A stretch of 62,602 nucleotides of DNA, from NCBI GenBank assembly GCA_944326475.1, contig CALVEC010000014.1, positions 1 to 62,602 of the forward strand. The letters are read 5' to 3'. The DNA is from Candidatus Gastranaerophilales bacterium. GTDB taxonomy: Bacteria > Cyanobacteriota > Vampirovibrionia > Gastranaerophilales > Gastranaerophilaceae. A model generated the notes under the pieces. That model was not told where the DNA came from. It searched no databases and worked only from the letters and a program-made list of their open reading frames with translations. Numbering within the stretch: position 1 is the stretch's first letter; every line of letters starts with the position of its first letter. This document shows, piece after piece, positions 1 to 62,602 of the stretch. Made by a program: the position numbers and the translations under genes.

Positions 1-201
1 ATTCTTTTTTCATCTTTTTGTGGCGGAGCACTCCGTGCGGTTCTGCTCTCCACGGTCAAAACGATTATCAATCGTTTTGACTGACTTGCCCGGGGTTGGT
101 TCCTGCCACCAGGGCAAATTGGTTATTCTTTTTTCATCTTTTTGTGGCGGAGCACTCCGTGCGGTTCTGCTCTCCACGGTCAAAACGATTATCAATCGTT
201 T
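1..201. repeat. 77-bp direct repeat, two copies
   Basis: Bases 1-77 recur without visible change at 125-201, a period of 124. Each copy contains the short inverted repeats CGGAG-CA-CTCCG and AAACGATT-ATC-AATCGTTT. The spacer at 78-124 holds TTGCCC and GGGCAA, which could also pair. No credible gene overlaps the pair. The first copy starts at the window edge, so the array may extend further left. Confidence 0.85.
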
Positions 202-270
202 AATACTCATTTTATATAATAAAAATTTCATTCTGTCCAGTTTTTTATTTTTTTATATCTTTTCGTATAA

Positions 271-343
271 ATGAAGCCGCAACAAAAACGCTTCATGTTA
301 TGAAACAAATGCTTAGCTTTCTGACCGTAACACAGAAAGCTAA
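271..343 (+). promoter_or_regulatory. Two perfect hairpins upstream of nadB
   Basis: ATGAAGC (271-277) pairs with GCTTCAT (290-296). TTAGCTTTCTG (313-323) pairs with CAGAAAGCTAA (333-343), an 11-bp perfect stem with a 9-base loop. A TATAAT lies at 388-393, so depending on the real start of transcription the hairpins are either in the nadB leader or upstream of its promoter as operator-like or terminator-like elements. No long U-run follows the second stem, so a simple terminator is not well supported. I do not recognise a known riboswitch. Confidence 0.4.
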
Positions 344-411
344 TTGTATTAAAAACTTGTAGCAATTATTTTATTTTTATATTATTTTATAATTAAACTA
401 AAAGGTGCGCC

Positions 412-2052
412 ATGAAACATTCAAAATATTCAGTAATAATTGTAGGAAGCGGAGTTGCCGGACTTTATGCGGCAATAAAATTGTCAGAAAGTATTACCCT
501 GCCTGACGGCATACTTTTGGTCACAAAATCACAGCTCTCTGAAAGCAACTCAAGATATGCACAAGGTGGAATTGTCGGAGTTTTGCCGGAAAACAAAAAA
601 GACTCCGTGAGCTTGCATGTCGCTGATACGCTTAAAGCGGGCTGCGGTCTTTCTGATTTAAACGTTGTAAAATTTATCTCTGAAAACAGCAAATTTGCTA
701 TACAAGACCTTATTGAATACGGTGTGAATTTTGACAGAAATGAAAAACACGAACTTACGTTCACACTTGAAGGTGCTCACAGTGTCAGAAGAATACTTCA
801 TGCCGGCGGAGATGCCACAGGTTACAGCATAGAAAAAGCGCTTGTTGAAAAAGTCAGAAACGATGAGTCGATTTCCAGAAATATTTCAATATACGAACAA
901 ACACATGCCGTTGAGCTGCTTGTTGATTCAAAAAAACAATGCCGCGGAATAATTGCCTTTAATGAAGTAACAAAAGAATATGAAACCATATACGCACCTG
1001 CTGTTATCCTTGCAACAGGCGGTACCGGTCAGGTTTACAAATATACAACAAACCCGACTGTCGCAACAGGAGACGGACTGGCACTTGCGATAAGAGCGGG
1101 TGCAGAAATTAAAGACATGGAATTTATCCAGTTCCATCCGACTGCGCTATCTATTGACAACGATGATTCAAGATTTTTGATATCGGAATCAGTCCGCGGG
1201 GAAGGTGCAAAACTTATCAACAAAGACGGCGAATACTTTATGGAACGTTATCATGAGCAAAAAGATCTCGCCAGCAGAGATATTGTCACCCGTTCGATTT
1301 ATGCGGAAATGAAACGAACCGGCACTGATAAAGTTCATCTTGATGCGACATTGATACCGGTTGAAACCTTCAAAAAAAGATTTCCTAATATATACAGCAA
1401 CTGTTTAAAAGCAGGCATAGATGTCACTAAAGACTATATACCGGTTTCTCCGGCTGCTCATTACTGCATGGGAGGAGTAAAAACCTCAGTTGACGGGCAC
1501 ACATCGATTAAACATCTGTATGCAATAGGTGAAGTTGCTTGTACTTCTTTGCACGGCGCCAACCGACTCGCAAGCAACTCGCTTCTTGAATGCCTCGTCA
1601 CGGGTTATGAACTGGTAAACACCTTGTCATTCTGCAATTTACAGAACTCTGAAATTATTGATGATGCTGTTATGACCACAATTAAAAAATATACGGCAAA
1701 CGAAGAAGATACTCGTTTAGAAGCTGATATGGACGATTATATTACTAAAATAAAAGATACAATGTGGCAAAATGTCGGCATTGTCAGAGATGAAACATCG
1801 CTTCTTACTGCACTTTCCGATATAAACAAGATAGCTGCTGCGTTTGACCTTGAAAAAATCTGTTCAAGTGCAAAAGAATACGAAGTCAGAAATCTTATTT
1901 ACGTCGCAAAATGCATCATAAACTCTGCGCTTAAACGTAAAACATCTATTGGTGCGCATTACCGTTCAGACTCTGTTGAACCGCAGGTCGATGACACAAA
2001 AAATTCTGAAAACGTTAAGGAGCAGCCAAATGAGTCAAAAGTTACTGCATGA
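412..2052 (+). CDS. nadB: L-aspartate oxidase
   Basis: The first enzyme of de novo NAD synthesis, oxidising L-aspartate to iminoaspartate in the cytoplasm. The 546-residue protein has the N-terminal FAD dinucleotide motif VGSGVAGL (about residues 11-18), the SRYAQGG segment near residue 50, and GANRLASNSLLE near residue 382, all typical of NadB. A start at 412 is supported by AAGGTG six to ten bases upstream. The C-terminal tail beyond GAHYRSD is unusually acidic and polar and overlaps the start of nadC by 23 bases. No nadA (quinolinate synthase) lies in the window. The gene leads a four-gene run with nadC, etfB and etfA. In an anaerobe its FAD must be reoxidised by something other than oxygen, fumarate being the usual acceptor. 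Confidence 0.95.
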   Translation: MKHSKYSVIIVGSGVAGLYAAIKLSESITLPDGILLVTKSQLSESNSRYAQGGIVGVLPENKKDSVSLHVADTLKAGCGLSDLNVVKFISENSKFAIQDLIEYGVNFDRNEKHELTFTLEGAHSVRRILHAGGDATGYSIEKALVEKVRNDESISRNISIYEQTHAVELLVDSKKQCRGIIAFNEVTKEYETIYAPAVILATGGTGQVYKYTTNPTVATGDGLALAIRAGAEIKDMEFIQFHPTALSIDNDDSRFLISESVRGEGAKLINKDGEYFMERYHEQKDLASRDIVTRSIYAEMKRTGTDKVHLDATLIPVETFKKRFPNIYSNCLKAGIDVTKDYIPVSPAAHYCMGGVKTSVDGHTSIKHLYAIGEVACTSLHGANRLASNSLLECLVTGYELVNTLSFCNLQNSEIIDDAVMTTIKKYTANEEDTRLEADMDDYITKIKDTMWQNVGIVRDETSLLTALSDINKIAAAFDLEKICSSAKEYEVRNLIYVAKCIINSALKRKTSIGAHYRSDSVEPQVDDTKNSENVKEQPNESKVTA

Positions 2053-2872
2053 TTTTATAATTGAAAAGCACATAAAAAATGCTCTTGAGGAAGACATCGG
2101 TTACGGCGATATAACAACCGATTCGTTATACGATGAAAATGATGAAATGACCGCTGTTTTGAACACAAGGGAAGACGGGATACTTTGCGGTACAAAAGTT
2201 TTTGACAAAGTTTTTTCGATACTTGACCCGGAGGTTGAAATCACATGGTTTGCAAAAGACGGTACGCCTATAAAAAAAGGACAAAAACTTGCGGAATTAA
2301 AAGGTCCGGCACGTGCCATCCTGACAGGAGAACGAACAGCGCTTAATTATGTCCAGAGAATGTCCGGTATTGCAACAGAAACAGCTAAATATCAGCAGGC
2401 AATCGCTCCTTATGAAGCAAAAATTACAGATACACGAAAAAATACACCCGGATTCAGATACTTTGAAAAATATGCCGTACAAACCGGCGGAGCGAGACTT
2501 CACAGGTTTAATCTCTGTGACTGCGTTATGATTAAGGACAACCACATACGCCACACCGGCTCAATTACAAAAGCTGTTGAACTTGTCAAAAAAACGTTGT
2601 CCCATGCTCACAAAATAGAAGTCGAATGTGAAACAATCGCAGAAGTCAAAGAGGCACTGGCTTGCGGTGCTGATATTATAATGCTGGACAACATGTCTGT
2701 CGATAAAATGCGTGAATGCGTAAAACTCATAGACAAAAAGGCTATTGTAGAAGCCAGCGGAAATGTTAAACTGGATACAGTGAACGAAATTGCTTCAACC
2801 GGCGTTGATGTAATCTCAACAAGCGCTATAGTTGCAAACGCAAAGGTCTTAGATTTAGGATTAGATATTTGA
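2030..2872 (+). CDS. nadC: Nicotinate-nucleotide pyrophosphorylase (quinolinate phosphoribosyltransferase)
   Basis: Converts quinolinate and PRPP to nicotinate mononucleotide. The frame is open from 1949, but ATG 2030 is preferred: AAGGAGC lies just upstream and the resulting 280-residue protein begins MSQKLLHDF, the usual NadC length. RTALNYVQRMSG (about 101-112), TRKNTPG (about 134) and IKDNH (about 167-171) are the family's PRPP and quinolinate binding segments. The usual GGxxNHR is GGARLHR here. It overlaps nadB by 23 bases, and its stop shares a base with the next start (TGATG), so translation is probably coupled. Confidence 0.94.
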   Translation: MSQKLLHDFIIEKHIKNALEEDIGYGDITTDSLYDENDEMTAVLNTREDGILCGTKVFDKVFSILDPEVEITWFAKDGTPIKKGQKLAELKGPARAILTGERTALNYVQRMSGIATETAKYQQAIAPYEAKITDTRKNTPGFRYFEKYAVQTGGARLHRFNLCDCVMIKDNHIRHTGSITKAVELVKKTLSHAHKIEVECETIAEVKEALACGADIIMLDNMSVDKMRECVKLIDKKAIVEASGNVKLDTVNEIASTGVDVISTSAIVANAKVLDLGLDI

Positions 2873-3678
2873 TGGATAAAAAATTTAAAATAATTGTTTT
2901 TGTAAAACAGGTTCCGGATACAGACGATATAAAGTGGACAGAAAACAATACAATACAAAGAGATGGTCTCGACAGCATAATAAATCCTTACGACCTGAGT
3001 GCACTGCAGACGGCTGTTGAAATAAAAAAATACAGAATAAAAAATGCTGAAATTGTTGCAGTTTCTATGGGACCAAAACAGGCGGAGGAAGCGTTGAAAC
3101 AGGCACTCGCTCTTGGCGCGGACAGGGCGTATCTTCTCTCTGACAGAAAATTTTCAGCCGCCGACACACTGGCGACTGCTTACACACTTTCACAGTTTGT
3201 TAAATCAAAAGAGCCTGATTTTGATATGATAATATGCGGACAGCAGGCAATTGACGGCGACACGGCGCAAACACCCTCAAGTATGGCTGAAAAACTTTCC
3301 ATAGCACAGATTACAGCTTGTAAAAATATTGAAGAACTCTCTAAGGAGAGTATAACAGCAATCAGAGAAACGTCCGATTCCGTCTCTAAAATAAAAGCAA
3401 AATTGCCTGTGCTTATTACCATAGACGCAACAGGAACGTATTTGCAGCCTCGTATAAATGATTATATGCGTGCTCAAGATACGGAAATTATTGTTCTTAA
3501 TGCAGAAGAAATAGGTGCAGACCCCGCAAAAATAGGTTATGCCGGTTCTCCGACTTACGTAAAACGAGCTTATAGAGCTGTTAAAGAACGAAATAATACG
3601 GTTGTAACCGCGCAAGCTGCAGAGGTGCTTAATACTGAAATAGAAAATGTAAAAACCAGCGGAGGAGAAAATGGCTAA
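2872..3678 (+). CDS. etfB: Electron transfer flavoprotein beta subunit
   Basis: Small subunit of the ETF heterodimer, which carries electrons between flavin dehydrogenases. The roughly 268-residue protein begins MDKKFKIIVFVKQVPDT and has the EtfB/FixA nucleotide-binding segment CGQQAIDGDTAQTP near residue 122. The ATG at 2872 overlaps the nadC stop by one base; a TTG directly before it is an alternative start. Its 3' end overlaps etfA by 8 bases. The GxxAxDGDTAQ form is common in ETFs of anaerobes, including electron-bifurcating ones, but that class cannot be assigned from this alone. No acyl-CoA dehydrogenase is adjacent; the neighbours are NAD biosynthesis genes. Confidence 0.92.
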   Translation: MDKKFKIIVFVKQVPDTDDIKWTENNTIQRDGLDSIINPYDLSALQTAVEIKKYRIKNAEIVAVSMGPKQAEEALKQALALGADRAYLLSDRKFSAADTLATAYTLSQFVKSKEPDFDMIICGQQAIDGDTAQTPSSMAEKLSIAQITACKNIEELSKESITAIRETSDSVSKIKAKLPVLITIDATGTYLQPRINDYMRAQDTEIIVLNAEEIGADPAKIGYAGSPTYVKRAYRAVKERNNTVVTAQAAEVLNTEIENVKTSGGENG

Positions 3679-4624
3679 AATACTTATATTCGCTGAAATC
3701 GGAGAGAATGGTATTCAAAATGCCCCGGCTGATATAATTTCATACTGCTCAAAAAATTTTAAAGATGCAGAAGTTAATGCACTTGTGTTTGCTCCAAACT
3801 GTCAAATGGAAGCTGTGAAAAATTCATTGGTGTTCGGTTTTAATAATCTTTATCTGCTTTTAAACGATGAATTTGATAAATATTCAACAGAAATTTTTGC
3901 CGGTGCTGCTGCAGATTTTCTCAGGGAAAATCCGCATGATATTTTTCTCGTTGCCGCTACTGCGCTCGGACGCGACCTTGCACCCAGAATTGCGTCAAAA
4001 CTTGATATAGGCTTGACTGCTGATTGTACAGAGATAGGAATTGATGAAAATAATAAATTGCTGGCAACCCGTCCTACGTACGGCGGAAAGCTTATGGCGA
4101 CAATTCTATCCAAGACAATACCTCAATTTGCAACGATTCGCCCGGGCGCATTGAAAGCCAAAGCAGAAGCCGGTTGTGCAAAAAATATTGTTGAAATTTA
4201 TCCTCAAATCGACAAAGAAAAGCTATATAGCGAAATTCTGTCTTTTGAAAGAAAATTTAGGGATACAGACAGAGAAAATGCAGATATAATTATTGCCGGC
4301 GGCAGGGGAATGGGCTCGAAAGAAAACTTTGAGCTGATTTACAAACTATGTGATAAAATCGGTGCAAAGCCTGCTGCTTCAAGATGCGCAGTTGAACTCG
4401 GATGGGCAGATTCATCCATTCAGGTCGGACAAACAGGTTCCTCTGTTGCACCCAGGTTATACATTGCTCTCGGCATTTCCGGTGCAATGCAGCATCTTGT
4501 CGGAATCGAAAACTCAGATAGAATTGTCGCTGTTAATACCGATATAAACGCTCCTATAAAACAGTCTTCAGATGTGTTTATTTGCGCTGATGCGGTTGAA
4601 ACAGTGAAAAGCATGCTAGGATGA
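3671..4624 (+). CDS. etfA: Electron transfer flavoprotein alpha subunit
   Basis: Large, FAD-binding subunit of ETF. The 317-residue protein has the C-terminal FAD domain with [18 protein letters not shown] (about 244-261) followed by [14 protein letters not shown] and [12 protein letters not shown], the diagnostic EtfA region. The usual FxxADYGIVGD segment is changed to [12 protein letters not shown], and the protein ends soon after it. Start ATG 3671 has GGAGGAG upstream inside etfB. It is the last gene of the nadB-nadC-etfB-etfA run. The redox partner is not evident from the window; NadB itself, or distant dehydrogenases, are possibilities. Confidence 0.93.
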
Positions 4625-4848
4625 GCTGATTTATTTGCATTTCCGGCATGTTAGTTGTAATCTTGGCATGGGAAAGTCGTAAACAGGTACTGAAAATATT
4701 TTAAACTATATTTAAGCTCTTGCCCAAAACTTTGCCTGGCTTAGCTTTAGGCTTATTGTTAACTTTTGTTAATAATAATTCCGGCACTAGCAAAAAAAAT
4801 TTTGTTCAATTATTAAAGCAAATACAAACGACACTTAATGGAGGACTT

Positions 4849-5040
4849 ATGATACAAGCACCGCAGAACTACGCTCCTGTTCAACAGGCACCGGTTCAAC
4901 AAACACCTTATTCTCAGCCGCAGGTCAACGCTGTCAATATACAAATCTTTGACCCAAAATCGTTTGCTCAGCCGGATCCTGTATACAACTACCCGGAAGC
5001 ACCGATTTATCAGTATCCCGAAGCACAAAAATCTAATTAA
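4849..5040 (+). CDS. Small Pro/Gln-rich protein with NAVNIQIFDPKSFAQP motif
   Basis: A 63-residue protein of unknown function. ATG 4849 is chosen because GGAGG lies eight bases upstream and the N-terminus matches the next gene almost residue for residue (MIQAPQ, then PVQQ repeats, then PQVNAVNIQIFDPKSFAQP). The rest is low complexity (YNYPEAPIYQYPEA). There is no signal peptide or membrane segment. It looks like a shortened paralogue of the gene at 5219 that lacks the helical C-terminal domain. An intrinsic terminator follows. The 224-base gap before it holds no recognised gene. Confidence 0.75.
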   Translation: MIQAPQNYAPVQQAPVQQTPYSQPQVNAVNIQIFDPKSFAQPDPVYNYPEAPIYQYPEAQKSN

Positions 5041-5057
5041 TTTGCTATATATCTAAA

Positions 5058-5092
5058 GAAAGAGCAGCTTCTGTAATGCAGTTGCTCTTTTA
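5058..5092 (+). terminator. Intrinsic terminator after the small Pro/Gln-rich gene
   Basis: AAAGAGCA at 5059-5066 pairs with TGCTCTTT at 5083-5090, with T-rich sequence after the stem. Confidence 0.7.
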
Positions 5093-5218
5093 TTCTCGAA
5101 AAACAAGATACAACCCGATGTTAAGAATTATTAAAATTTAGCGATAAAATAGCAATTTTAAATCTTGATATCTATTAAATAAGTAGAAAATTATACATTA
5201 TTAATAAAGGGGAAAAAT

Positions 5219-6184
5219 ATGATACAAGCACCACAAGCTTATACTCCTGTTCAACAGCCTCAATACAGACAGCAGCCTCAGGTTAATGCAGTCAATATAC
5301 AGATTTTCGACCCTAAGTCGTTTGCTCAGCCGCAGTCAGCTTATGATATGCCGACAAGCTCCGTTTACAACGTACCGACCGCTACTGCTTATCCGCCGGC
5401 TCAACCACCTGTTCCGGTACCTCCTCCGGTCGTCAATACCCAGAATGTAAATCCGCCGGTTCCTCCGTCTGTAATCCCGACTGCAACACCGCCGCAGCAG
5501 CCTGCAACACCTCAGGCTCCGCAAAATACACAGCCGCCTGTAACACCTCCGCAGGCACCGACCCCGGCGCCACAGGCTCCGACGCTTGACACCAAGGCTA
5601 TGGCTGCCGAAGTTAAGTCTGACAACTTAGAAACAGCAGGTGCTGCAATAGAAAAGATTGCTGACATTGCACAGCACAACCCGCAGGAAGCCAAACAGCT
5701 CCTTGACCAGGAACTGATGGAAAGCTTGCTTGGTGTAATTGCTAAAGACACTTCAAATCTCCAGGACGCTACACCCAAACAGCTTGAACTCCGCCAGCAG
5801 CTTCTTGAAGGAAAAACCCTCACACCTGAAGAAACCGCAGAAGCTCAAAAGATTTCAGAAAAGGAAATGGCTGACAGAAACAAACAGTACGCTTTGTTCA
5901 CGGTAGCTATCCTCCAGGATTTGCTCGTTAAAGAATTTCAGGCACAAAATAATGTCACACCCGACATTAAAGACCTGCCCGGTATGGAACAAATCGTATC
6001 AACCATCAAAGACAACAGTTCGCCAATGCTTAGAGCAAGCGGTCTTGCAGCCCTTGCGTACAACGCAAGACCTGAATACAAGCCCGTTATGGAAGAAATC
6101 TTCAACCTCTCTAAACAAGATGAAGATCCGAACGTCAGAAAAGTTGCAGAAGACGGACTTGCTAAGCTCGCTGAAATCAAATAG
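5219..6184 (+). CDS. Proline-rich protein with HEAT-like helical C-terminal domain
   Basis: A 321-residue protein of unknown function. Residues 1-40 repeat the N-terminal module of the gene at 4849, including NAVNIQIFDPKSFAQP. About residues 55-135 are a low-complexity Pro/Gln/Thr linker. Residues about 140-321 are helical and resemble HEAT/ARM-type repeats, with lines such as DNSSPMLRASGLAALAYNA and EDPNVRKVAEDGLAKLAEI. No signal peptide or transmembrane segment is seen, so it is probably cytoplasmic. AAAGGGG precedes the ATG. The architecture suggests a scaffold: a short docking segment, a flexible linker and a protein-binding solenoid. The function is not known to me. Confidence 0.8.
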   Translation: MIQAPQAYTPVQQPQYRQQPQVNAVNIQIFDPKSFAQPQSAYDMPTSSVYNVPTATAYPPAQPPVPVPPPVVNTQNVNPPVPPSVIPTATPPQQPATPQAPQNTQPPVTPPQAPTPAPQAPTLDTKAMAAEVKSDNLETAGAAIEKIADIAQHNPQEAKQLLDQELMESLLGVIAKDTSNLQDATPKQLELRQQLLEGKTLTPEETAEAQKISEKEMADRNKQYALFTVAILQDLLVKEFQAQNNVTPDIKDLPGMEQIVSTIKDNSSPMLRASGLAALAYNARPEYKPVMEEIFNLSKQDEDPNVRKVAEDGLAKLAEIK

Positions 6185-6210
6185 ATTGAATTTCAAGGGA
6201 CATATAAAGA

Positions 6211-6243
6211 AAAAGGCAGTTAACAAAATGACTGCCTTTTTTC
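6211..6243 (+). terminator. Intrinsic terminator after the HEAT-like gene
   Basis: AAAAGGCAGT (6211-6220) and ACTGCCTTTT (6231-6240) form a 10-bp stem followed by T-rich sequence. Confidence 0.85.
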
Positions 6244-6311
6244 TTTGTTAGGGAACTTGATAAAAAATATATCGTCTAAAAATATGCAAAAGCGGGAATT
6301 AACGACAAAAT

Positions 6312-6345
6312 GCCCGCAACTCATTGCTGCGGGCAAAAATTTTTT
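6312..6345. terminator. Bidirectional terminator between convergent genes
   Basis: GCCCGCA (6312-6318) pairs with TGCGGGC (6328-6334). A-rich sequence on the left and AAAAATTTTTTT on the right let it serve both strands. On the minus strand it follows the 30-residue small membrane protein gene. Confidence 0.7.
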
Positions 6346-6364
6346 TGAGAAAAGGGGTGGCAAA

Positions 6365-6457
6365 TTAATGCGCTGTCTTTTCTTCCATAAAAGACGGAAT
6401 TGCAATAAATGCGAAATACATTAATAAGCCAAATGCTACTAAACTTAAGATTTCCAT
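6365..6457 (-). CDS. 30-residue single-pass membrane protein
   Basis: Reading the minus strand from ATG 6457 gives a 30-residue open frame beginning MEILSLVAFGLLMYF, with one hydrophobic stretch of about 18 residues (SLVAFGLLMYFAFIAIP) and a charged tail (MEEKTAH). AGGTGA lies about seven bases before the ATG, and a strong hairpin terminator follows the stop. Start signal, hydrophobic core and terminator together make a real gene likely. Size and topology resemble small bacterial membrane-complex subunits, but no specific family can be named. Confidence 0.65.
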   Translation of the reverse strand: MEILSLVAFGLLMYFAFIAIPSFMEEKTAH

Positions 6458-6652
6458 GATGTCACCTGCTGATTACCTGATTACCTGTACAATATTATAA
6501 TTCCCAGATTTGAAAATTTTTAAACACTGTTTAGTGGATTTTATAAAAATTTTCGCAAAAATGTAAAAAAACTTATGATTTATTTTTTAAATATACAAAT
6601 TAATTAAAGAGATTGACTATGTAAAAAAGAGTGTAGTAATGTGAGGATAGTT

Positions 6653-6985
6653 ATGGACAAAAAGTTTATTGACACAATTTTATCAGATATGTGCTGTTCT
6701 GATTGCAGAGCAGACTTTACTGCTGAGTCAGTGAAAATTATCCGGCAGGAAAATGACTTGTTTGTTTTCCAAATTATTTGTCAAAAATGCGGAAAAGGTT
6801 TTGGTATTGCACTTTTTGGCAATTGTTCGGACAAAAATAAAAATTATTCGCAACAAGACCTGGCATTGAATATTCAGGAAGGTCCTGACGCTATAAGCTA
6901 TGATGACGTTATAGAGGCTCACAAATTTATCCAGTCTCTGGATGCCGACTGGCAAAAACATATACCGGAAAATTTGCGTAAGTAA
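6653..6985 (+). CDS. Hypothetical zinc-ribbon-like protein
   Basis: A 110-residue protein of unknown function. ATG 6653 is chosen over the upstream GTG 6641 because GAGG lies six bases before it. Two CxxC pairs, CSDC (about residues 15-18) and CQKC (about 44-47), are spaced as in a small zinc ribbon. The acidic C-terminal half has no recognised motif. It has no signal peptide and no clear operon partner; the next gene is convergent. Confidence 0.7.
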   Translation: MDKKFIDTILSDMCCSDCRADFTAESVKIIRQENDLFVFQIICQKCGKGFGIALFGNCSDKNKNYSQQDLALNIQEGPDAISYDDVIEAHKFIQSLDADWQKHIPENLRK

Positions 6986-7017
6986 TTTTGCGGCTTTAAA
7001 CAGCCTCTCCCTCGCAG

Positions 7018-7800
7018 TTAGACTGTTGCAAGTGTAAGTTCACAGGGGGATGTTGGCTTGCCGTTTTGAAGTTTTTTGATTCTGTTTTTTACACTCGGAC
7101 AGTGGTGTGAATGCGGCTTTTTGCCGATAAATGACCTGTAATAGTGTACGGCTCTTTGCGGATTTTGCATTTTATCAAAGCAAATAGCCAAACCAAGATG
7201 AGCTTTATAAAAATCCGGGTTTATTTTGAGCATTTGCGTAAAAACACTGCCGGCTGCCATATATTGCTCAAGACGCATATAAAGAGCAGAAAGGTGAGTG
7301 TATGCGGTAAGATTTCCCGGGTCATTGTCTATAACCGCCTGATAAATCATAGCTGCCATTTCATATTCTTCAAGCATTTCATGGGCAATTCCCAGTTGAA
7401 TTTGAGTTGAGACATTATTCTTATCCAGCATAACAGCAGTACGAAGTGTCTTTAATGCATCTTCGGGTCTATTTAAAAACAAATAACAGATCCCGAGGTC
7501 GTGATGAGCCAAAGGCTGGTAAAATGCAAGACTTATAGATTTTTCAAACATTTCAACCGCTTTTTCATAATTTTCCTCAGCCTTATAAGCCACACCCAAA
7601 CCGTAATAAGCACGGTAATTGTTTCTGTCGTTTAGTATTGACGCCAGATAGTGTTTTATTGATTCTTTAAAATGGTTTGCAAGCCTTAGTGCATCGGCTT
7701 TTACAAACTGTCTGTATGCCTCGCTGTCATTTATTTTTTTAACAGGTCGGACAAGAAACGAGTCTATGCCTTTCGGCGTGCTTGTATATTTTATCCCCAA
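7018..7800 (-). CDS. Tetratricopeptide repeat protein
   Basis: A 260-residue protein with at least five consecutive TPR units between about residues 30 and 235. Recognisable lines include YRAYYGLGVAYKAEENYEKA, QPLAHHDLGICYLFLNRPED and FYKAHLGLAICFDKMQNPQR. Such repeats mediate protein-protein contacts. There is no signal peptide, so it is probably cytoplasmic. It is a single-gene unit convergent with the zinc-ribbon gene. The specific partner is unknown. Confidence 0.85.
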   Translation of the reverse strand: MGIKYTSTPKGIDSFLVRPVKKINDSEAYRQFVKADALRLANHFKESIKHYLASILNDRNNYRAYYGLGVAYKAEENYEKAVEMFEKSISLAFYQPLAHHDLGICYLFLNRPEDALKTLRTAVMLDKNNVSTQIQLGIAHEMLEEYEMAAMIYQAVIDNDPGNLTAYTHLSALYMRLEQYMAAGSVFTQMLKINPDFYKAHLGLAICFDKMQNPQRAVHYYRSFIGKKPHSHHCPSVKNRIKKLQNGKPTSPCELTLATV

Positions 7801-7959
7801 TGTTTTTCCTCTGTAATATCCCTCAATAATATTTTATAAATTATGAGGAAAAATGTTATTAATCCGGGGGTTAGTATTTTTTGACCATGTGGTCAATGTT
7901 AGATTAATATTAACTTTTGTAACGAAAAAATACACGCTGCGCAATTTTAAACATATTAT

Positions 7960-8098
7960 ATACTTTATATATATGTAAGATATAAAAAATAAAAACATTA
8001 CATAGATGAAACTTTCACACTAACTAACCTACCTAACTTCCTAACCTTCCCTTCCTATTAAAGTATTGCTCCGAGATAATAAATCGGGGCTTTTTTTT
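7960..8098 (+). ncRNA. Candidate small RNA with a G-free pyrimidine/A region and terminator
   Basis: No gene lies between 7801 and 8334. Bases 8009-8062 contain no G at all and several CCT-type motifs (AACCTACCTAAC, TTCCTAACC, TTCCCTTCCT) that could pair with Shine-Dalgarno sequences. Directly after comes an intrinsic terminator: GCTCCGA (8068-8074), TCGGGGC (8084-8090), then eight Ts. A TATACT-like hexamer near 7968 could be a promoter. The arrangement of a single-stranded C-rich seed region plus terminator is typical of trans-acting sRNAs. The 5' end is not determined. Confidence 0.45.
8068..8098 (+). terminator. Intrinsic terminator of the candidate sRNA
   Basis: A seven-base stem with one G-U pair, a nine-base loop and eight consecutive Ts at 8091-8098. 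Confidence 0.85.
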
Positions 8099-8140
8099 GT
8101 AAGTTTAATATCGTCAACTGCCTCCGACAGCTTATTAAAT

Positions 8141-8213
8141 GGGTGCATAAAACAAGTTCAACCCCATGCGTTGCAACATAGGCACCCACAACGACCGTAA
8201 GGTGGCACTTACG
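8141..8213. other. Structured intergenic segment, possible RNA
   Basis: GGGTGC (8141-8146) pairs with GCACCC (8182-8187), enclosing the palindrome GTTGCAAC (8170-8177). CGTAAG (8196-8201) pairs with CTTACG (8208-8213). The stretch is richer in GC than its surroundings and has no open frame. It could be a structured RNA on either strand; I could not match it to 6S RNA, tmRNA, SRP RNA or RNase P by conserved motifs. Confidence 0.3.
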
Positions 8214-8302
8214 CAAAATAGCATACCCGACAAAACTCGCGACCTTTCAAAAAAAAGATTGCACAACTGTCTAATATATACGCGCAAACCTTCGTGTTTA
8301 AG

Positions 8303-8320
8303 TTGTCTTTATAGAGACAA
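8303..8320. promoter_or_regulatory. Inverted repeat just before the secreted-protein gene
   Basis: TTGTCT (8303-8308) and AGACAA (8315-8320) flank a six-base spacer immediately upstream of the GAGGTTAGG ribosome binding site of the gene at 8335. It could be an operator or a leader hairpin. Confidence 0.35.
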
Positions 8321-8334
8321 ACGAGGTTAGGAAT

Positions 8335-8715
8335 ATGAGATTTTTACTTGCTACAATTATTGCTTTTTGCGCTTTTTTACCGGCTGTTTGTGAAGAAAGC
8401 GGCGTAAAATTTTACGAAAAAGACTACCAGAATAGCTGGTGTTCAAGACACAACGGTAAAACGGAAGTCAGACTGTTTGACAAAACAAGGATAGACTGCC
8501 TTACTGACAGTCATGCAATCGAGTTTGATTTTGCAAACAAATGGGGAGAATCAATAGGACAATCCCTGTATTATGCAGCGGTTGTTCACAAAAAACCGGG
8601 AATTGTGCTTATTATGGATAATGAATCTGATGACAGATACCTCCAGAGGGTTAAGACTGTTGCAAATAAATACAATATTAAAGTCTGGACAATATCTCCG
8701 AAAGACCTTAACTAA
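8335..8715 (+). CDS. Exported hypothetical protein, possible nuclease-like fold
   Basis: A 126-residue protein with an N-terminal signal peptide (MRFLLATIIAFCAFLPAVC). The mature part carries IDCLTDSHAIEFDFANKW followed by ESIGQSLYYA and GIVLIM. That pattern, with D, then ExD and K, occurs in a family of small exported proteins and resembles a PD-(D/E)XK nuclease core (established pattern; the activity is inferred). GAGGTTAGG precedes the ATG. The gene is convergent with the ROK kinase gene, which ends one base after it. No immunity or secretion partner is adjacent. Confidence 0.75.
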   Translation: MRFLLATIIAFCAFLPAVCEESGVKFYEKDYQNSWCSRHNGKTEVRLFDKTRIDCLTDSHAIEFDFANKWGESIGQSLYYAAVVHKKPGIVLIMDNESDDRYLQRVKTVANKYNIKVWTISPKDLN

Positions 8716-9645
8716 TTAGTCTATACGTCTCAATCCAAGGAGTGCTGCGCCTATCATTCCTGCATCATTTCCTGTAACTGCGTGTTTTACAAGGACAGGT
8801 GTAACGACTGACTCGTTGTTGATTCTCTCCTGCAATTCGTCAACACGGGCAAATTTACCCATACCGCCGGAAATAACTATTATTTCAGGATTGAAAATGT
8901 CTACAAGATTAACCAAACCGACAAAAATATATTCCTGCCACTGATTGAAAACTTTTTGACAAAATCCGTCATTGTTTTCAACGCCGTTTGTTATGTCGTA
9001 GGTGGTCAAATCATGAGGCTTTTTGTGTTTAAAAAGACTCTCCAAAAAAGAAGGATCATTTTCAGCAAGAGCAGCTGCAATATTTTTGAGTCCGGTGCCA
9101 GATGCGTAACTTTCCCAGCAGTCATATCTTCCGCATGTGCATTTTTGCCTTTTATCAGCAAATATTTTCATGCTACCGACTTCTAATGCAGCCCCCGAGT
9201 ATCCGCGCACAAGTTCTCCATCTGAAATTGCTCCGCCTCCTATACCTGTGCCGAGAGTAATCATAAGGTTGTTCCTGTATCCTTTTGCTGCACCGCAAAT
9301 ATATTCAGCCCAGGCAGCACAGTTTGCATCGTTTTCTACAAAAACTTTTTTATCCGTGATTTTTGAAAATTCGATATCAGGATATCCCGCAGGGAGATTC
9401 GGGGTTGAGCTTTTAACCCGGGTATTTTCAATATTTACCGCACCCGCAGTTGAAATCGTCACTGCGTTTATGTCTTTATAATGCTCATTAGCTATATCTT
9501 TGAACATAGCAAATATTTCTTCTGCAGTATCGGGTGTTGCTGCTTTTATTTTTTCTGTTACAAATGTTCCGTTTTCGTCGATTATTGCATAGTTTGTTTT
9601 TGTGCCGCCGATATCAAAACTTAGCGCTTTTTTTGTGTTTTCCAT
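8716..9645 (-). CDS. ROK-family sugar kinase (possible N-acetylmannosamine kinase)
   Basis: A 309-residue ROK kinase that phosphorylates a hexose or N-acetylhexosamine with ATP. It has the phosphate-binding motif DIGGTKTN (residues 11-18), GTGIGGG mid-protein and the zinc-binding cysteine group CTCGRYDCWE. ATG 9645 is chosen because AGAGGA lies six bases upstream and the protein then begins at the kinase fold. It starts one base after the nanE-like stop, so the pair form an operon. That context suggests ManNAc as substrate (NanK role); glucokinase is the alternative. Confidence 0.85.
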   Translation of the reverse strand: MENTKKALSFDIGGTKTNYAIIDENGTFVTEKIKAATPDTAEEIFAMFKDIANEHYKDINAVTISTAGAVNIENTRVKSSTPNLPAGYPDIEFSKITDKKVFVENDANCAAWAEYICGAAKGYRNNLMITLGTGIGGGAISDGELVRGYSGAALEVGSMKIFADKRQKCTCGRYDCWESYASGTGLKNIAAALAENDPSFLESLFKHKKPHDLTTYDITNGVENNDGFCQKVFNQWQEYIFVGLVNLVDIFNPEIIVISGGMGKFARVDELQERINNESVVTPVLVKHAVTGNDAGMIGAALLGLRRID

Positions 9646-9646
9646 T

Positions 9647-10330
9647 CTATCCTCTGTTAACAAATCTTTTGGTAATAAGCTGCGGACGGGTTATTGCCGA
9701 CCCGATAACCACGGAATGAGCGCCAAGCTCAAACGCTCTGTCTACCTGCTCAGGTGTCCAAATACGTCCCTCCAAGATAACAGGACATTCGAGCGCATTC
9801 ACAAGCTGCTTAAGAAGCTTGAAATCCGGTTCGTCTGACGCGGGTGAAAATTGGGTATACCCGGAAAGGGTTGTTGAAATAATATCAGCTCCGAGAAGTC
9901 TTGCGGCAATTCCCTCTGTCAAAGTGGAAATATCTGCCATTACAACTTTTTTGTTTATTTTTATAAATTTTATAATTTGTTTCAGGTTGTAATCTCCTCT
10001 CGGGCGGGAAGTTCCGTCCAGTGCTATTATATCAGCACCGGCTTGTATTAAATCTTTTGCCTCTTTGATTGTGGGAGTAATATAAACAATATCACGCCAA
10101 TTTTGCGGTATAATTTCAGGTTTTGTAATCCCGATAACAGGAATTTTAAACATTTTTTTTGCATTAACAACATCTCTGACACCGGCAACACGAAGCGCAG
10201 CGGCACCGCCTTTCACAACAGACTGCATCATAGCGTTCATGCAAGCCTCCAGATACAACGGTTCGGCAGGCATAGCCTGGACAGAGACAACAACTTTACC
10301 TTTGAATTTATTAATTAATTCCGAACTCAT
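9647..10330 (-). CDS. nanE: N-acetylmannosamine-6-phosphate 2-epimerase
   Basis: Converts ManNAc-6-P to GlcNAc-6-P in sialic acid or ManNAc catabolism. The 227-residue TIM-barrel protein shows VVSVQAMPAEPLY at the N-terminus, then AALRVAG, PVIGITKPE, ADIIALDGTSRPRG, VMADIST and HSVVIGSAITRP, all as in NanE. ATG 10330 is preferred: a TATAAT lies seven bases upstream, so the longer frame from 10348 would start inside the promoter. There is no Shine-Dalgarno sequence, suggesting a leaderless message. A ROK kinase follows. No NanA lyase or transporter lies in the window. Confidence 0.92.
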   Translation of the reverse strand: MSSELINKFKGKVVVSVQAMPAEPLYLEACMNAMMQSVVKGGAAALRVAGVRDVVNAKKMFKIPVIGITKPEIIPQNWRDIVYITPTIKEAKDLIQAGADIIALDGTSRPRGDYNLKQIIKFIKINKKVVMADISTLTEGIAARLLGADIISTTLSGYTQFSPASDEPDFKLLKQLVNALECPVILEGRIWTPEQVDRAFELGAHSVVIGSAITRPQLITKRFVNRG

Positions 10331-10336
10331 TCTGAT

Positions 10337-10365
10337 ATTATAGCGCATTTTTAACTGCTAAACAA
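10337..10365 (-). promoter_or_regulatory. Promoter of nanE, leaderless
   Basis: On the minus strand TTGTTT (10365-10360) is followed after 17 bases by a perfect TATAAT (10342-10337). The start codon begins seven bases past the -10, where transcription itself would start. Confidence 0.7.
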
Positions 10366-10472
10366 CAATGTTTTATATATAAAAAGAAAATTTCTATAGT
10401 GTTTTACAAAAAAACCTTTTATACTATAATAACTTTATGTTTATTAGTAAAGTTGTCTAAAGGATTAGAAAA

Positions 10473-11777
10473 ATGACTGTAAAAATTGAAAAACAAGATA
10501 AGAACATGGTTAAGCTGGATATTGAAATTGATACAGATACAGCAATGAAAGAATACAGCAAATCTTGCAAAAGACTTGCACAGAGAGTTAATATCCCGGG
10601 ATTTAGAAAAGGCAAAGCCCCGAGAAATGTTATAGAAAAATTTGTAGGTGTTGAGGCTATTCAAAGAGACGCTCTTGACTATATGCTTCCGGGTATTTTT
10701 GCACAAGCAATCAGGGAAAATAATTTAAATATAATAACAGAACCTTACTTAGAGTCATATAAATTTGAACCCGGAAAACCGGTTGAAATTGTGGCAAAAA
10801 TGGAACTTAAACCCGAAGTTAAAATTGAACAGTATAAAGATTTAGAGGTTGATGTTGAAGAATATAAAACAGCAGATGATGCAATGGATAAAGAATTGAA
10901 ATCACTTGCTGAAAAATATGCAACACTTGAACCTGTCATAAACAGAGAAACTACAGACAAAGATATCGTTCTTATGGATTTTGAAGGCACTATAAACGGA
11001 GAACCTATCAAAGGCGGCTCCTCAAAAAATTACATGCTCGATTTGGGCAACAGTAATTTTATTCCCGGTTTTGCAGAGCAGCTTGTAGGAAAGAAAATCG
11101 GTGAAGAATTTACAATTGACGTAAAATTTCCGGAAGAATACCACGATGAGAAATTACAGGGACAACCCGCTCAATTTAAAATTAAAATCAATGAAATAAA
11201 AGAAAAAATCGTTCCTGAAATCAACGATGAATTGGCAAAAAAAGTCGGTCCCTTCAAAACAATCGAAGATCTTAAAGCTGATATTCAAAAATATCTTGAC
11301 AGTACAGAAAAATCAGAAAATGAAAAGAGAAAATCAAATAAAATATTTGAAACAGTAATCTCGAAACTCAATGTAGATGTTCAGGATTCAATGATAAACA
11401 GAGAGGCTCAGGCACTGCTCGATGAATTTAAACAAAAAATAAAAACATCAGGTTTAGACTGGGATAAGGTTGTAGAGAAAGAAGGACACGAAAAAATCTG
11501 GGAAGAACTCAGAGTTGAAGCACTAAACCGTATTAAAAACTCGCTTTTAATCTCAGAGATTGCAAAACTTGAAAACATTCAGGTAACTGCGTCCGATATA
11601 GAACAAAAACTCAGCGAACTTGCTTCTCTATACGGAACAGACAGAAATGCTATAATAAAAGAAATTCAAAAAAATGCTGCATTGATTCAATCATTGTCAC
11701 AGCAAGCTTTGAGCCAAAAAGTTACAAAATTTTTGATAGATAATAATAAATTTAATTTTGTAAAATCCGAAAAATAA
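10473..11777 (+). CDS. tig: Trigger factor
   Basis: Ribosome-associated chaperone and peptidyl-prolyl isomerase acting on nascent chains. The 434-residue protein has the ribosome-docking signature GFRKGKAP (about residues 43-50), a central FKBP-type domain around 160-245 (with FEGTINGEPIKGG and YMLDLGNSNFIPGF) and a long helical C-terminal chaperone domain. AAAGGATT precedes the ATG. It starts the conserved tig-clpP-clpX order. Confidence 0.96.
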   Translation: MTVKIEKQDKNMVKLDIEIDTDTAMKEYSKSCKRLAQRVNIPGFRKGKAPRNVIEKFVGVEAIQRDALDYMLPGIFAQAIRENNLNIITEPYLESYKFEPGKPVEIVAKMELKPEVKIEQYKDLEVDVEEYKTADDAMDKELKSLAEKYATLEPVINRETTDKDIVLMDFEGTINGEPIKGGSSKNYMLDLGNSNFIPGFAEQLVGKKIGEEFTIDVKFPEEYHDEKLQGQPAQFKIKINEIKEKIVPEINDELAKKVGPFKTIEDLKADIQKYLDSTEKSENEKRKSNKIFETVISKLNVDVQDSMINREAQALLDEFKQKIKTSGLDWDKVVEKEGHEKIWEELRVEALNRIKNSLLISEIAKLENIQVTASDIEQKLSELASLYGTDRNAIIKEIQKNAALIQSLSQQALSQKVTKFLIDNNKFNFVKSEK

Positions 11778-11825
11778 TCTATAATAAATACCAGAACAAG
11801 ATAAATAATGAAAGGCAAATTAATT

Positions 11826-12425
11826 ATGAGCTTTGTACCAACAGTTGTAGAACAATCAAGCCGCGGCGAACGCGCATTTGATATCTTTTCAAGATTGCTG
11901 AGAGAGAGAATTATCTTCCTCGGTACACCGATAGACGATATGGTTGCAAACCTTGTCGTTGCACAGATGCTGCTTCTTGACAGCGAAAATCCGGAAAAAG
12001 ATATTATGCTCTACATAAACAGCCCCGGAGGAAGTGTCACTGCAGGTTTTGCAATATACGATACTATGCAGCACATCCGTTCTGACGTTTCTACAATATG
12101 TCTCGGACAAGCAGCAAGTATGGGCGCTTTCCTTTTGTCTTCTGGCACAAAAGGTAAAAGACTTGCTCTGCCCCATTCAAGAGTTCTGATTCACCAGCCT
12201 TTAGGCGGTGCTCAAGGTCAGGCTACCGATATTGAAATTCAGGCGGCAGAAATTATCAGAATTAAAAAAGCTCTTAATGAAATTCTTGCATCTAACACAG
12301 GACAGTCCATTAAGAAAATTGAAAAAGACACAGACAGAGATTACATCATGACGCCGGAAGAAGCGCTTGAATACGGTATGATTGATAAAGTTGTCTCTAT
12401 CGACAAACACGCAAAAGCTGAATAA
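11826..12425 (+). CDS. clpP: ATP-dependent Clp protease proteolytic subunit
   Basis: Serine protease that forms the tetradecameric Clp chamber. With the start at ATG 11826 (GAAAGG upstream) the protein is 199 residues, begins [19 protein letters not shown], and places the catalytic triad at Ser98 (QAASMGAF), His123 (VLIHQP) and Asp172 (TDRDYIM), close to the standard numbering. An ATG at 11808 in the same frame is less likely, having no ribosome binding site. ClpX follows after 20 bases. Confidence 0.97.
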
Positions 12426-12445
12426 GCAAAATCAGGAGAAAAATA

Positions 12446-13771
12446 ATGAAACACGATGACAGCCGTTTAAAATGTTCATTTTGCGGAAAAACTCAGGATC
12501 AGGTAAAAAAACTTATTGCCGGTCCGGAGGTGTACATCTGTGACGAATGTGTGGAACTTTGTAACGAAATTCTTGATGAAGAATTTTTTGAAAACAAAGA
12601 AAAGACAGAAAAAACAGAAAAACCGGAAGCAGACCTGTCAAAGGTTCCCAAGCCCCACGAAATCAAAGCATACCTCGATGAAAATATAGTGGGACAGGAT
12701 GATGCAAAAAAGGTTCTTTCTGTTGCTGTTTACAACCACTATAAAAGAATTGCACACAATTCTTCAGAAGCAGCGGAAAGCGGCGTTGAAATACAAAAAA
12801 GCAACATTCTTCTTGTCGGTCCGACAGGAAGCGGGAAAACATTACTTGCCCAGACTCTGGCAAAAATGCTGGATGTCCCGTTTGCCGTTGCTGATGCAAC
12901 AACCTTAACCGAGGCAGGTTATGTCGGCGACGATGTTGAGAATATACTTTTAAGATTGTACCAGAGTGCTGACTACGATGCCCAGAAGGCTGAACGCGGC
13001 ATTATCTATATAGATGAAATAGACAAAATTGCGAGAAAGTCAGAAAATCCGAGTATTACAAGAGATGTAAGCGGAGAAGGCGTTCAGCAGGCACTTTTAA
13101 AAATGATAGAAGGAACTGTTGCGAATGTTCCTCCGCAGGGCGGTCGTAAACATCCTCACCAGGAATTTATTCAGATTGATACAAAAAATATTCTGTTTAT
13201 TGTCGGCGGGGCATTTGTCGGACTGGACAAAATTGTTGAAAGACGCGCTGATGAGGGAACGTCTCTGGGCTTTGGCGCAAAGGCTCCGGCAACAACCGCA
13301 GAAAAAGAAGCAGCCGCCCAAAAAATGCTAAAAAAATTGCAGCCTGAAGACTTGTTAAAATTCGGACTTATTCCTGAATTTATAGGTCGTGTTCCTATTT
13401 ACGCGGTTCTTGACCAGCTTGATGAAGAAACTCTCAAGATGATTTTAACAGAGCCAAAGAATGCGATTTTAAAACAGTATCAGTGTCTGCTCAAAATGGA
13501 CAATGTTGACTTAAAATTTGAGCCGGAGGCAATTGAACTTATTGCAAAAGAGGCAATAAAACGAAAAACCGGCGCCCGTGCATTGCGTTCAATTGTTGAA
13601 GAATTAATGCTCAATATTATGTACGAAGTTCCGTCACAAGAAGACGTGAAAGAGTTTGTAGTCACTGCGGAAATGGTGAAGAAGCGCGATAATGTGGCAG
13701 AATTGATTCAATTGCCGCATAAAAATTCAGAACCTGTAAAAATCGCAGATACACACGAAGAAATAGCTTAG
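12446..13771 (+). CDS. clpX: Clp protease ATP-binding subunit ClpX
   Basis: AAA+ unfoldase that feeds substrates to ClpP. The 441-residue protein has the N-terminal zinc-binding domain (Cys10, Cys13, Cys32, Cys35), Walker A GPTGSGKT (about 125), the pore loop GYVGDD, Walker [10 protein letters not shown], and the [11 protein letters not shown] sensor region. AGGAGAAA precedes the ATG. A bidirectional terminator follows. Confidence 0.97.
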
Positions 13772-13772
13772 C

Positions 13773-13801
13773 AAAAAGCCCTCTGTAAATGAGGGCTTTT
13801 T
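13773..13801. terminator. Terminator after clpX
   Basis: AAAAAGCCCTC (13773-13783) and GAGGGCTTTTT (13791-13801) form an 11-bp stem with A and T runs on both sides, usable from both strands between convergent genes. Confidence 0.85.
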
Positions 13802-13809
13802 GTTAAAAA

Positions 13810-14115
13810 TTAGCTGATAACGCAGTTGTTCAGATACTCTATGGTATTGATTTTGTTATCGTATAGATATTTTAAAAATTCGAGATGTTCTCTGCTGTTG
13901 GATGAAACGACGAGGTTTATCTCGAATCCGTCCGAGCAAAACGGTTCATAATCATAAATAACATAGCTGTTATATTTGCTTTTCCACTCTTTTCTCTCTA
14001 TTTTGCAGTTTGTTTCTAACGCGAGATCTTCAAGCCATGGAACGATTTCTTTGCTCAGGTTGTTAAACTCCAGCTGTTTACGCTGATTTAATTCGGTGTA
14101 TTTTTCGCTAAGCAT
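13810..14115 (-). CDS. Hypothetical protein
   Basis: A 101-residue soluble protein starting MLSEKYTELNQRKQ. The ATG at 14115 is supported by AAGGAG seven bases upstream; the frame is open for eight more residues. It has a charged helical N-terminal half, a middle with YDYEPFCSDGFEINLVV that looks like beta strands, and no recognised motif. It is convergent with clpX. The following 14116-14286 stretch contains nothing I can identify. Confidence 0.6.
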   Translation of the reverse strand: MLSEKYTELNQRKQLEFNNLSKEIVPWLEDLALETNCKIERKEWKSKYNSYVIYDYEPFCSDGFEINLVVSSNSREHLEFLKYLYDNKINTIEYLNNCVIS

Positions 14116-14286
14116 AACAGACTCCTTAATCCTTTCCATGCTTCTCTTTGAAGCACGATTTAAAGGTATTTTAACGGGATTGTAAAAAAGATAAAATAGA
14201 CCAACGTATTATAGCTTAGCTGTATAAATGTACTATTTTTTAACAACACCGGGAGTCTTTATGTTAAATAATCCGGTGAGAATTTA

Positions 14287-16104
14287 TTATTTTTTGGATA
14301 TTTCATTCATCCATTCTTCAACGCTTTTGTATGGGAGCGTGCTTTTAAAAGCCGGCTGGCTGCTGCTTTTTTCTATATCCTTATTTACGGTGTATTTCAG
14401 CATTTTATTCAAAAAGTGAGGCAAAACAAAACCAAGAATCGCCATATTGCTCAATAACGATACCCAGTAAAGTCCGGCACCTATATTTTTTGTACGTTTA
14501 ATTACCTCAGGAGAGACGTTTTTAAGGTTGTCAATTTTGGTAAACCTTCGTATACCGACCGTAAAACCTTTCAAAAATCCTATTTTTTTGTCGGAACGCA
14601 TAATTTTTGTTCCGAGGTATTTGTCAGATAACCGTCCGAGAATGTTGTTTATCAAAAAGTCACCGCCGAAAAACATTGCAAAAATAGCGCCTTCTCTGGC
14701 AGCTCTGTCTCTGATTTCATACTTGTCTCTGGAAGATGGTAATTTTGCGAGAAATCCGGTAAATGCCCATTTTAGAGCATTGACGGTTTTTGACATACTT
14801 ACGCCTGAGGTGTAATCAAAATTTCTTGCATTATTTTTTATTATGTTTGCTTTTTGTGCTGTTAAACCGGCTGTTACGGCTTTTGAAATTATCACGCCGG
14901 GTATAAGCGCAAAAGCCAGAGTACCCAGTATTCTTTTAAGCTTGTTTTTTCTTGAATTTTGTTTTGAGATTTGTTTCTCATCAAGCATGTTAAAGGTTGC
15001 GGAAAAACCTTTGCGTCCTGTTTTGAGTTCGGTAATTGATGTTGCAATCCAGGGAATACTTCCCATTAAAAGCCCTGTTGACATGAAATCAGAACGTAGA
15101 ATTTGTTCATGTGCTTTTAAGAGCTTTTTCTTCAACTCATCTTCTCTGCCCTCAAATCGTTTTAAAATATTTTCAAAATCTTTTTCCGCCTTAAGCTCTT
15201 TTCCTGCATTTTTCACGGCTTGTACAAAATCAGATTTTTCTTTTATTAAAAATTCTTTTGAAATACGTATAATTTTCTTTTCATTGTTTGAGAAATTTTT
15301 AACAATCCCGTTTTTCGCAAGAAAAAATTTGTTATAGCGGGGGAGGAGAAAAAGAGGCATTATAAAAGCAAAACTCACACTCATTGCAGACATACCAAGT
15401 CTTTCAAGCGCTTCTTCTTTTGTATTTGACATGATTGCATGGGGAATTGCACAGCCGCCTATATTTGTAAGCCCGCGATTTAAGAGCGTGTGCGCCTGAA
15501 TAAAAGCGGTTGCGTCGTAAAACGCGCCTTTGAACGATGGGGTTTGGCTGTTCATATATAACAGCGAAAGCCTTTTGTCGAGAGATTTATATTGCTCAGG
15601 CGTCATACCATCCCGGTAAAAACGTTTTTCAAATTCTTCACCTTTTGGAAAAACCTTCTTTTTTAAAATTTCATAAGCCTTTTCGGGTTCATCGATTCCC
15701 GTTAACAGCCTTTCCATCGGACACTGTTCGTTAGTTTTAAGTACGCTGTCAACAATCCTGTCTGCTTCGTATGCAATTCCGTATTTGTCAAAAACTTCTT
15801 TTGCTGATTTTGACAGCAGCGGCGTTTTTATATATTTTGCTTTTCCGTAAGCAAAGAGCATTGCAGACGCCTTGCTGATTCTTCTGTCAACAATATATGC
15901 TCCGCTCAGGTCGTTGTTGTTTTCATCAAGCGCAAGAAAAATAGGTTTGAGATTCCGTTGTTCATAATATTTTATTTTCCCGTTTTTGTAAACAGCAAGC
16001 GTGTGTCGGTCAAGATTTTTCGTCATTTCCTGTTTTATTCCGGCACCCGGCTGTACGGGCAAGGTTTTTTGCGGTATGTAATTTTGATTAATTGGTGACA
16101 GCAT
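14287..16104 (-). CDS. Large membrane protein of unknown function
   Basis: A 605-residue protein that I cannot place in a family. After about 230 hydrophilic residues there are at least five hydrophobic segments, for instance SVSFAFIMPLFLLP (about 242-255), STGLLMGSIPWIATSI, TLAFALIPGVIISKAV, AIFAMFFGGDFLINNI and SLLSNMAILGFVLPHFL near the C-terminus, separated by charged Lys/Glu-rich loops. AGGGGAA precedes the ATG. It starts 11 bases after the hydE stop, so the two are probably co-transcribed. No enzymatic motif is visible. Confidence 0.75.
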   Translation of the reverse strand: MLSPINQNYIPQKTLPVQPGAGIKQEMTKNLDRHTLAVYKNGKIKYYEQRNLKPIFLALDENNNDLSGAYIVDRRISKASAMLFAYGKAKYIKTPLLSKSAKEVFDKYGIAYEADRIVDSVLKTNEQCPMERLLTGIDEPEKAYEILKKKVFPKGEEFEKRFYRDGMTPEQYKSLDKRLSLLYMNSQTPSFKGAFYDATAFIQAHTLLNRGLTNIGGCAIPHAIMSNTKEEALERLGMSAMSVSFAFIMPLFLLPRYNKFFLAKNGIVKNFSNNEKKIIRISKEFLIKEKSDFVQAVKNAGKELKAEKDFENILKRFEGREDELKKKLLKAHEQILRSDFMSTGLLMGSIPWIATSITELKTGRKGFSATFNMLDEKQISKQNSRKNKLKRILGTLAFALIPGVIISKAVTAGLTAQKANIIKNNARNFDYTSGVSMSKTVNALKWAFTGFLAKLPSSRDKYEIRDRAAREGAIFAMFFGGDFLINNILGRLSDKYLGTKIMRSDKKIGFLKGFTVGIRRFTKIDNLKNVSPEVIKRTKNIGAGLYWVSLLSNMAILGFVLPHFLNKMLKYTVNKDIEKSSSQPAFKSTLPYKSVEEWMNEISKK

Positions 16105-16115
16105 ATTTTCCCCTG

Positions 16116-17138
16116 TTAGTCATACCTGAAACCGGCTGTAGTTCCGACTGTTCTGCCAATGGACTCAATCATTTTTTTTGTTTCATCAAAAGTTTGTTCA
16201 CGCGAGGTGTTTACACTGGCTTTTCCGGGGTAGAGAAGGTATTTTTTCTTGTAATCGCCTTCTGTAACATTAGGCATAATTACATTTGCACCACTGTTAA
16301 GCGCCATTATTCTTCCTTGCGGATGAAGCGTTTCCATTGCGGTAGTAGCAGGAATATTTACATCTTGAAGCAGCAGCCGTGTGAGAGCCATAACTTTCAA
16401 CGCCTGATTAAGCGTTCCTCCCGCATCCTTTTCAAGCGGGGTATTTTGCGCCGGAATAAAAGGTCCCAGCCCTATCATATCCGCATCAAGTTCCTTAAAA
16501 AACAAAATATCATTTGCAATCGATTCCGCAGTTTGCCCCGGAAGCCCGACAAGAATCCCCGTGCCTGTTTCATAACCCAAAGTTTTTAAATCTCTGAGAC
16601 ATCTCATTCTGTTTTCAAAACTCATATTCGGGTGAAGTGTTTTGTAGAGATTTTTGTCTGTTGTTTCTATTCTGAGAAGGTATCTGTCTGCGCCGGCATT
16701 TTTGTATGCCCGATATTCTTCCGTTGTTTTTTCGCCTATGCTAAGAGTAAGAGCCAGCCCCATTGCCTTTATATTTTTTATAATCTCAACTAATTTTTCG
16801 GTCGAAAAAAAACCGTCTTCACCTGATTGGAGAACAATTGTTTTAAACCCCTTTTCGTTTGCATGCGCAGCAAAATCGGTTATTTCAGATAAAGACAACC
16901 TGTATCTTTCAACAGAACAGTTATCTTTTCTTATGCCGCAGTATTTACAGTTTTGTTTGCAAATATTAGAAAATTCAATAATACCTCTTATGTGTACAAC
17001 ATCGCCTTTTTTCGCTTTTCTGACAGCATCTGCTGTTTTAAAAAGGCATTCATCGTATTCATCTGTCTCAAGTATTTTTATTATATCCGCTTTTTCAAGT
17101 GTTGCATTTTTTGCAGCCAGTTCAATTTTTTTGTTCAT
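16116..17138 (-). CDS. hydE: [FeFe]-hydrogenase maturation radical SAM enzyme HydE
   Basis: Radical SAM enzyme needed, with HydF and HydG, to build the H-cluster of [FeFe]-hydrogenase. The 340-residue protein has the 4Fe-4S motif CKQNCKYC (Cys60, Cys64, Cys67), then YRLSLSEI, IVLQSGED, LRIETTDKNLY and GLGPFIPAQNTPL, all as in HydE rather than BioB. The ATG lacks a Shine-Dalgarno; TATAAT lies seven bases upstream. Neither hydF, hydG nor a hydrogenase is in the window. Its presence implies hydrogen-evolving fermentation. Confidence 0.92.
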   Translation of the reverse strand: MNKKIELAAKNATLEKADIIKILETDEYDECLFKTADAVRKAKKGDVVHIRGIIEFSNICKQNCKYCGIRKDNCSVERYRLSLSEITDFAAHANEKGFKTIVLQSGEDGFFSTEKLVEIIKNIKAMGLALTLSIGEKTTEEYRAYKNAGADRYLLRIETTDKNLYKTLHPNMSFENRMRCLRDLKTLGYETGTGILVGLPGQTAESIANDILFFKELDADMIGLGPFIPAQNTPLEKDAGGTLNQALKVMALTRLLLQDVNIPATTAMETLHPQGRIMALNSGANVIMPNVTEGDYKKKYLLYPGKASVNTSREQTFDETKKMIESIGRTVGTTAGFRYD

Positions 17139-17145
17139 AGTATAA

Positions 17146-17174
17146 ATTATATGATAATAAAAATTTAATTTGAA
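17146..17174 (-). promoter_or_regulatory. Promoter of hydE, leaderless
   Basis: On the minus strand TTCAAA (17174-17169), 17 bases, then TATAAT (17151-17146), then seven bases to the ATG at 17138. No ribosome binding site can fit between. Confidence 0.6.
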
Positions 17175-17323
17175 GAATGATTAAGATTTTAAAATTGCAA
17201 AAATCCAAACTTGACAGACTGTTGCGGAATATTTTTCAAAACTTCTGGACAAATTGATGGCAAAGCGCGTAGAATAAAATCAGATATACACCGCATATTT
17301 TTGCGTGAACGAAAGAGGGAAAA

Positions 17324-17938
17324 ATGGGGCATAGTTTTGAGGTAATAACCGGACCGATGAGCTGCGGGAAAACAGAGGAGCTGCTAAGAAGGGTAAGAAG
17401 ATGTATTATTGCGCAAAAAAAAGTTAAAGTTTTTTCGCCGGATATTGATACACGTACAAAGGGAGACTATATAGAGTCAAGAAACGGTCTGTGGCTTGAA
17501 GCTATTACCGTAAAAGATGCTAAAGAAATTCTTTCCCAAACAACCCCTCTTGATGAAGTGGTTGCTATAGATGAACTCCAATTTTTTGACAGAGAAATTG
17601 TGGATGTTGTGCTGGAACTTGTCAAAAGCGGCAAAAGAGTTATTGCATCGGGGCTTGATTTGGATTTTAAAGGCGAACCGTTCGGGTACATGCCTGAACT
17701 TTTGTGCATTGCAGATAAAGTAGACAAACTTTCTGCAGTATGTATGAAATGCGGCTCTGACAAAGCTACAAGAACCCAGAGACTTATAAACGGCATGCCT
17801 GCAGACAAAAGCTCTCCGCTTATTATGATTGGCGGTGATGAGACTTATGAAGCTCGCTGCATTCAGTGCTATGAGCTTCCGGATGTTAAAAAAGAAACAA
17901 GAAAAAGAGGGTTCAAACTGCTTAGTTTTGAGAAATAG
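17324..17938 (+). CDS. tdk: Thymidine kinase
   Basis: Salvage enzyme phosphorylating thymidine. The 204-residue type II kinase has the P-loop GPMSCGKT (residues 10-17; usually GPMFSGKS/T, so the first serine is shifted and a Cys is present), DELQFFD (Walker B), the GLDLDFKGEPFG lid region, and zinc-binding cysteine pairs CMKC and CIQC. AGAGGG precedes the ATG. A perfect TTGACA at 17211-17216 may belong to its promoter, though no good -10 is spaced from it. Confidence 0.95.
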   Translation: MGHSFEVITGPMSCGKTEELLRRVRRCIIAQKKVKVFSPDIDTRTKGDYIESRNGLWLEAITVKDAKEILSQTTPLDEVVAIDELQFFDREIVDVVLELVKSGKRVIASGLDLDFKGEPFGYMPELLCIADKVDKLSAVCMKCGSDKATRTQRLINGMPADKSSPLIMIGGDETYEARCIQCYELPDVKKETRKRGFKLLSFEK

Positions 17939-18190
17939 ATTTTGGATGCAAAAAGCGCCAATACAAGCATTTACAGTCATTTTAAAATTAATGTAAAAAC
18001 ATGTAAAGATGTGCAACTCTGTAAAGCAGGCAAAACAAAACATTCCGACAGGTAGTGTCTGATTGAATTTGCAAGATTTTGGCGTTTGCCTAGTATTTAT
18101 GTACTATTTCCATTTTTTTTCTTTAGTGATATTATAAATTTAAATATTTACTATTACCTTTTAAGTTTGGAATAAAGTTAGGAGAAAAAG

Positions 18191-21100
18191 ATGAGTAAAG
18201 CGAAAAGAAAGCAGCTGATAGCCTCGCTATTGATGCTTAGCTTGAGTTCTTATCCTGCGCTTGCGCAGACTGTGCCGGCTGACTCGATTAATCCCGGACC
18301 CTATAATTCATTCATCTATGTTGATTCAAACAGCACTCAGAATGATCAGATTGAATTTAATGGCATAGAAACTGTTTCAGGTTGGGATTCTAATTTATAT
18401 GGACCGGTCGTTAATTTTTACAGCGGTAAAGATGTAACCTTAAATGGTAAAATTCAAAATTATATGAACAACAAAAGCGGTACACCTGCCGGTTCAACAG
18501 AATCTGTTGGCGGTGCAATTGCCAATCTTGCCAATTCATCGAGTGAGACTTTCACATTGACAGGTGATACAATATCTTTTTCATCAAATTCATCAGATAG
18601 AGGCGGTGCAATATGGAATGAGACCGGTAGTCTTGTATTAGACGCTGCTAATATAAAATTTGAAAACAATGCGGCAAAAGGTGCCGCAGGATGGCAAGAC
18701 GGCGGTGCTATCAATAACATTGACGGAACTGTTTCATTTAAGGATGGGGCAACCGTTGAATTTATCGGCAATAAAGCTGAAAACGGCGGTGTTGGCGGCG
18801 CTATTCTTAATACGTCATTCTTAGCAGATGACAATGGTGTTGTAGATTTAACAAATGTAAAAAGCGCTACATTCTCCAATAACTCAGCAACAAGCGGCGG
18901 TGCTATTGCAAACACAAAAGGACGAACAGGCAGCAATCCGGCTGAGATTAAAATTGCAAACGCAACTTTCAGCAACAACAAAGCAACAGCAAACGGCGGT
19001 GCAGTATATAACGAAACTATTGCAAATTTGACAGCGTCTAAGTTTGAAAAAAACGAATCCGGCACATACGGCGGTGCAATTATGTCTACAGAAGGTTCAG
19101 ATTTGACTATCACAAACGGAACTTTCAATGACAACAAAGTTACTGGCGATATAAAAGCATCATACGGCGGCGCTATTTTCAACCAGGGAAAAATGGAGGT
19201 AAGCGGAAACTTCTCCGGTAACGAAGCCGGCAGAGGCGGCGCTATTTACAACTATACAACTGCAGATACGACAATTAAATCAGGCACGGTTTTTGAAAAC
19301 AATAAATCTACCTATGGTCACGGCAGCGCTGTATATACATTTAACGGCATGACAATTGAAGACGGTGTACAATTCAAAAACAACCACGCAAACTGGGGTG
19401 GTGCACTTGCTGTCGAACTTAGAAAATCGGATACAATGCCAAAGCCTAAAAACGGCACAGTTACTATTGGTGAAAAGGTATTGTTCGAGAAAAATACCTC
19501 CGGTGCAGGCGGTGCTGCTATTGTAAATACAAATGGTAATATAACAATAGAAAATGGTGCAAAATTTATCGAAAACAAATCCGGTGCAGGCGGCGGTGCT
19601 ATATACAACACCAAAGATAATGCAGCCGGTGTTGACTCCACAATTTCATTAGGCTCGGCAACTTTTGAAAATAACTCAACAAAAGGAGACGGTGGTGCTA
19701 TCTATAATGACGACAAATCAACAGTAACTATCACCGGAGAAACGACCTTCAGTGGTAACACTGCAACCGGAAAAGGCGGTGCTATTGCTAACGCAGCTGA
19801 TAGCACAATCACTCTCGATACCACAGCCGGTAATATCACATTCACAGGAAACACTACCGGTACAGATAAAGCTCTAAACGACATCAACACTGACGGTACT
19901 GTTTACATCACGGGTGACACAACAAACACAGTGTCTGTTAACACAATTACCGGTTCAAAAACAGGTTTTATTAATAAAACCGGCGACAACACTCTAGTTT
20001 TGAATGACAACAACAGCGGCTTCCTTGGAAAATTCACACAGACTGGAGGTAAGACCGAAGTTCTGAAAGAATTTTTCGGTGGTACCAATACCATTGAAGA
20101 TAGTTATGTATTTATGAAAGACGGTTCGTCTATAGTTAAAGGTTCTTCTGTAGTTCTTGATGACGGAAGCCTTGTTGTTGACACAAACGCAAATGTTGAA
20201 ATTGCCGGCAGTGTCAGCGCAGTAGAAAATCCTTTAGGTTCCTCATCAGCAGTTAATAACAGCGGTAATTTAGAAATTGTAGAAGGCGGTTCTTTAATTG
20301 CAAATGTTATACAAAGTTCTGCAGACGCCTCTATTACAGTCTACAACGGTGCAACTTTCGGTACCCAACAAGATGATTACGCTATTGCAGCAGGTGCTTT
20401 GACTATTAAAAAAGGTGCTGTTATTGACGGTATCGTTGAAATAACAGAGGCTGTTAAGCTTGATTTTGACGGTGTATCTGCGGTATTTGACCAAGACGGT
20501 CTTCAAGTCGGCGGCGGTCACATTACAAACGAAGGAACATTCAACCTGGCAAATACGGCTATCGGTGTTGAAGATTCCGGTTTGAACGACAGTGTTACTC
20601 TTTCAAACGGTTCATCTCTTGCACCGGTTACTGCAGGTGAAACAACTATACACCTCGGAAACGGCGATTCTGATGACGGAACTCCGACTATTACATACTC
20701 TGATGACGCAGTTACAAATACAGAGCACACATTGAACGTAAACAATGACGCAACTCTGAAACTCGCTCCGACAAAAGGTAATAACTTTGAATTAAATTCC
20801 AAAGTTACCTCTGCTGACGGCGAGGGACAGGTTCTCGTTGACCAGATAAAAGTTAAAAATCCAAATTATGTTGATGATGCAACTACTCCGGATGAAGATG
20901 AATTTATTGAACAGGGCGTAGGAACGATTACTGTAAATTCTGACAACAGCGGTTTTAAAGGAAGCTTCATCCAGAATATGGGTAATCTCATCCTCGCTGC
21001 AGGTTCTAAGTTCTTTGGCGGTAAAAATACAGTAGATGGTGGTTCTTTAACTATCCAAAAAGATGCAATTTTGACAGGTGCTGATGATAATGCTACTAAG

Positions 21101-23647
21101 GTTACTGGCGGTTCTTTGAATCTTAACGATGGTGCAATTCTTGATAAGAACGTTACTGTAACAACAGACACTACAGCAGACAGCGAATCTTACGGAACAG
21201 TAAATCTCTACAACGCTATCAAAGGCGAAGTAGGAGAAGACGGTGTTTCGAGAATAGATGCTGACAGTATTGCAAACGGAAATGACGGCACATTGACTTA
21301 TGTAAATTCTGATGGCTCAGAAAAAACAATAAGTATCACTAACGGTGCCGGCTTAGGCTTGTTTAACGGTGTAAGAGTCGAAGGCGATTCACTTGCATTA
21401 CAGCAGGATAAAGGAGTAAGAGATCTGACATTCGGAAACGGTTCAGGCTCTGAAACAAACAGCATCGTATTAAACGAAAACACAAAATTAACTTACCGTG
21501 ATGGCGCTTACATAAAAGATGATTCTACAGTCGACATGAAAGACGGTGCATCATTAAATCTGGCAAATAACACAACCGATGTTATATACAATCCGGTAAT
21601 CTCAGGTACAAACGGTTCGACTATCAACAAAACCGGCGAAGGTTCGACTGTTATAGCATCTGCTCTTGACAAATTTACAGGTAATGTGAATGTCTTAGGC
21701 GGCGCGTTAGAACTTGCAACAACAGAAGATAAAACATTTAATAACTTGAATGTTCAAAATGCTGACTTCCACGCTGCTTCAAATATCGTCGTTCAAGGCG
21801 CTGAAGGTGATGATACAGCAGGCAATGTAAACATTGCTAATTCAAACTTTGCTGTAGACAAAACTCTCGAAGCTTTGGGTGATTTAAAAGTTGATAATTC
21901 AACCGTAGATATAGCAGAAAGCCTCGGCGGCAGCGATACAACAATGACAGGTTCAACCGTTAACGTAGGCAAAGATATGTCAACATACAGCCTGAATTTA
22001 AAAGAAACAGACTTGAATGTTGCAGGAAACCTATACAACGGTGACGCAGAAGACGGTACAGGCAACGCTATTTGGGAAGCTGCAAATGTTGCAGTCGGCG
22101 GAAACCTTGACGCAAACAACATCACAGCAAACGATACAAACCTTGCAGTTAAAGGTGATGTTTCCGCAAAAGATGCTGTATTAACAGATTCAGCAGTTAT
22201 ATTGAACGGTAAAACATCAACATTTGACAACCTGACACTTGCGGGTACAACATTGAACAATATGACGAATATGACGGTTGCTAACGACCTCATCTTCGGA
22301 ACCGGTGCTAACGGTACAAATTCTACATTGAATATGACTAACGGCACTGTTAACACTATTACTGCTAACAATACCGTATTGAACGGCGATTTGAACATAG
22401 CCTTCGACGTTGACCCGTCTAAGGGCTATGCTATGGATTCGATACAGACAAACACATTTACCGACAACGGAAATCAGTTGATTGTTGGCGGCATCAACTT
22501 TGTTTCTTCTCCTATAGACAGAAACTTCTCAGTTGACGCCTCAAACTTCATCAACTCTGGTGACGGAAATGTTGCAAGCTTTGGTGAATCAAGCTTTATT
22601 GCCAACACTCATATAGGTCAATACCTGATGAGTACAGGTGCAGGCGGTGGTTCGGTAATCTCCGGAAGCCTGCAATCAATTAACCCGCAGATGTACAGAG
22701 GACAGGTTGCTACAGTCGCAAGCTATATGAACCAGCTTGTTGTTAACAATATGCTCTTTGACCATATGGAAGTCATAACCAGACAGATGATGGCTCAGGA
22801 ACGTACAGCTAACAAATATGCAGCAACTGAACCGCTCTTTGCTCCTTATCAGTACAGTGCAAAAGACGGCACTCTCTGGTACAAAGCTTATGCTAACTTT
22901 GAACGTCTTTCTATGACTCAAGGTTTGAGCGTCGGCAACAATGCTTACGGTTCTTTAATCGGAGCTGACTTCCCGCTCGTTGAGTTAGAGAACGGATGGA
23001 AAATCATACCTACCGCTTATGTTGCATACAACGGTGCACACCAAAACTTTAACGGTGTAAGTATGTATCAAAACGGCGGTCAAATCGGTGCAATGGGTAC
23101 CGCTTACAAAGGTGATTTCCTTACTTCATTGTTAGTATACGGCGGCGGTTACGCTAACGATATGAACGTTAACAATGCGGCATTCGGCAGTGCGTCTGAT
23201 ACTACAGGAAACTGGTTTGCAGGCGTTGCATCAAAAACCGCTTACAACTTCCACCTTGCTAAAGACTTCATATTCCAGCCCACAGCTCTTGTTTCTTACA
23301 ATATGTTCGGAAACCAGAACTGGCACTCTAACTTCGGTGCTATGGGTATGAACGCCGGATTTATGAACGGTATAAACATCGCTCCCGGTATGAACTTAAT
23401 CTGGAACAAGAAAACCTGGAGTCTCTACGCTACTGTTCAGTATATGTACAACATAATGGGCGGAGTTGACGGCAGAGCCGGAAACGTTACACTTGACGGT
23501 GTAAGAATGAGACACGGCTATCTTGAATATGGTGTAGGTGTTACCAAAGTATTCAAAGACAGACTTACTTCTTACTTCCAGATTACACTGAGAAATGTTG
23601 GCAGAACCGGTATCGGTTTCCAATTCGGACTCAACTGGAAAATATAA
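18191..23647 (+). CDS. Pmp-like autotransporter adhesin
   Basis: An 1818-residue type V (autotransporter) surface protein. It starts with a signal peptide (KQLIASLLMLSLSSYPALAQ). About residues 90-560 are a series of repeats with GGAI(Y/A/F)N and FxxN tetrapeptides, the paired motif known from chlamydial polymorphic membrane proteins. About residues 560-1500 are further beta-helix-type repeats rich in Asn, Thr and Gly. The last 260 residues or so, from WYKAYANFERLS to the final FGLNWKI, form an aromatic-ended beta-barrel translocator. AGGAG precedes the ATG and a strong terminator follows. Role inferred: adhesion or surface display. A patatin-like lipase gene follows as a separate unit. Confidence 0.9.
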   Translation: MSKAKRKQLIASLLMLSLSSYPALAQTVPADSINPGPYNSFIYVDSNSTQNDQIEFNGIETVSGWDSNLYGPVVNFYSGKDVTLNGKIQNYMNNKSGTPAGSTESVGGAIANLANSSSETFTLTGDTISFSSNSSDRGGAIWNETGSLVLDAANIKFENNAAKGAAGWQDGGAINNIDGTVSFKDGATVEFIGNKAENGGVGGAILNTSFLADDNGVVDLTNVKSATFSNNSATSGGAIANTKGRTGSNPAEIKIANATFSNNKATANGGAVYNETIANLTASKFEKNESGTYGGAIMSTEGSDLTITNGTFNDNKVTGDIKASYGGAIFNQGKMEVSGNFSGNEAGRGGAIYNYTTADTTIKSGTVFENNKSTYGHGSAVYTFNGMTIEDGVQFKNNHANWGGALAVELRKSDTMPKPKNGTVTIGEKVLFEKNTSGAGGAAIVNTNGNITIENGAKFIENKSGAGGGAIYNTKDNAAGVDSTISLGSATFENNSTKGDGGAIYNDDKSTVTITGETTFSGNTATGKGGAIANAADSTITLDTTAGNITFTGNTTGTDKALNDINTDGTVYITGDTTNTVSVNTITGSKTGFINKTGDNTLVLNDNNSGFLGKFTQTGGKTEVLKEFFGGTNTIEDSYVFMKDGSSIVKGSSVVLDDGSLVVDTNANVEIAGSVSAVENPLGSSSAVNNSGNLEIVEGGSLIANVIQSSADASITVYNGATFGTQQDDYAIAAGALTIKKGAVIDGIVEITEAVKLDFDGVSAVFDQDGLQVGGGHITNEGTFNLANTAIGVEDSGLNDSVTLSNGSSLAPVTAGETTIHLGNGDSDDGTPTITYSDDAVTNTEHTLNVNNDATLKLAPTKGNNFELNSKVTSADGEGQVLVDQIKVKNPNYVDDATTPDEDEFIEQGVGTITVNSDNSGFKGSFIQNMGNLILAAGSKFFGGKNTVDGGSLTIQKDAILTGADDNATKVTGGSLNLNDGAILDKNVTVTTDTTADSESYGTVNLYNAIKGEVGEDGVSRIDADSIANGNDGTLTYVNSDGSEKTISITNGAGLGLFNGVRVEGDSLALQQDKGVRDLTFGNGSGSETNSIVLNENTKLTYRDGAYIKDDSTVDMKDGASLNLANNTTDVIYNPVISGTNGSTINKTGEGSTVIASALDKFTGNVNVLGGALELATTEDKTFNNLNVQNADFHAASNIVVQGAEGDDTAGNVNIANSNFAVDKTLEALGDLKVDNSTVDIAESLGGSDTTMTGSTVNVGKDMSTYSLNLKETDLNVAGNLYNGDAEDGTGNAIWEAANVAVGGNLDANNITANDTNLAVKGDVSAKDAVLTDSAVILNGKTSTFDNLTLAGTTLNNMTNMTVANDLIFGTGANGTNSTLNMTNGTVNTITANNTVLNGDLNIAFDVDPSKGYAMDSIQTNTFTDNGNQLIVGGINFVSSPIDRNFSVDASNFINSGDGNVASFGESSFIANTHIGQYLMSTGAGGGSVISGSLQSINPQMYRGQVATVASYMNQLVVNNMLFDHMEVITRQMMAQERTANKYAATEPLFAPYQYSAKDGTLWYKAYANFERLSMTQGLSVGNNAYGSLIGADFPLVELENGWKIIPTAYVAYNGAHQNFNGVSMYQNGGQIGAMGTAYKGDFLTSLLVYGGGYANDMNVNNAAFGSASDTTGNWFAGVASKTAYNFHLAKDFIFQPTALVSYNMFGNQNWHSNFGAMGMNAGFMNGINIAPGMNLIWNKKTWSLYATVQYMYNIMGGVDGRAGNVTLDGVRMRHGYLEYGVGVTKVFKDRLTSYFQITLRNVGRTGIGFQFGLNWKI

Positions 23648-23666
23648 CTACTTCAATAAAAAACAG

Positions 23667-23702
23667 AAATCCCCGCGAGATTTATTCCGCGGGGATTTTT
23701 TT
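23667..23702 (+). terminator. Strong terminator after the autotransporter
   Basis: AAATCCCCGCG (23667-23677) pairs with CGCGGGGATTT (23688-23698) followed by Ts. Confidence 0.9.
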
Positions 23703-23775
23703 AATCTAGCTGGATGGTTACAAATTATTTGGTTTAAATATAAAATAGAATTTGTAAATATATAAGGACAGATTT

Positions 23776-24993
23776 TTGGAAAATACTGCTCTTGATAATT
23801 CAAAAAAATATTTCTGCATCTTCGGCGGCGGTGCTATCAGAGGGTTTGCTTACCTCGGTGCAATGATGGCGCTGCAGGAGATGGGTGTTCAAATAAAAGG
23901 TTATGCCGGTTCATCTGTCGGTGCAGTGTTCGCTGCTTTTGCGGCTGTAGGCTACAGCATTGACGATTTACACAAAGTCTTTGACGATGTTAATTTTGAC
24001 CTGTTTCGTGATGTTCAATTTAATATTGCAAAGAATTTTGCAATCAGCAAAGGAGAATTTTTCCTTGACTGGATTCGGGAATGCATTGAAAAAAAATATT
24101 ATGGAGCAGAGTACGAAAAAGACAAAAACAATCCCGTCACTTTCAAGGATTTGAAAGAAGACATAATGGTTATAACCAGCAATATGAACGGATGTACGCC
24201 ATTTGTGTTTTCTAAATATTCGACACCTGATTTTGAAATTGCACAGGCTGTGAGAATTTCTACAGCGCTTCCCGGGTTGTTTGAGCCGTTTGAGTACGAC
24301 GGAAAGCTTTTGATTGACGGTGATATGATGAAAAGCTGGCCCATGTGGAGAGTCGGCACGCCTCTGTGTCCTGATGACTGCAGGGTTCTGGAGTTTCGTC
24401 TTGAGGGAAGCAAGTCCTGGGATAAAGTGAAAAACTCCATCGAGTATCTGAATGCAGTGTTTGCAACACTATCGAATTTTGCCACAGATTACATCGAATC
24501 AACTTATCAGCCAAAAGACAAGTTCGATTACATAAAAATAGACACGGATAAGGTTTTGCCTGTTCAGTTTACACTTCCATACGATGAGCGTATAAAACTT
24601 ATTGAAATAGGTTACAACACAACTATCGACTATTTCAAAAATACGCTGCTTGAAAAAAGGAAAAAATTGCTTCCCCACTATGAAGTTATATTAGACAAAC
24701 TTATTCGGGCGAAAAATAACATAACCCTAAACCATATAGACAAGGCTAAAAGCCGTGTGTGTGAATTATTTGTTTATCTTTGCGAGGCGAAAAGATACAT
24801 AGACAGCTCTATTTATGACGATATTATTAAATTTAAAGATTACTTCTTTAACAATATTACAGTGTCAGCGGTGTTTAAGAGAACCGGTCTAAAGAACAAA
24901 CGCCAGGTTGAGTACTATGCAAACCAGCTTAACATAAAGCTTCTGGACAGATGCATGGAACTTCAGGAATATATAAAATCTATTGAAGAATAA
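23776..24993 (+). CDS. Patatin-like phospholipase
   Basis: A 405-residue protein with the patatin catalytic layout: the oxyanion loop GGGAIRGFAYLG (about 17-28), the nucleophile elbow GSSVG with Ser47, and the dyad aspartate in IDGDMM (about 178). The family hydrolyses phospholipid or lipid acyl esters. The start is TTG 23776, with AAGGACA about eight bases upstream. No signal peptide is seen, so it is cytoplasmic or delivered in an unrecognised way. The last 150 residues are helical and charged with no assignment. Confidence 0.88.
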   Translation: MENTALDNSKKYFCIFGGGAIRGFAYLGAMMALQEMGVQIKGYAGSSVGAVFAAFAAVGYSIDDLHKVFDDVNFDLFRDVQFNIAKNFAISKGEFFLDWIRECIEKKYYGAEYEKDKNNPVTFKDLKEDIMVITSNMNGCTPFVFSKYSTPDFEIAQAVRISTALPGLFEPFEYDGKLLIDGDMMKSWPMWRVGTPLCPDDCRVLEFRLEGSKSWDKVKNSIEYLNAVFATLSNFATDYIESTYQPKDKFDYIKIDTDKVLPVQFTLPYDERIKLIEIGYNTTIDYFKNTLLEKRKKLLPHYEVILDKLIRAKNNITLNHIDKAKSRVCELFVYLCEAKRYIDSSIYDDIIKFKDYFFNNITVSAVFKRTGLKNKRQVEYYANQLNIKLLDRCMELQEYIKSIEE

Positions 24994-25003
24994 AAGGGAG
25001 ATT

Positions 25004-25438
25004 TTATTTAATTTTGTCAGGGTGTCCAGAGTATTTGCAATATTTCATGCCTGCTTCCGTCCAGTTTTTCAAATAAACCCGTTTTGTTGAGGTATCTGCA
25101 AGTTTTGGCAGAATATCTTTTGGAAATCTGCACTCCTCATCCTGCTTTCCGTTTACAAACATTTTGTAAACACAGAAATTTCCTTCAAAACCTAGTATGA
25201 GCTTTTTGGTTGCCATCGTTCCGTACTGATTAGTTTCGCCGGTTGTCACTTGCACAAAAGGCGTACAGTCTTTTATATGCCTGCTTAGTTCAAGCTCTTT
25301 TTCATCTGAAACAGGCTGGTTAAGAATGTTCTGAATCTTTGCATCTTCTTCTTTGGAGGCAACATGCGGTTTTTGCTTTGATGGACTGCAGCCTGCAGAA
25401 ACTATACAAACGAGCACTATTAAAAATATTTTTTTCAT
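25004..25438 (-). CDS. Small lipoprotein
   Basis: A 144-residue protein with a lipoprotein signal peptide (MKKIFLIVLVCIVSAGC, lipobox SAGC). The mature part has DCTPFVQV, TKLILGFEGNFCVYK and CRFPKD. The upstream gene product has a matching order of elements (TCTPYR, then CHY, then a conserved CxF), so the two look like diverged paralogues. Its ATG overlaps the upstream stop (TAATG). Function unknown. Confidence 0.75.
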   Translation of the reverse strand: MKKIFLIVLVCIVSAGCSPSKQKPHVASKEEDAKIQNILNQPVSDEKELELSRHIKDCTPFVQVTTGETNQYGTMATKKLILGFEGNFCVYKMFVNGKQDEECRFPKDILPKLADTSTKRVYLKNWTEAGMKYCKYSGHPDKIK

Positions 25439-25806
25439 TAATCCCTCTTTACTTTGCAGGTATACGGGTCATTCAAGTATTGAATCAGTATTTGTGCGTG
25501 ATTTTTCATACTAAGAGTGCCTAATATTTTTAGGTCATCTTGGGTGAAGTAACAGTCGTGGGTTATTTTTTTTCTGTCAGGTCCGAAAAATCCGTATTCC
25601 TGATAGTGGCACTTATCTCCTGCTGTTCCCAATATCTGCTGCAAAGCAATACCGTTTTTGCCGTTGGGGTATTCGGGGCTGCGGTATGGAGTGCAGGTTT
25701 TAAAATGTTTTCCAAGATTTTCAATATTTGTCCTGTCAAAATCCGCATATGCCTTATTTATTCCCAAAATCGCACTAAGTAGAAAAAATACAAAAAACTT
25801 TTTCAT
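25438..25806 (-). CDS. Small exported protein, paralogue of the adjacent lipoprotein
   Basis: A 122-residue protein with a signal peptide (MKKFFVFFLLSAILGINKAYA). The mature part has five cysteines, including HFKTCTPYR and CHYQEYGFFG. GAGG lies before the ATG. It shares one base with the downstream lipoprotein start, so both are translated together. Function unknown. Confidence 0.75.
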   Translation of the reverse strand: MKKFFVFFLLSAILGINKAYADFDRTNIENLGKHFKTCTPYRSPEYPNGKNGIALQQILGTAGDKCHYQEYGFFGPDRKKITHDCYFTQDDLKILGTLSMKNHAQILIQYLNDPYTCKVKRD

Positions 25807-25890
25807 AAAACCTCATGTTTTGTATAATTTGGTATCATATTATAGTAGTTTTTGCCGCAAGTCAACATTTTTAAGCAGCGCAGTGTGAAA

Positions 25891-27078
25891 TTAAGCATAA
25901 CCCCAATGGGTTTTCGGGGCAGCAAACACTACCCCCCCCCCCGAAAGTCCGCTTGTGGAGCGGATTTTAGCCACAAGTGCATTAAAAGCTTTAACTGCTT
26001 TTTTCTCAACAAAAATATGAGAAAGCACGCCGATTGATACGCAAATCAAAATGCTTGCCAAGATATTAATATACGGGTGCGCATAAACAAAAGCCTTGTT
26101 TGTCCAGATAAAAGGTTTTTCTATAGCAAAACCAACTTCTTGCATTATGTATATTGCAAAAGTATATTTGCCGAGAAATACAGATATGTTGTTCTCAAAA
26201 AGTTTCGACAATAAACCTTTTTTACACAAAAAGAGAATAAATAAGGCGCAAAATGCAATAATAAACAGTATATCATTACTAAAATGAATCCTATAGAAAA
26301 TTGAATGATAAAGTATAAATACAAAAATATATATTTCTAAAGCAGAAACTCCGATAAAAAACAGTCCGGATTTTATCTTATTTTTTATTTTAAAATTTTT
26401 CACATATTCTGATATAGTATCCCAAAACATGCCCAAAAAGTACCCGAGTCCGAGACTTGCTCCCGCTCGTAAACAAGCGCCTGAAATACCGTTCAGTATA
26501 CGACTATGAGTTCCGGGAATATCTCCATTTCTCCATGTTAAAAGTGCTGTAAATGCATAAAACACAAAAAGTCCAAGCGTAAAATTAAATACTTTGGGCT
26601 TTGTTATACGATATGCATTGTGTAAGAATATACTGCACCAAAATAAAGCACAGACAAACCATGATGACGGATTATTTACCGGATAGCCGGATGGTAAAAC
26701 AGTAAATAAGAAAAATAAATTCAACACATTTCCGTATGTATAAAATTCACAAATATGAAATAAAGACAATACACCAAAAAGAACTATTGAAAAAGCAAGC
26801 AACGGCCATAACCTGATGAACTTATTAATAGCAAACTCCATCGTGTTATCCTGCTTATTTTTTAAATGTGAAAACAGGAAAAAGCCGGCTATAATGAAAA
26901 AGTACTCTACACATAAAAATGTATCAACAACACATTTTTCATATTTCAAATACGGGGCAAAATCAATAAATAAACGCTCCTTGTATACGCTGTAATGAAT
27001 TGTATGTCCAAAAACAATCAAAATTATAAATAAAAAACGCAAAAATTCTATGTTTTTTAATTTTTCAAGCTTTTTCAA
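25891..27078 (-). CDS. Membrane acyltransferase (family 3, OafA-like) with 3' G11 tract
   Basis: A 395-residue multi-pass protein of the acyltransferase-3 family, which typically adds acetyl or other acyl groups to surface sugars. The N-terminus NIEFLRFLFIILIVFGH carries the family's conserved Arg and catalytic His (His25), followed by about ten hydrophobic segments. The start is TTG 27078 with GGAG upstream; the ATG seven bases earlier leads to an early stop. Near the C-terminus 11 consecutive Gs (minus strand) encode SGGGV, just after an inverted repeat TCCGCT-N5-AGCGGA. A length change would alter only the last 13 or so residues. It is the last gene of the 13-gene operon. Confidence 0.88.
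   Translation of the reverse strand: MKKLEKLKNIEFLRFLFIILIVFGHTIHYSVYKERLFIDFAPYLKYEKCVVDTFLCVEYFFIIAGFFLFSHLKNKQDNTMEFAINKFIRLWPLLAFSIVLFGVLSLFHICEFYTYGNVLNLFFLFTVLPSGYPVNNPSSWFVCALFWCSIFLHNAYRITKPKVFNFTLGLFVFYAFTALLTWRNGDIPGTHSRILNGISGACLRAGASLGLGYFLGMFWDTISEYVKNFKIKNKIKSGLFFIGVSALEIYIFVFILYHSIFYRIHFSNDILFIIAFCALFILFLCKKGLLSKLFENNISVFLGKYTFAIYIMQEVGFAIEKPFIWTNKAFVYAHPYINILASILICVSIGVLSHIFVEKKAVKAFNALVAKIRSTSGLSGGGVVFAAPKTHWGYA
25932..25942 (-). repeat. G11 homopolymer in the acyltransferase gene
   Basis: Eleven Cs on the plus strand, hence Gs in the coding sense. The preceding coding bases CTTTCG are the same as those before the G8 tract of the second flagellin. With 10 Gs the frame would stop directly after the tract; with 12 it would run into a different tail. 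Confidence 0.9.
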
Positions 27079-27102
27079 ATTTCATACTCCAAATTCTTTT
27101 TT

Positions 27103-27996
27103 TTATACTTCTTCACTATGCAAAAAACTTGCGGTTTTAATAAGTTTTTCCATTTCCTCATCAGAGAGAGTAACTCCGCTCAATATTTTTGCTCCGTTTG
27201 AATTTATAAGACAAGGTATACTTAAAGCCGTGTCTTTTATTCCGTATTCTCCGTCTAAGACTGTTGATACACTTGTACAAATCGGTATGTCACTGATTAT
27301 TGCCCCGGCAAGCACAGCTGCACAAGTTGCTATGCCGTAAAAAGTTTTGCCCTTGCCGGCAATGATTTCTGCACCCATAGAACGTACATCGTCTTCCATT
27401 GCAGCTTTTTGTGACTCACTCAAACCGCACTCCCCGATTGCACTCCACAGTGGAATCTGGAAGTTTCCGTGCTCTCCTATAACCGGAATTTCAACGTTTT
27501 TTCCGAGGTAATCCGTCAATATAGCGGACAATCTCGATGAATCCAGCATGCATCCCGTACCAAATACCTTGCCTTTTGCAAGATTAAGGTGCTTTGTCAT
27601 ATAGTACGTGATTACGTCTACCGGGTTTGAGACTACAATTACAACACCTGTGTTGTAATAAGTTTTTATATTTTCTGTTATTTCTGCAGCAATTTTTATA
27701 TTGTCCTGTGCTAAGTCCAGCCTGCTTTCGCCTTCTCGTCTGCTTCTGCCTGCTGTTACAATGATAATCGAGCTGTCTTTTATATCTGAATAGTCGCCGT
27801 TAACAAGTTCAGCACAAGGTATATTATGCAGTCCGTGTTTTATATCAAGCAGCTCTGCATTTGCAAGCTTTTTATTTGTATCAATGAAAACAATCTTATC
27901 AGCAAGCCCCCGCATCATAATTGCATAGGCTATCGCAGAACCTACAGCGCCTGTACCGATTATGGAAATTTTTCTTTGGCTTTTTTCAACGTACAT
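27103..27996 (-). CDS. Lactate/malate dehydrogenase family protein
   Basis: A 297-residue NAD-dependent 2-hydroxyacid dehydrogenase. It has the Rossmann motif GTGAVGSAIA (14-23), SNPVDVITY, the Asp152/Arg155 pair in LDSSRL, and the catalytic His176 in GEHG. The substrate loop reads AGRSRREGESRLDL. The residue that is Gln in lactate dehydrogenases and Arg in malate dehydrogenases aligns with Arg86, while the ESRLDL part is LDH-like, so the substrate is uncertain: malate, lactate or another hydroxyacid. It overlaps the LuxC-like gene by 11 bases, placing it in the biosynthetic operon rather than central metabolism. Confidence 0.85.
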   Translation of the reverse strand: MYVEKSQRKISIIGTGAVGSAIAYAIMMRGLADKIVFIDTNKKLANAELLDIKHGLHNIPCAELVNGDYSDIKDSSIIIVTAGRSRREGESRLDLAQDNIKIAAEITENIKTYYNTGVVIVVSNPVDVITYYMTKHLNLAKGKVFGTGCMLDSSRLSAILTDYLGKNVEIPVIGEHGNFQIPLWSAIGECGLSESQKAAMEDDVRSMGAEIIAGKGKTFYGIATCAAVLAGAIISDIPICTSVSTVLDGEYGIKDTALSIPCLINSNGAKILSGVTLSDEEMEKLIKTASFLHSEEV

Positions 27997-29161
27997 CTAT
28001 TATCCTCGATAACTGCGTCAACAGGTCGTATCCGTCCCAGATAACGTCTATGTCCATAGCTTTTCCGACGGGAACTATTCTGTCTATACCGCGCAATTCA
28101 TGTAAAACTATATCTTTTGCAAGTTTTTGAGCATCAATTCCATAATAAGTTACTGTCTGATACTTTTCATCCACCACCGAGAATAGCTCTCCTATATCCT
28201 TCAGTGAATACTCGTAAAAATATCCGGCTTTGCCCCTGAGATTTTCGATATCTTTGTCAAGTTCCGCTATTTCACTTCTGTATAAGAGGTTTTCTGAATG
28301 TTTTACAGATTTTATTTTGTCTGAATAGTCTATTGCGTCCTCACAGAATTTTGTGTATTTGTCTACACAAACGGCATCTTGCAGAACGTATTTTTCATTT
28401 GCTGTCTTATAAACAGCGCTCCAAAATTTCTCACGGGCTTCTTCACTGTCATTTTGCCAGTATATAAGCTGCGGAGAAGAACAAGCGTTTTGATCCATCA
28501 GATACGTGTCGTTATAAAAGTTTTGAGCAAGTCTCTCTATTGAGTTTTCATCAGCTTCTAAAATACTCTGTCCGTCCATTATGCACACAGAATACCTGTC
28601 AGCAAATGCAATGTCTATGCAGCGAGGTTTTGTTTCGCAGGATTTTACGGTCTTTATTGTATTGTCCCCGCCCCAAATCATTCTGGCATCCGCTATTTTT
28701 GAGAATACGGCTGTTGCATCAGATGTTCTGTCGTATTTTACAAAGGTTGTTCTGTCCTTAATGTTGGGATATTTTTCTAATACTTTTTTGAATATTTCAA
28801 CAAGAGCGTCCACTTGAGGAAAATCCTTACTCGGTATCCTGACTATATTTGCGTTGCCGGCAAGCAGAGAAAATACGTATGAAAACGCAAAATTGACCGG
28901 TATATTTGAGGGCGCAATGTGAAAACAAAGCCCTCTGCCAAGTCTGTTTGTTTTAACCGGCGCGGTTTCCTTTATTTTTTGAATATTTGCTTTTCTGCAC
29001 CAGAACGCCAACGCGGACAAATCCGGGTAAATCCGACCTGCCTGCGAGCCTAAAATTTCTTTAGACAGGTCATTTAAAAAATCACAAACCTCATCGCATA
29101 AAGTCGCCATTGGTAAATTTAGTATATTTTCATTTCCGATTAAGTATTTAACGCCGCTCAT
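27986..29161 (-). CDS. LuxC-like acyl-CoA/acyl-protein reductase
   Basis: A 391-residue aldehyde-dehydrogenase-fold protein of the LuxC family, which reduces an activated acyl group to an aldehyde with NADPH. It has PSNIPVNFAFSYVFSLLAGN (about 84-103) for cofactor binding and the nucleophile Cys227 in DQNACSSPQ. In luminous bacteria LuxC works with LuxE and LuxD; here it overlaps a LuxE-like gene by 14 bases, but no luxAB or luxD is present. The aldehyde probably feeds the transketolase or SDR of the same operon (inference). Confidence 0.88.
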   Translation of the reverse strand: MSGVKYLIGNENILNLPMATLCDEVCDFLNDLSKEILGSQAGRIYPDLSALAFWCRKANIQKIKETAPVKTNRLGRGLCFHIAPSNIPVNFAFSYVFSLLAGNANIVRIPSKDFPQVDALVEIFKKVLEKYPNIKDRTTFVKYDRTSDATAVFSKIADARMIWGGDNTIKTVKSCETKPRCIDIAFADRYSVCIMDGQSILEADENSIERLAQNFYNDTYLMDQNACSSPQLIYWQNDSEEAREKFWSAVYKTANEKYVLQDAVCVDKYTKFCEDAIDYSDKIKSVKHSENLLYRSEIAELDKDIENLRGKAGYFYEYSLKDIGELFSVVDEKYQTVTYYGIDAQKLAKDIVLHELRGIDRIVPVGKAMDIDVIWDGYDLLTQLSRIIDVR

Positions 29162-30227
29162 AAGTATCTGAACATCCTCTTATTTCTGCATTTTTTATTC
29201 TGCCTTTTATTTCAAAGTACTTGCCCTTTCTGCCGCACGGACAATCATCTTCGCCGAGTACAACCCCTTCGTCTTCGGTCAGGAGAGAATGACCGGGGTA
29301 CGACTCAGGCAGTACCGATAAAAGCTGTATAATGCCTTTCTCGCCAAACTTGCAGGGCGTAAAATCATACGGATGACGGGTGATAATATCTGAATAATTT
29401 GAGCAGTGCATGTGTCCGTGTTCGCACTGAACAAAAACAGACCCTAGCTGCTCTGCCATGCCGTAATAGTTGTAAACCTTTACACTGCCCATTACATCAT
29501 TTATTGTCTTATTGTAGGTAAATACGTCTACCGCCTCATCTTTAAGCTTTTTCCAGCCGCCTATATGAAACAGGATTCCGTTTTTTATATTAAAATTTAC
29601 GCCTCGCTTTTTCAGTTCTTTTACGACAAACTGCCATATCATGTAGGTATATCCGAACATAAGAATCGGTTCGTCTTTGTGTTTTTCAAGAAATGCAGCC
29701 ACTTTTTCAAAATCAAGGTTCATATCAGAATCAAGTGCATAAACCGTATCACGCCCGAACATAGAGAAACCTATTATGCCGGCGCCGCGGGCAGAAAACA
29801 TAGAGCGGTCTTTTTTTACCATCTCTGTATCCAAAAGAAGCAACGGAAGGCGCTGTTTTCCAATAAATGAAGTGATAATCTCCGTAAGAGTTTTTGACTG
29901 ATTTTTTGTGTTTTGCGCACTCAGATAAATCTTTGAAACAGCCTGTCCGGAGGTGCCTGAAGATGTCATTGTTTTTACAATATCATCTTTGGGACAGCTC
30001 ATAAGGTCATAGAATTTGAACAATCTGACAGGAATAAACGGAAGTTCTCCCGTCGTATGTGTTTTTGTTACATCATACCCAAGTCTGTCAAGAATTTTTT
30101 TGTACTCAGGACAGTTGTTATAATGAAATTCCGTCAATCTGCCGAGTTCTTCCGAAAGCATTTTTTCTTTTTCTTCTTTATTTAGACTGTATGGCTCTAT
30201 TTCAAACAGTTGTTCCAAGTTACTCAT
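29148..30227 (-). CDS. LuxE-like acyl-protein synthetase
   Basis: A roughly 359-residue member of the LuxE/AMP-forming ligase group that activates or accepts an acyl group and passes it to a LuxC-type reductase. ATG 30227 overlaps the GNAT stop and starts MSNLEQLFEIEPYSL; the longer frame from 30278 has no supporting signal. TSSGTSGQAVSKI is the ATP-binding loop. A short C-terminal group CPCGRKGKYFEIKGR resembles the zinc-like tail and hinge of adenylate-forming enzymes. It lies between a GNAT and the LuxC-like gene. Confidence 0.85.
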   Translation of the reverse strand: MSNLEQLFEIEPYSLNKEEKEKMLSEELGRLTEFHYNNCPEYKKILDRLGYDVTKTHTTGELPFIPVRLFKFYDLMSCPKDDIVKTMTSSGTSGQAVSKIYLSAQNTKNQSKTLTEIITSFIGKQRLPLLLLDTEMVKKDRSMFSARGAGIIGFSMFGRDTVYALDSDMNLDFEKVAAFLEKHKDEPILMFGYTYMIWQFVVKELKKRGVNFNIKNGILFHIGGWKKLKDEAVDVFTYNKTINDVMGSVKVYNYYGMAEQLGSVFVQCEHGHMHCSNYSDIITRHPYDFTPCKFGEKGIIQLLSVLPESYPGHSLLTEDEGVVLGEDDCPCGRKGKYFEIKGRIKNAEIRGCSDTYERR

Positions 30228-30816
30228 CAATTTTTCCTTTAATAAATATATCTTCAGGGTCTGAGAAAGAAGCGCCAAGATAGGCGTATAGATTCATAAC
30301 CGCGGTATTTTGAGAGCTTATTCTCCCGTCCAGTTTTTTGTACCCCTTCTCTTTTGCAATTTCTACAGCCCTTGCATACAAAGACATTGCAGCCCCCGTC
30401 AATCTGTATTTTTCATCAACAGCAGCCAGGTGCACAAAAAGCGTTTCTGCGTCTGTCTCTTTTAATGCAAGAAATCCGATTACTGAGTCTTTATAGAAGC
30501 ATACCAAAACATCGTCAAGGTTTTCAACCCATTTTTTTATTTCAATCTCAGCCGCTTTGTTATCTGTTTCAGGAGTCAGATGAAAGCGCCTGTCATAAGG
30601 GAAAGACTTTCTTGCGACTTCAAAAATTTCTTCCTTGTGTTCTTTTGTGCTGACAATATTCAACCTGATGAGTTTTTTCGTGTCTATTGCAAATCGGGAA
30701 AGATTTATCGATACATACAAAGTCCTGTCTGCAAAAAAGTATCCGTCTTTTTGCATACTTATTTCATTATCAGCATTCGCAGGCATTTTGCAGATCTTTG
30801 TTTCTTCTTTAAGCAT
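30220..30816 (-). CDS. GNAT-family N-acetyltransferase
   Basis: A 198-residue protein whose C-terminal part (about 70-195) has the GNAT order: VCFYKDSVIGFLALKE, FVHLAAVDEKYRLTGAAMSL for acetyl-CoA binding, and NTAVMNLYAYLGASF. The N-terminal 65 residues are less typical. It overlaps the AMP-ligase by 8 bases and the LuxE-like gene by 8. The substrate is probably an amino sugar or amine of the pathway product, as in FdtC/WecD-type enzymes (inference). Confidence 0.8.
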   Translation of the reverse strand: MLKEETKICKMPANADNEISMQKDGYFFADRTLYVSINLSRFAIDTKKLIRLNIVSTKEHKEEIFEVARKSFPYDRRFHLTPETDNKAAEIEIKKWVENLDDVLVCFYKDSVIGFLALKETDAETLFVHLAAVDEKYRLTGAAMSLYARAVEIAKEKGYKKLDGRISSQNTAVMNLYAYLGASFSDPEDIFIKGKIDE

Positions 30817-32221
30817 AATACTGCTCCAACGCTTTATACAACGTTTTTCCGGCTTCGTTTTTCGGGATTTCGTCTATGTCTTGAATCCTAAATGCGGCTC
30901 GGTTTAACCCTGTTTTAAGGGTCATAAAATTTAAAACCCGCTCATTATAGCTGCTGTCTGTCAAAAATATACACATACTGTCATCTTTACCGCAGCATGC
31001 ACAGTCGATATTGTCAAAGTTACTTTTTATTAATCTTTCGCTTTCATCAAGATTTACGCGGTTGCCAAAAATTTTTAAGAAACGTTTTTTTCGTCCGACA
31101 ATATAGAAAAATCCGTCTTTATCAAATTTTGCCATATCACCGGTTACAAGTTTGCCGCAGCGTTCATCTCCTTTTTTTAAGTCTTCACCGCACTGAGCAT
31201 AGCCTAAAGTAACATTGTCACCTTCGTAAACAAGCTCGCCTACAGTCTCCGGCGTTGTTATTTCAAGCCCGTTCACATCAATCAGCGAGAATTTGCCGCC
31301 GGGAATTGCAATACCCATACTGCCGTATTTTTCCAGTGATTTTTCAGCCGGAAGGTAAGACATTCTAGCCGTGGCTTCTGTTTGTCCGTACATAACAATG
31401 AACTTTTTGTTTTTTTCAAGCGCCCATTTTGCAAATTTTTCGTGCAAGTCCGGTGAAAGCTTTCCACCAGCCTGTGTTACATACCGCAATGACGGCAAAT
31501 CCATCCTGAAAAATCTCAGACGCTCCAGCATTTCATAAGTGTATGGAACTCCGCCGAAAGAAGTTGCGTTATGCTCTTTAAGCTGCTGCCAGAAATCTTT
31601 TTGCATAAGCCCCTTTTCCGTCAGAATCAAGCATGCGCCTACCCAAAGATGTGTATTTATAATAGAAATACCGTATGTGTAGTTCATCGGCAAGGTAGTG
31701 ATTGCACGCTCTGTTTCATCGAGGTTTAAGTATTCAACAATAGATTTTGTGTTTGCTTCAATATTTTTATAGCTCTGTCTGACAAGTTTCGGGCTGCCGG
31801 TCGAGCCTGATGTTGTCAAAAGAAGCGCCAGTTCATCGTTTAGTTCAAAAGCGCTGTCATACTGCGTTTTAAGCAAGCTGTAGCCGAGATTTTTATAGAC
31901 TTCTTTGCAGTCCGTAAATTCTTCTGCCATTTCTGAGGGAAGATTCAAATAATCCGGCTTGTATGTATCTATGCACTCTTGCAAAAGCTCGGAATCTAAA
32001 TCCGCTTTGAGCATAACAGGTACAATACCGGCATTTAAAAATCCAATATAGCCGACCAGCGAGCCGATTTCATTGCGGCAAAGATTAAAAACAAGACAGC
32101 GCTTGCCGATTGTATCTGTCAGCGAGCGGCAATGCTTGTCAAGTTCTTCGTATGTAATTTTTTGACCGTTTTCTGTGATTAGTGCGGTATTATTTTTAAA
32201 ATTATTTAATTTCCACATCAT
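30809..32221 (-). CDS. AMP-dependent acyl ligase
   Basis: A roughly 470-residue adenylate-forming enzyme that activates a carboxylic acid, most likely to load the adjacent carrier protein. Motifs: TTSGSTGSPKLVRQSYKN (P-loop), YGQTEATARMSYLP, GDMAKFDKDGFFYIVGRKKR and the C-terminal lysine in KNEAGKTLYKAL. Starts ATG 32221 or 32218 (MMWKLNNF) lie inside the ACP gene end, overlapping it by about 20 bases. That overlap and order imply that ACP is its partner. Confidence 0.88.
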   Translation of the reverse strand: MMWKLNNFKNNTALITENGQKITYEELDKHCRSLTDTIGKRCLVFNLCRNEIGSLVGYIGFLNAGIVPVMLKADLDSELLQECIDTYKPDYLNLPSEMAEEFTDCKEVYKNLGYSLLKTQYDSAFELNDELALLLTTSGSTGSPKLVRQSYKNIEANTKSIVEYLNLDETERAITTLPMNYTYGISIINTHLWVGACLILTEKGLMQKDFWQQLKEHNATSFGGVPYTYEMLERLRFFRMDLPSLRYVTQAGGKLSPDLHEKFAKWALEKNKKFIVMYGQTEATARMSYLPAEKSLEKYGSMGIAIPGGKFSLIDVNGLEITTPETVGELVYEGDNVTLGYAQCGEDLKKGDERCGKLVTGDMAKFDKDGFFYIVGRKKRFLKIFGNRVNLDESERLIKSNFDNIDCACCGKDDSMCIFLTDSSYNERVLNFMTLKTGLNRAAFRIQDIDEIPKNEAGKTLYKALEQYYA

Positions 32222-32441
32222 ACTTTGCCAGTATTTCTTTGCCTTTCTCAAATGAACTCAAATCAATAATGTCGTCTGTTTCCATCATAATATCAAAGGC
32301 TTCTTCAATTGCTGAAATCAAACCCATATGTCCTACTGAATCCCAGGCTTTAATATCCTGAAACTTCAGATTTTTTGCTTCTTCGTCAGTAATGCCGAAA
32401 GTATCGGTGAATACTTGCGTATATTTTTCAAGTGTTGTCAT
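32202..32441 (-). CDS. Acyl carrier protein
   Basis: A 79-residue carrier protein with the phosphopantetheine site WDSVGHMGL (Ser35), acidic helices and normal ACP length. ATG 32441 has AAGGAG upstream; the frame runs open for 21 residues more. It is a dedicated copy in a biosynthetic operon, not the fatty-acid ACP context (no fab genes around). It presumably carries the acyl group between the AMP-ligase and the LuxE/LuxC-like proteins. Confidence 0.9.
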   Translation of the reverse strand: MTTLEKYTQVFTDTFGITDEEAKNLKFQDIKAWDSVGHMGLISAIEEAFDIMMETDDIIDLSSFEKGKEILAKYDVEIK

Positions 32442-32452
32442 ATTATTCTCCT

Positions 32453-33415
32453 TTATATATTTTCTTGTATTATTTTTACTATGTTTGGTGCACTTAAACC
32501 GCACTTAGCAAGCATATATGTGTAACTTCCGGCTTTTAAAAATTCATCCGGAATTCCCATTATAATTTGTTTCGGAGCATCAGGGAATACTGCTTTGTAT
32601 TCAGCAACCGCAGCACCTAATCCGCCGATTTTGCTGTGTTCTTCCACTGTTACAATAAGCTTGTGAGTTTTAAATATTTTGTCCAATAACTCTGTGTCAA
32701 GCGGTTTTATTGTATGCATATCTACAACTGTGGTGGAAATTTCTTTTTTTGTCAATGCTCTTGACGCTCTTATTGCTTCATATACCATTGTTCCTGTTGC
32801 GATAATGGCAACATCGGTACCTTCTGAGTGTACAATCGCTTTACCTATTTTATACGCAAAATCTTCTTTGTAAACAGGCGGCTGTCCAGGAACTCCCGTT
32901 AGTCTGATATAAACCGGTCCATTGTGTTCAGCTGCCGCTTGTACAGCCTTTACTGTTTCTGTGCAATCTGCGGGAGACAGTACGGTCATATTGGGGATGG
33001 TTCGCATTATTGCCAAATCCTCGAGTCCGTAGTGGGTGTTGCCAAATGTTCCTCCGGCAAAACCGCTCAACAACCCTGCAACTTTTACATTCAAGTTCAT
33101 ATAGCCCAGTTGGGAACGGATTTGTTCAAAACATCTCATGCTGGCAAAAGGTGCAAAAGTTGAACAAAAAACAGTATATCCGTCATTTGCCAAACCGGCA
33201 GCGATACCTATCATATTTTGTTCGGATATGCCGACATTTATTACTTTTTCAGGGTTTCTTTCTGCATAATTATTAAGTCTGGCAGAATTTATAACATCTG
33301 CGGCAACCACCATTATTTTATTATCCGGGTCTTTAATATCGTTAATTGCTTCCCCAAATGCGCCTCGTGAACTCATACGGGAAAGTTGTGCTGTAGTTTC
33401 GCTATTAATTAACAT
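32453..33415 (-). CDS. Transketolase, C-terminal subunit
   Basis: A roughly 320-residue protein equal to the Pyr and C-terminal domains of transketolase. NVGISEQNMIGIAAGLA holds the catalytic glutamate, followed by FASMRCFEQIR and, in the C-domain, VVDMHTIKPLD and VEEHSKIGGLG. ATG 33415 overlaps the end of the N-terminal subunit gene by 11 bases. Split transketolases of this kind in sugar loci transfer a two-carbon ketol group to an unusual aldehyde. Confidence 0.92.
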   Translation of the reverse strand: MLINSETTAQLSRMSSRGAFGEAINDIKDPDNKIMVVAADVINSARLNNYAERNPEKVINVGISEQNMIGIAAGLANDGYTVFCSTFAPFASMRCFEQIRSQLGYMNLNVKVAGLLSGFAGGTFGNTHYGLEDLAIMRTIPNMTVLSPADCTETVKAVQAAAEHNGPVYIRLTGVPGQPPVYKEDFAYKIGKAIVHSEGTDVAIIATGTMVYEAIRASRALTKKEISTTVVDMHTIKPLDTELLDKIFKTHKLIVTVEEHSKIGGLGAAVAEYKAVFPDAPKQIIMGIPDEFLKAGSYTYMLAKCGLSAPNIVKIIQENI

Positions 33416-34220
33416 TCTCAACCTCTTTCATTGCGTCAGAATATTCTTCATCGGTCATTTTTGAGTTATGCCATATGCTGTTGTTTTCCATAAAGCTTAT
33501 ACCTTTACCTTTTACTGTGTTTGCAATAACAGCCGTCGGCACTTTATTGTTTTTAGCTTTTTCAAAAGCTGCCTCCAGTTCTTCTAAATTATGCCCGTCT
33601 ACTGTTATAATATCCCAGCCGAAAGCTTCTATTTTAGCACCCAAGTCAAAGACCGGCAGTACATTTTTTGAGTCACCGTCATTTTGCATTTTATTGTCAT
33701 CAACAATCACCACTATATTGTCTATCTTTCTGGCGCCGGCAAACATAATCGCTTCCCAGTTGGAACCTTCGTTAAGTTCTCCGTTGCCGACTAATACATA
33801 AACTTTTTTGTCTAAATTTTTTCTTTTAAGAGCAATTGCTGACCCTATCCCGAAAGGCAGCCCCATGCCAAGACTACCCGATGAAACTTCAAGCCCCTTC
33901 TGTTTATTTTGAACGATATGTGACGGGAAATCACTGTCATTTTCACCGAAAGTGTATAATTCATCTTCCGTGATAATTCCAAATTCAGCCAGTGCTGCAT
34001 AAAGAGCAAGTGCACAGTGTCCTTTGCTCAAAATAAATCTGTCTCTGTCTTGAGTATCTTTTCCGATATTTTTAAGCACCCTGCCATACAAAACCGTCAA
34101 AATATCAACACAGGACAAGCTTCCGCCAACATGTGCAGACTTATTTATTCCCATAGCATTTATTATATTTTTTCGTATATTTATTGCTTTTTGGGTTAAT
34201 TGGGTATTTAAATCCTGCAT
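33405..34220 (-). CDS. Transketolase, N-terminal (TPP-binding) subunit
   Basis: A 271-residue protein matching the thiamine-diphosphate binding half of transketolase: AHVGGSLSCVDILTVLY, RDRFILSKGHCALALY, SSGSLGMGLPFGIGSA, the TPP/Mg motif GNGELNEGSNWEA, and ANTVKGKGISFMEN. It begins directly after the SDR stop and overlaps its partner subunit. With LuxC in the same operon, the acceptor is likely to be an aldehyde made in the pathway (inference). Confidence 0.92.
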   Translation of the reverse strand: MQDLNTQLTQKAINIRKNIINAMGINKSAHVGGSLSCVDILTVLYGRVLKNIGKDTQDRDRFILSKGHCALALYAALAEFGIITEDELYTFGENDSDFPSHIVQNKQKGLEVSSGSLGMGLPFGIGSAIALKRKNLDKKVYVLVGNGELNEGSNWEAIMFAGARKIDNIVVIVDDNKMQNDGDSKNVLPVFDLGAKIEAFGWDIITVDGHNLEELEAAFEKAKNNKVPTAVIANTVKGKGISFMENNSIWHNSKMTDEEYSDAMKEVENVN

Positions 34221-34961
34221 TTATCTCAAACCTCCATCAACTCTGATAACCTGACCTGATATAAAAGAAGACAACTCTGATGCCAGAAAAACTGCAGCAC
34301 CGGCAATATCAGCTCCCAAACCAGTGCGTTTTAGTGCAGTAAAATTTGTATATTCCTCAATAATATTGTTTGGTAATTGTTCCAGCATATCTGTTTTTAT
34401 AAAACCGGGAGCCAAACAATTTGCGCGTATGCCTACACTTCCAAGCTCTTGAGCAATTGATTTTGTCATCGTTATAATAGCAGCTTTTGAAGCACCATAA
34501 GCTGATTCTGTAGGATATCCGTTAGCCGATATGGAAGAAATATTTATTATACTTCCAGATTTGTTTAACATCATTAATTTAGTAATATATTGTGTAAACA
34601 GAAATACAGAAAAGAAATTGACTTCAAATATATTTCTTAAGTCTTCTTCTCTCGTCATTTGAAAAACAGTATGTTTTACTATACCGGCATTGTTTACAAG
34701 AATATCAACCGGACGTTTCTCCTTTCTTATGTCCATAACCGCTTTTTTCATTGCATCATAGTCTGTCATATCAAAGAAAAGAGGATTAACATTTACTTCA
34801 TATTCAGATGCCAATTCTTTTGTAAAATCAATAAAAGCATTATCCTGTTTGCGTGCAACCGCCCAAATATTTGCGCCTTGTTTCGCAAACTCTGTTAATA
34901 TTGCTTTCCCTATTCCTCTGTTTGAACCGGTTATAATTGCATTTTTGTTTTTTAACAGCAT
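34221..34961 (-). CDS. Short-chain dehydrogenase/reductase (FabG-like)
   Basis: A 246-residue classical SDR: cofactor motif TGSNRGIGKA (about 11-20), NNAG, the catalytic Ser in NISSIS, YGASK (Tyr/Lys) and the C-terminal ISGQVIRVDGG. It is similar to 3-oxoacyl-ACP reductases but stands in a sugar/acyloin operon, so a ketone or ketose reduction is as likely. Its ATG shares one base with the GT stop (TAATG), and the transketolase follows at once. Confidence 0.9.
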   Translation of the reverse strand: MLLKNKNAIITGSNRGIGKAILTEFAKQGANIWAVARKQDNAFIDFTKELASEYEVNVNPLFFDMTDYDAMKKAVMDIRKEKRPVDILVNNAGIVKHTVFQMTREEDLRNIFEVNFFSVFLFTQYITKLMMLNKSGSIINISSISANGYPTESAYGASKAAIITMTKSIAQELGSVGIRANCLAPGFIKTDMLEQLPNNIIEEYTNFTALKRTGLGADIAGAAVFLASELSSFISGQVIRVDGGLR

Positions 34962-36010
34962 TATATAACTCCTTCTGCCAGTATAAACAGAATTGCAAAA
35001 ATAAGAGCAATACCGAAAAACACTCCTGATAAAATAGCGAAAATTGTAAATAATTTTTGATATTTTTTAAACCTTTTATGAGCAGTAAAAGCAAATGCAT
35101 TATTATCATGTTTTTGGATAATTTTTATTTCCGCAACGATATCCGGAAAAAGTTCTTCCAGGTATACACAGTCTTTAAAACACATATTTCGATAATAAAC
35201 CGAAAAAATTCTTCTTATCTCATTAAAAACAAAACGTTCATATTCATAAGATTTATTAGACAAATTGTTGTAAACATTATAATAGAAATTTGCCAAATAT
35301 CTACCGTTGTTTAACATACATTTTTCATAATCCAGCCAAAAATCACTCCATAAACTGGTTTTGTTTATCCGATATACACTCATAACATCTTGTAATACAA
35401 ACATTTTCCCTTTTTTAGACATTAACAAGTCCATATACCAATCTATCGGTAAAATATTTTTGGGGACTTCTGCCAGAAGATCTGTTTTACAGCGTTCATC
35501 CCAGCGCCAAACCAATGAAGATGTAGGGAAATAATGGTTATAAAATAATTCATCGTGTTTTATTTCTCCACATTTTTTATAGGGATGAGGAAATTTCTTA
35601 GGATCAATACCTTCAAATTTAAATTCACATTGATGAGCACAAATCACATAATCTGTATGTTTTTCCAAAAAATCCACTTGTTTTTGCAGCTTGTTAGGAT
35701 CTGTCCAATAATCATCCCCATCGCAAAATGCAATGTATTCGCCTTGAACTCTGGGAATATTATATTTAAATTGAGGATTAAGTCCTTCTCCTGTCCATTT
35801 GTTTTCACTCTGATATATAGGTTTTATTATATCCGGATATTTTTCTTCATATTCTTTTATAATAGCCTGTGTATTGTCGGTCGATGCATCGTCATGAATA
35901 AGCACCTCATATTCAAAATCGGTTTTTTGCATTAAAAAACCGTCCAGTGTCTGTCTTATATAGTTTTCATGATTGTATGTCGTACAAAGAATAGATAATT
36001 TTACTCCCAT
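34961..36010 (-). CDS. Family 2 glycosyltransferase with C-terminal membrane segment
   Basis: A 349-residue GT-A transferase beginning VKLSILCTTYNHENYI, with EVLIHDDASTDNT and the metal-binding DGDDYW near residue 100. The middle has many Tyr/Phe residues. The last 35 residues (TIFAILSGVFFGIALIFAIL) form a membrane hairpin. It probably adds a sugar on the inner face of the membrane for a surface glycan. It lies between the NeuD-like and SDR genes, with close spacing. Confidence 0.9.
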   Translation of the reverse strand: MGVKLSILCTTYNHENYIRQTLDGFLMQKTDFEYEVLIHDDASTDNTQAIIKEYEEKYPDIIKPIYQSENKWTGEGLNPQFKYNIPRVQGEYIAFCDGDDYWTDPNKLQKQVDFLEKHTDYVICAHQCEFKFEGIDPKKFPHPYKKCGEIKHDELFYNHYFPTSSLVWRWDERCKTDLLAEVPKNILPIDWYMDLLMSKKGKMFVLQDVMSVYRINKTSLWSDFWLDYEKCMLNNGRYLANFYYNVYNNLSNKSYEYERFVFNEIRRIFSVYYRNMCFKDCVYLEELFPDIVAEIKIIQKHDNNAFAFTAHKRFKKYQKLFTIFAILSGVFFGIALIFAILFILAEGVI

Positions 36011-36021
36011 AAATCCGCCTT

Positions 36022-36678
36022 CTATTTAAAAACTTTAGTTGTTTTATCTTTTAAGATTGCTCTTGCAGGATTTCCCAAAACCGTATAGCCATCTCCTATA
36101 TCATTCAATACAACAGCTCCCATACCTATTATTGTATTTGAGCCGATTTTAATCTTTTCTTTAACTGCAGCACTTGCACCTATATATGAGCAAGCACCTA
36201 TCTCGCAATTCCCCGATACGTTAGCACTGCCGGCAAAAACAGAGTGGGCACCGATTGCAGTATTGTGTCCGACGATGCAAAGAGGCATTATGCATACATT
36301 TTCAGCGATATTTGTTTTGCTTGAAATAATAGTATTAGAAAAAATTACACATCCCTCGCCAATCTCTGCTCCGTGATTTATATTTACCGAAGGATGAATA
36401 ATTGTTGCAAGTTTATAATTATGCTCTTTTACTTTCTCAAACAGAATTTTTCTTGTCGCCGGCTCGCCGACTGATATAATAAACTCTATATCTTCCGGTG
36501 AATATTTTTCTATTACCTGATTAAATGAATAAATTTTGCAATTTTCAATATCCTTGTTTTGATCTAAGTCATCAATAAAGCAAATTTCTGTCCAACGGGA
36601 TTCTTTTTTATTTATTGCAATTGCAACTTCATAAGTATCTTCTGCAAAACCGCTTGCCCCGTATATAGCCAATATCAT
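36022..36678 (-). CDS. NeuD-like sugar O/N-acyltransferase
   Basis: A 218-residue protein with an N-terminal nucleotide-binding-like domain (LAIYGASGFAEDTYEVA) and a left-handed beta-helix made of hexapeptide repeats (EIGEGCVIFSNTIISSKTNI onward, about 110-200), ending NPARAIL. This is the PglD/NeuD family, which acetylates sugars such as sialic-acid-like or bacillosamine-type residues. It is one base after the radical SAM gene stop. Confidence 0.88.
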   Translation of the reverse strand: MILAIYGASGFAEDTYEVAIAINKKESRWTEICFIDDLDQNKDIENCKIYSFNQVIEKYSPEDIEFIISVGEPATRKILFEKVKEHNYKLATIIHPSVNINHGAEIGEGCVIFSNTIISSKTNIAENVCIMPLCIVGHNTAIGAHSVFAGSANVSGNCEIGACSYIGASAAVKEKIKIGSNTIIGMGAVVLNDIGDGYTVLGNPARAILKDKTTKVFK

Positions 36679-36679
36679 A

Positions 36680-38041
36680 TTAAAAATCTCCCTTATATTG
36701 TTCGCTGAAATCTTTTGTCGGGACAGATTCTCTTGCCGGGCAGCAATTCATGCAGCCGTGATAGTTTCCGTTTATGAAATTTTTACGCAGTTTTTTATAA
36801 ACAAGGCTGTTGAAAAACTTTTTCCAATCAATACTGTCATTTTTAATAAAATCCGTTAATTTAACATTATTGTTATATCCCCGTAAACAGCATACCTCAA
36901 AATCGCCGTTTGGTCTGAGTCTTAAATGCTTCCAGGGATTTTCGCAGATAATTCTGCCTTTATAATCCATTTGGTGGTATGTTACACTGGTAACTTCTTC
37001 ATAATAAGAATAGTGCTTTTTATTGTGTTTTGCACGGAGCTGTTTTCTTTCTTCAAATAATTTTTCTATAGACATATTTTCCGATAGTTTGTCTATTTCA
37101 GGATATTTTGACTTTAATTCATCCATACTCTTTTGTTCAATCTCTTTTTTTAGTGAATCAAAATCAAACTCCGGTAAAAACATTGTGTAATAAAGCATTA
37201 TTCTGCCTTTAGTGAGTTTTTCTATTTCCGCAATTGTGGTTATTGCACCAAGAAATCCTTCTTTGTCTTGCAGATTCGCATTAAGCAGATTGTCAAAGAA
37301 AAATGTAATCTGCTGCAAGCCCATGCCAAGCGCCATTTTTATAAAATCTTCTACTGTTTCATAGTTTGAAGAATTTAAGACACAAGAAATAGAGGGCTTG
37401 AATGCAAATAAATCTTTTTCTTTTAGCAGCTCCAGATATTGTTTAATATTATTTTGTACTAAAGTAAATACTCCGTCTTTTTCCCATACTGTCTTTTTAA
37501 AGTATTCTTCGCTGACTGCATTTACTGAAAAATTTACACGCATAAGGTTTTCACAAGCAAGTTCCGCCCATTTTCGGCTGAAGGAAATACCATTAGACTC
37601 CAAAAGAATATTAATAGCCGGATAGTTCTTGTTTATATAACTGATATAATCGTAACCTTCTTTTCTAAAAGTGATTTCACCATAGGTGGGAACAAGATTT
37701 GATGTCTTTGCATATAAAGGAACAAGGTAATCGTAAAGCCATTTTTCAGGGATAATTTCCGCTTCTTGTCTTGTTGCAAACTCAAAACAAAATTTACATC
37801 TGCAATTACAGTCACTATTAAAGCTCAACTGTAAAGTTAAATCATCCGGTATACCGACATCAAGCGATTTATCGTGCATTATAAGAAAATCAGAAATTTT
37901 TTCTTTCAAATTAAGACCTTTTAATTTATTAAATCCGGTTTTTTTTACTTTTAATTTCGTCCCTAATACTCTTACAACTTTGTGTTTTCCGTCTTTGTCA
38001 TTTTTAATAGAAAACACTTTTTCCAACAACTTCTCGCTCAT
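36680..38041 (-). CDS. Radical SAM/SPASM protein of surface-glycan locus
   Basis: A 453-residue radical SAM protein. Cys78, Cys82 and Cys85 (CNCRCKFC) form the SAM-cluster motif. The C-terminus has a SPASM-type cysteine set (RPNGDFEVCCLRG, then HGCMNCCPA) for auxiliary clusters. The first 45 residues, with VVRVLGTKLKVKK, resemble a short basic leader found on proteins of polysaccharide loci. AGGAAA precedes the ATG. It is the first gene of the 13-gene operon. The substrate is unknown; a sugar or lipid-linked intermediate is more likely than a peptide, since no small peptide gene is adjacent. Confidence 0.85.
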   Translation of the reverse strand: MSEKLLEKVFSIKNDKDGKHKVVRVLGTKLKVKKTGFNKLKGLNLKEKISDFLIMHDKSLDVGIPDDLTLQLSFNSDCNCRCKFCFEFATRQEAEIIPEKWLYDYLVPLYAKTSNLVPTYGEITFRKEGYDYISYINKNYPAINILLESNGISFSRKWAELACENLMRVNFSVNAVSEEYFKKTVWEKDGVFTLVQNNIKQYLELLKEKDLFAFKPSISCVLNSSNYETVEDFIKMALGMGLQQITFFFDNLLNANLQDKEGFLGAITTIAEIEKLTKGRIMLYYTMFLPEFDFDSLKKEIEQKSMDELKSKYPEIDKLSENMSIEKLFEERKQLRAKHNKKHYSYYEEVTSVTYHQMDYKGRIICENPWKHLRLRPNGDFEVCCLRGYNNNVKLTDFIKNDSIDWKKFFNSLVYKKLRKNFINGNYHGCMNCCPARESVPTKDFSEQYKGDF

Positions 38042-38388
38042 TTTTCCTCATCTTTTCTAAAATTATTAAAACGCAATTTTTATATAAATACAGTTAATTG
38101 TTATTTATCTATAGCAGATATTTACACAATAATGCCCCAACCTCCGACTGTCTATTACCTGATTGTTTATAATATTTTGAAAACACACCGGATTTTTAAC
38201 TGCATTCACTCCTTTAGCCTAAAGTCCGACTTACCCTGTCTATAATACAACAAAAAGAATTGAAATTATACTTTTAAAGCTTTCTAATCTTTACATTTAG
38301 TAATCATACCCAAACCCTTGTATAGCTTTAAAAAACGCCGATATTCATAATGAGATACCGGCGTTTAAAACTACAATATTTTTAATAA
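38042..38388. other. Intergenic region upstream of the glycan operon
   Basis: 347 bases without a credible gene. It should hold the promoter of the 13-gene operon. An inverted repeat CTTTAG-C-CTAAAG lies at 38212-38224 and could be an operator. The right end holds the terminator of the alcohol dehydrogenase gene. Confidence 0.4.
38329..38366 (-). terminator. Terminator of the alcohol dehydrogenase gene
   Basis: On the minus strand AAACGCCG and CGGCGTTT (38366-38359 and 38340-38333) form an eight-base stem followed by Ts. Confidence 0.8.
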
Positions 38389-39600
38389 TTAGTTCATGGG
38401 TTTCATGGATTCTTCGTAAATTGTTTTTACGACTTCTTTTGTTGCCTCATTCGGTGCAAGACTCAAAAGCAAATCTAATGAAGGCGTAGTAAAACAGAGA
38501 TTTACCAGCTTGTCTACATCGTTTTCACTAAATCCGTCGTCTGTAAGTTTTTGAGTAACACCTACACTGAACAACCATTTTTCAACAAGTTTTGCTGCTT
38601 TTTCAGCCTCATCAGGTGTTCCGTTCAATCCCGGAGCTATCGGCTCGAGAATATCAGCAAGTGTTGCAGCTTTATCGGCATAGATTGCCTTAATTACTGA
38701 AGGCAAAAGCATTGCCAGTCCGAGACCGTGAGAAAGTTCCGGTTTTACAGCACTCAGAGGATGTTCAAGAGCGTGTGTATAGTGGAGCATGCCGTTGTCA
38801 AAGCCAACCCCGCCCAGCAATGAAGCGTACAAAAGATAATATCTCGGCTCAACATCTTCAAGATTTTTCAGAGCTTTCGGAAGATATTTTGCAACGAGTC
38901 TTATCGTTTCTTTTGCAAGTGTGACCGCATAAGGAGAAGCTACTTTTGAAGTTGCACCTTCTATGACATGGTTTACAGCATCAATTGCTGTATACATTGT
39001 CTGATTTTTTGACAATTTTGTCATCAATTGCGGGTCGTCAATTGAATATGACGGATAGATGCAGTCATAAGCAATTGCCGGCTTAAAGTTCTTTTCAAGA
39101 AGGGTTGCAACAGCAAATCTGTTGACCTCCGTACCGGTTCCGTGTGTCAGGTTTATCGCAACAATCGGAGCTGCTTTTTCGACAGAAAATTTATATTCGT
39201 ATAAATCGGCTGCTGTTTTATCCGGATATTCAAGCAAAATTGCAACGCTTTTTCCTGTATCAATCGGAGAACCGCCGCCAATTGCGATAACCGCTTTTGC
39301 ACCAAACTCTTTTGCCTGTGCTGTCGCTTCGTCGATTGCTGCAGTCGTTGGATTAGGGGTAACCTTTGCATAATTTACATAACCTATCCCGTTATTGTTC
39401 AGGGCTTTTTCTACATAATCCCACGCGCCGGTTGATTTATATGCGTTTCTTCCGCTGACGACAATAACTTTATCAATGCCTTTTTTCTTCAAATCAGAAG
39501 CAATATCTTCAATTTTTGTGATTGCACCGGCACCGAAAAATACGTTGGTTTTTACTCTTATCTCCTGAATCTTGTTTATATCAACATCTTTTTCCCACAT
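38389..39600 (-). CDS. Iron-containing alcohol dehydrogenase
   Basis: A 403-residue group III (Fe-dependent) alcohol dehydrogenase that reduces aldehydes with NAD(P)H. It has AVIAIGGGSPIDTGKS for NAD binding and the metal ligands in HVIEGATS, HYTHALEHPL and LSHGLG. AAAGGAAAG precedes the ATG. It is a single-gene unit with its own terminator. It fits ethanol-type fermentation; a role in the aldehyde chemistry of the adjacent operon is possible but not required. Confidence 0.92.
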   Translation of the reverse strand: MWEKDVDINKIQEIRVKTNVFFGAGAITKIEDIASDLKKKGIDKVIVVSGRNAYKSTGAWDYVEKALNNNGIGYVNYAKVTPNPTTAAIDEATAQAKEFGAKAVIAIGGGSPIDTGKSVAILLEYPDKTAADLYEYKFSVEKAAPIVAINLTHGTGTEVNRFAVATLLEKNFKPAIAYDCIYPSYSIDDPQLMTKLSKNQTMYTAIDAVNHVIEGATSKVASPYAVTLAKETIRLVAKYLPKALKNLEDVEPRYYLLYASLLGGVGFDNGMLHYTHALEHPLSAVKPELSHGLGLAMLLPSVIKAIYADKAATLADILEPIAPGLNGTPDEAEKAAKLVEKWLFSVGVTQKLTDDGFSENDVDKLVNLCFTTPSLDLLLSLAPNEATKEVVKTIYEESMKPMN

Positions 39601-39715
39601 AATCGATTCTTTCCTTTCTTTTTTCTATCCGATAATATGATACTACATTTTTTGTATTTTAGTTAAGTTTGATTTGAATATATATGCATAATTTTACGAG
39701 GAAGGAAGTATCAAT

Positions 39716-39985
39716 TTACGGACAAATGCTTTCCCAATCCACATCGTCGTCATTGTCTTCGCCGGGTTCAGGGATTCTGTCTCCGTCTTCCAGCATTATT
39801 TGCAGCATGAGTTTTAGCTGCTTTTTGTAGTTAGCCAGTGCAATTTCTCTGGTTTTTGCACAAAAAGCAAAACTCGGAAATTCTTTTATCTCAATGTAGT
39901 GATACGGGTTGCCGTTAAAATCAAGATCAGTACCTTCAATAAGAGTCCAATCAAGGTTTAAGTAATAATCAATATCTTTATTCAT
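39716..39985 (-). CDS. HicB-like protein
   Basis: An 89-residue protein similar to HicB antitoxin/RNase-H-like folds: YHYIEIKEFPSFAFCAKT, then a helix with ALANYKKQLKLMLQIML and the typical EDGDRIPEP, followed by an acidic tail (EDNDDDVDWES). No HicA toxin is adjacent on either side, and its start overlaps the GerMN gene end by 8 bases. It is therefore an orphan HicB-like protein rather than a visible toxin-antitoxin pair. Confidence 0.65.
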   Translation of the reverse strand: MNKDIDYYLNLDWTLIEGTDLDFNGNPYHYIEIKEFPSFAFCAKTREIALANYKKQLKLMLQIMLEDGDRIPEPGEDNDDDVDWESICP

Positions 39986-40577
39986 CCAAGGAATTCTCGC
40001 TCAACGGTTGTGTAATCATTATCCCCTCTCCCCCGAGGACTTCTGCTTGTTTGCCGTCTATATAGAGATAAATCGGCTTTTTGGGAGCATTGTAAAGCGC
40101 GGTTTTTATAATTTGTTTCATTCTGCTGTAAAGACTGTCAGCACCTCCGCCTGTTTGAACATTGCCGCTTATATCGATAATTATTTTCGATTCCGATTCC
40201 ACTACCCCGAGAAGCTTAACGTTCTTCGGAACTTCAGAAAATACACCCTGCGCTTTTTCATCTGCGTCAGGTCCTGAAATCAAAGCCTGTATAGCATAAG
40301 TGAGCTTGTTTTTACCTTGCGGTACTTCGCGTGTGACTTTTTTAAACACACCGGCTGAATTTTTGTCTACACCGAGAAAATACAAAGTAGCATAAGTCTT
40401 TTTAACTTCTTCTTTTTTGGGCGGTTCTTGAACATCGGGTTCCGGCTCCGGTTCCACAACTTCTTCTTTTACAAGTTTTTTTTCAACTCCGGGTTTTGTA
40501 TCAAAAAACTCTGTCCAAATATAGAACCCTGCAACACCTGCAAGTACAACAATAACAAGCTTTGTCCAAAAACTCAT
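39978..40577 (-). CDS. Membrane-anchored GerMN-domain protein
   Basis: A 199-residue protein with an N-terminal transmembrane anchor (KLVIVVLAGVAGFYIW), a Lys/Glu/Pro-rich linker (about 30-60) and a C-terminal GerMN domain (about 65-185: ATLYFLGVD, TREVPQGKNKLTYAIQALI, IIIDISGNV). The domain is known from sporulation protein GerM and cell-envelope lipoproteins and is thought to bind cell-wall material. ATG 40577 has GAGGTG upstream. It is 15 bases after the DUF2993 gene. Confidence 0.8.
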   Translation of the reverse strand: MSFWTKLVIVVLAGVAGFYIWTEFFDTKPGVEKKLVKEEVVEPEPEPDVQEPPKKEEVKKTYATLYFLGVDKNSAGVFKKVTREVPQGKNKLTYAIQALISGPDADEKAQGVFSEVPKNVKLLGVVESESKIIIDISGNVQTGGGADSLYSRMKQIIKTALYNAPKKPIYLYIDGKQAEVLGGEGIMITQPLSENSLDE

Positions 40578-40592
40578 ATACACCTCTTTTTC

Positions 40593-41465
40593 TTATTTAT
40601 CTGTTTCGTAATAGTTTTTAGGCACAAGCACGCTGCCTTTGACTATTACCATACCGTCAGCAACTTTTATATCGCTTACTTTTACTATACTGTTTCTATT
40701 ATCCATGATATTTGTTTTATATACAAATGGGTTAAGTTTGTTAATAAGCGGAAGCAGTGCATCTGCACTTATATATTTTGCCCCGTTGTTGAATTTAATG
40801 TCAGAAAACACAATCTGTTCGTCAGCAACCTCAAGAGCAAGGTCAACAGATACCTGTTTTGCAGAATTTGAGAAAAACATTGGTGTTACAATTCTTACAG
40901 CCAGATGCAATCTGTCACCGTTTATTGACACCTGGGGGTCAAAAACTTTGAACATCGTAACGCTGCCGACTTTCACTGTCAATGAATCCAAAAATTTTCT
41001 GTACTGCTCAGAAAGCAGTGTTTTTTGTAAATCTTCAGACGTAAATACAGCGGTATATCCCATTAAAAAAGGCTCTGCCGTGTAAATTTCTTTGTAAAAA
41101 TCTTTGAAGATAAATCTGTTATATTCACAAAGGGATTCAGCATAAATTCTTGAGAATTGCATGCCTTCTATTGTTACGTTTTCACCTTCTGCAGAGATTT
41201 TCTTAAATTTACCTTCAAAAAGTCCTTTACCGCCGTAAGGTGTGATTTCCACGTCAAATTTTGCGCCGAGCTGTTTTTTTATTGACCGTTCTATCGCACT
41301 TTCTGCCGTTTTTGTTACAATAAAATTCATTCCGGTTATTTTGCTGAAAAATTCCCCGGCGCCGTTTGTAACCGGATACGGCGGCTGTTTACAAACCGAC
41401 AAATCACACTGCGCAAATGTTGGCAGTCCTAAAAACATCATTAAAAATATTAAAAATCTTTTCAT
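40593..41465 (-). CDS. DUF2993-type exported protein
   Basis: A 290-residue protein with a signal peptide (MKRFLIFLMMFLGLPTFAQ). The mature part has the DUF2993/LmeA pattern: AESAIERSIKKQLG, then alternating strands (KGLFEGKFKKISAEGENVTI) and the end VIVKGSVLVPK. The family occurs in cyanobacteria and actinobacteria and has been tied to lipid or glycolipid handling in the envelope. It begins four bases after truB. Confidence 0.75.
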   Translation of the reverse strand: MKRFLIFLMMFLGLPTFAQCDLSVCKQPPYPVTNGAGEFFSKITGMNFIVTKTAESAIERSIKKQLGAKFDVEITPYGGKGLFEGKFKKISAEGENVTIEGMQFSRIYAESLCEYNRFIFKDFYKEIYTAEPFLMGYTAVFTSEDLQKTLLSEQYRKFLDSLTVKVGSVTMFKVFDPQVSINGDRLHLAVRIVTPMFFSNSAKQVSVDLALEVADEQIVFSDIKFNNGAKYISADALLPLINKLNPFVYKTNIMDNRNSIVKVSDIKVADGMVIVKGSVLVPKNYYETDK

Positions 41466-41469
41466 TTTT

Positions 41470-42336
41470 TTATTCCTCCAACGGAAAGACCTTTTCGGCG
41501 CAAAGCTTATTGCCCATTTTCGTTGTTACGCCTGCAAGTTTATCCTTGTATTTAACAAGAACGGTCTCCCCTTCAATATATTCCGAAACGTTATTTATGG
41601 CAACCCCGTTCATAAAAGTTTTAAAATCGGACTCCTTTAGAGAAAATACCGGATATGGAAGCACTGAAAAAGAATCCGTAAAATTTTTTTCAACATCATA
41701 TTTTGTGTGCAGGCTGTCTAACAAAACTGCCGTATCTAAGGTAAAACGACCCGATTGGGTTCTTAACAATCCGGTCATAACTGCTCCGGTTTCAAGCACA
41801 TTCCCGATATCTCTGACTATAGAACGGATATACGTACCTTTTGAACACGATATTTCAATCTTTGCGCTGTGTCCGTTAAACTCGAGAAGTTCAATTTTGT
41901 TTATATATACTGTTCTAGCAGGGATATCCTCCGGAATAATCCCCTGACGGGCTAATTCATAGAGACGCTTGCCGTTATAATGAACAGCAGAGTGCGCCGG
42001 GGGGATTTGTGTAATTTCTCCGCGGAAATGTTCAAGTACTTCTAAAAGCTCTCCGGATTCCACTTCTCTTTCGTTTTTTGTGGTGATTTTTCCCTCAATA
42101 TCGCAAGTATCCGACTCAATACCAAATTTTAAGTCCGCTATATAAGCTTTTTCGTCTGTTAAATATTCAATAAGTCTTGAGGCATTTCCTATTGCAACAG
42201 GTAAAACACCTTCTGCCATAGGGTCGAGCGTGCCGGCATGCCCGATACGCTTAATACCTGTAATTTTTCTTAGTCGTGATACCACATCGTGGGAAGTCAT
42301 CCCTTTTTGTTTAAAAATGTTTATAAAGCCAAACAA
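41470..42336 (-). CDS. truB: tRNA pseudouridine-55 synthase
   Basis: Makes pseudouridine 55 in tRNA. The 288-residue protein has HDVVSRLRKITG, the catalytic aspartate in GHAGTLDPMAEGVLP, KAYIADLKFG and GTYIRSIVRDIG, the TruB set, plus a C-terminal PUA-like tail. It starts two bases after rbfA, a common pairing. Confidence 0.95.
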   Translation of the reverse strand: MFGFINIFKQKGMTSHDVVSRLRKITGIKRIGHAGTLDPMAEGVLPVAIGNASRLIEYLTDEKAYIADLKFGIESDTCDIEGKITTKNEREVESGELLEVLEHFRGEITQIPPAHSAVHYNGKRLYELARQGIIPEDIPARTVYINKIELLEFNGHSAKIEISCSKGTYIRSIVRDIGNVLETGAVMTGLLRTQSGRFTLDTAVLLDSLHTKYDVEKNFTDSFSVLPYPVFSLKESDFKTFMNGVAINNVSEYIEGETVLVKYKDKLAGVTTKMGNKLCAEKVFPLEE

Positions 42337-42338
42337 CG

Positions 42339-42692
42339 CTATTCCTCTTTATTTGAAAGTTTTTCAATGAGGTTCATAACTTTTGTTCCCCGCTCTATTG
42401 AGTCATCGGGTATAAATCTCAACTCGGGAGTGAGTCTGAGCCGGATACGTTTGCCAATCTCGTATCTTATTTTAGAGACATTGGCTTCCAACGCATCGAT
42501 TGTTTTTTGTTTGGTTGTTTCATCGGTTGTAAACACGGAAAAATAAACTTTTGCAAATGAATTGTCGTGCGAAACTTCTACATCTGTTATGGACACAATT
42601 CCTGAGATTCGCGGATCGCGCAGGTCTTTACTGATTATATCCGCAATTTCTTTCATTAAAGTTTTTCTGACTCGTTCGTTTCTCAGTGACAT
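42339..42692 (-). CDS. rbfA: Ribosome-binding factor A
   Basis: Factor for 30S maturation. The 117-residue protein has the KH-like RbfA pattern: RVRKTLMKEIADIISKDLRD, VSITDVEVSHDNSFAKVY, and the end LRLTPELRFIPDDSIERG. Leads the rbfA-truB-DUF2993-GerMN-HicB-like run. Confidence 0.95.
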   Translation of the reverse strand: MSLRNERVRKTLMKEIADIISKDLRDPRISGIVSITDVEVSHDNSFAKVYFSVFTTDETTKQKTIDALEANVSKIRYEIGKRIRLRLTPELRFIPDDSIERGTKVMNLIEKLSNKEE

Positions 42693-42766
42693 TTCAACCT
42701 CCGGTTTTTGAATAATATTGTAGCAGTCATATAAAAATTATACAATAATTACCGCTTTTAATTACA

Positions 42767-42800
42767 ATAAAAGCCGCCGTTTTTCACAAGGCGGCTTTTA
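42767..42800 (-). terminator. Terminator after gpmI
   Basis: AAAAGCCGCC (42769-42778) pairs with GGCGGCTTTT (42790-42799); the minus-strand U-run follows the stem. Confidence 0.85.
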
Positions 42801-42804
42801 TGCA

Positions 42805-44331
42805 TTACTTTATAATCAATGACTCTCCAGTCATTTCTGCAGGTTTTTCAATTCCGAGAATATCAAGAACTGTCGGTGCAACATCACACAAAGCACCTGT
42901 CGTTTTCAATTCTTTGACATCTTTGTCATTAATGACCAAAAACGGTACGGGGTTAGTTGTGTGAGCCGTAAACGGTTTGTGTGTAGTCGGGTCTTCCATA
43001 CACTCAGCATTTCCGTGGTCTGCAGTCAAAAGCATCGTAACTCCGTTTTGTTTGGCTTTGTCAGCAATTTTTCCGACACACTTATCGACTGTTTCAATTG
43101 CTTTTACCGCAGCATTAAATACACCTGTGTGTCCTACCATATCCGGATTTGCAAAATTCACGAGAATAAATCCGTATTCAGGATTGTCCAGTGCTTTAAG
43201 TACGTTTTCACAAACTTCATTTGCACTCATCTCCGGCTGCAGGTCATAAGTTGCAACTTTCGGGGATGCGACAAGCACTCGTGTTTCAAGCTTGTTCGGT
43301 TCTTCAACACCGCCGTTAAAGAAGAAAGTAACGTGAGCGTATTTTTCTGTTTCTGCGGTTCTAAACTGTTTTATTCCGTGTTGGTCGAGAACATCGCCCA
43401 GAATATTCGTTAATGTTTCCGGCTTAAACGCAACCGGCAGCGGGAATGTTTCATCGTACTGCGTGAAGCAGACATAGTAAAGATTTTTTCTTACAGCCTT
43501 TCTGTTAAAGCCGTCAAAGTTTTCAAACGTCATTGCTCTGGTAATTTCTCTGGCTCTGTCCGGTCTGAAATTGAAGAAAATAATTGCGTCATTATCATGT
43601 ATTCTTGATTCTTCGCCTCCGATAACTGTCGGAATTACAAATTCATCTGTAACACCGGCATCGTATGAGGCTTTTATTGCTTCATCAGAAGTTTTTGCAC
43701 AGTTACCTTCGCCGAGAAGCAAGGCGTTGTATGCTTTTTCAACTCTGTCCCAGCGATTATCCCTGTCCATTGCGTAGTATCTTCCGGATATTGTTGCAAT
43801 AGGCGGCAAGTTGTACTTCTTAAGTTCTTCTTCAACCTGAGCAAGAAATCCTGCAGCACTTTGCGGCGGAGTGTCTCTGCCGTCAAGGAAAGCGTGAACG
43901 TATACTTTTTTCAACCCGTTGTCTGCAGCAAGTTTTATCAGTGCAAAAATGTGATTTAAAGAGCTGTGAACACCTCCTGTGCTGACAAGTCCGTACAGAT
44001 GGAGTGCTGAATCATTATCTTTTACATGCTGCACAGCTTTTAAAAATTCTTCGTTTTTAAAAAATGTACCTTCTTTAATTGCTTTGTTTATCCTTGTTAA
44101 TTCCTGATAAACAACACGACCGGCACCAAGATTTAAGTGTCCGACTTCGGAGTTGCCCATTTGTCCCTCCGGAAGTCCGACGTGTTCGCCGTCTGCAAAA
44201 ATCTGAGTATATTTTTCTTCCTTTTTCAGTTTGTCAAAATTCGGTGTATTTGCTGTTTTTGTAGCGTCTTCAGGACTGTCTTTGCTTATTCCCCAGCCGT
44301 CCATTATGCACAATAAAACTCTGTTGTTCAT
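42805..44331 (-). CDS. gpmI: 2,3-bisphosphoglycerate-independent phosphoglycerate mutase
   Basis: Glycolytic enzyme interconverting 3- and 2-phosphoglycerate, with two Mn ions. The 508-residue protein begins NNRVLLCIMDGWGIS (metal aspartate), has the phosphoserine site GNSEVGHLNLGAGRVVYQ, HAFLDGRDTPP, and the C-terminal metal ligands in MVGHTG, LTADHGNAE and AHTTNPVPF. AGGGGAGAT precedes the ATG. A single-gene unit with its own terminator. Confidence 0.96.
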   Translation of the reverse strand: MNNRVLLCIMDGWGISKDSPEDATKTANTPNFDKLKKEEKYTQIFADGEHVGLPEGQMGNSEVGHLNLGAGRVVYQELTRINKAIKEGTFFKNEEFLKAVQHVKDNDSALHLYGLVSTGGVHSSLNHIFALIKLAADNGLKKVYVHAFLDGRDTPPQSAAGFLAQVEEELKKYNLPPIATISGRYYAMDRDNRWDRVEKAYNALLLGEGNCAKTSDEAIKASYDAGVTDEFVIPTVIGGEESRIHDNDAIIFFNFRPDRAREITRAMTFENFDGFNRKAVRKNLYYVCFTQYDETFPLPVAFKPETLTNILGDVLDQHGIKQFRTAETEKYAHVTFFFNGGVEEPNKLETRVLVASPKVATYDLQPEMSANEVCENVLKALDNPEYGFILVNFANPDMVGHTGVFNAAVKAIETVDKCVGKIADKAKQNGVTMLLTADHGNAECMEDPTTHKPFTAHTTNPVPFLVINDKDVKELKTTGALCDVAPTVLDILGIEKPAEMTGESLIIK

Positions 44332-44459
44332 ATTTTATCTCCCCTTATATTTTTATCTGAGTTTATTATCCACGCTAAAAATTTTTTTTAAAGCCTGCAG
44401 GAAATTTTTTTTTGGTAAAAGCATATTTATAGCGGTCGCATCAGCGGAATTGCATTTTT

Positions 44460-44489
44460 TTGATTGCATAAAAAAGTTTGTGTTATGAT
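44460..44489 (+). promoter_or_regulatory. Promoter of tsaE, leaderless
   Basis: TTGATT (44460-44465), 18 bases, TATGAT (44484-44489), then six bases to the ATG at 44496. No Shine-Dalgarno sequence is present. Confidence 0.55.
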
Positions 44490-44495
44490 TTTTGT

Positions 44496-44972
44496 ATGGA
44501 AAAAATTTTTTCAACAACTGTTCACAATCTTGATGAAACGGAAAAACTTGCAGAAAAATTTGCATCACTTGTAAGAGACAATAATGGCGCATTTGTTTGT
44601 CTTTACGGTGATATAGGAGCCGGGAAAACCGCTTTTTCAAGGTTCTGCGCAAAGCACTTGCATGTCAAAGAAAAAGTGACAAGCCCGAGTTTTGTAATAA
44701 TAAATGAGTATCACTCTGGAGATTTACCGGTCTATCATTTTGATTTGTACAGACTCGAAAATGAGGGTGTTAAAACGATAATCGACGAGCTTACCGAGTA
44801 TACCAAAGACGGAGTTTTGACGCTTATTGAATGGGCTGAATTTTCTGATACGGAACTTCCTTTTGACCGTATAGAAATTAAAATAGGTTACGTGTCTGAC
44901 ACAGAAAGAAGTTTTGATTTTTATGCAATCGGTGAAAAAAATAAAAAATTAGTTGAGGGGTTAAAACATTGA
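44496..44972 (+). CDS. tsaE: tRNA threonylcarbamoyladenosine biosynthesis ATPase TsaE
   Basis: ATPase of the TsaBDE complex that makes t6A37 in tRNA. The protein (about 158 residues) has Walker A GDIGAGKTAF (about 35-44), TSPSFVIINEY, HFDLYRLE and LIEWAEF, the standard TsaE set. ATG 44496 is chosen because a -10 hexamer lies just upstream; an earlier ATG at 44478 would precede that promoter. Overlaps tsaB by four bases. Confidence 0.93.
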   Translation: MEKIFSTTVHNLDETEKLAEKFASLVRDNNGAFVCLYGDIGAGKTAFSRFCAKHLHVKEKVTSPSFVIINEYHSGDLPVYHFDLYRLENEGVKTIIDELTEYTKDGVLTLIEWAEFSDTELPFDRIEIKIGYVSDTERSFDFYAIGEKNKKLVEGLKH

Positions 44973-45628
44973 AACTTCTTACGTTTGATACTTGCTTAGA
45001 TAGAACTTATGTAGCGTTATCCGAAGACGGTACAATTATTGAATCAAAAATTGTGGAAAACAAAAACGAAAAATACCATTCTGCATTTTTGATATCAACA
45101 ATAGTAAATATTCTGAAAAACAATAACCTTACGATGCAAAATATCGATGCAATAGGTACCAACATAGGTCCCGGAAGTTTTACCGGAATAAGAGCCTGTG
45201 TTACGGTAGCCAGAGTTATTGCCCAGCAGTTGGACTGTCCGCTTGTAGGAGTCTCATCGCTGGAAATCCTTTCAAATCTTAACAGACAATCTAAAAAAAC
45301 AGCAGTAATGCTGGATGCAAGAAAAAAACAATTTTATCTTGCACTATACGATACGGACGGACGTGAACTCTTGCAGCCGCAGCTTATTAATGATGAAAAA
45401 GCTTGTGATTATACGGACTGCATCATTATTTCCGACGAGGCAGTGCAAAACTTTTTGGCGCAGAAGGGCGTGAAAACGACGCTGTATAAAAATTTCTCAG
45501 ATGAAATAGGTTTGATTTTAAACAGACTTGCTTTTGAAAAACTGAAATGCGGAGATTATCACTGGGCAAAGTTAAAACCACTGTATCTCCAGGCACCGCC
45601 TATCTCAAAGCCGAAGGTCGCAAGTTAG
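44969..45628 (+). CDS. tsaB: tRNA threonylcarbamoyladenosine biosynthesis protein TsaB
   Basis: Partner of TsaD in t6A formation. The 219-residue protein has LTFDTCLDRTYVAL at the N-terminus, NIGPGSFTGIRACVTVARV and LVGVSSLEIL, diagnostic of TsaB. The start is TTG 44969, overlapping the tsaE stop, with GAGGGG nine bases upstream. tsaD is not in the window. Confidence 0.93.
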   Translation: MKLLTFDTCLDRTYVALSEDGTIIESKIVENKNEKYHSAFLISTIVNILKNNNLTMQNIDAIGTNIGPGSFTGIRACVTVARVIAQQLDCPLVGVSSLEILSNLNRQSKKTAVMLDARKKQFYLALYDTDGRELLQPQLINDEKACDYTDCIIISDEAVQNFLAQKGVKTTLYKNFSDEIGLILNRLAFEKLKCGDYHWAKLKPLYLQAPPISKPKVAS

Positions 45629-45656
45629 TTGCACTGCCTGCAAAATTACACATTTT

Positions 45657-46217
45657 CTATTTAATTGACGCAAAATGTTTTTGTTCTATTTTTGCACAAA
45701 ATTCTTTGACCTTGTCATAATCCGCAAAAGCACGTACTGCCTGCAATGACTGAATCTGCTTTTCAATTGCAAGAGCTTGTTTTCTTTGAATTTCATATTT
45801 TACGGAGTAATCATTGTATTTTTTATCAAAAGGCCATTTAAAAGCCATCAAATTCTTCAAAAAATGTTCTTTCTGCTCAAGCTCTGTTTCAAAAAATGCT
45901 GTTTGTGCTTCCCGTAATTTCTTTGTAAGAGCTTCTGTTTTTGCAATCTGGTTTTGCTTTAGATTTGCGGAAAACTCCATTAATTCTTCGATTAGTTTGC
46001 CCTTCAGATAAGATATTTCCGGCACATAAGTTTCATAACGCGCTATTTTCAGACAAATCTGTTCAATATCATAGCAGTCCAGATTTTTGGTTGTTTTGTA
46101 ATTTAAAAGCACATAATATTGGATGCTTTTAAGTACCGTGTCCCATAGTTTTTTCTGTTCTTCACTAACCTGTTCCCTGGTCATAAAGACAGGATAATTC
46201 ATAATACTTGCTTGCAT
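45657..46217 (-). CDS. Hypothetical coiled-coil-rich protein
   Basis: A 186-residue protein of unknown function. ATG 46217 is preferred, with GGAG six bases upstream. The protein is mostly helical and rich in Lys, Glu and Gln (for instance KQNQIAKTEALTKKLREAQ), suggesting coiled coils. No signal peptide or catalytic motif. It is convergent with tsaB and has no obvious operon partner. Confidence 0.65.
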   Translation of the reverse strand: MQASIMNYPVFMTREQVSEEQKKLWDTVLKSIQYYVLLNYKTTKNLDCYDIEQICLKIARYETYVPEISYLKGKLIEELMEFSANLKQNQIAKTEALTKKLREAQTAFFETELEQKEHFLKNLMAFKWPFDKKYNDYSVKYEIQRKQALAIEKQIQSLQAVRAFADYDKVKEFCAKIEQKHFASIK

Positions 46218-46321
46218 AGTAAACTCCACTTTCACTTTTACTTTCTACCTTACTTATATAAAAAGAATTTACTCAAGCAGAATTGCCAATCAAATTTTTT
46301 TCTGTAATATTTGTTAATAAA

Positions 46322-46975
46322 TTAAATTTGTGTTACCGGACTTTCCTGTTGTCTTAAGGCTTCGAGCTTCTTTTTCACGTTTTCAAGGTCGCGTTTAGTG
46401 AACCATCTGGGCGAACCTTGTTCTTCCGAGTGATTTCTTAAAAGGTATGACGGGTGTAAAATAACCATAGACTCAATACCATCAAAGATATTCAGCCACT
46501 TTCCGCGTATCTGCGTAACTTTAAACTCCTCATCAATAAATGAAGAAGCAGCAGTCGCTCCGCAAAGCAAAATAATTTTCGGCTTTACAAGAGAAATCTG
46601 TGCTTTTAGATATACTTCGCAAGCTGCCTTTTCTTCGCGTTCCGGCTGGCGGTTTTGGGGCGGACGACATTTTATTGTGTTGCAGATATAAAAATCCTCT
46701 TTTCTTGAAAAACCGGCTTCTGCAAGCATTTCATTTAATAGTTTCCCGGCTCTGCCGACAAACGGTGTGCCCGTAGCATCTTCATCAGCCCCCGGGGCTT
46801 CGCCTATCAGCATAATATCGGCAGTCGGATTTCCGTCAGAAAAAACAACGTGATTGCGTGTTTTGTGCAAATCACACGCCTTGCACTGTTCACATACGTT
46901 TTGTATTTCTTTAAGCGACTGTTTTGTCGTCTCTGCGTCAAGTTCGCCGATTTTTTCAAATTTATGCGTTATCAT
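46322..46975 (-). CDS. Uracil-DNA glycosylase, family 4
   Basis: Removes uracil from DNA. The 217-residue protein has the 4Fe-4S cysteine set of family 4 (CKACDLHKTR near residues 31-40; further Cys in ICNTIKCRPP and AACEVYL), active site GEAPGADEDATGTPFVGRAG, and HPSYLLR at the uracil-binding end. GGTGGAAG precedes the ATG. It follows the SEC-C gene by 28 bases and may be the last gene of that run. Confidence 0.92.
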   Translation of the reverse strand: MITHKFEKIGELDAETTKQSLKEIQNVCEQCKACDLHKTRNHVVFSDGNPTADIMLIGEAPGADEDATGTPFVGRAGKLLNEMLAEAGFSRKEDFYICNTIKCRPPQNRQPEREEKAACEVYLKAQISLVKPKIILLCGATAASSFIDEEFKVTQIRGKWLNIFDGIESMVILHPSYLLRNHSEEQGSPRWFTKRDLENVKKKLEALRQQESPVTQI

Positions 46976-47003
46976 ACTTCCACCCCGCGCGTTTATTTGT
47001 TTA

Positions 47004-48302
47004 TTATACCATACCGCAGCATTTTTTGTATTTTTTTCCGCTGCCGCAGGGGCAAAGGTCGTTTCTTCCGGGCTTTACACCTTCCGGCAATGCATGTTTT
47101 TGTTCTTTTTCTGCAGGAATAAACCCCATAAGCTCTGAGAAGGTTTTTGAAGCATAAAGAACACTTGTCGGAGACATAATTTTTTCAGCAAGGAAATGTG
47201 ATTTGTACTGCTCAAGCAGAGAGTCTATTGTGTAATCTTTTTGATAAATCTCATTTACAATGTCTATAAATTTCGGATGTGAATCATAAAGCCTTCTGAC
47301 AAGGTTTGCCGGAAGTTTGTCATTTTCAACAAAGCTTCTTACACAGGCTTCATACCCTTCAATAGTTTTGTAGTCGTCAGCTTCGCAGATTTTACACAGC
47401 GTTCCGTAAAAAGGCACTATATAAAGTCCGAGTTCGCTGTCATAGATGACCCCTACATCATACTTTTCTCTGTGGCTCGAAAAACCGCCAAGCGAGTTTT
47501 CAAGGAAATTGTCATAGGCGCTGTCAAACTCTCCTACCTTGATATACCGATATGTTTCAGGTTCTGTTATGAAATTTTTAATTTCATTTTTATCTGCGTT
47601 TTCTTCAAAGCAAAAGTCATTGAATGCGGCGATAAGATTGTCTGCATTGTCGTTCGTTGTAATCACAACATCTGTATCAAAGCACTCTTTAAATTTTTCA
47701 CAGAACTTTGCGATTTCTTGTTCAATTTCTTTTCTTTTTTCCTGATTATTTTTGTAGAGAGCTTCCGGTTCTTCAATAATCTTGGCAATTGCACGTTTGT
47801 ACATCATATCCTTGTTTAAGGATGAGGCGACCTCGCTGATTTCTACGACATAATACTCGTTTTCGTACTCAAATATACGTGCAGCAATAAATGAGCCTTT
47901 GTAAATACCGCGCAAATGTGACATTTTTACAAGCGGAAGCACTGTGTATGTTTTTTCATCCACAAGATTGTATAATTCAAACCCGTTTTTAAACACATTT
48001 TTTACTTCAAAAATTGCGTTTATGGATTTTTGGAAAGCCTGCACAAGATTTTTCTCATGGCTGTCGAGATTTTTGTTTTCATCAAGATATTTTGAAAAAA
48101 CAGTCTCACGCTGTTTGTTTAAAATTCTCTCAAAAATGTAGGTTATCAAAATACCCTGAATTTTTGACTGCGGTGCACTGTAGGCGCCGATTGTCTTCAG
48201 GTATTCATCAAAATCTGTCTTTATTTCTTCATTTTCAAGTGCAAAAGTGAAGATTTTTGATATTGTATTACTTATATCCGTTACTTTTTCTATTACTGAC
48301 AT
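47004..48302 (-). CDS. SEC-C motif protein
   Basis: A 432-residue soluble protein ending in a SEC-C zinc-binding motif (GRNDLCPCGSGKKYKKCCG), as in the SecA tail. The rest is acidic and helical with no clear domain. ATG 48302 is supported by AAAGGAGAGG. It overlaps pgeF by 10 bases. SEC-C tails bind zinc and often SecB or ribosomes; the role here is unknown. Confidence 0.8.
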   Translation of the reverse strand: MSVIEKVTDISNTISKIFTFALENEEIKTDFDEYLKTIGAYSAPQSKIQGILITYIFERILNKQRETVFSKYLDENKNLDSHEKNLVQAFQKSINAIFEVKNVFKNGFELYNLVDEKTYTVLPLVKMSHLRGIYKGSFIAARIFEYENEYYVVEISEVASSLNKDMMYKRAIAKIIEEPEALYKNNQEKRKEIEQEIAKFCEKFKECFDTDVVITTNDNADNLIAAFNDFCFEENADKNEIKNFITEPETYRYIKVGEFDSAYDNFLENSLGGFSSHREKYDVGVIYDSELGLYIVPFYGTLCKICEADDYKTIEGYEACVRSFVENDKLPANLVRRLYDSHPKFIDIVNEIYQKDYTIDSLLEQYKSHFLAEKIMSPTSVLYASKTFSELMGFIPAEKEQKHALPEGVKPGRNDLCPCGSGKKYKKCCGMV

Positions 48303-49042
48303 TTCCTCTCCTTTAATTTTAAAACAGCACTGTGACGCGCAGTATTTCCGCATTCTTTCCTGTATGAAAAGAATATATCATTACAATCATAAGTACAATA
48401 GCCGCACAAGTCAATCCGGTTTACTCCTGTTTCTTCGAGTTGAATTTTATTCAAGAGTTTTAAATCAATCAAATATTTGTCGTCATGACCTGCTTCTTCC
48501 CAGAAACCGTCTCTGTCGACACAGCCCATAAGCCTTAGAAATACAGGCTCGTCAACTTCAAATCTTTCTTTTGAAATAGCGGGACCTATTGCAGCAACAA
48601 TATCAGAAGGCTTTGAACCGTACAATTCTTTCATAAATTCTACAGTTTTCGGGACTATGTGCATTTCCGTTCCGCGCCAGCCGGCATGTGCAATTGCTCC
48701 TTTGTTAAGTTTTTCATCCCACAAAATCACAGGAACGCAATCCGCAAAATTAAGGTATATCGCGATATTTTTATCATCAACAACGAGTGCATCCACACTC
48801 TCAAAATCCATACCGGATTGAGCACGTTCGATGTTTGAGGTGTGTTTTTGAACCGGTTTTATCAAATACTTCACGTTGAGAAAATTTTTCACGATTTCAC
48901 AATTTTTTGCACATTCTTCAGCAAGCTCAGGCTTATCACCGTGAAACAGCGGCAATTCCCTTGTCGTAAAGAAATGCTCGACACCCTCGAGCATTGTAGA
49001 TTTTAATACCTTTTTTCCGTTTATTTCTTCAAATACAAACAT
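48293..49042 (-). CDS. pgeF: Laccase-domain (YfiH/PgeF) family protein
   Basis: A 249-residue member of the YfiH/DUF152 family, known for purine nucleoside phosphorylase and adenosine deaminase activity and for removing misincorporated residues from peptidoglycan precursors. It has VQKHTSNIERAQ, LNFADCVPVIL, AHAGWRGTEM and CTYDCNDIFFSYRKE, with the family's His/Cys metal ligands. Its ATG shares one base with the upp stop. Confidence 0.9.
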   Translation of the reverse strand: MFVFEEINGKKVLKSTMLEGVEHFFTTRELPLFHGDKPELAEECAKNCEIVKNFLNVKYLIKPVQKHTSNIERAQSGMDFESVDALVVDDKNIAIYLNFADCVPVILWDEKLNKGAIAHAGWRGTEMHIVPKTVEFMKELYGSKPSDIVAAIGPAISKERFEVDEPVFLRLMGCVDRDGFWEEAGHDDKYLIDLKLLNKIQLEETGVNRIDLCGYCTYDCNDIFFSYRKECGNTARHSAVLKLKERKCQ

Positions 49043-49707
49043 TATTTTTCAAACGTGTTAAACAGTCTGTCTCCTGCATCTCCAAGCCCGGGTACAATGT
49101 AGGCTTTAGAATTAAGCGTTTTGTCAATGTGGGCTGTATATATTTTTAACCCCGAAAACTCTTTTGTCAAGGCATCCAGTCCCTCAGGAGCCGCAAGCAC
49201 CGATACAAAGACTATATTTTCTATACTAATTCCTTTTTTCAAAAACAGTGAAACTGCAGCTTTTGCGGAATTTCCTGTCGCAAGCATCGGATCAAGCACA
49301 AACACCTTCATCTTTTCAGGGTTTTCGTATGACACAGGTGTTTTGTCGTAGTACCACACCGGTTCAAAAGTCGTTTCATCTCTATACATCCCGACGTGTT
49401 GAATACTTGCTTCGGGAAATATTTCCTTTGCAATCTCCGACAATACAAGCCCCGCCCTCAGTATCGGCGCAAAAACTATTTTGTACTCATCATTGATTTT
49501 GAATGCGTCACACTCTGCAACAGGTGTTTCAACGTGACAGCATGCAAGCGGAAGTTCTTTTGTTGCGGTGTAAATAAGAATTTGAGATACACGTTTGAGT
49601 GAATTTATAAAACAATCCGCACCGGCATTTTTGTCCCTTATCCTGCTCATGTTGTGTTCGCAGAGCGGATGGTCAACAACAATTACATTTTCGTAGTTAT
49701 TTTTCAT
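49042..49707 (-). CDS. upp: Uracil phosphoribosyltransferase
   Basis: Salvages uracil to UMP with PRPP. The 221-residue protein has VVDHPLCEHNMSRIRDKN, PILRAGLVLSEIAKEIFPEA, GMYRDETTFEPVWYYDK and the PRPP loop VFVLDPMLATGNSAKAA. Overlaps the MCE gene by 11 bases and pgeF by one. Confidence 0.94.
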   Translation of the reverse strand: MKNNYENVIVVDHPLCEHNMSRIRDKNAGADCFINSLKRVSQILIYTATKELPLACCHVETPVAECDAFKINDEYKIVFAPILRAGLVLSEIAKEIFPEASIQHVGMYRDETTFEPVWYYDKTPVSYENPEKMKVFVLDPMLATGNSAKAAVSLFLKKGISIENIVFVSVLAAPEGLDALTKEFSGLKIYTAHIDKTLNSKAYIVPGLGDAGDRLFNTFEK

Positions 49708-50296
49708 AACTTTTAACCCTCTTAATTAAACTACTTTGCTGCGTATTGACATCATCAATAAACATATCTATCTCCCGAAGCTCTTTCGGATTTTTTATAA
49801 AGGTTTTTAATGCCGCAACCGTACGGTCATTAGCCATTTTCATAAAACCTGCAGACATAAGCACAAGATTTTGTGCAATAACAGTCTGGTTTACGTAAAT
49901 ATCCTGCACCCGCCTCGGCTGGGTTACGCTTATGATATTTTTCTTTTCTTTTGAACTGACCGGCGTCAACTCAAGTGATTTTGAACCGCCCATTCCTGTA
50001 AATTCAACTGTAGCAACCATACTGTCCGGCATGTTGATATCCCTGTCAGTTATAACAAAACTCACAAATACATCATCATCGTTTATCAGAGATATTCCAG
50101 AAACATAACCAATCTGATATCCCAGCATTTTGACCGGAGAACCTTTAATCAGCCCGTCCACATCGTTAAAAAATGCATAATAAGTATAGTTCTTTTTTAC
50201 ATAAACACTATAGGTGTAAATGCCGATAAAAAGCGTACTAAAAAGTACAAGCATCCATACAAGAAATTCTGTTAACCAAAGTGTATGTTTTTTCAT
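49697..50296 (-). CDS. MCE (MlaD-like) domain protein
   Basis: A 199-residue inner-membrane-anchored protein: one N-terminal membrane helix (about 7-30) and an MCE domain (YTYYAFFNDVDGLIKGSPVK, then LGYQIGYVSGISLI). MCE proteins form rings for lipid transport between membranes. No MlaE/MlaF partner is adjacent; the gene leads an upp-pgeF operon instead. TTTTTT precedes the domain; no lipobox. Confidence 0.85.
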   Translation of the reverse strand: MKKHTLWLTEFLVWMLVLFSTLFIGIYTYSVYVKKNYTYYAFFNDVDGLIKGSPVKMLGYQIGYVSGISLINDDDVFVSFVITDRDINMPDSMVATVEFTGMGGSKSLELTPVSSKEKKNIISVTQPRRVQDIYVNQTVIAQNLVLMSAGFMKMANDRTVAALKTFIKNPKELREIDMFIDDVNTQQSSLIKRVKSYEK

Positions 50297-50737
50297 GCTT
50301 TTAATTATACTTTAACAGCTGAATATAATCCAGTACGACACGTTTCTTTGCAAAACGCCAAGTGTGTAAGATCCTGAACACACACGACTATCACTGCGCT
50401 CCTAATTTATCGCTTCAGGATGAAAGAAGTTACTTGCTAAAAAATACGATTATAGTTTTTTGTTCGCTGTGCAAAGGTCGGCGGGATTGCTACATGCGTA
50501 AAATGGAAAAATAAAATGATACGTCATCCTGAGCTTGTCTCAGGATCTGTACCAACATGATGTGTAGCGCAAAATGCGGAATTAAGTTAAAAGCTAAAAA
50601 ATACTATTATTGACATTTAATCACTCCCCATCCCAACCTTCCCCAAGCCGGGGAAGGAGTTGCGCCAAGCTTATTTTGTTCCCTCCCCAGCTCGGGGAGG
50701 GGTAGGGTGGGGAACGGCATGACGGGGAAAGGAAGCG
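50297..50737. repeat. Repeat-rich intergenic region downstream of flagellin 1
   Basis: No gene. Holds a copy (50357-50431) of a block that recurs in the 52.7 and 53.1 kb repeats, the palindrome CCTGAG-CTTGT-CTCAGG near 50527-50543, and the left part (50641-50737) of the 240-bp block shared with the other flagellin gene. These are dispersed REP-type palindromic elements. Confidence 0.75.
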
Positions 50738-50880
50738 CTACCCTATCAGTGACAAAACTATTGACGCGTGGAGGTTTTGGGATTGCGCGAGGAGCGCGGA
50801 GGAGGTTTGCTGGAGAATCTGATTCTTCACAAAATCCGCCGACTCATTCGCAATATCCGCGTCCATAATGGTCGATTTTG
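50641..50880 (-). repeat. 240-bp block shared by both flagellin 3' ends (copy 1)
   Basis: Nearly identical to 60166-60405 over the same 240 bases with no length change. It spans the downstream palindromes (CCCCAAGCCGGGG and CCCCAGCTCGGGG types) and the last 48 or so codons of the flagellin. Confidence 0.85.
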
Positions 50881-52549
50881 CACCGGTGAAGTTCTCAATA
50901 GCAGTAACCTGAGAATCAGCAATCGAAGAAAGCCTGTTCAACACAGCACCAAAATCAGCTCTTTTTTCATTAATCTTAGATAAAAGTTCATCAATATCAT
51001 CAATCGCACTAGCACAAGACTCGGATGTTGAAAAATCTACACTGAACCCATCAAGAGAGAAATAAGTTTCTAAATAGATACAAGAAGTACTTTTTTCATC
51101 CTCACCGATTTGCAGTCTAATAGCATTTTGAGAGTTATCGTCAGACTGACTATTAGACTGACCTTTTAACTTAGGCGGATAAGATGAGAAATCCCATATA
51201 GTGTCATCCCAACCTGTCCAGTTCGTCGGATCTTTCATTTGAGATGTTGTGAGACCATTGTTATTGTTAAAAGTGCTTAAACCATCATCAAAGCCATATG
51301 CAGCATTTTGTCCTGTTGTTTGTGTGTCCCATATGGAGTTTTCAAGTTTTGCGCCAGCCATATTTTGTCCAACTAGTCCACCTACCTCAGTAGTACCTTG
51401 AATAAGTCCTGTTGCATATGAGTAAGAGATTGTGCCTCCATAGTTGTTGCCAACGAGTCCGCCTGTACCTTCTGCATTTCCAACAACAAATCCTGTTGCA
51501 TATGAGTTTAGAATTTTACCACTTGCATTCATGCCTATAAGTCCGCCTGTATAAGTTCCATTTCCTGTGATGTTAGCAGTTGAACTGGATTTATAGACTG
51601 ACCCATTGACTAGATATCCTACGAGTCCACCTGTATAACCTCCATTCCCTTTTATATTTCCTTGTATATAACAGTTCGTTATATTTCCAGCGGATGTTCC
51701 AGCAAGTCCTCCTGTTGCCATATTTCCCTCTATATCAACATTCTCAAGCCCGAGATTTATGACTTCGCCTCCGCTCATAGTATTTGCATCACCAATTAAC
51801 GCAAACAGCCCTACCCCATCTTCTGTAGGACGATTTATAGTGAGGTTTTTAACTACGTATCCATTGCCATCCAAAGTACCAGTAAAACCTGTGTTCGAGG
51901 CAAAATCCCCAATTGGATCCCAGTTAGCATAAGAAGAGAGATCAATATCATTCATAAGAATGTATTTACCGCTTAAATTATTTCTAATATTATTCAAATC
52001 ATCAGCAGTCTTGATAAGAGTGTAGCCTTGAGCAATAGCCTCATCTTCAGAAAGTCTCGTAACCGAGTTTATAAAATCGCCGGAAACAGCGCCACCAGAG
52101 CCATTAGACCCATTGGGGGGGGGGGTGGCTGAACCGTCGAACACAGAAAGCCCGTTAAAAATAGTACCATCTTTAACTTGATTCAGTTGAGCAGTTAAAG
52201 AATCAGCTTCACTTTGCATAGCATTTAAGGAACTTGAGTCATAAACTCCATTAGCCCCTTGCACAGCAAGATCTCTAAGCCTGTTTAAAATATCAGACAT
52301 ATTAGACAAAGACCCATCAGCAGTCTGAATTAAAGAGATACCATCAGCAAGATTTTTTTGAGCTTGAGAAAGACCTCTGATTTTGATATTGAGGGAAGAG
52401 GAAACACACATCCCAGCGGCATCATCAGCAGCACAATTCACCTTATACCCCGTGCTCATGCGTTCGAGCGCGGTGTTAAGGCTGAACGATGCAAGGTTAA
52501 GGTTTCTTTGGGTTGTCAGCACTGATGGGTTGTAGTTTGTGCTTATCAT
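50738..52549 (-). CDS. Flagellin with GLUG-repeat (beta-helix) central domain, in frame
   Basis: A 603-residue flagellin. Residues 1-140 are the D0/D1 N-terminal domain (MISTNYNPSVLTTQRNLNLA), and about 510-603 the C-terminal domain (STIMDADIANESADFVKNQI to LSLIG). Between them, from about 155 to 470, is a GLUG domain with the leader YILMNDIDLSSYANWDPIG, DGNGYVVKNLTIN and five GGL(A/V/I)G repeats spaced about 25 residues. Residues 142-145 (TPPP) are coded by an 11-C tract. With 10 or 12 Cs the frame would stop within 20 codons, so this copy is in the ON state. AGGAG precedes the ATG by nine bases. Role: filament protein, probably with an exposed adhesive domain (inference). Confidence 0.92.
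   Translation of the reverse strand: MISTNYNPSVLTTQRNLNLASFSLNTALERMSTGYKVNCAADDAAGMCVSSSLNIKIRGLSQAQKNLADGISLIQTADGSLSNMSDILNRLRDLAVQGANGVYDSSSLNAMQSEADSLTAQLNQVKDGTIFNGLSVFDGSATPPPNGSNGSGGAVSGDFINSVTRLSEDEAIAQGYTLIKTADDLNNIRNNLSGKYILMNDIDLSSYANWDPIGDFASNTGFTGTLDGNGYVVKNLTINRPTEDGVGLFALIGDANTMSGGEVINLGLENVDIEGNMATGGLAGTSAGNITNCYIQGNIKGNGGYTGGLVGYLVNGSVYKSSSTANITGNGTYTGGLIGMNASGKILNSYATGFVVGNAEGTGGLVGNNYGGTISYSYATGLIQGTTEVGGLVGQNMAGAKLENSIWDTQTTGQNAAYGFDDGLSTFNNNNGLTTSQMKDPTNWTGWDDTIWDFSSYPPKLKGQSNSQSDDNSQNAIRLQIGEDEKSTSCIYLETYFSLDGFSVDFSTSESCASAIDDIDELLSKINEKRADFGAVLNRLSSIADSQVTAIENFTGAKSTIMDADIANESADFVKNQILQQTSSALLAQSQNLHASIVLSLIG
52115..52125 (-). repeat. C11 homopolymer in flagellin 1
   Basis: Eleven Gs on the plus strand, read as Cs in the gene. 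It lies exactly at the boundary between the D1 domain and the GLUG domain. Eleven is the in-frame length; 10 or 12 give early stops. Confidence 0.95.
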
Positions 52550-52605
52550 TCCTGTATACTCCTGTGATTGTTACTATACTTTTTTGTTTTTTTGTTTTTG
52601 GGTTT

Positions 52606-52881
52606 GTTGCCGGTGTCCGGCGGGGTTGTTGCCTGTGCGTCAATCGACGCAACCTGTTTTACTACTGTCATGCTGAAGCGCCAGACGTTTGTGTCAGCTT
52701 TTATATTTCCATGTTCAGCATCTTACCGGCGCTGCGTTCTGCGCATAATGCCAAGTGTGTAAGATCCTGAACACACACGATTATCACTGCGCTCCTGATT
52801 TATCGCTTCAGGATGACAGAAGTTTTTTGTATTTTAAAATACGTCTTTTGTTTTTCTATTCACTTTTCAATTTGCGATTTT
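52606..52881. repeat. 275-bp direct repeat, copy 1
   Basis: Recurs at 52984-53258 with an offset of 377-378 bases and only a few differences (one G more in a GGGG run, C/T near the right end). Contains GCGTCAATCGACGC and paired GTCATGCTGAAG/CTTCAGGATGAC type arms. Confidence 0.9.
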
Positions 52882-52983
52882 TGCCGGTGTCCGGCGGGGT
52901 TGTTTTTTCGCCACGCGGGGGGATTATTGCTGCCCTCTGCGTTTGTACAGATCCTGAGACAAGCTCAGGATGACGTCTTGTTG

Positions 52984-53258
52984 GTTGCCGGTGTCCGGCG
53001 GGTTGTTGCCTGTGCGTCAATCGACGCAACCTGTTTTACTACTGTCATGCTGAAGCGCCAGACGTTTGTGTCAGCTTTTATATTTCCATGTTCAGCATCT
53101 TACCGGCGCTGCGTTCTGCGCATAATGCCAAGTGTGTAAGATCCTGAACACACACGATTATCACTGCGCTCCTGATTTATCGCTTCAGGATGACAGAAGT
53201 TTTTTGTATTTTAAAATACGTCTTTTGTTTTTCTATTCATTTTTCAATTTGCGATTTT
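52984..53258. repeat. 275-bp direct repeat, copy 2
   Basis: Second copy of the block at 52606-52881. The 102-base spacer between copies resembles sequence upstream of flagellin 2 (62512-62602). Confidence 0.9.
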
Positions 53259-53838
53259 GCCGGATACCGGCGGGGGTATTGACAGTGCGTCAATCGACGC
53301 AACCTGCTCTACTTTGCCAACCCCCATCCCAGCCTTGTCTTGAATTTCCTTCCCGCTCAGCTCTGTCACTCGTTTGGCTTCGCCAGTACTCGCTTCGAGC
53401 TTCGCTCCCCGGGTTTCACCCGTCCGAAAATTCGCTCCCCAAGTCGGGGAAGGAGTAGCTCCAAGCTTGTTTAGTTTTATCCCCCAGGAGAGGGAGTTGG
53501 GTTTATATTTGTTTTTCAGGATTTCTTTTCATCCCTTATATTATCATTCTATCTCTTTTTCCTCTCATGACCATTCTTATTTAGTTGGATTTTTTTCATA
53601 CTTTAGTTGGAAATATTTTGGATATTTTAACAATGGCAGGCTGTGGGGGATTCCAAAACATCAGTTACTTAAATTTTCAAGCAAACCTGACCTATTTCGC
53701 CGATTATTTTACTTTTCTATTCTTACGTACAGAATACTAATCTGTTCGGCTAAGACTTATTTTTCACTATAATCGGCAATGTTTTTTTCTTCAAAGACGT
53801 CACAATGTTAATAACATAAGTTTTGAAAAGGAATAAGT

Positions 53839-54075
53839 ATGAAAAAGATAAAAAGCGCCTTTTTAGTTTTGTTTGCAATATCTTTGCTTACACAAACTTC
53901 CGTATTTTGTGCTTGCGACAAAGTTAAAAAGGCGTGTTCTATTTCTGATTTGAACAAATTAAGTCAGATTTCAAAAGAGCAAAATCCTTCGCAAAATTTT
54001 TTGCAGCCAAAAAGACCTTTTGATAAACCGGGCGTAAAGGAGTCTATAAAATCATGGCTAAAATCATTAAAATAA
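53839..54075 (+). CDS. Small exported protein
   Basis: A 78-residue protein with a signal peptide (KSAFLVLFAISLLTQTSVFC) and a short polar mature part that begins CACDKVKKACS and ends in a basic helix (ESIKSWLKSLK). AAAGGAATA precedes the ATG. The C in FCAC could be a lipobox-like site, but the fit is poor. Its last 32 bases overlap the convergent gene at 54044. Function unknown. Confidence 0.6.
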   Translation: MKKIKSAFLVLFAISLLTQTSVFCACDKVKKACSISDLNKLSQISKEQNPSQNFLQPKRPFDKPGVKESIKSWLKSLK

Positions 54076-54925
54076 CGCCGCCTATTTGCATGCCGGTGTT
54101 AAGGCGATTCATCCACTTGTTATTGTCGTACTGTTTTGCAGTTTTTTGAGCGGTTGTAACTGCAAGAAGACGTTGTGTTCTTGCTTCATGGCTGTCTGAA
54201 AAAGTTCGTTGAAAAACCTTTTGCTCAAGTTTCGAGAGTCTCTCGTTAATACTGCCGTAAGATTTATGTCCCAAAACCGATTCTTCCAGCGAATCAATGT
54301 CAAAAGTATCAATACTGTTATTCGAGGGTTTTGCAATTTTGTTTTTGGAATTTTTGTAACTGTAATAATTGTATTTGCTGTCGTCTTGGAGTTCAGACGA
54401 AAAAATATCATCATCCATAGCCAAATCTATCTCCGGCTGGGTTTCATAAAGAACTTTCCCTCTCAATGCATCGACTCTTTCATTCAAAGAACCGGTGCTT
54501 TCTTTTTTGAAGACCTGTTTTTCAAGTCTTGCAAGCCGGTCATAAATATCTTCGCCTGTATATGTTTTTTTTAAAACTTTTTCTTCCATTTTATCGACAA
54601 CCGGATATTTTACATCACTCTCAGCTTTGGGCATCGGTCTTTCTTCTTGTACATATGTATTTTGAGCAGTTTTTTCCTGCATCGTTTGGAAGTTTATATC
54701 ATCGTGCAATTTTTTTATACGTTTCGCTTGCGGCTCTTGAGATGTTTTTCCGTATATTGCAAGTTCCAACCGGTTTAGACGGTTTTTATCGGTATCATCC
54801 GGGTAATCATAACCAAAATATGCCTTCTCCAGTTCCTGAATTTGATTGGAAATACCAACCGCAAAAACAGGTAAAGAAATCTCCAAAATTATCATTGCAA
54901 AAATAAAGCATCTTTTTATTTTCAT
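54044..54925 (-). CDS. Exported protein with RLxRLExxVF repeats
   Basis: A 293-residue protein with a signal peptide (CFIFAMIILEISLPVFA) and a C-terminal hydrophobic segment (MQIGGVILMILAMIL). The body has four or more repeats of the form RLxRLExxVFxxxxxGS, for example NRLNRLELAIYGK, DRLARLEKQVFKKE and ERLSKLEQKVFQRT. Such repeats are common in exported cyanobacterial proteins of unknown function. Both ends being hydrophobic suggests a periplasmic protein tied to the membrane. Confidence 0.75.
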   Translation of the reverse strand: MKIKRCFIFAMIILEISLPVFAVGISNQIQELEKAYFGYDYPDDTDKNRLNRLELAIYGKTSQEPQAKRIKKLHDDINFQTMQEKTAQNTYVQEERPMPKAESDVKYPVVDKMEEKVLKKTYTGEDIYDRLARLEKQVFKKESTGSLNERVDALRGKVLYETQPEIDLAMDDDIFSSELQDDSKYNYYSYKNSKNKIAKPSNNSIDTFDIDSLEESVLGHKSYGSINERLSKLEQKVFQRTFSDSHEARTQRLLAVTTAQKTAKQYDNNKWMNRLNTGMQIGGVILMILAMIL

Positions 54926-55174
54926 AGCATACTCTCACTCAATATATAAGTTCTGTATGCACAGATTAAACAGGATTATTACCCCGTTCAATTCTCCGAA
55001 AATAAAACCGGTATTCAAAAAAAAATAATTAAAAATACTCTCCGAACGCAGCTTAAAATCCTAAAAACAGCAATTTACAAGCGAAAACAAATTACCGCAA
55101 AGTATTACTTTTTTTATTTCTCTGCTTAAAAAAATAGCCTTTTGCCATTTAAATAGTAAAAGTTTTTTAGAAGG

Positions 55175-56650
55175 TTACACGTATTTTTTTACAATACTGT
55201 CAAGCAAATCTATCATTGCTTTTTCATATCTCTTGCAGTTTTCTTCTGACTTTGCCTCGAATCTCAAAGTGAAAACAGGCTCAGTATTACTTTGCCTTAT
55301 CATTGCAAATCCGTCATCCAGCACTATTCTCATACCATCCAGGGTAATTATATCTTTTATGTTCGTTTTGAAAAAGTCAGGTGTTTTTCTGATTGTTTTT
55401 TCAAGTTCTTCAAGCACCGGTGCTTTGTATTCGTTAGGGCAGCGAAAACGCGTTTCTTTTGAGGTAAAAACCTGTTTAAACGGAGTCAACAAATCTTCAA
55501 TTTTAAAATCGGGGTTGTTGAGTTTGTGTTTTGCAACTATCTCTATAATCCTGCAGCCCGCATAAATAGCATCGTCAAATCCGTAATATCTGTCTTTAAA
55601 GAAAATATGCCCGCTCATCTCGCCGCCTAAAATGGCATTTACTTCTTTCATTTTTGATTTTATATAACCGTGACCGGTTTTACACATAACCGCGTTACCG
55701 CCATTTGCATCAATAGTGTCATACAGAACCTGTGAGCATTTGACCTCAGAGACTATAGTCGGCTTTTCACCGCGCTTTGACAATTCATCTATAATATCCA
55801 TTGCATATATCAAAAGCAGCTTATCTCCTGTCAAGCTGTTGCCCTGACTGTCGATAACGCCGATTCTGTCAGAGTCGCCGTCAAATGCAATACCAAAATC
55901 CGCTTTTTCTTCAACAACTTTTTTCTTTACCGCATCAAGTGTTTTTTCATCACTGGGGTTTGGATGATGATTCGGGAAAGTTCCGTCAGGCTCTGAAAAC
56001 AACTCGACAACCTCGCAGCCAAGCTCTCTGTATAAACCGGGAGCAACGATTCCGCCGGTAGCATTTCCGCTGTCAACAACAACCTTTATTCCCTTGCCCA
56101 TCATAACAAATTTATTAATAATATTTTCAGTATACAAATCAAGAATGCTAAACTTTTTTGAAATTCCGTGTCTGTAAGAAGACTCTCTTGCATTAACTTC
56201 TTCCAGTGTAAATTGTTTTACTTCTTTAATCTGTTCTTCGGACAATGAAGCTTTGTTAAAAGTCATTTTAAGACCGTTATATTCACTCGGATTGTGGCTT
56301 GCAGTAACAATCAGCGCACCCGATATTTTCCCGCCGCCGATGACGTCGGAAGGGATTTGTGCAAACTCGGAGAAGTATCCGAGCGGCGTCGGAACTATTC
56401 CGATATCTATAACATTTGCCCCGGTAGAAGTTACGCCTTTTATCAGGGATTTTGTTAACGGTTCGGAATGCAGACGAACATCTCTTGCTACGCTTACCCA
56501 TATATCCTTTGCCGGAATACCGGAATTTTCTTCAATAAATCTGATATAGCCTTTTGCTGCGTAGAAAAACAGCTCCTCCGTAACATCTTCACCGTATATT
56601 CCTCTGATATCGTTTTTACCGAAAGCTCTTAGTTCTAGTGTGTTCGTCAT
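55175..56650 (-). CDS. Phosphomannomutase/phosphoglucomutase
   Basis: A 491-residue alpha-D-phosphohexomutase, making mannose-1-P or glucose-1-P for glycan synthesis. It starts TNTLELRAFGKNDIRGIYG, has the phosphoserine loop VTASHNPSEYNG (Ser118), metal loop FDGDSDRIG, and sugar-binding GGEMSGHIFF, and ends with RQSNTEPVFTLRFEA. ATG 56650 is supported by AAAGGGGA. It lies alone between repeats and hypotheticals; ManB/AlgC-type specificity cannot be fixed from sequence. The 54926-55174 gap before it is A/T-rich and featureless. Confidence 0.93.
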   Translation of the reverse strand: MTNTLELRAFGKNDIRGIYGEDVTEELFFYAAKGYIRFIEENSGIPAKDIWVSVARDVRLHSEPLTKSLIKGVTSTGANVIDIGIVPTPLGYFSEFAQIPSDVIGGGKISGALIVTASHNPSEYNGLKMTFNKASLSEEQIKEVKQFTLEEVNARESSYRHGISKKFSILDLYTENIINKFVMMGKGIKVVVDSGNATGGIVAPGLYRELGCEVVELFSEPDGTFPNHHPNPSDEKTLDAVKKKVVEEKADFGIAFDGDSDRIGVIDSQGNSLTGDKLLLIYAMDIIDELSKRGEKPTIVSEVKCSQVLYDTIDANGGNAVMCKTGHGYIKSKMKEVNAILGGEMSGHIFFKDRYYGFDDAIYAGCRIIEIVAKHKLNNPDFKIEDLLTPFKQVFTSKETRFRCPNEYKAPVLEELEKTIRKTPDFFKTNIKDIITLDGMRIVLDDGFAMIRQSNTEPVFTLRFEAKSEENCKRYEKAMIDLLDSIVKKYV

Positions 56651-56721
56651 TATATCCCCTTTTCTTTGCAACTGTTATTATGCCATAAAAAATTACAAAG
56701 GTAAAATATGACATTATTTGT

Positions 56722-56727
56722 TATAAT
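56722..56727 (+). promoter_or_regulatory. -10 element of the ABC permease, leaderless
   Basis: TATAAT with six bases to the ATG at 56734 and no Shine-Dalgarno. No good -35 is seen at 17 bases. Confidence 0.5.
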
Positions 56728-56733
56728 TTTTAA

Positions 56734-57594
56734 ATGAAACTCAGAGAAGAAACAGTAAAAAAAATATTTCTTCTGCCGGCAGCGGTAGGAACTATTGTGT
56801 TTATTGTAATACCGGTGTTTTTTTCATTCTTCTTAAGTTTTTGTGATTGGGATTTGCTATCGGATATCACGTTTGTTGGATTTTCAAACTACAAGGAACT
56901 TCTGCAAAGTTCTGAGTTTGCATTAATACTTAAAAACACATTCGTATTTTCATTGTCGACAACGATTATTGCAATAATAATTCCTCTTGTGCTTGCGGCA
57001 TGTCTGAACAGCAAAATACGAGGCGCCGAGTTTTTTAAAACTGCATACTTTCTCCCCTTTGTAACTCCGATGATAGTTATAGCTATAGTCTGGGAGTGGA
57101 TATTTGACCCGAATTTTGGGCTTTTAAACCATATTTTAAAACTTCACATTAACTGGCTTTACGACACAAAAACCGCAATGCTTGCACTGATATTGGTTTC
57201 GGCGTGGAAGCTTATCGGCTATAATATGGTAATTTTTCTTTCAGGATTTTCAACAATAAATCAGAGTCTCTATGAAGCAGCAAAAATAGACGGCGCAAAT
57301 CCGGCAAAAACATTTTTCAAAATCACACTGCCGCTTTTGAGTCCGACAGTGTTTTTTGTTGCAATCATAACAACAATCTCATCTTTTCAGGTTTTTGACT
57401 TGATATACTTAATGACGCAGGGCGGACCTTTGAACAGCACAAATGTTCTTGTGTATTGGATTTATAAAAATTCTTTTGAGTTTTTTAACATAGGAGAAGC
57501 TTCTGCCGGTGCATATATTCTTTTCCTTATTATTTTTGTCTTGACGTATATGCAGTGGATTATGAGAAAAAAATGGGTATTTAACGACGTCTGA
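56734..57594 (+). CDS. Sugar ABC transporter permease (MalF/UgpA type)
   Basis: A 286-residue membrane permease with six hydrophobic segments and the ATPase-contact EAA loop (YEAAKIDGANPAKTFFKITL, about 188-207). It belongs to the carbohydrate uptake CUT1 group. Normally it works with a second permease, a binding protein and an ATPase, none of which is adjacent. The 196-base gap after it holds nothing recognised. Confidence 0.9.
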   Translation: MKLREETVKKIFLLPAAVGTIVFIVIPVFFSFFLSFCDWDLLSDITFVGFSNYKELLQSSEFALILKNTFVFSLSTTIIAIIIPLVLAACLNSKIRGAEFFKTAYFLPFVTPMIVIAIVWEWIFDPNFGLLNHILKLHINWLYDTKTAMLALILVSAWKLIGYNMVIFLSGFSTINQSLYEAAKIDGANPAKTFFKITLPLLSPTVFFVAIITTISSFQVFDLIYLMTQGGPLNSTNVLVYWIYKNSFEFFNIGEASAGAYILFLIIFVLTYMQWIMRKKWVFNDV

Positions 57595-57789
57595 CAGAAA
57601 ATTATTATCCCATACAAGCCGATTAGTATGCCTAAATGAGTCAAAGGTCTTTTTTGCTGCACAAATGTTAATATTTGTAAAATATTTGACACTGAACTAA
57701 CAAAAAAATTTCTTGACGGATTTCTAATAAACAGTAAACTCCTCTATAAACTCCGTAATACTAATTCTATCCATCTCGGCTCTAGTATT

Positions 57790-58419
57790 TTATATTTGAG
57801 CCGATTTTCTTTGTTTGGAACTGTTTTCGGAAACATCGGAAATAAACCATTCAATAAGCGGTTTTTTATCTCCGAATTTAAAACCGAAAGTCCGTTCAAA
57901 TTCTTCATCCGTTAAATACTTATAGCTTATATTAAACCCGAGCGGCTCCTCTTTGACATTGAGCTTTTTATATTTTCTGGGAGACACTGTTCGTTTTTTC
58001 AGGTTTAGGACATTTGAATAGTTAAGCCCCTGAAACGTACAAAACGGCGCTCTGAGTTTCTCATTTTCATATTGAGTCATAAGCCCGAAAGTACGGCAGA
58101 CAACCCCTCTATAATCATAAACACTGCATTCATTATTTATGAGAAAAGGGCAATCGTATCTGAATTTTTTGCCTGTGAAATGTTTTCGTTTTTCAAGAAT
58201 GTTTTCGAGATTCTGTTCAATAACAGCGAGAGTTTTTTTGTCTAAATCCGCAAGTCCGTTAAGAAGATATTTCATCTCGATCACTGAATACGGAAACTGG
58301 GCGTTTTTGCAGCATTTAGCGCAGCCTTTTTTGCAAAAAATAAACGGTTTTTGGCTTTCAAAAAATTTTTCAAGCTTCTCATTCAAAAATTTCAGGTATG
58401 CAATATATCCGTTGAGCAT
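57790..58419 (-). CDS. YkgJ-family cysteine cluster protein
   Basis: A 209-residue protein with the CxxxCxxCC-type cluster FCKKGCAKCCKN (Cys29, 33, 36, 37) followed by CPFLINNECSVYDYRGVVCRTFG, the YkgJ pattern, thought to bind metal or an Fe-S centre. GGGAGAT precedes the ATG. The function is unknown; the gene sits between hypotheticals. Confidence 0.85.
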   Translation of the reverse strand: MLNGYIAYLKFLNEKLEKFFESQKPFIFCKKGCAKCCKNAQFPYSVIEMKYLLNGLADLDKKTLAVIEQNLENILEKRKHFTGKKFRYDCPFLINNECSVYDYRGVVCRTFGLMTQYENEKLRAPFCTFQGLNYSNVLNLKKRTVSPRKYKKLNVKEEPLGFNISYKYLTDEEFERTFGFKFGDKKPLIEWFISDVSENSSKQRKSAQI

Positions 58420-58454
58420 TTATCTCCCCTGCTACAGTATAGCAGAAAAACGGA

Positions 58455-58715
58455 TTAATTGCCTTTGCTGTTGAAAAATTTCCTGAGCCAGTCTGTTGTT
58501 GACTGTTTTGAATCTTCCTGAACACTTGCCATCACATCAGCTTCCGGGTCATAGTTGTCGCTATAAATGCTCGTTGATGTTTCCGAATCACTATGCATTT
58601 TTAACAGCGGCTCCGAGTTTTGCGGAATATAGACACCTCTGCCGGTTTTGTTTATAGTGTTGTATTTAGCAAACGGGTTAAAATAGTTTGCGGGGTTTAT
58701 CATGTTGCTGTTCAT
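58455..58715 (-). CDS. Hypothetical protein
   Basis: An 86-residue polar protein with no signal peptide. The start could be 58715 or 58703 (both ATG; AAGG is close to the first). The N-terminus (NPANYFNPFAKYN) is Asn/Phe-rich, the rest Ser/Asp-rich. No motif is recognised. Confidence 0.5.
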   Translation of the reverse strand: MNSNMINPANYFNPFAKYNTINKTGRGVYIPQNSEPLLKMHSDSETSTSIYSDNYDPEADVMASVQEDSKQSTTDWLRKFFNSKGN

Positions 58716-58776
58716 ACCTTCTTATATAAGAAAATATTTTTTAAGGTCAAAAAGTTGAATAAGATTTTAACAAAAC

Positions 58777-59631
58777 TTAACTTAATAACGGATTTGCTTT
58801 TATTTCCGCAAGGTATTTATTGATAACATTTTGCGGCATATACATATAAAGTCCGCCAAGATCGCTTGTATCAACTCTTTGCCCCTTTGGAGTATTTTTT
58901 ATACGTTCTTCAATAATTTTGTTAGGGTCAAGAGTTCCGTATTCCTTTTTAAATTCGTAGGCATCGATATCCGGGTCGTATTTTGAGACTTCTAAAAATC
59001 GTCTGCCGCGTAAATAATGCGCAGCATGAGAATTGTATTCAGCAACAGAGGTTATATTAGGTTTTAGCCCGTTTTTTAAACAGTATTCTATGGCAAGCCG
59101 GTCTGCAAGTTTACCCACACCGGAAAAGGTATCTTCAAAATTGTTTTGCAAAAAATCGATAGAAATTCTGTCTCCTGTTATGCCAAGTTCAGGAAAATCA
59201 TCTTGAAGCCTCGATATATTTACATTGTAATTCCGAACTATGTCAGGTGCCTTTCTCCAGTCTATTATTGAAACATAACCGATTTCTTGTTTTGTATTTT
59301 TGTCAAGAAAATGAAAAGTAGTCATATAAGAATCGTCATGCCGCGCTATATTTACCTCGTATGGTGCTTTCATAACCTGCCCCGTGTCCTGTATAGTGAT
59401 TTTTTTATTCAAAAAAGCTGTTTTTGGCAGCAGAGTTGCTGTCACTTGTTCTGTTTTTCCACTTGTTCTTGCTATATTTCTCGGCAGAACATGGGTTATA
59501 TCAATTTTATTCGAGAACACAACAACATCCCTGTCGAGCTTAAAAACAGGCGTGTTATTTTTGAGTTTAAAATTGTTTCTCACTGCAGGGTTTTTGCTTA
59601 TGTATAATGTCAATTTGGGTATTAACGCCAT
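58777..59631 (-). CDS. Hypothetical protein
   Basis: A 284-residue soluble protein of unknown function, starting MALIPKLTLYISKNPAVRNN. No signal peptide. About 75-120 and 145-170 look like beta strands, with a helical part at 165-205 (FSGVGKLADRLAIEYCLKNG). No Shine-Dalgarno is visible before the ATG. The gene has no operon partner. Confidence 0.65.
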   Translation of the reverse strand: MALIPKLTLYISKNPAVRNNFKLKNNTPVFKLDRDVVVFSNKIDITHVLPRNIARTSGKTEQVTATLLPKTAFLNKKITIQDTGQVMKAPYEVNIARHDDSYMTTFHFLDKNTKQEIGYVSIIDWRKAPDIVRNYNVNISRLQDDFPELGITGDRISIDFLQNNFEDTFSGVGKLADRLAIEYCLKNGLKPNITSVAEYNSHAAHYLRGRRFLEVSKYDPDIDAYEFKKEYGTLDPNKIIEERIKNTPKGQRVDTSDLGGLYMYMPQNVINKYLAEIKANPLLS

Positions 59632-60262
59632 AATACATTATTAAAGTTATTTCTGTATAAAAAATTGCCTGAAATAACTTATCGCAAAAAGTTCAACTAA
59701 ATAAGAATGAAATCTAAACCTACACAAATGCAAACCGAGTAATTGTATCGGATAAGTTTCTTGAACGTTCATTTCTTTTCTTTTGAATTGTGCATGCAAA
59801 AGAAAAGAAACGAACCAAAGAAAAGAAAACAGGCACAGAAGGAAAGAGCTTGTAGAGTCTTTAAACGAAAATTTTCCGGCACAAGACCGGATAAATTTTA
59901 TTTAACATCATGCCGTTCCCCTTCCCAACCTTGTCTTGAATTTCCTTCCCGCTCGCGGCTGTCGCAGACTACGCTGCGCTGCCGTCTGCTTCGTTTACGG
60001 ATTATTCTGCTCTCTACGCTCCTGACGTTCGTTACAAAATCCTTTGGATTTTTGTCACTCACTACGGAGCTCGAGACGTTACGGGCTCGCTCGCCCTTTG
60101 AGCTCGACTCCGCCCTACAGAAAATCCGTCTCGCTCCCCGGGTTTCACCCGTCCGAAAATTCGCTCCCCAAGTCGGGGAAGGAGTTGCGCCAAGCTTATT
60201 TAGCTCCCTCCCCAACTTGGGGAGGGGTAGGGTGGGGAACGGCATGACGGGGAAAGGAAGCA
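59632..60262. repeat. Repeat-rich intergenic region downstream of flagellin 2
   Basis: No credible gene. A 14-bp perfect inverted repeat (59772-59785 with 59797-59810, TTTCTTTTCTTTTG type arms, 11-base loop) lies on the left. From about 59930 on there are REP-type blocks also found near 53336 and 50641, with a GC-rich inserted part at 59958-60130. The block ends against the flagellin stop. Confidence 0.75.
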
Positions 60263-60405
60263 CTACCCTATCAGTGACAAGACTATTGACGCGTGGAGGT
60301 TTTGGGACTGCGCGAGGAGCGCGGAGGAGGTCTGCTGGAGAATCTGATTCTTCACAAAATCCGCCGACTCATTAGCAATATCCGCGTCCATAATGGTCGA
60401 TTTTG
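60166..60405 (-). repeat. 240-bp block shared by both flagellin 3' ends (copy 2)
   Basis: Counterpart of 50641-50880, equal length and almost identical, spanning palindromic elements and the C-terminal codons. Confidence 0.85.
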
Positions 60406-61969
60406 CCGAGGTAAAGTTCTGGATAGTCGTCGTTTGCGACTCGAGAATCGAAGACAAGCGGTTAATCACAGCGCCAAACTCTGAGCGTTTTGTATTTATA
60501 CGCGACAATACCTCGTCAATGTCCTCAATCGCTGCTGCGCAGGAGTCTGCGGATGAAAAGTCAACATCGAACGCGCCAAGGTCAAAAGAGGTGTCGACAT
60601 AGATTGCCGATGTTGAACTCGAGTCAGAACCAATCTGCAAACGTACGGCACCAGGGATAGGCACATCTCCTCCGCCGGGCGTGTTCGGATTGTCCGGATT
60701 GCTCGACGATGAACTCTTTGGCATATTCTTCAAGGTCGGCGGATATGAAGAAAAGTCCCAAATATTTGAATCCCAACCAGACCAGTTAGTCGGATTCTGC
60801 ATTTCTGCTGTGGTCAGACCTTTGTTATTTGTAAAATTTCCTGTGCCATCATCAGAACCACATATAGAATTTTGTCTTGTTACTTCTGTATCCCATACAG
60901 AATTTTCTATTTTGGCATTATCTAGATTTACACCAACCATTCCACCAATATTTGTTGAACCTTGCACAAAGCCGGATACATATGTGTTTGATATTGTTCC
61001 GTTGCCATTATGTCCTACCAGCCCACCTACATAATCGCCATTTCCGATAACTTCACTTAATGCATATGAATTTGATATAGTTCCTGCAACATTATATCCC
61101 AATAGCCCACCTGTGCCATCCCCATTTCCTGTGACTTTACCTACTGCATAACAATTCGATATGCTACCTAAGACATGATATCCAACCAAAACGCCTGAGC
61201 CATCTCCATTTCCTGTGACTTCACTGAAAGCAAAAGAATTTGAGATGTTTGCTGAATAATTCATCCCGACAAGTCCTCCTATGTATGCCCCATATCCTAT
61301 AACAATTCCTGATGCATACGAGTTTGATATAGACCCTCCTTGTGCATTATTGCCTACAAGTCCGCCTGCCCCCATACCACATCCTGTGACATTCCCTGTT
61401 GCATAAGAGTTAGTTATAATTCCCATATTCTGAACAACCAGTCCACCTGCAGACTCATTTCCTGTAACATCTCCCGTAACATAGCAGTTTGTGATAGTTC
61501 CGAATGAACCCACTGCCAATCCACTAGCATTATTACCCAAAATATCAACTGCATCTATTCCAAGATTCCTGACTTCTCCTCCGGTCATTGTATTAGGATC
61601 GCCAATAATAGCAAACAATCCAACATAATCTTCATCAGGTCGGTTGATTGTTAAATTTGAAATTGTATAGCCGTTTCCGTCTAATACACCGGTGAAACCT
61701 GCTGTATTATCCCCTATCGGATCCCAGTTGGAGTAGGACGACAGGTCGATGTCGTTCATGAGGATGTATTTGCCGTCGAGGTCGTTGCGGATGTTGTCGA
61801 GGTCTTGAGCGGTTTTGATGACTGTATAACCTTGTGCGATGGCTTCTTCTTCCGACAGTCTACTGATTTGTTGGATGAAGCCGCTGCCGCTTTTGGCATC
61901 AGGAGCGGAGTTTAGGGTATTGATATTTGCTAAAGAGTTGGTATTATTGGCATTACCGGCACCCCCCCC
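60263..61969 (-). CDS. Flagellin 2, GLUG and C-terminal part, out of frame with its start
   Basis: Continuation of flagellin 2 in the frame reached after the G8 tract. It begins GGGAGNANNTNSLANI and holds YILMNDIDLSSYSNWDPIG, DGNGYTISNLTIN, eight GLUG-type repeats (for example GGLVGNNAQGGSISNSYASG) and the flagellin C-terminal domain (FTSAKSTIMDADIANESADF to LSLIG). It has no start of its own with a ribosome binding site; an ATG at 62020 in this frame lies inside the N-terminal coding sequence. One added G (9) would join it to the N-terminal part and give a 727-residue flagellin. Confidence 0.85.
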   Translation of the reverse strand, partial: GGGAGNANNTNSLANINTLNSAPDAKSGSGFIQQISRLSEEEAIAQGYTVIKTAQDLDNIRNDLDGKYILMNDIDLSSYSNWDPIGDNTAGFTGVLDGNGYTISNLTINRPDEDYVGLFAIIGDPNTMTGGEVRNLGIDAVDILGNNASGLAVGSFGTITNCYVTGDVTGNESAGGLVVQNMGIITNSYATGNVTGCGMGAGGLVGNNAQGGSISNSYASGIVIGYGAYIGGLVGMNYSANISNSFAFSEVTGNGDGSGVLVGYHVLGSISNCYAVGKVTGNGDGTGGLLGYNVAGTISNSYALSEVIGNGDYVGGLVGHNGNGTISNTYVSGFVQGSTNIGGMVGVNLDNAKIENSVWDTEVTRQNSICGSDDGTGNFTNNKGLTTAEMQNPTNWSGWDSNIWDFSSYPPTLKNMPKSSSSSNPDNPNTPGGGDVPIPGAVRLQIGSDSSSTSAIYVDTSFDLGAFDVDFSSADSCAAAIEDIDEVLSRINTKRSEFGAVINRLSSILESQTTTIQNFTSAKSTIMDADIANESADFVKNQILQQTSSALLAQSQNLHASIVLSLIG

Positions 61970-62445
61970 GAAAGGGTGGAGATAGTTGCTGTGCCTATGT
62001 TTTGGGTGGTTAGGCTCCACGTTGCGTTTGTATTAAATATGCTTTTGCCATTGAACAATGTGCCCTGTTGGATTTGTTTTAGTTGGGCAACTAGTGAGTC
62101 CGCTTCGTTTTGCATGGCATCTAAAGAGTTCTCATCGTACACGCCGTTAGCGCCCTGAACTGCGAGGTCGCGGAGGCGGTTTAAGATGTTTGTCATGTTA
62201 GACAAGGAGCCTTCGGCGGTGTTTAGGAGGGATATGCCGTCTTGGGCGTTCTTTTGGGCTTGTTTTAGACCGCGTATGTTGGCGTTAAGGTTTGAGGCGA
62301 CAAACATGCCCGCAGCGTCGTCGGCAGCACAATTCACCTTATACCCCGTGCTCATGCGTTCTAATGCCGTGTTTAGGCTGAACGATGCGAGGTTAAGGTT
62401 TCTTTGGGTTGTCAGCACTGATGGGTTGTAGTTTGTGCTTATCAT
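61930..62445 (-). CDS. Flagellin 2, N-terminal part, truncated at G8 tract
   Basis: A 171-residue product: the D0/D1 domain (MISTNYNPSVLTTQRNLNLA, identical to flagellin 1 over its first 47 residues, differing next at MFVAS versus MCVSS), then a short linker and 11 foreign residues (GVPVMPIIPTL) before a stop. The shift occurs in the G8 tract at Ser159-Gly160. AGGAG lies before the ATG. As read, this cannot assemble a normal filament, so the gene is in an OFF state. Confidence 0.85.
   Translation of the reverse strand: MISTNYNPSVLTTQRNLNLASFSLNTALERMSTGYKVNCAADDAAGMFVASNLNANIRGLKQAQKNAQDGISLLNTAEGSLSNMTNILNRLRDLAVQGANGVYDENSLDAMQNEADSLVAQLKQIQQGTLFNGKSIFNTNATWSLTTQNIGTATISTLSGGVPVMPIIPTL
61962..61969 (-). 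repeat. G8 homopolymer in flagellin 2
   Basis: Eight Cs on the plus strand, Gs in the coding sense, preceded by CTTTC as in the acyltransferase tract. Nine (or six) Gs restore the frame; seven or eight stop it. Confidence 0.93.
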
Positions 62446-62602
62446 TCCTGTATTCTCCTGTGATTGTTACGATACTTTTTTGCTTTTTTTGTTTTTGGGT
62501 TTGTTGCCGGTGTCCGGCGTGGGTATTTTTCGTCACGCGGGGATTGTTGCTGCCCTCTGCGTTTGTACAGATGCTGAAACAAGTTCAGCATGACAGAAGT
62601 TT
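62446..62602. repeat. Repeat sequence upstream of flagellin 2
   Basis: The first bases match those upstream of flagellin 1 (62446-62471 versus 52550-52575); 62505-62602 resembles 52885-52976 and ends in GCTGAAACAAGTTCAGC, a REP-type palindrome. The window ends inside it. Confidence 0.7.

Follow-up and report, generated by a model that had tools for sequence, protein, structure and literature searches.

LuxC and LuxE have long been listed in flagellin glycosylation islands with no role given. Dickeya zeae carries a gene set of the kind described here, luxC-luxE-fadD-tktA-tktB-fabG-acpP, next to fliC (PMC7575072). The Aeromonas group II flagellin glycosylation island encodes an ACP, a 3-oxoacyl-ACP reductase, an AMP-synthetase, LuxE and LuxC, arranged in this order and followed by a GT2 glycosyltransferase, and the glycan of A. 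piscicola contains an unidentified 102 Da moiety (PMC7874193). Flagellin glycosylation islands of Enterobacteriaceae have been described with the ACP-ligase-LuxE-LuxC core and without a transketolase. We found no characterised product for this gene set in the literature, and literature searches combining LuxE and transketolase with either O-antigen or glycosyltransferase returned nothing relevant.

We analysed a 62,602-nucleotide stretch of Candidatus Gastranaerophilales DNA, hereafter the window (GCA_944326475.1, contig CALVEC010000014.1, positions 1-62,602). Its ORF list contains an operon of 13 ORFs on the minus strand, running from 38041 to 25891, with neighbouring ORFs overlapping by at most 17 bp or separated by at most 24 bp. 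ORF calls and profile matches agreed with the first-pass annotation of 13 touching or overlapping genes on one strand and with the families that it named. Likely starts of the ACP, ligase and LuxE genes lie downstream of those in the longest-ORF listing. Promoter and terminator scans gave nothing better than shuffled sequence.

All 13 genes share the minus strand. The first encodes a radical SAM protein (36680-38041; Pfam Radical_SAM 5e-9), which we regard as variable because tblastn found no match in the fetched same-genus relatives. It is followed by a NeuD/PglD-type sugar acyltransferase (36022-36678; NCBIfam TIGR03570 (NeuD) 8e-56, Pfam PglD_N 2e-12) and a GT2 glycosyltransferase (34961-36010; Pfam Glycos_transf_2 3e-25). 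An exchangeable module comes next, comprising a FabG-type SDR (34221-34961; Pfam adh_short_C2 2e-58) and a split transketolase, with TktN as the N-terminal ThDP-binding subunit (33405-34220; Pfam Transketolase_N 1e-40) and TktC as the pyrimidine/C-terminal subunit (32453-33421; Pfam Transket_pyr 4e-36). The core consists of the ACP (32202-32441; phosphopantetheine site Ser35), an AMP-forming acyl ligase (30809-32218; Pfam AMP-binding 1e-46), a LuxE-type acyl-protein synthetase (29148-30227; Pfam LuxE 2e-54) and a LuxC-type acyl-protein thioester reductase (27986-29161; Pfam LuxC 3e-30). Between ligase and LuxE lies a GNAT acyltransferase that is weakly WecD-like (30220-30816; Pfam 6e-10, NCBIfam WecD model 2e-6). 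An LDH/MDH superfamily dehydrogenase (27103-27996; Pfam Ldh_1_N 1e-35) and an acyltransferase-3 membrane O-acyltransferase (25891-27078; Pfam Acyl_transf_3 8e-26) complete the operon.

All seven gene families of the Dickeya zeae set occur in the window operon, and that cluster likewise includes an acyltransferase and a glycosyltransferase; the comparison is one of gene content. The Dickeya cluster differs in adjoining fliC, in its gene order, and in having no GNAT, LDH or radical SAM gene named. The five components of the Aeromonas cassette (ACP, FabG-type SDR, AMP-ligase, LuxE and LuxC) are also all present, here arranged as ACP-ligase-(GNAT)-LuxE-LuxC, and the SDR gene precedes TktN. Unlike the window operon, the Aeromonas island lacks a transketolase and is flanked by pse genes; the window annotation contains neither pse genes nor maf flanking the operon. 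The gene set had already been described in Dickeya zeae and, lacking the transketolase, in Aeromonas and Enterobacteriaceae.

For the Aeromonas group II and Enterobacteriaceae islands, it has been stated from gene names that such genes make a fatty acid or fatty aldehyde and that lipid is added to the flagellin glycan. We consider this very unlikely for the window operon, which has no chain-building ketosynthase, dehydratase or enoyl reductase. It would also leave the transketolase unexplained, and LuxC is a thioester reductase, which acylation does not need.

As in the lux operon (luxCDABE; structure 7xc6), the LuxE and LuxC families are adjacent and retain their catalytic cysteines. The sequences are nevertheless distant from 7xc6 (LuxE 1.8e-17, LuxC 4e-6), and the window operon has neither luciferase nor LuxD. 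A search of the whole genome for the bacterial-luciferase family PF00296 was empty, confirming that luxAB is missing and that this is not a light operon. Conservation in relatives bore out the naming of the core enzymes. In the ACP, a protein with no Pfam match at 0.001 and a weak NCBIfam score (6e-5), the DS motif and its phosphopantetheine-bearing Ser were kept in 64 of 64 relatives. Also conserved were the catalytic Lys458 of the ligase (80/80), the catalytic Cys227 of LuxC (77/77) and the C-terminal acyl-accepting Cys352 of LuxE (87/88), which is matched in the alignment by Gly-Cys-Ser in 7xc6 LuxE. Domain and catalytic Cys place LuxC in its family, as domain and C-terminal Cys do LuxE. 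Because it scored 71.5 against an NCBIfam LuxE equivalog cut-off of 550 bits, we assign the window LuxE to a distinct subfamily.

The closest solved structure to TktN is the split transketolase of C. hydrogenoformans (6yak, 1.8e-58). ThDP-site residues were retained throughout the clusters, with E366 and F392 present in 47 of 47 aligned TktC proteins and H77, N185 and H258 in 44 of 44 TktN proteins; Asn takes the place of the Mg-binding Asp155 in the window TktN and in 10/44. The acceptor pocket is altered. Relative to human transketolase, window TktC carries H416 to L, D424 to F and R474 to G. Across the clusters, H416 (E. coli H461) and D424 (E. coli D469, the acceptor-hydroxyl Asp) were each missing from 47 of 47 TktC proteins, R474 (E. 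coli R520) was Gly in 43/47, and S345 (E. coli S385) was Phe, Leu or Tyr in 23/47. The ThDP residues of a canonical transketolase (EC 2.2.1.1) are present, and its acceptor residues D469, H461 and R520 are absent. This loss of acceptor residues with retention of ThDP residues is the new observation of our analysis. Since the residues that recognise sugar phosphates and alpha-hydroxyaldehydes are lost and the ThDP site is kept, the cluster enzyme is expected to use another aldehyde, and its acceptor is very probably not a sugar phosphate. In directed evolution of E. coli transketolase, the S385Y/D469T/R520Q enzyme came to accept non-polar and aromatic aldehydes in place of phosphorylated ones (PMC5073344).

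The cluster transketolase also tracks LuxE. Besides the window's own, host-family TktC matches at E 8e-94 to 4e-89 all came from LuxE-carrier genomes, followed by a sharp split to 4e-67 and weaker. The nine best plasmid transketolase matches (E <1e-79) were all on Rhizobium plasmids, listed LuxE carriers. Transketolase is a housekeeping family, and a copy serving pentose metabolism could have joined LuxE and LuxC by chance. This is highly improbable for an enzyme that lacks sugar-phosphate residues and tracks LuxE, in a genome with a separate canonical transketolase (L010, contig C1). The canonical H...GEDGASH was read in that enzyme and in 12 host-family transketolases. It is the only other transketolase of the genome and is split too, so a split gene is nothing unusual in this lineage.

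The LuxE type of the window is encoded by more than 575 loci, of which we examined 83; these are the closest relatives that the search retained and do not sample the loci at random. Apart from L037, LuxE matches at the phylum level (about 25% identity, no ligase, ACP or transketolase nearby) represent a different LuxE type and were left out. ACP, AMP-ligase, LuxE and LuxC occurred together in nearly all of the 83 independently fetched loci, a recurrence that makes the core grouping more than chance. LuxC immediately followed LuxE in 77 of 89 cases. The split transketolase was present in 42/83 core loci, usually behind an SDR, and in 33 of 46 cases TktN was immediately preceded by a core-type SDR. 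As half of the core loci lack a transketolase, it is an optional module and the core has a transketolase-free use. A type II thioesterase, likely an analogue of LuxD, lay immediately upstream of LuxE in 14 cases; PF00975-family thioesterases are absent from this genome.

With a probability of roughly one in two, we propose that the product of the operon is a surface-glycan decoration, either an unusual small substituent or a unit resembling a deoxy-ketose, formed via a LuxC-derived aldehyde and the transketolase. The ligase, as its family and catalytic residues suggest, would load an acid on the ACP. The acid, probably in free form, would reach LuxE, which would activate it and carry it as a thioester to LuxC for reduction to the aldehyde. 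The split transketolase would then add a two-carbon ketol unit to give R-CH(OH)-CO-CH2OH, and the SDR encoded with it may reduce the ketone. Attachment or further acylation of the product would fall to the GT2 and to the GNAT, NeuD-like and acyltransferase-3 enzymes. The ligase/ACP pair and LuxE are redundant unless they handle different acids or act at different ends of the pathway.

The order of steps could also be the reverse, with LuxE and LuxC reducing one carboxyl of a dicarboxylic acid, transketolase and SDR extending it, the ligase loading the other carboxyl on the ACP, and the finished acid N- or O-acylating a sugar via GNAT, NeuD or acyltransferase-3. In the LDH/MDH superfamily, Gln at position 102 gives lactate specificity and Arg marks the malate-dehydrogenase type. 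The window protein and 11/11 aligned relatives have Arg102, so that the "LDH-like" label holds for the superfamily and fails for the lactate type. Arg102 suggests dicarboxylic substrates, and the ligase has oxalate and malonyl CoA ligases among its best PDB matches. Aminotransferases are common in the loci, and acyltransferases lie between ligase and LuxE (a GNAT-family gene immediately upstream of LuxE in 13 cases). However, an LDH/MDH gene occurs in just 12/83 loci, PDB similarity of the ligase is a poor guide to its substrate, and the thioesterase before LuxE fits release from the ACP towards LuxE at least equally well. We judge the reverse order unlikely.

In other core loci, a YerE-like (10/83) or NeuB-like (12/83) module seems to replace the transketolase, with zero co-occurrence among the 83 loci. 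Raw Fisher p values for transketolase/YerE exclusivity (5e-4 and 8e-5) are not independent of descent; with tree correction, eight supported independent pairs pointed in the same direction without significance (median p 0.25), at low power. Exchange was also seen within the genus. In L024, the core is nearly identical to that of the window (LuxE 99%, LuxC 97%, ligase 96%, ACP 94%), whereas TktN, TktC and SDR are 44-48% identical, with a break near the TktC stop codon. The transketolase module is thus swapped between the two operons around a constant core. Across the loci, the module is SDR-transketolase, YerE-like/NeuB-like, or SDR only; with the core constant and the carboligase exchanged, strains may start from one shared kind of aldehyde and each arrive at a product of its own.

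YerE-like carboligases of branched-sugar O-antigens (yersiniose, erwiniose) resemble the transketolase in being ThDP enzymes of surface-glycan loci that transfer units of C2 or more, but they belong to the decarboxylase family and their known or proposed acceptors are keto-sugars. The YerE-like enzyme of the core loci has JanthE (8rph) as its best PDB match, and the substrate of YerE is a CDP-4-keto-sugar (PMC12247030). The split-gene transketolases of miharamycin and amipurimycin likewise belong to specialised sugar pathways, but of Streptomyces nucleoside antibiotics; a keto-sugar acceptor has been proposed for them, untested (PMC12247030). By analogy, the window transketolase could add a hydroxyacetyl branch to a keto-sugar, with ligase, ACP, LuxE and LuxC supplying a different group of that glycan. 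A keto-sugar acceptor would fit the altered pocket as well, and many core loci contain sugar aminotransferases or dTDP-sugar genes. We nevertheless find this sugar branching improbable. Neither a nucleotidyltransferase nor a 4,6-dehydratase is encoded in the window operon, and branching does not require that the best family and plasmid transketolase matches be confined to LuxE carriers. Moreover, extra SDR-transketolase copies in L071 and L062 go with extra LuxE-LuxC copies, while ACP and ligase remain single. We lean slightly towards the LuxC aldehyde as the transketolase acceptor. The first-pass proposal of this extension gains from the conserved catalytic residues of the core, the residue changes in the transketolase, the LuxE-linked transketolase matches and the YerE-like replacement; the reaction itself is predicted from sequence.

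The product probably goes on a surface glycan; that it goes specifically on flagellin is a more doubtful proposition. A MptE/Maf-like protein and a NeuB are encoded on contigs C5 and C1, and no Maf or nonulosonate locus adjoins the operon in this genome. Among the 83 loci, flagellin or Maf genes appear in few of the flanks (L105 and L108; L086 and L123), and neighbourhood evidence does not support a general flagellum link of the core. Separately, a G11 homopolymer tract (25932-25942, minus strand) near the 3' end of the acyltransferase-3 gene is a possible slippage site, and in same-genus locus L023 the homologue of this gene likewise carries an 11-base tract at its 3' end. Poly-G tracts connect the operon acyltransferase with phase-variable flagellins.

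Tentatively, these results describe a widespread and previously undescribed split-transketolase family, remodelled in nature where engineers altered the E. coli enzyme, that may act as a carboligase on LuxE/LuxC-derived aldehydes to build surface-glycan substituents. These would be of the acyloin or deoxyketose type, and their pathway would be modular, exchangeable and, in some lineages, phase-variable. The linked transketolases are predicted to use aldehydes that carry neither a phosphate nor an alpha-hydroxyl. If true, this would explain the presence of light-operon reductases in glycan loci, supply enzymology with a natural collection of transketolases that accept aldehydes, and point to a new class of gut-bacterial surface-glycan substituents.

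All thirteen genes that the first-pass annotation assigned to one operon were found in the window, on the minus strand from 38041 to 25891: radical SAM, NeuD, GT2, SDR, the split transketolase (TK) subunits TktN (33405–34220) and TktC (32453–33421), ACP, AMP-ligase, GNAT, LuxE, LuxC, LDH/MDH, and acyltransferase-3. Between neighbors, overlaps reach at most 17 bp and gaps at most 24 bp, with starts refined from the ORF list and sequence for ACP (32441), the ligase (32218), and LuxE (30227). An Fe-alcohol dehydrogenase gene (38389–39600) lies upstream, 347 bp distant. The host genome, G000, comprises 2.14 Mb in 35 contigs (completeness 98.7%). At 18191–23647, the window also encodes a repeat-rich, 1818-aa protein of autotransporter-like appearance that has a signal peptide and in which NN..GGAI/GGAVYN motifs recur.

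The gene set proved not to be new, since the same families are already described in Dickeya zeae EC2, beside fliC (PMC7575072). Aeromonas group II islands (PMC7874193) and Enterobacteriaceae islands contain the ACP-ligase-LuxE-LuxC core without TK, and the authors of the island papers proposed a liposugar (PMC7874193 for Aeromonas). Our literature search found no biochemical study of the LuxE/LuxC cassette; the operon is thus a variant of a known, uncharacterized kind. The A. piscicola flagellin glycan contains an unknown 102 Da moiety, which is an interesting candidate, not proof, for a product of the core.

LuxE was present in just 7 of 191 sampled host-family genomes, while a scan of 84,980 species revealed at least 575 relatives. 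We read 83 loci, consisting of the 80 best of these relatives and three plasmid loci, from Spirochaetota, Alphaproteobacteria, Lachnospiraceae, Oscillospiraceae, Synergistota, Bacteroidota, Treponema, Helicobacter, Duganella, Flavobacterium, and others. The co-occurrence search proposed in the first-pass annotation identified ACP-ligase-LuxE-LuxC as the constant core, with catalytic residues of all four proteins conserved in nearly all relatives. Some loci (L062, L071, L078, L099, and L114) have a second LuxE-LuxC pair, and as many as two SDR-TK sets, yet a single ACP and ligase. The window LuxE is 72–74% identical to spirochaete and alphaproteobacterial copies, but ~60% identical to those of several other Gastranaerophilales, which points to horizontal transfer.

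Other modules were exchangeable. TktN or TktC occurred in 42 of the 83 loci, usually with a core-type SDR. An acetolactate-synthase-like ThDP enzyme (10 of 83) and a NeuB-like enzyme (12 of 83) were mostly co-located, mostly alongside a FabZ-like protein. The nearest solved structure to this ThDP enzyme is JanthE (8rph; 4.8e-93), a YerE-like carboligase (PMC12247030). The FabZ-like/YerE-like/NeuB-like module, for which no characterization was found, adjoins the same LuxE-LuxC core in L059, L077, L091, L101, L106, L109, L112, and L120. Neither TK nor a YerE-like or NeuB-like enzyme was present in 28 of 83 loci, half of which contained an SDR. TK never shared any of the 83 loci with the YerE-like or NeuB-like enzyme (raw Fisher p 5e-4 and 8e-5); independent-pairs tests of this exclusivity always gave the same direction, without statistical power. 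The LuxE tree requires a minimum of 34 changes among the three module states, and of 11 between TK and YerE/NeuB, indicating frequent exchange. Comparison of the window with a same-genus relative (L024) displays such an exchange directly: LuxE, LuxC, ligase, GNAT, and ACP are 94–99% identical, whereas SDR, TktN, and TktC are 44–48% identical, with similarity beginning near the TktC stop codon.

The operon-type TK is associated with LuxE. Across 182 family genomes searched, close TktC matches (E 8e-94 to 4e-89) were confined to LuxE carriers, and ordinary TKs formed the next tier (from 4e-67). The nine best plasmid matches (E below 1e-79) were Rhizobium plasmids also in the LuxE list, as was the lower-ranked CP090550.1.

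To delineate the pocket, we aligned 47 cluster TktC sequences to human TK, to the characterized split TK from Carboxydothermus (6yaj/6yak), and to the other TK of G000, with human/E. coli equivalence based on residue spacing. ThDP residues are intact across the cluster TktC. The acceptor side is altered: human D424 (E. coli D469) is replaced by Leu, Ser, Phe, Val, Ala, Cys, or Gln in 47/47 (Phe in the window), H416 (H461) is missing from 47/47, R474 (R520) is Gly in 43/47, and 23/47 have Phe, Leu, or Tyr in place of S345 (S385). Readable non-cluster TKs of the family have Ser, His, Asp, and Arg at the S345, H416, D424, and R474 positions. In TK, D424/D469 contacts the acceptor 2-hydroxyl. At human Q428 (E. 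coli H473), 46/47 TktC retain His, and 35/44 TktN retain His at 110; in TK, both make contact with the donor C1 hydroxyl, so that a ketol donor would still fit. The Mg-binding Asp (D155) is Asn in the window TktN and in 10/44 relatives. Engineering of E. coli TK has yielded a variant (S385Y/D469T/R520Q) that takes aromatic aldehydes, its lineage having passed from phosphorylated to polar and aliphatic and then to aromatic aldehydes (PMC5073344).

The sole other TK of mesophilic G000 (L010; contig C1, 94785–98276) is also split into two genes; with the operon TK and DXS it accounts for all three Transket_pyr matches. This can be set against the description of Carboxydothermus as unique among bacteria in having a split-gene TK only (PMC7661550).

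In the proposed pathway, an acid would be loaded onto ACP and converted by LuxE/LuxC to an aldehyde, to which TK would add a ketol unit; SDR reduction and transfer of the product to a glycan would follow. The main rival holds that the TK acceptor is a keto-sugar. The position of the ligase step in this sequence is likewise tentative. Directly upstream of LuxE, the ligase gene is commonest (45), followed by genes for a type II thioesterase (14) and GNAT (13). The thioesterase resembles LuxD of the lux operon in position, which suggests a route from acyl-ACP via free acid to LuxE. The window operon has GNAT in this place, and PF00975 thioesterases are absent from G000. The enzyme annotated as LDH-like does belong to that superfamily, but all aligned copies have Arg at position 102, the malate-dehydrogenase residue, which makes a dicarboxylic 2-hydroxy/2-oxo acid its likelier substrate. 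This gene is optional (12 of 83 loci).

Poly-G tracts, with lengths read from assemblies, link the operon's final gene to the flagellins. The window contains three G/C tracts of at least 8 bases (~0.2 expected). One, a G11 tract at 25932–25942, lies at the 3′ end of the acyltransferase gene, where slippage would alter merely the last ~5 to 20 residues; as it falls past the enzyme domain, on/off switching is unproven. Same-genus relative L023 has an 11-base tract at the matching place (5894–5904). In L083, TktC carries a G9 tract (2311–2319) and is split across two frames, while its homologue in a related genome is intact with G10 (L084; 5182–5191). An alphaproteobacterial cluster copy (L052) carries 12 G/C tracts of 8 to 11 throughout.

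In G000, 14 tracts reach G10 or more. Besides the acyltransferase, the only one outside flagellins is a G12 at the 5′ end of a gene in which an AlgX/AlgJ-like DHHW motif was recognized by eye (L176; contig C2, 119636–122645). The other 12 closely follow the sequence for a flagellin N-terminal domain. Tracts occur near flagellins in the window (52115–52125, 61962–61969) and on contigs C2, C4, C6, C7, C16, C21, and C34. Many tract-bearing flagellins are frames of 160–190 aa; that at 50738–52549 has 603 aa. At 60263–62445, a flagellin is split at G8 into overlapping frames of 171 and 585 aa, and a similar flagellin (L170) runs on in another frame, with repeats resembling GLUG motifs by eye. With 23 flagellin N-terminal domains in the genome, the flagellins of G000 constitute a large family that is probably phase-variable.
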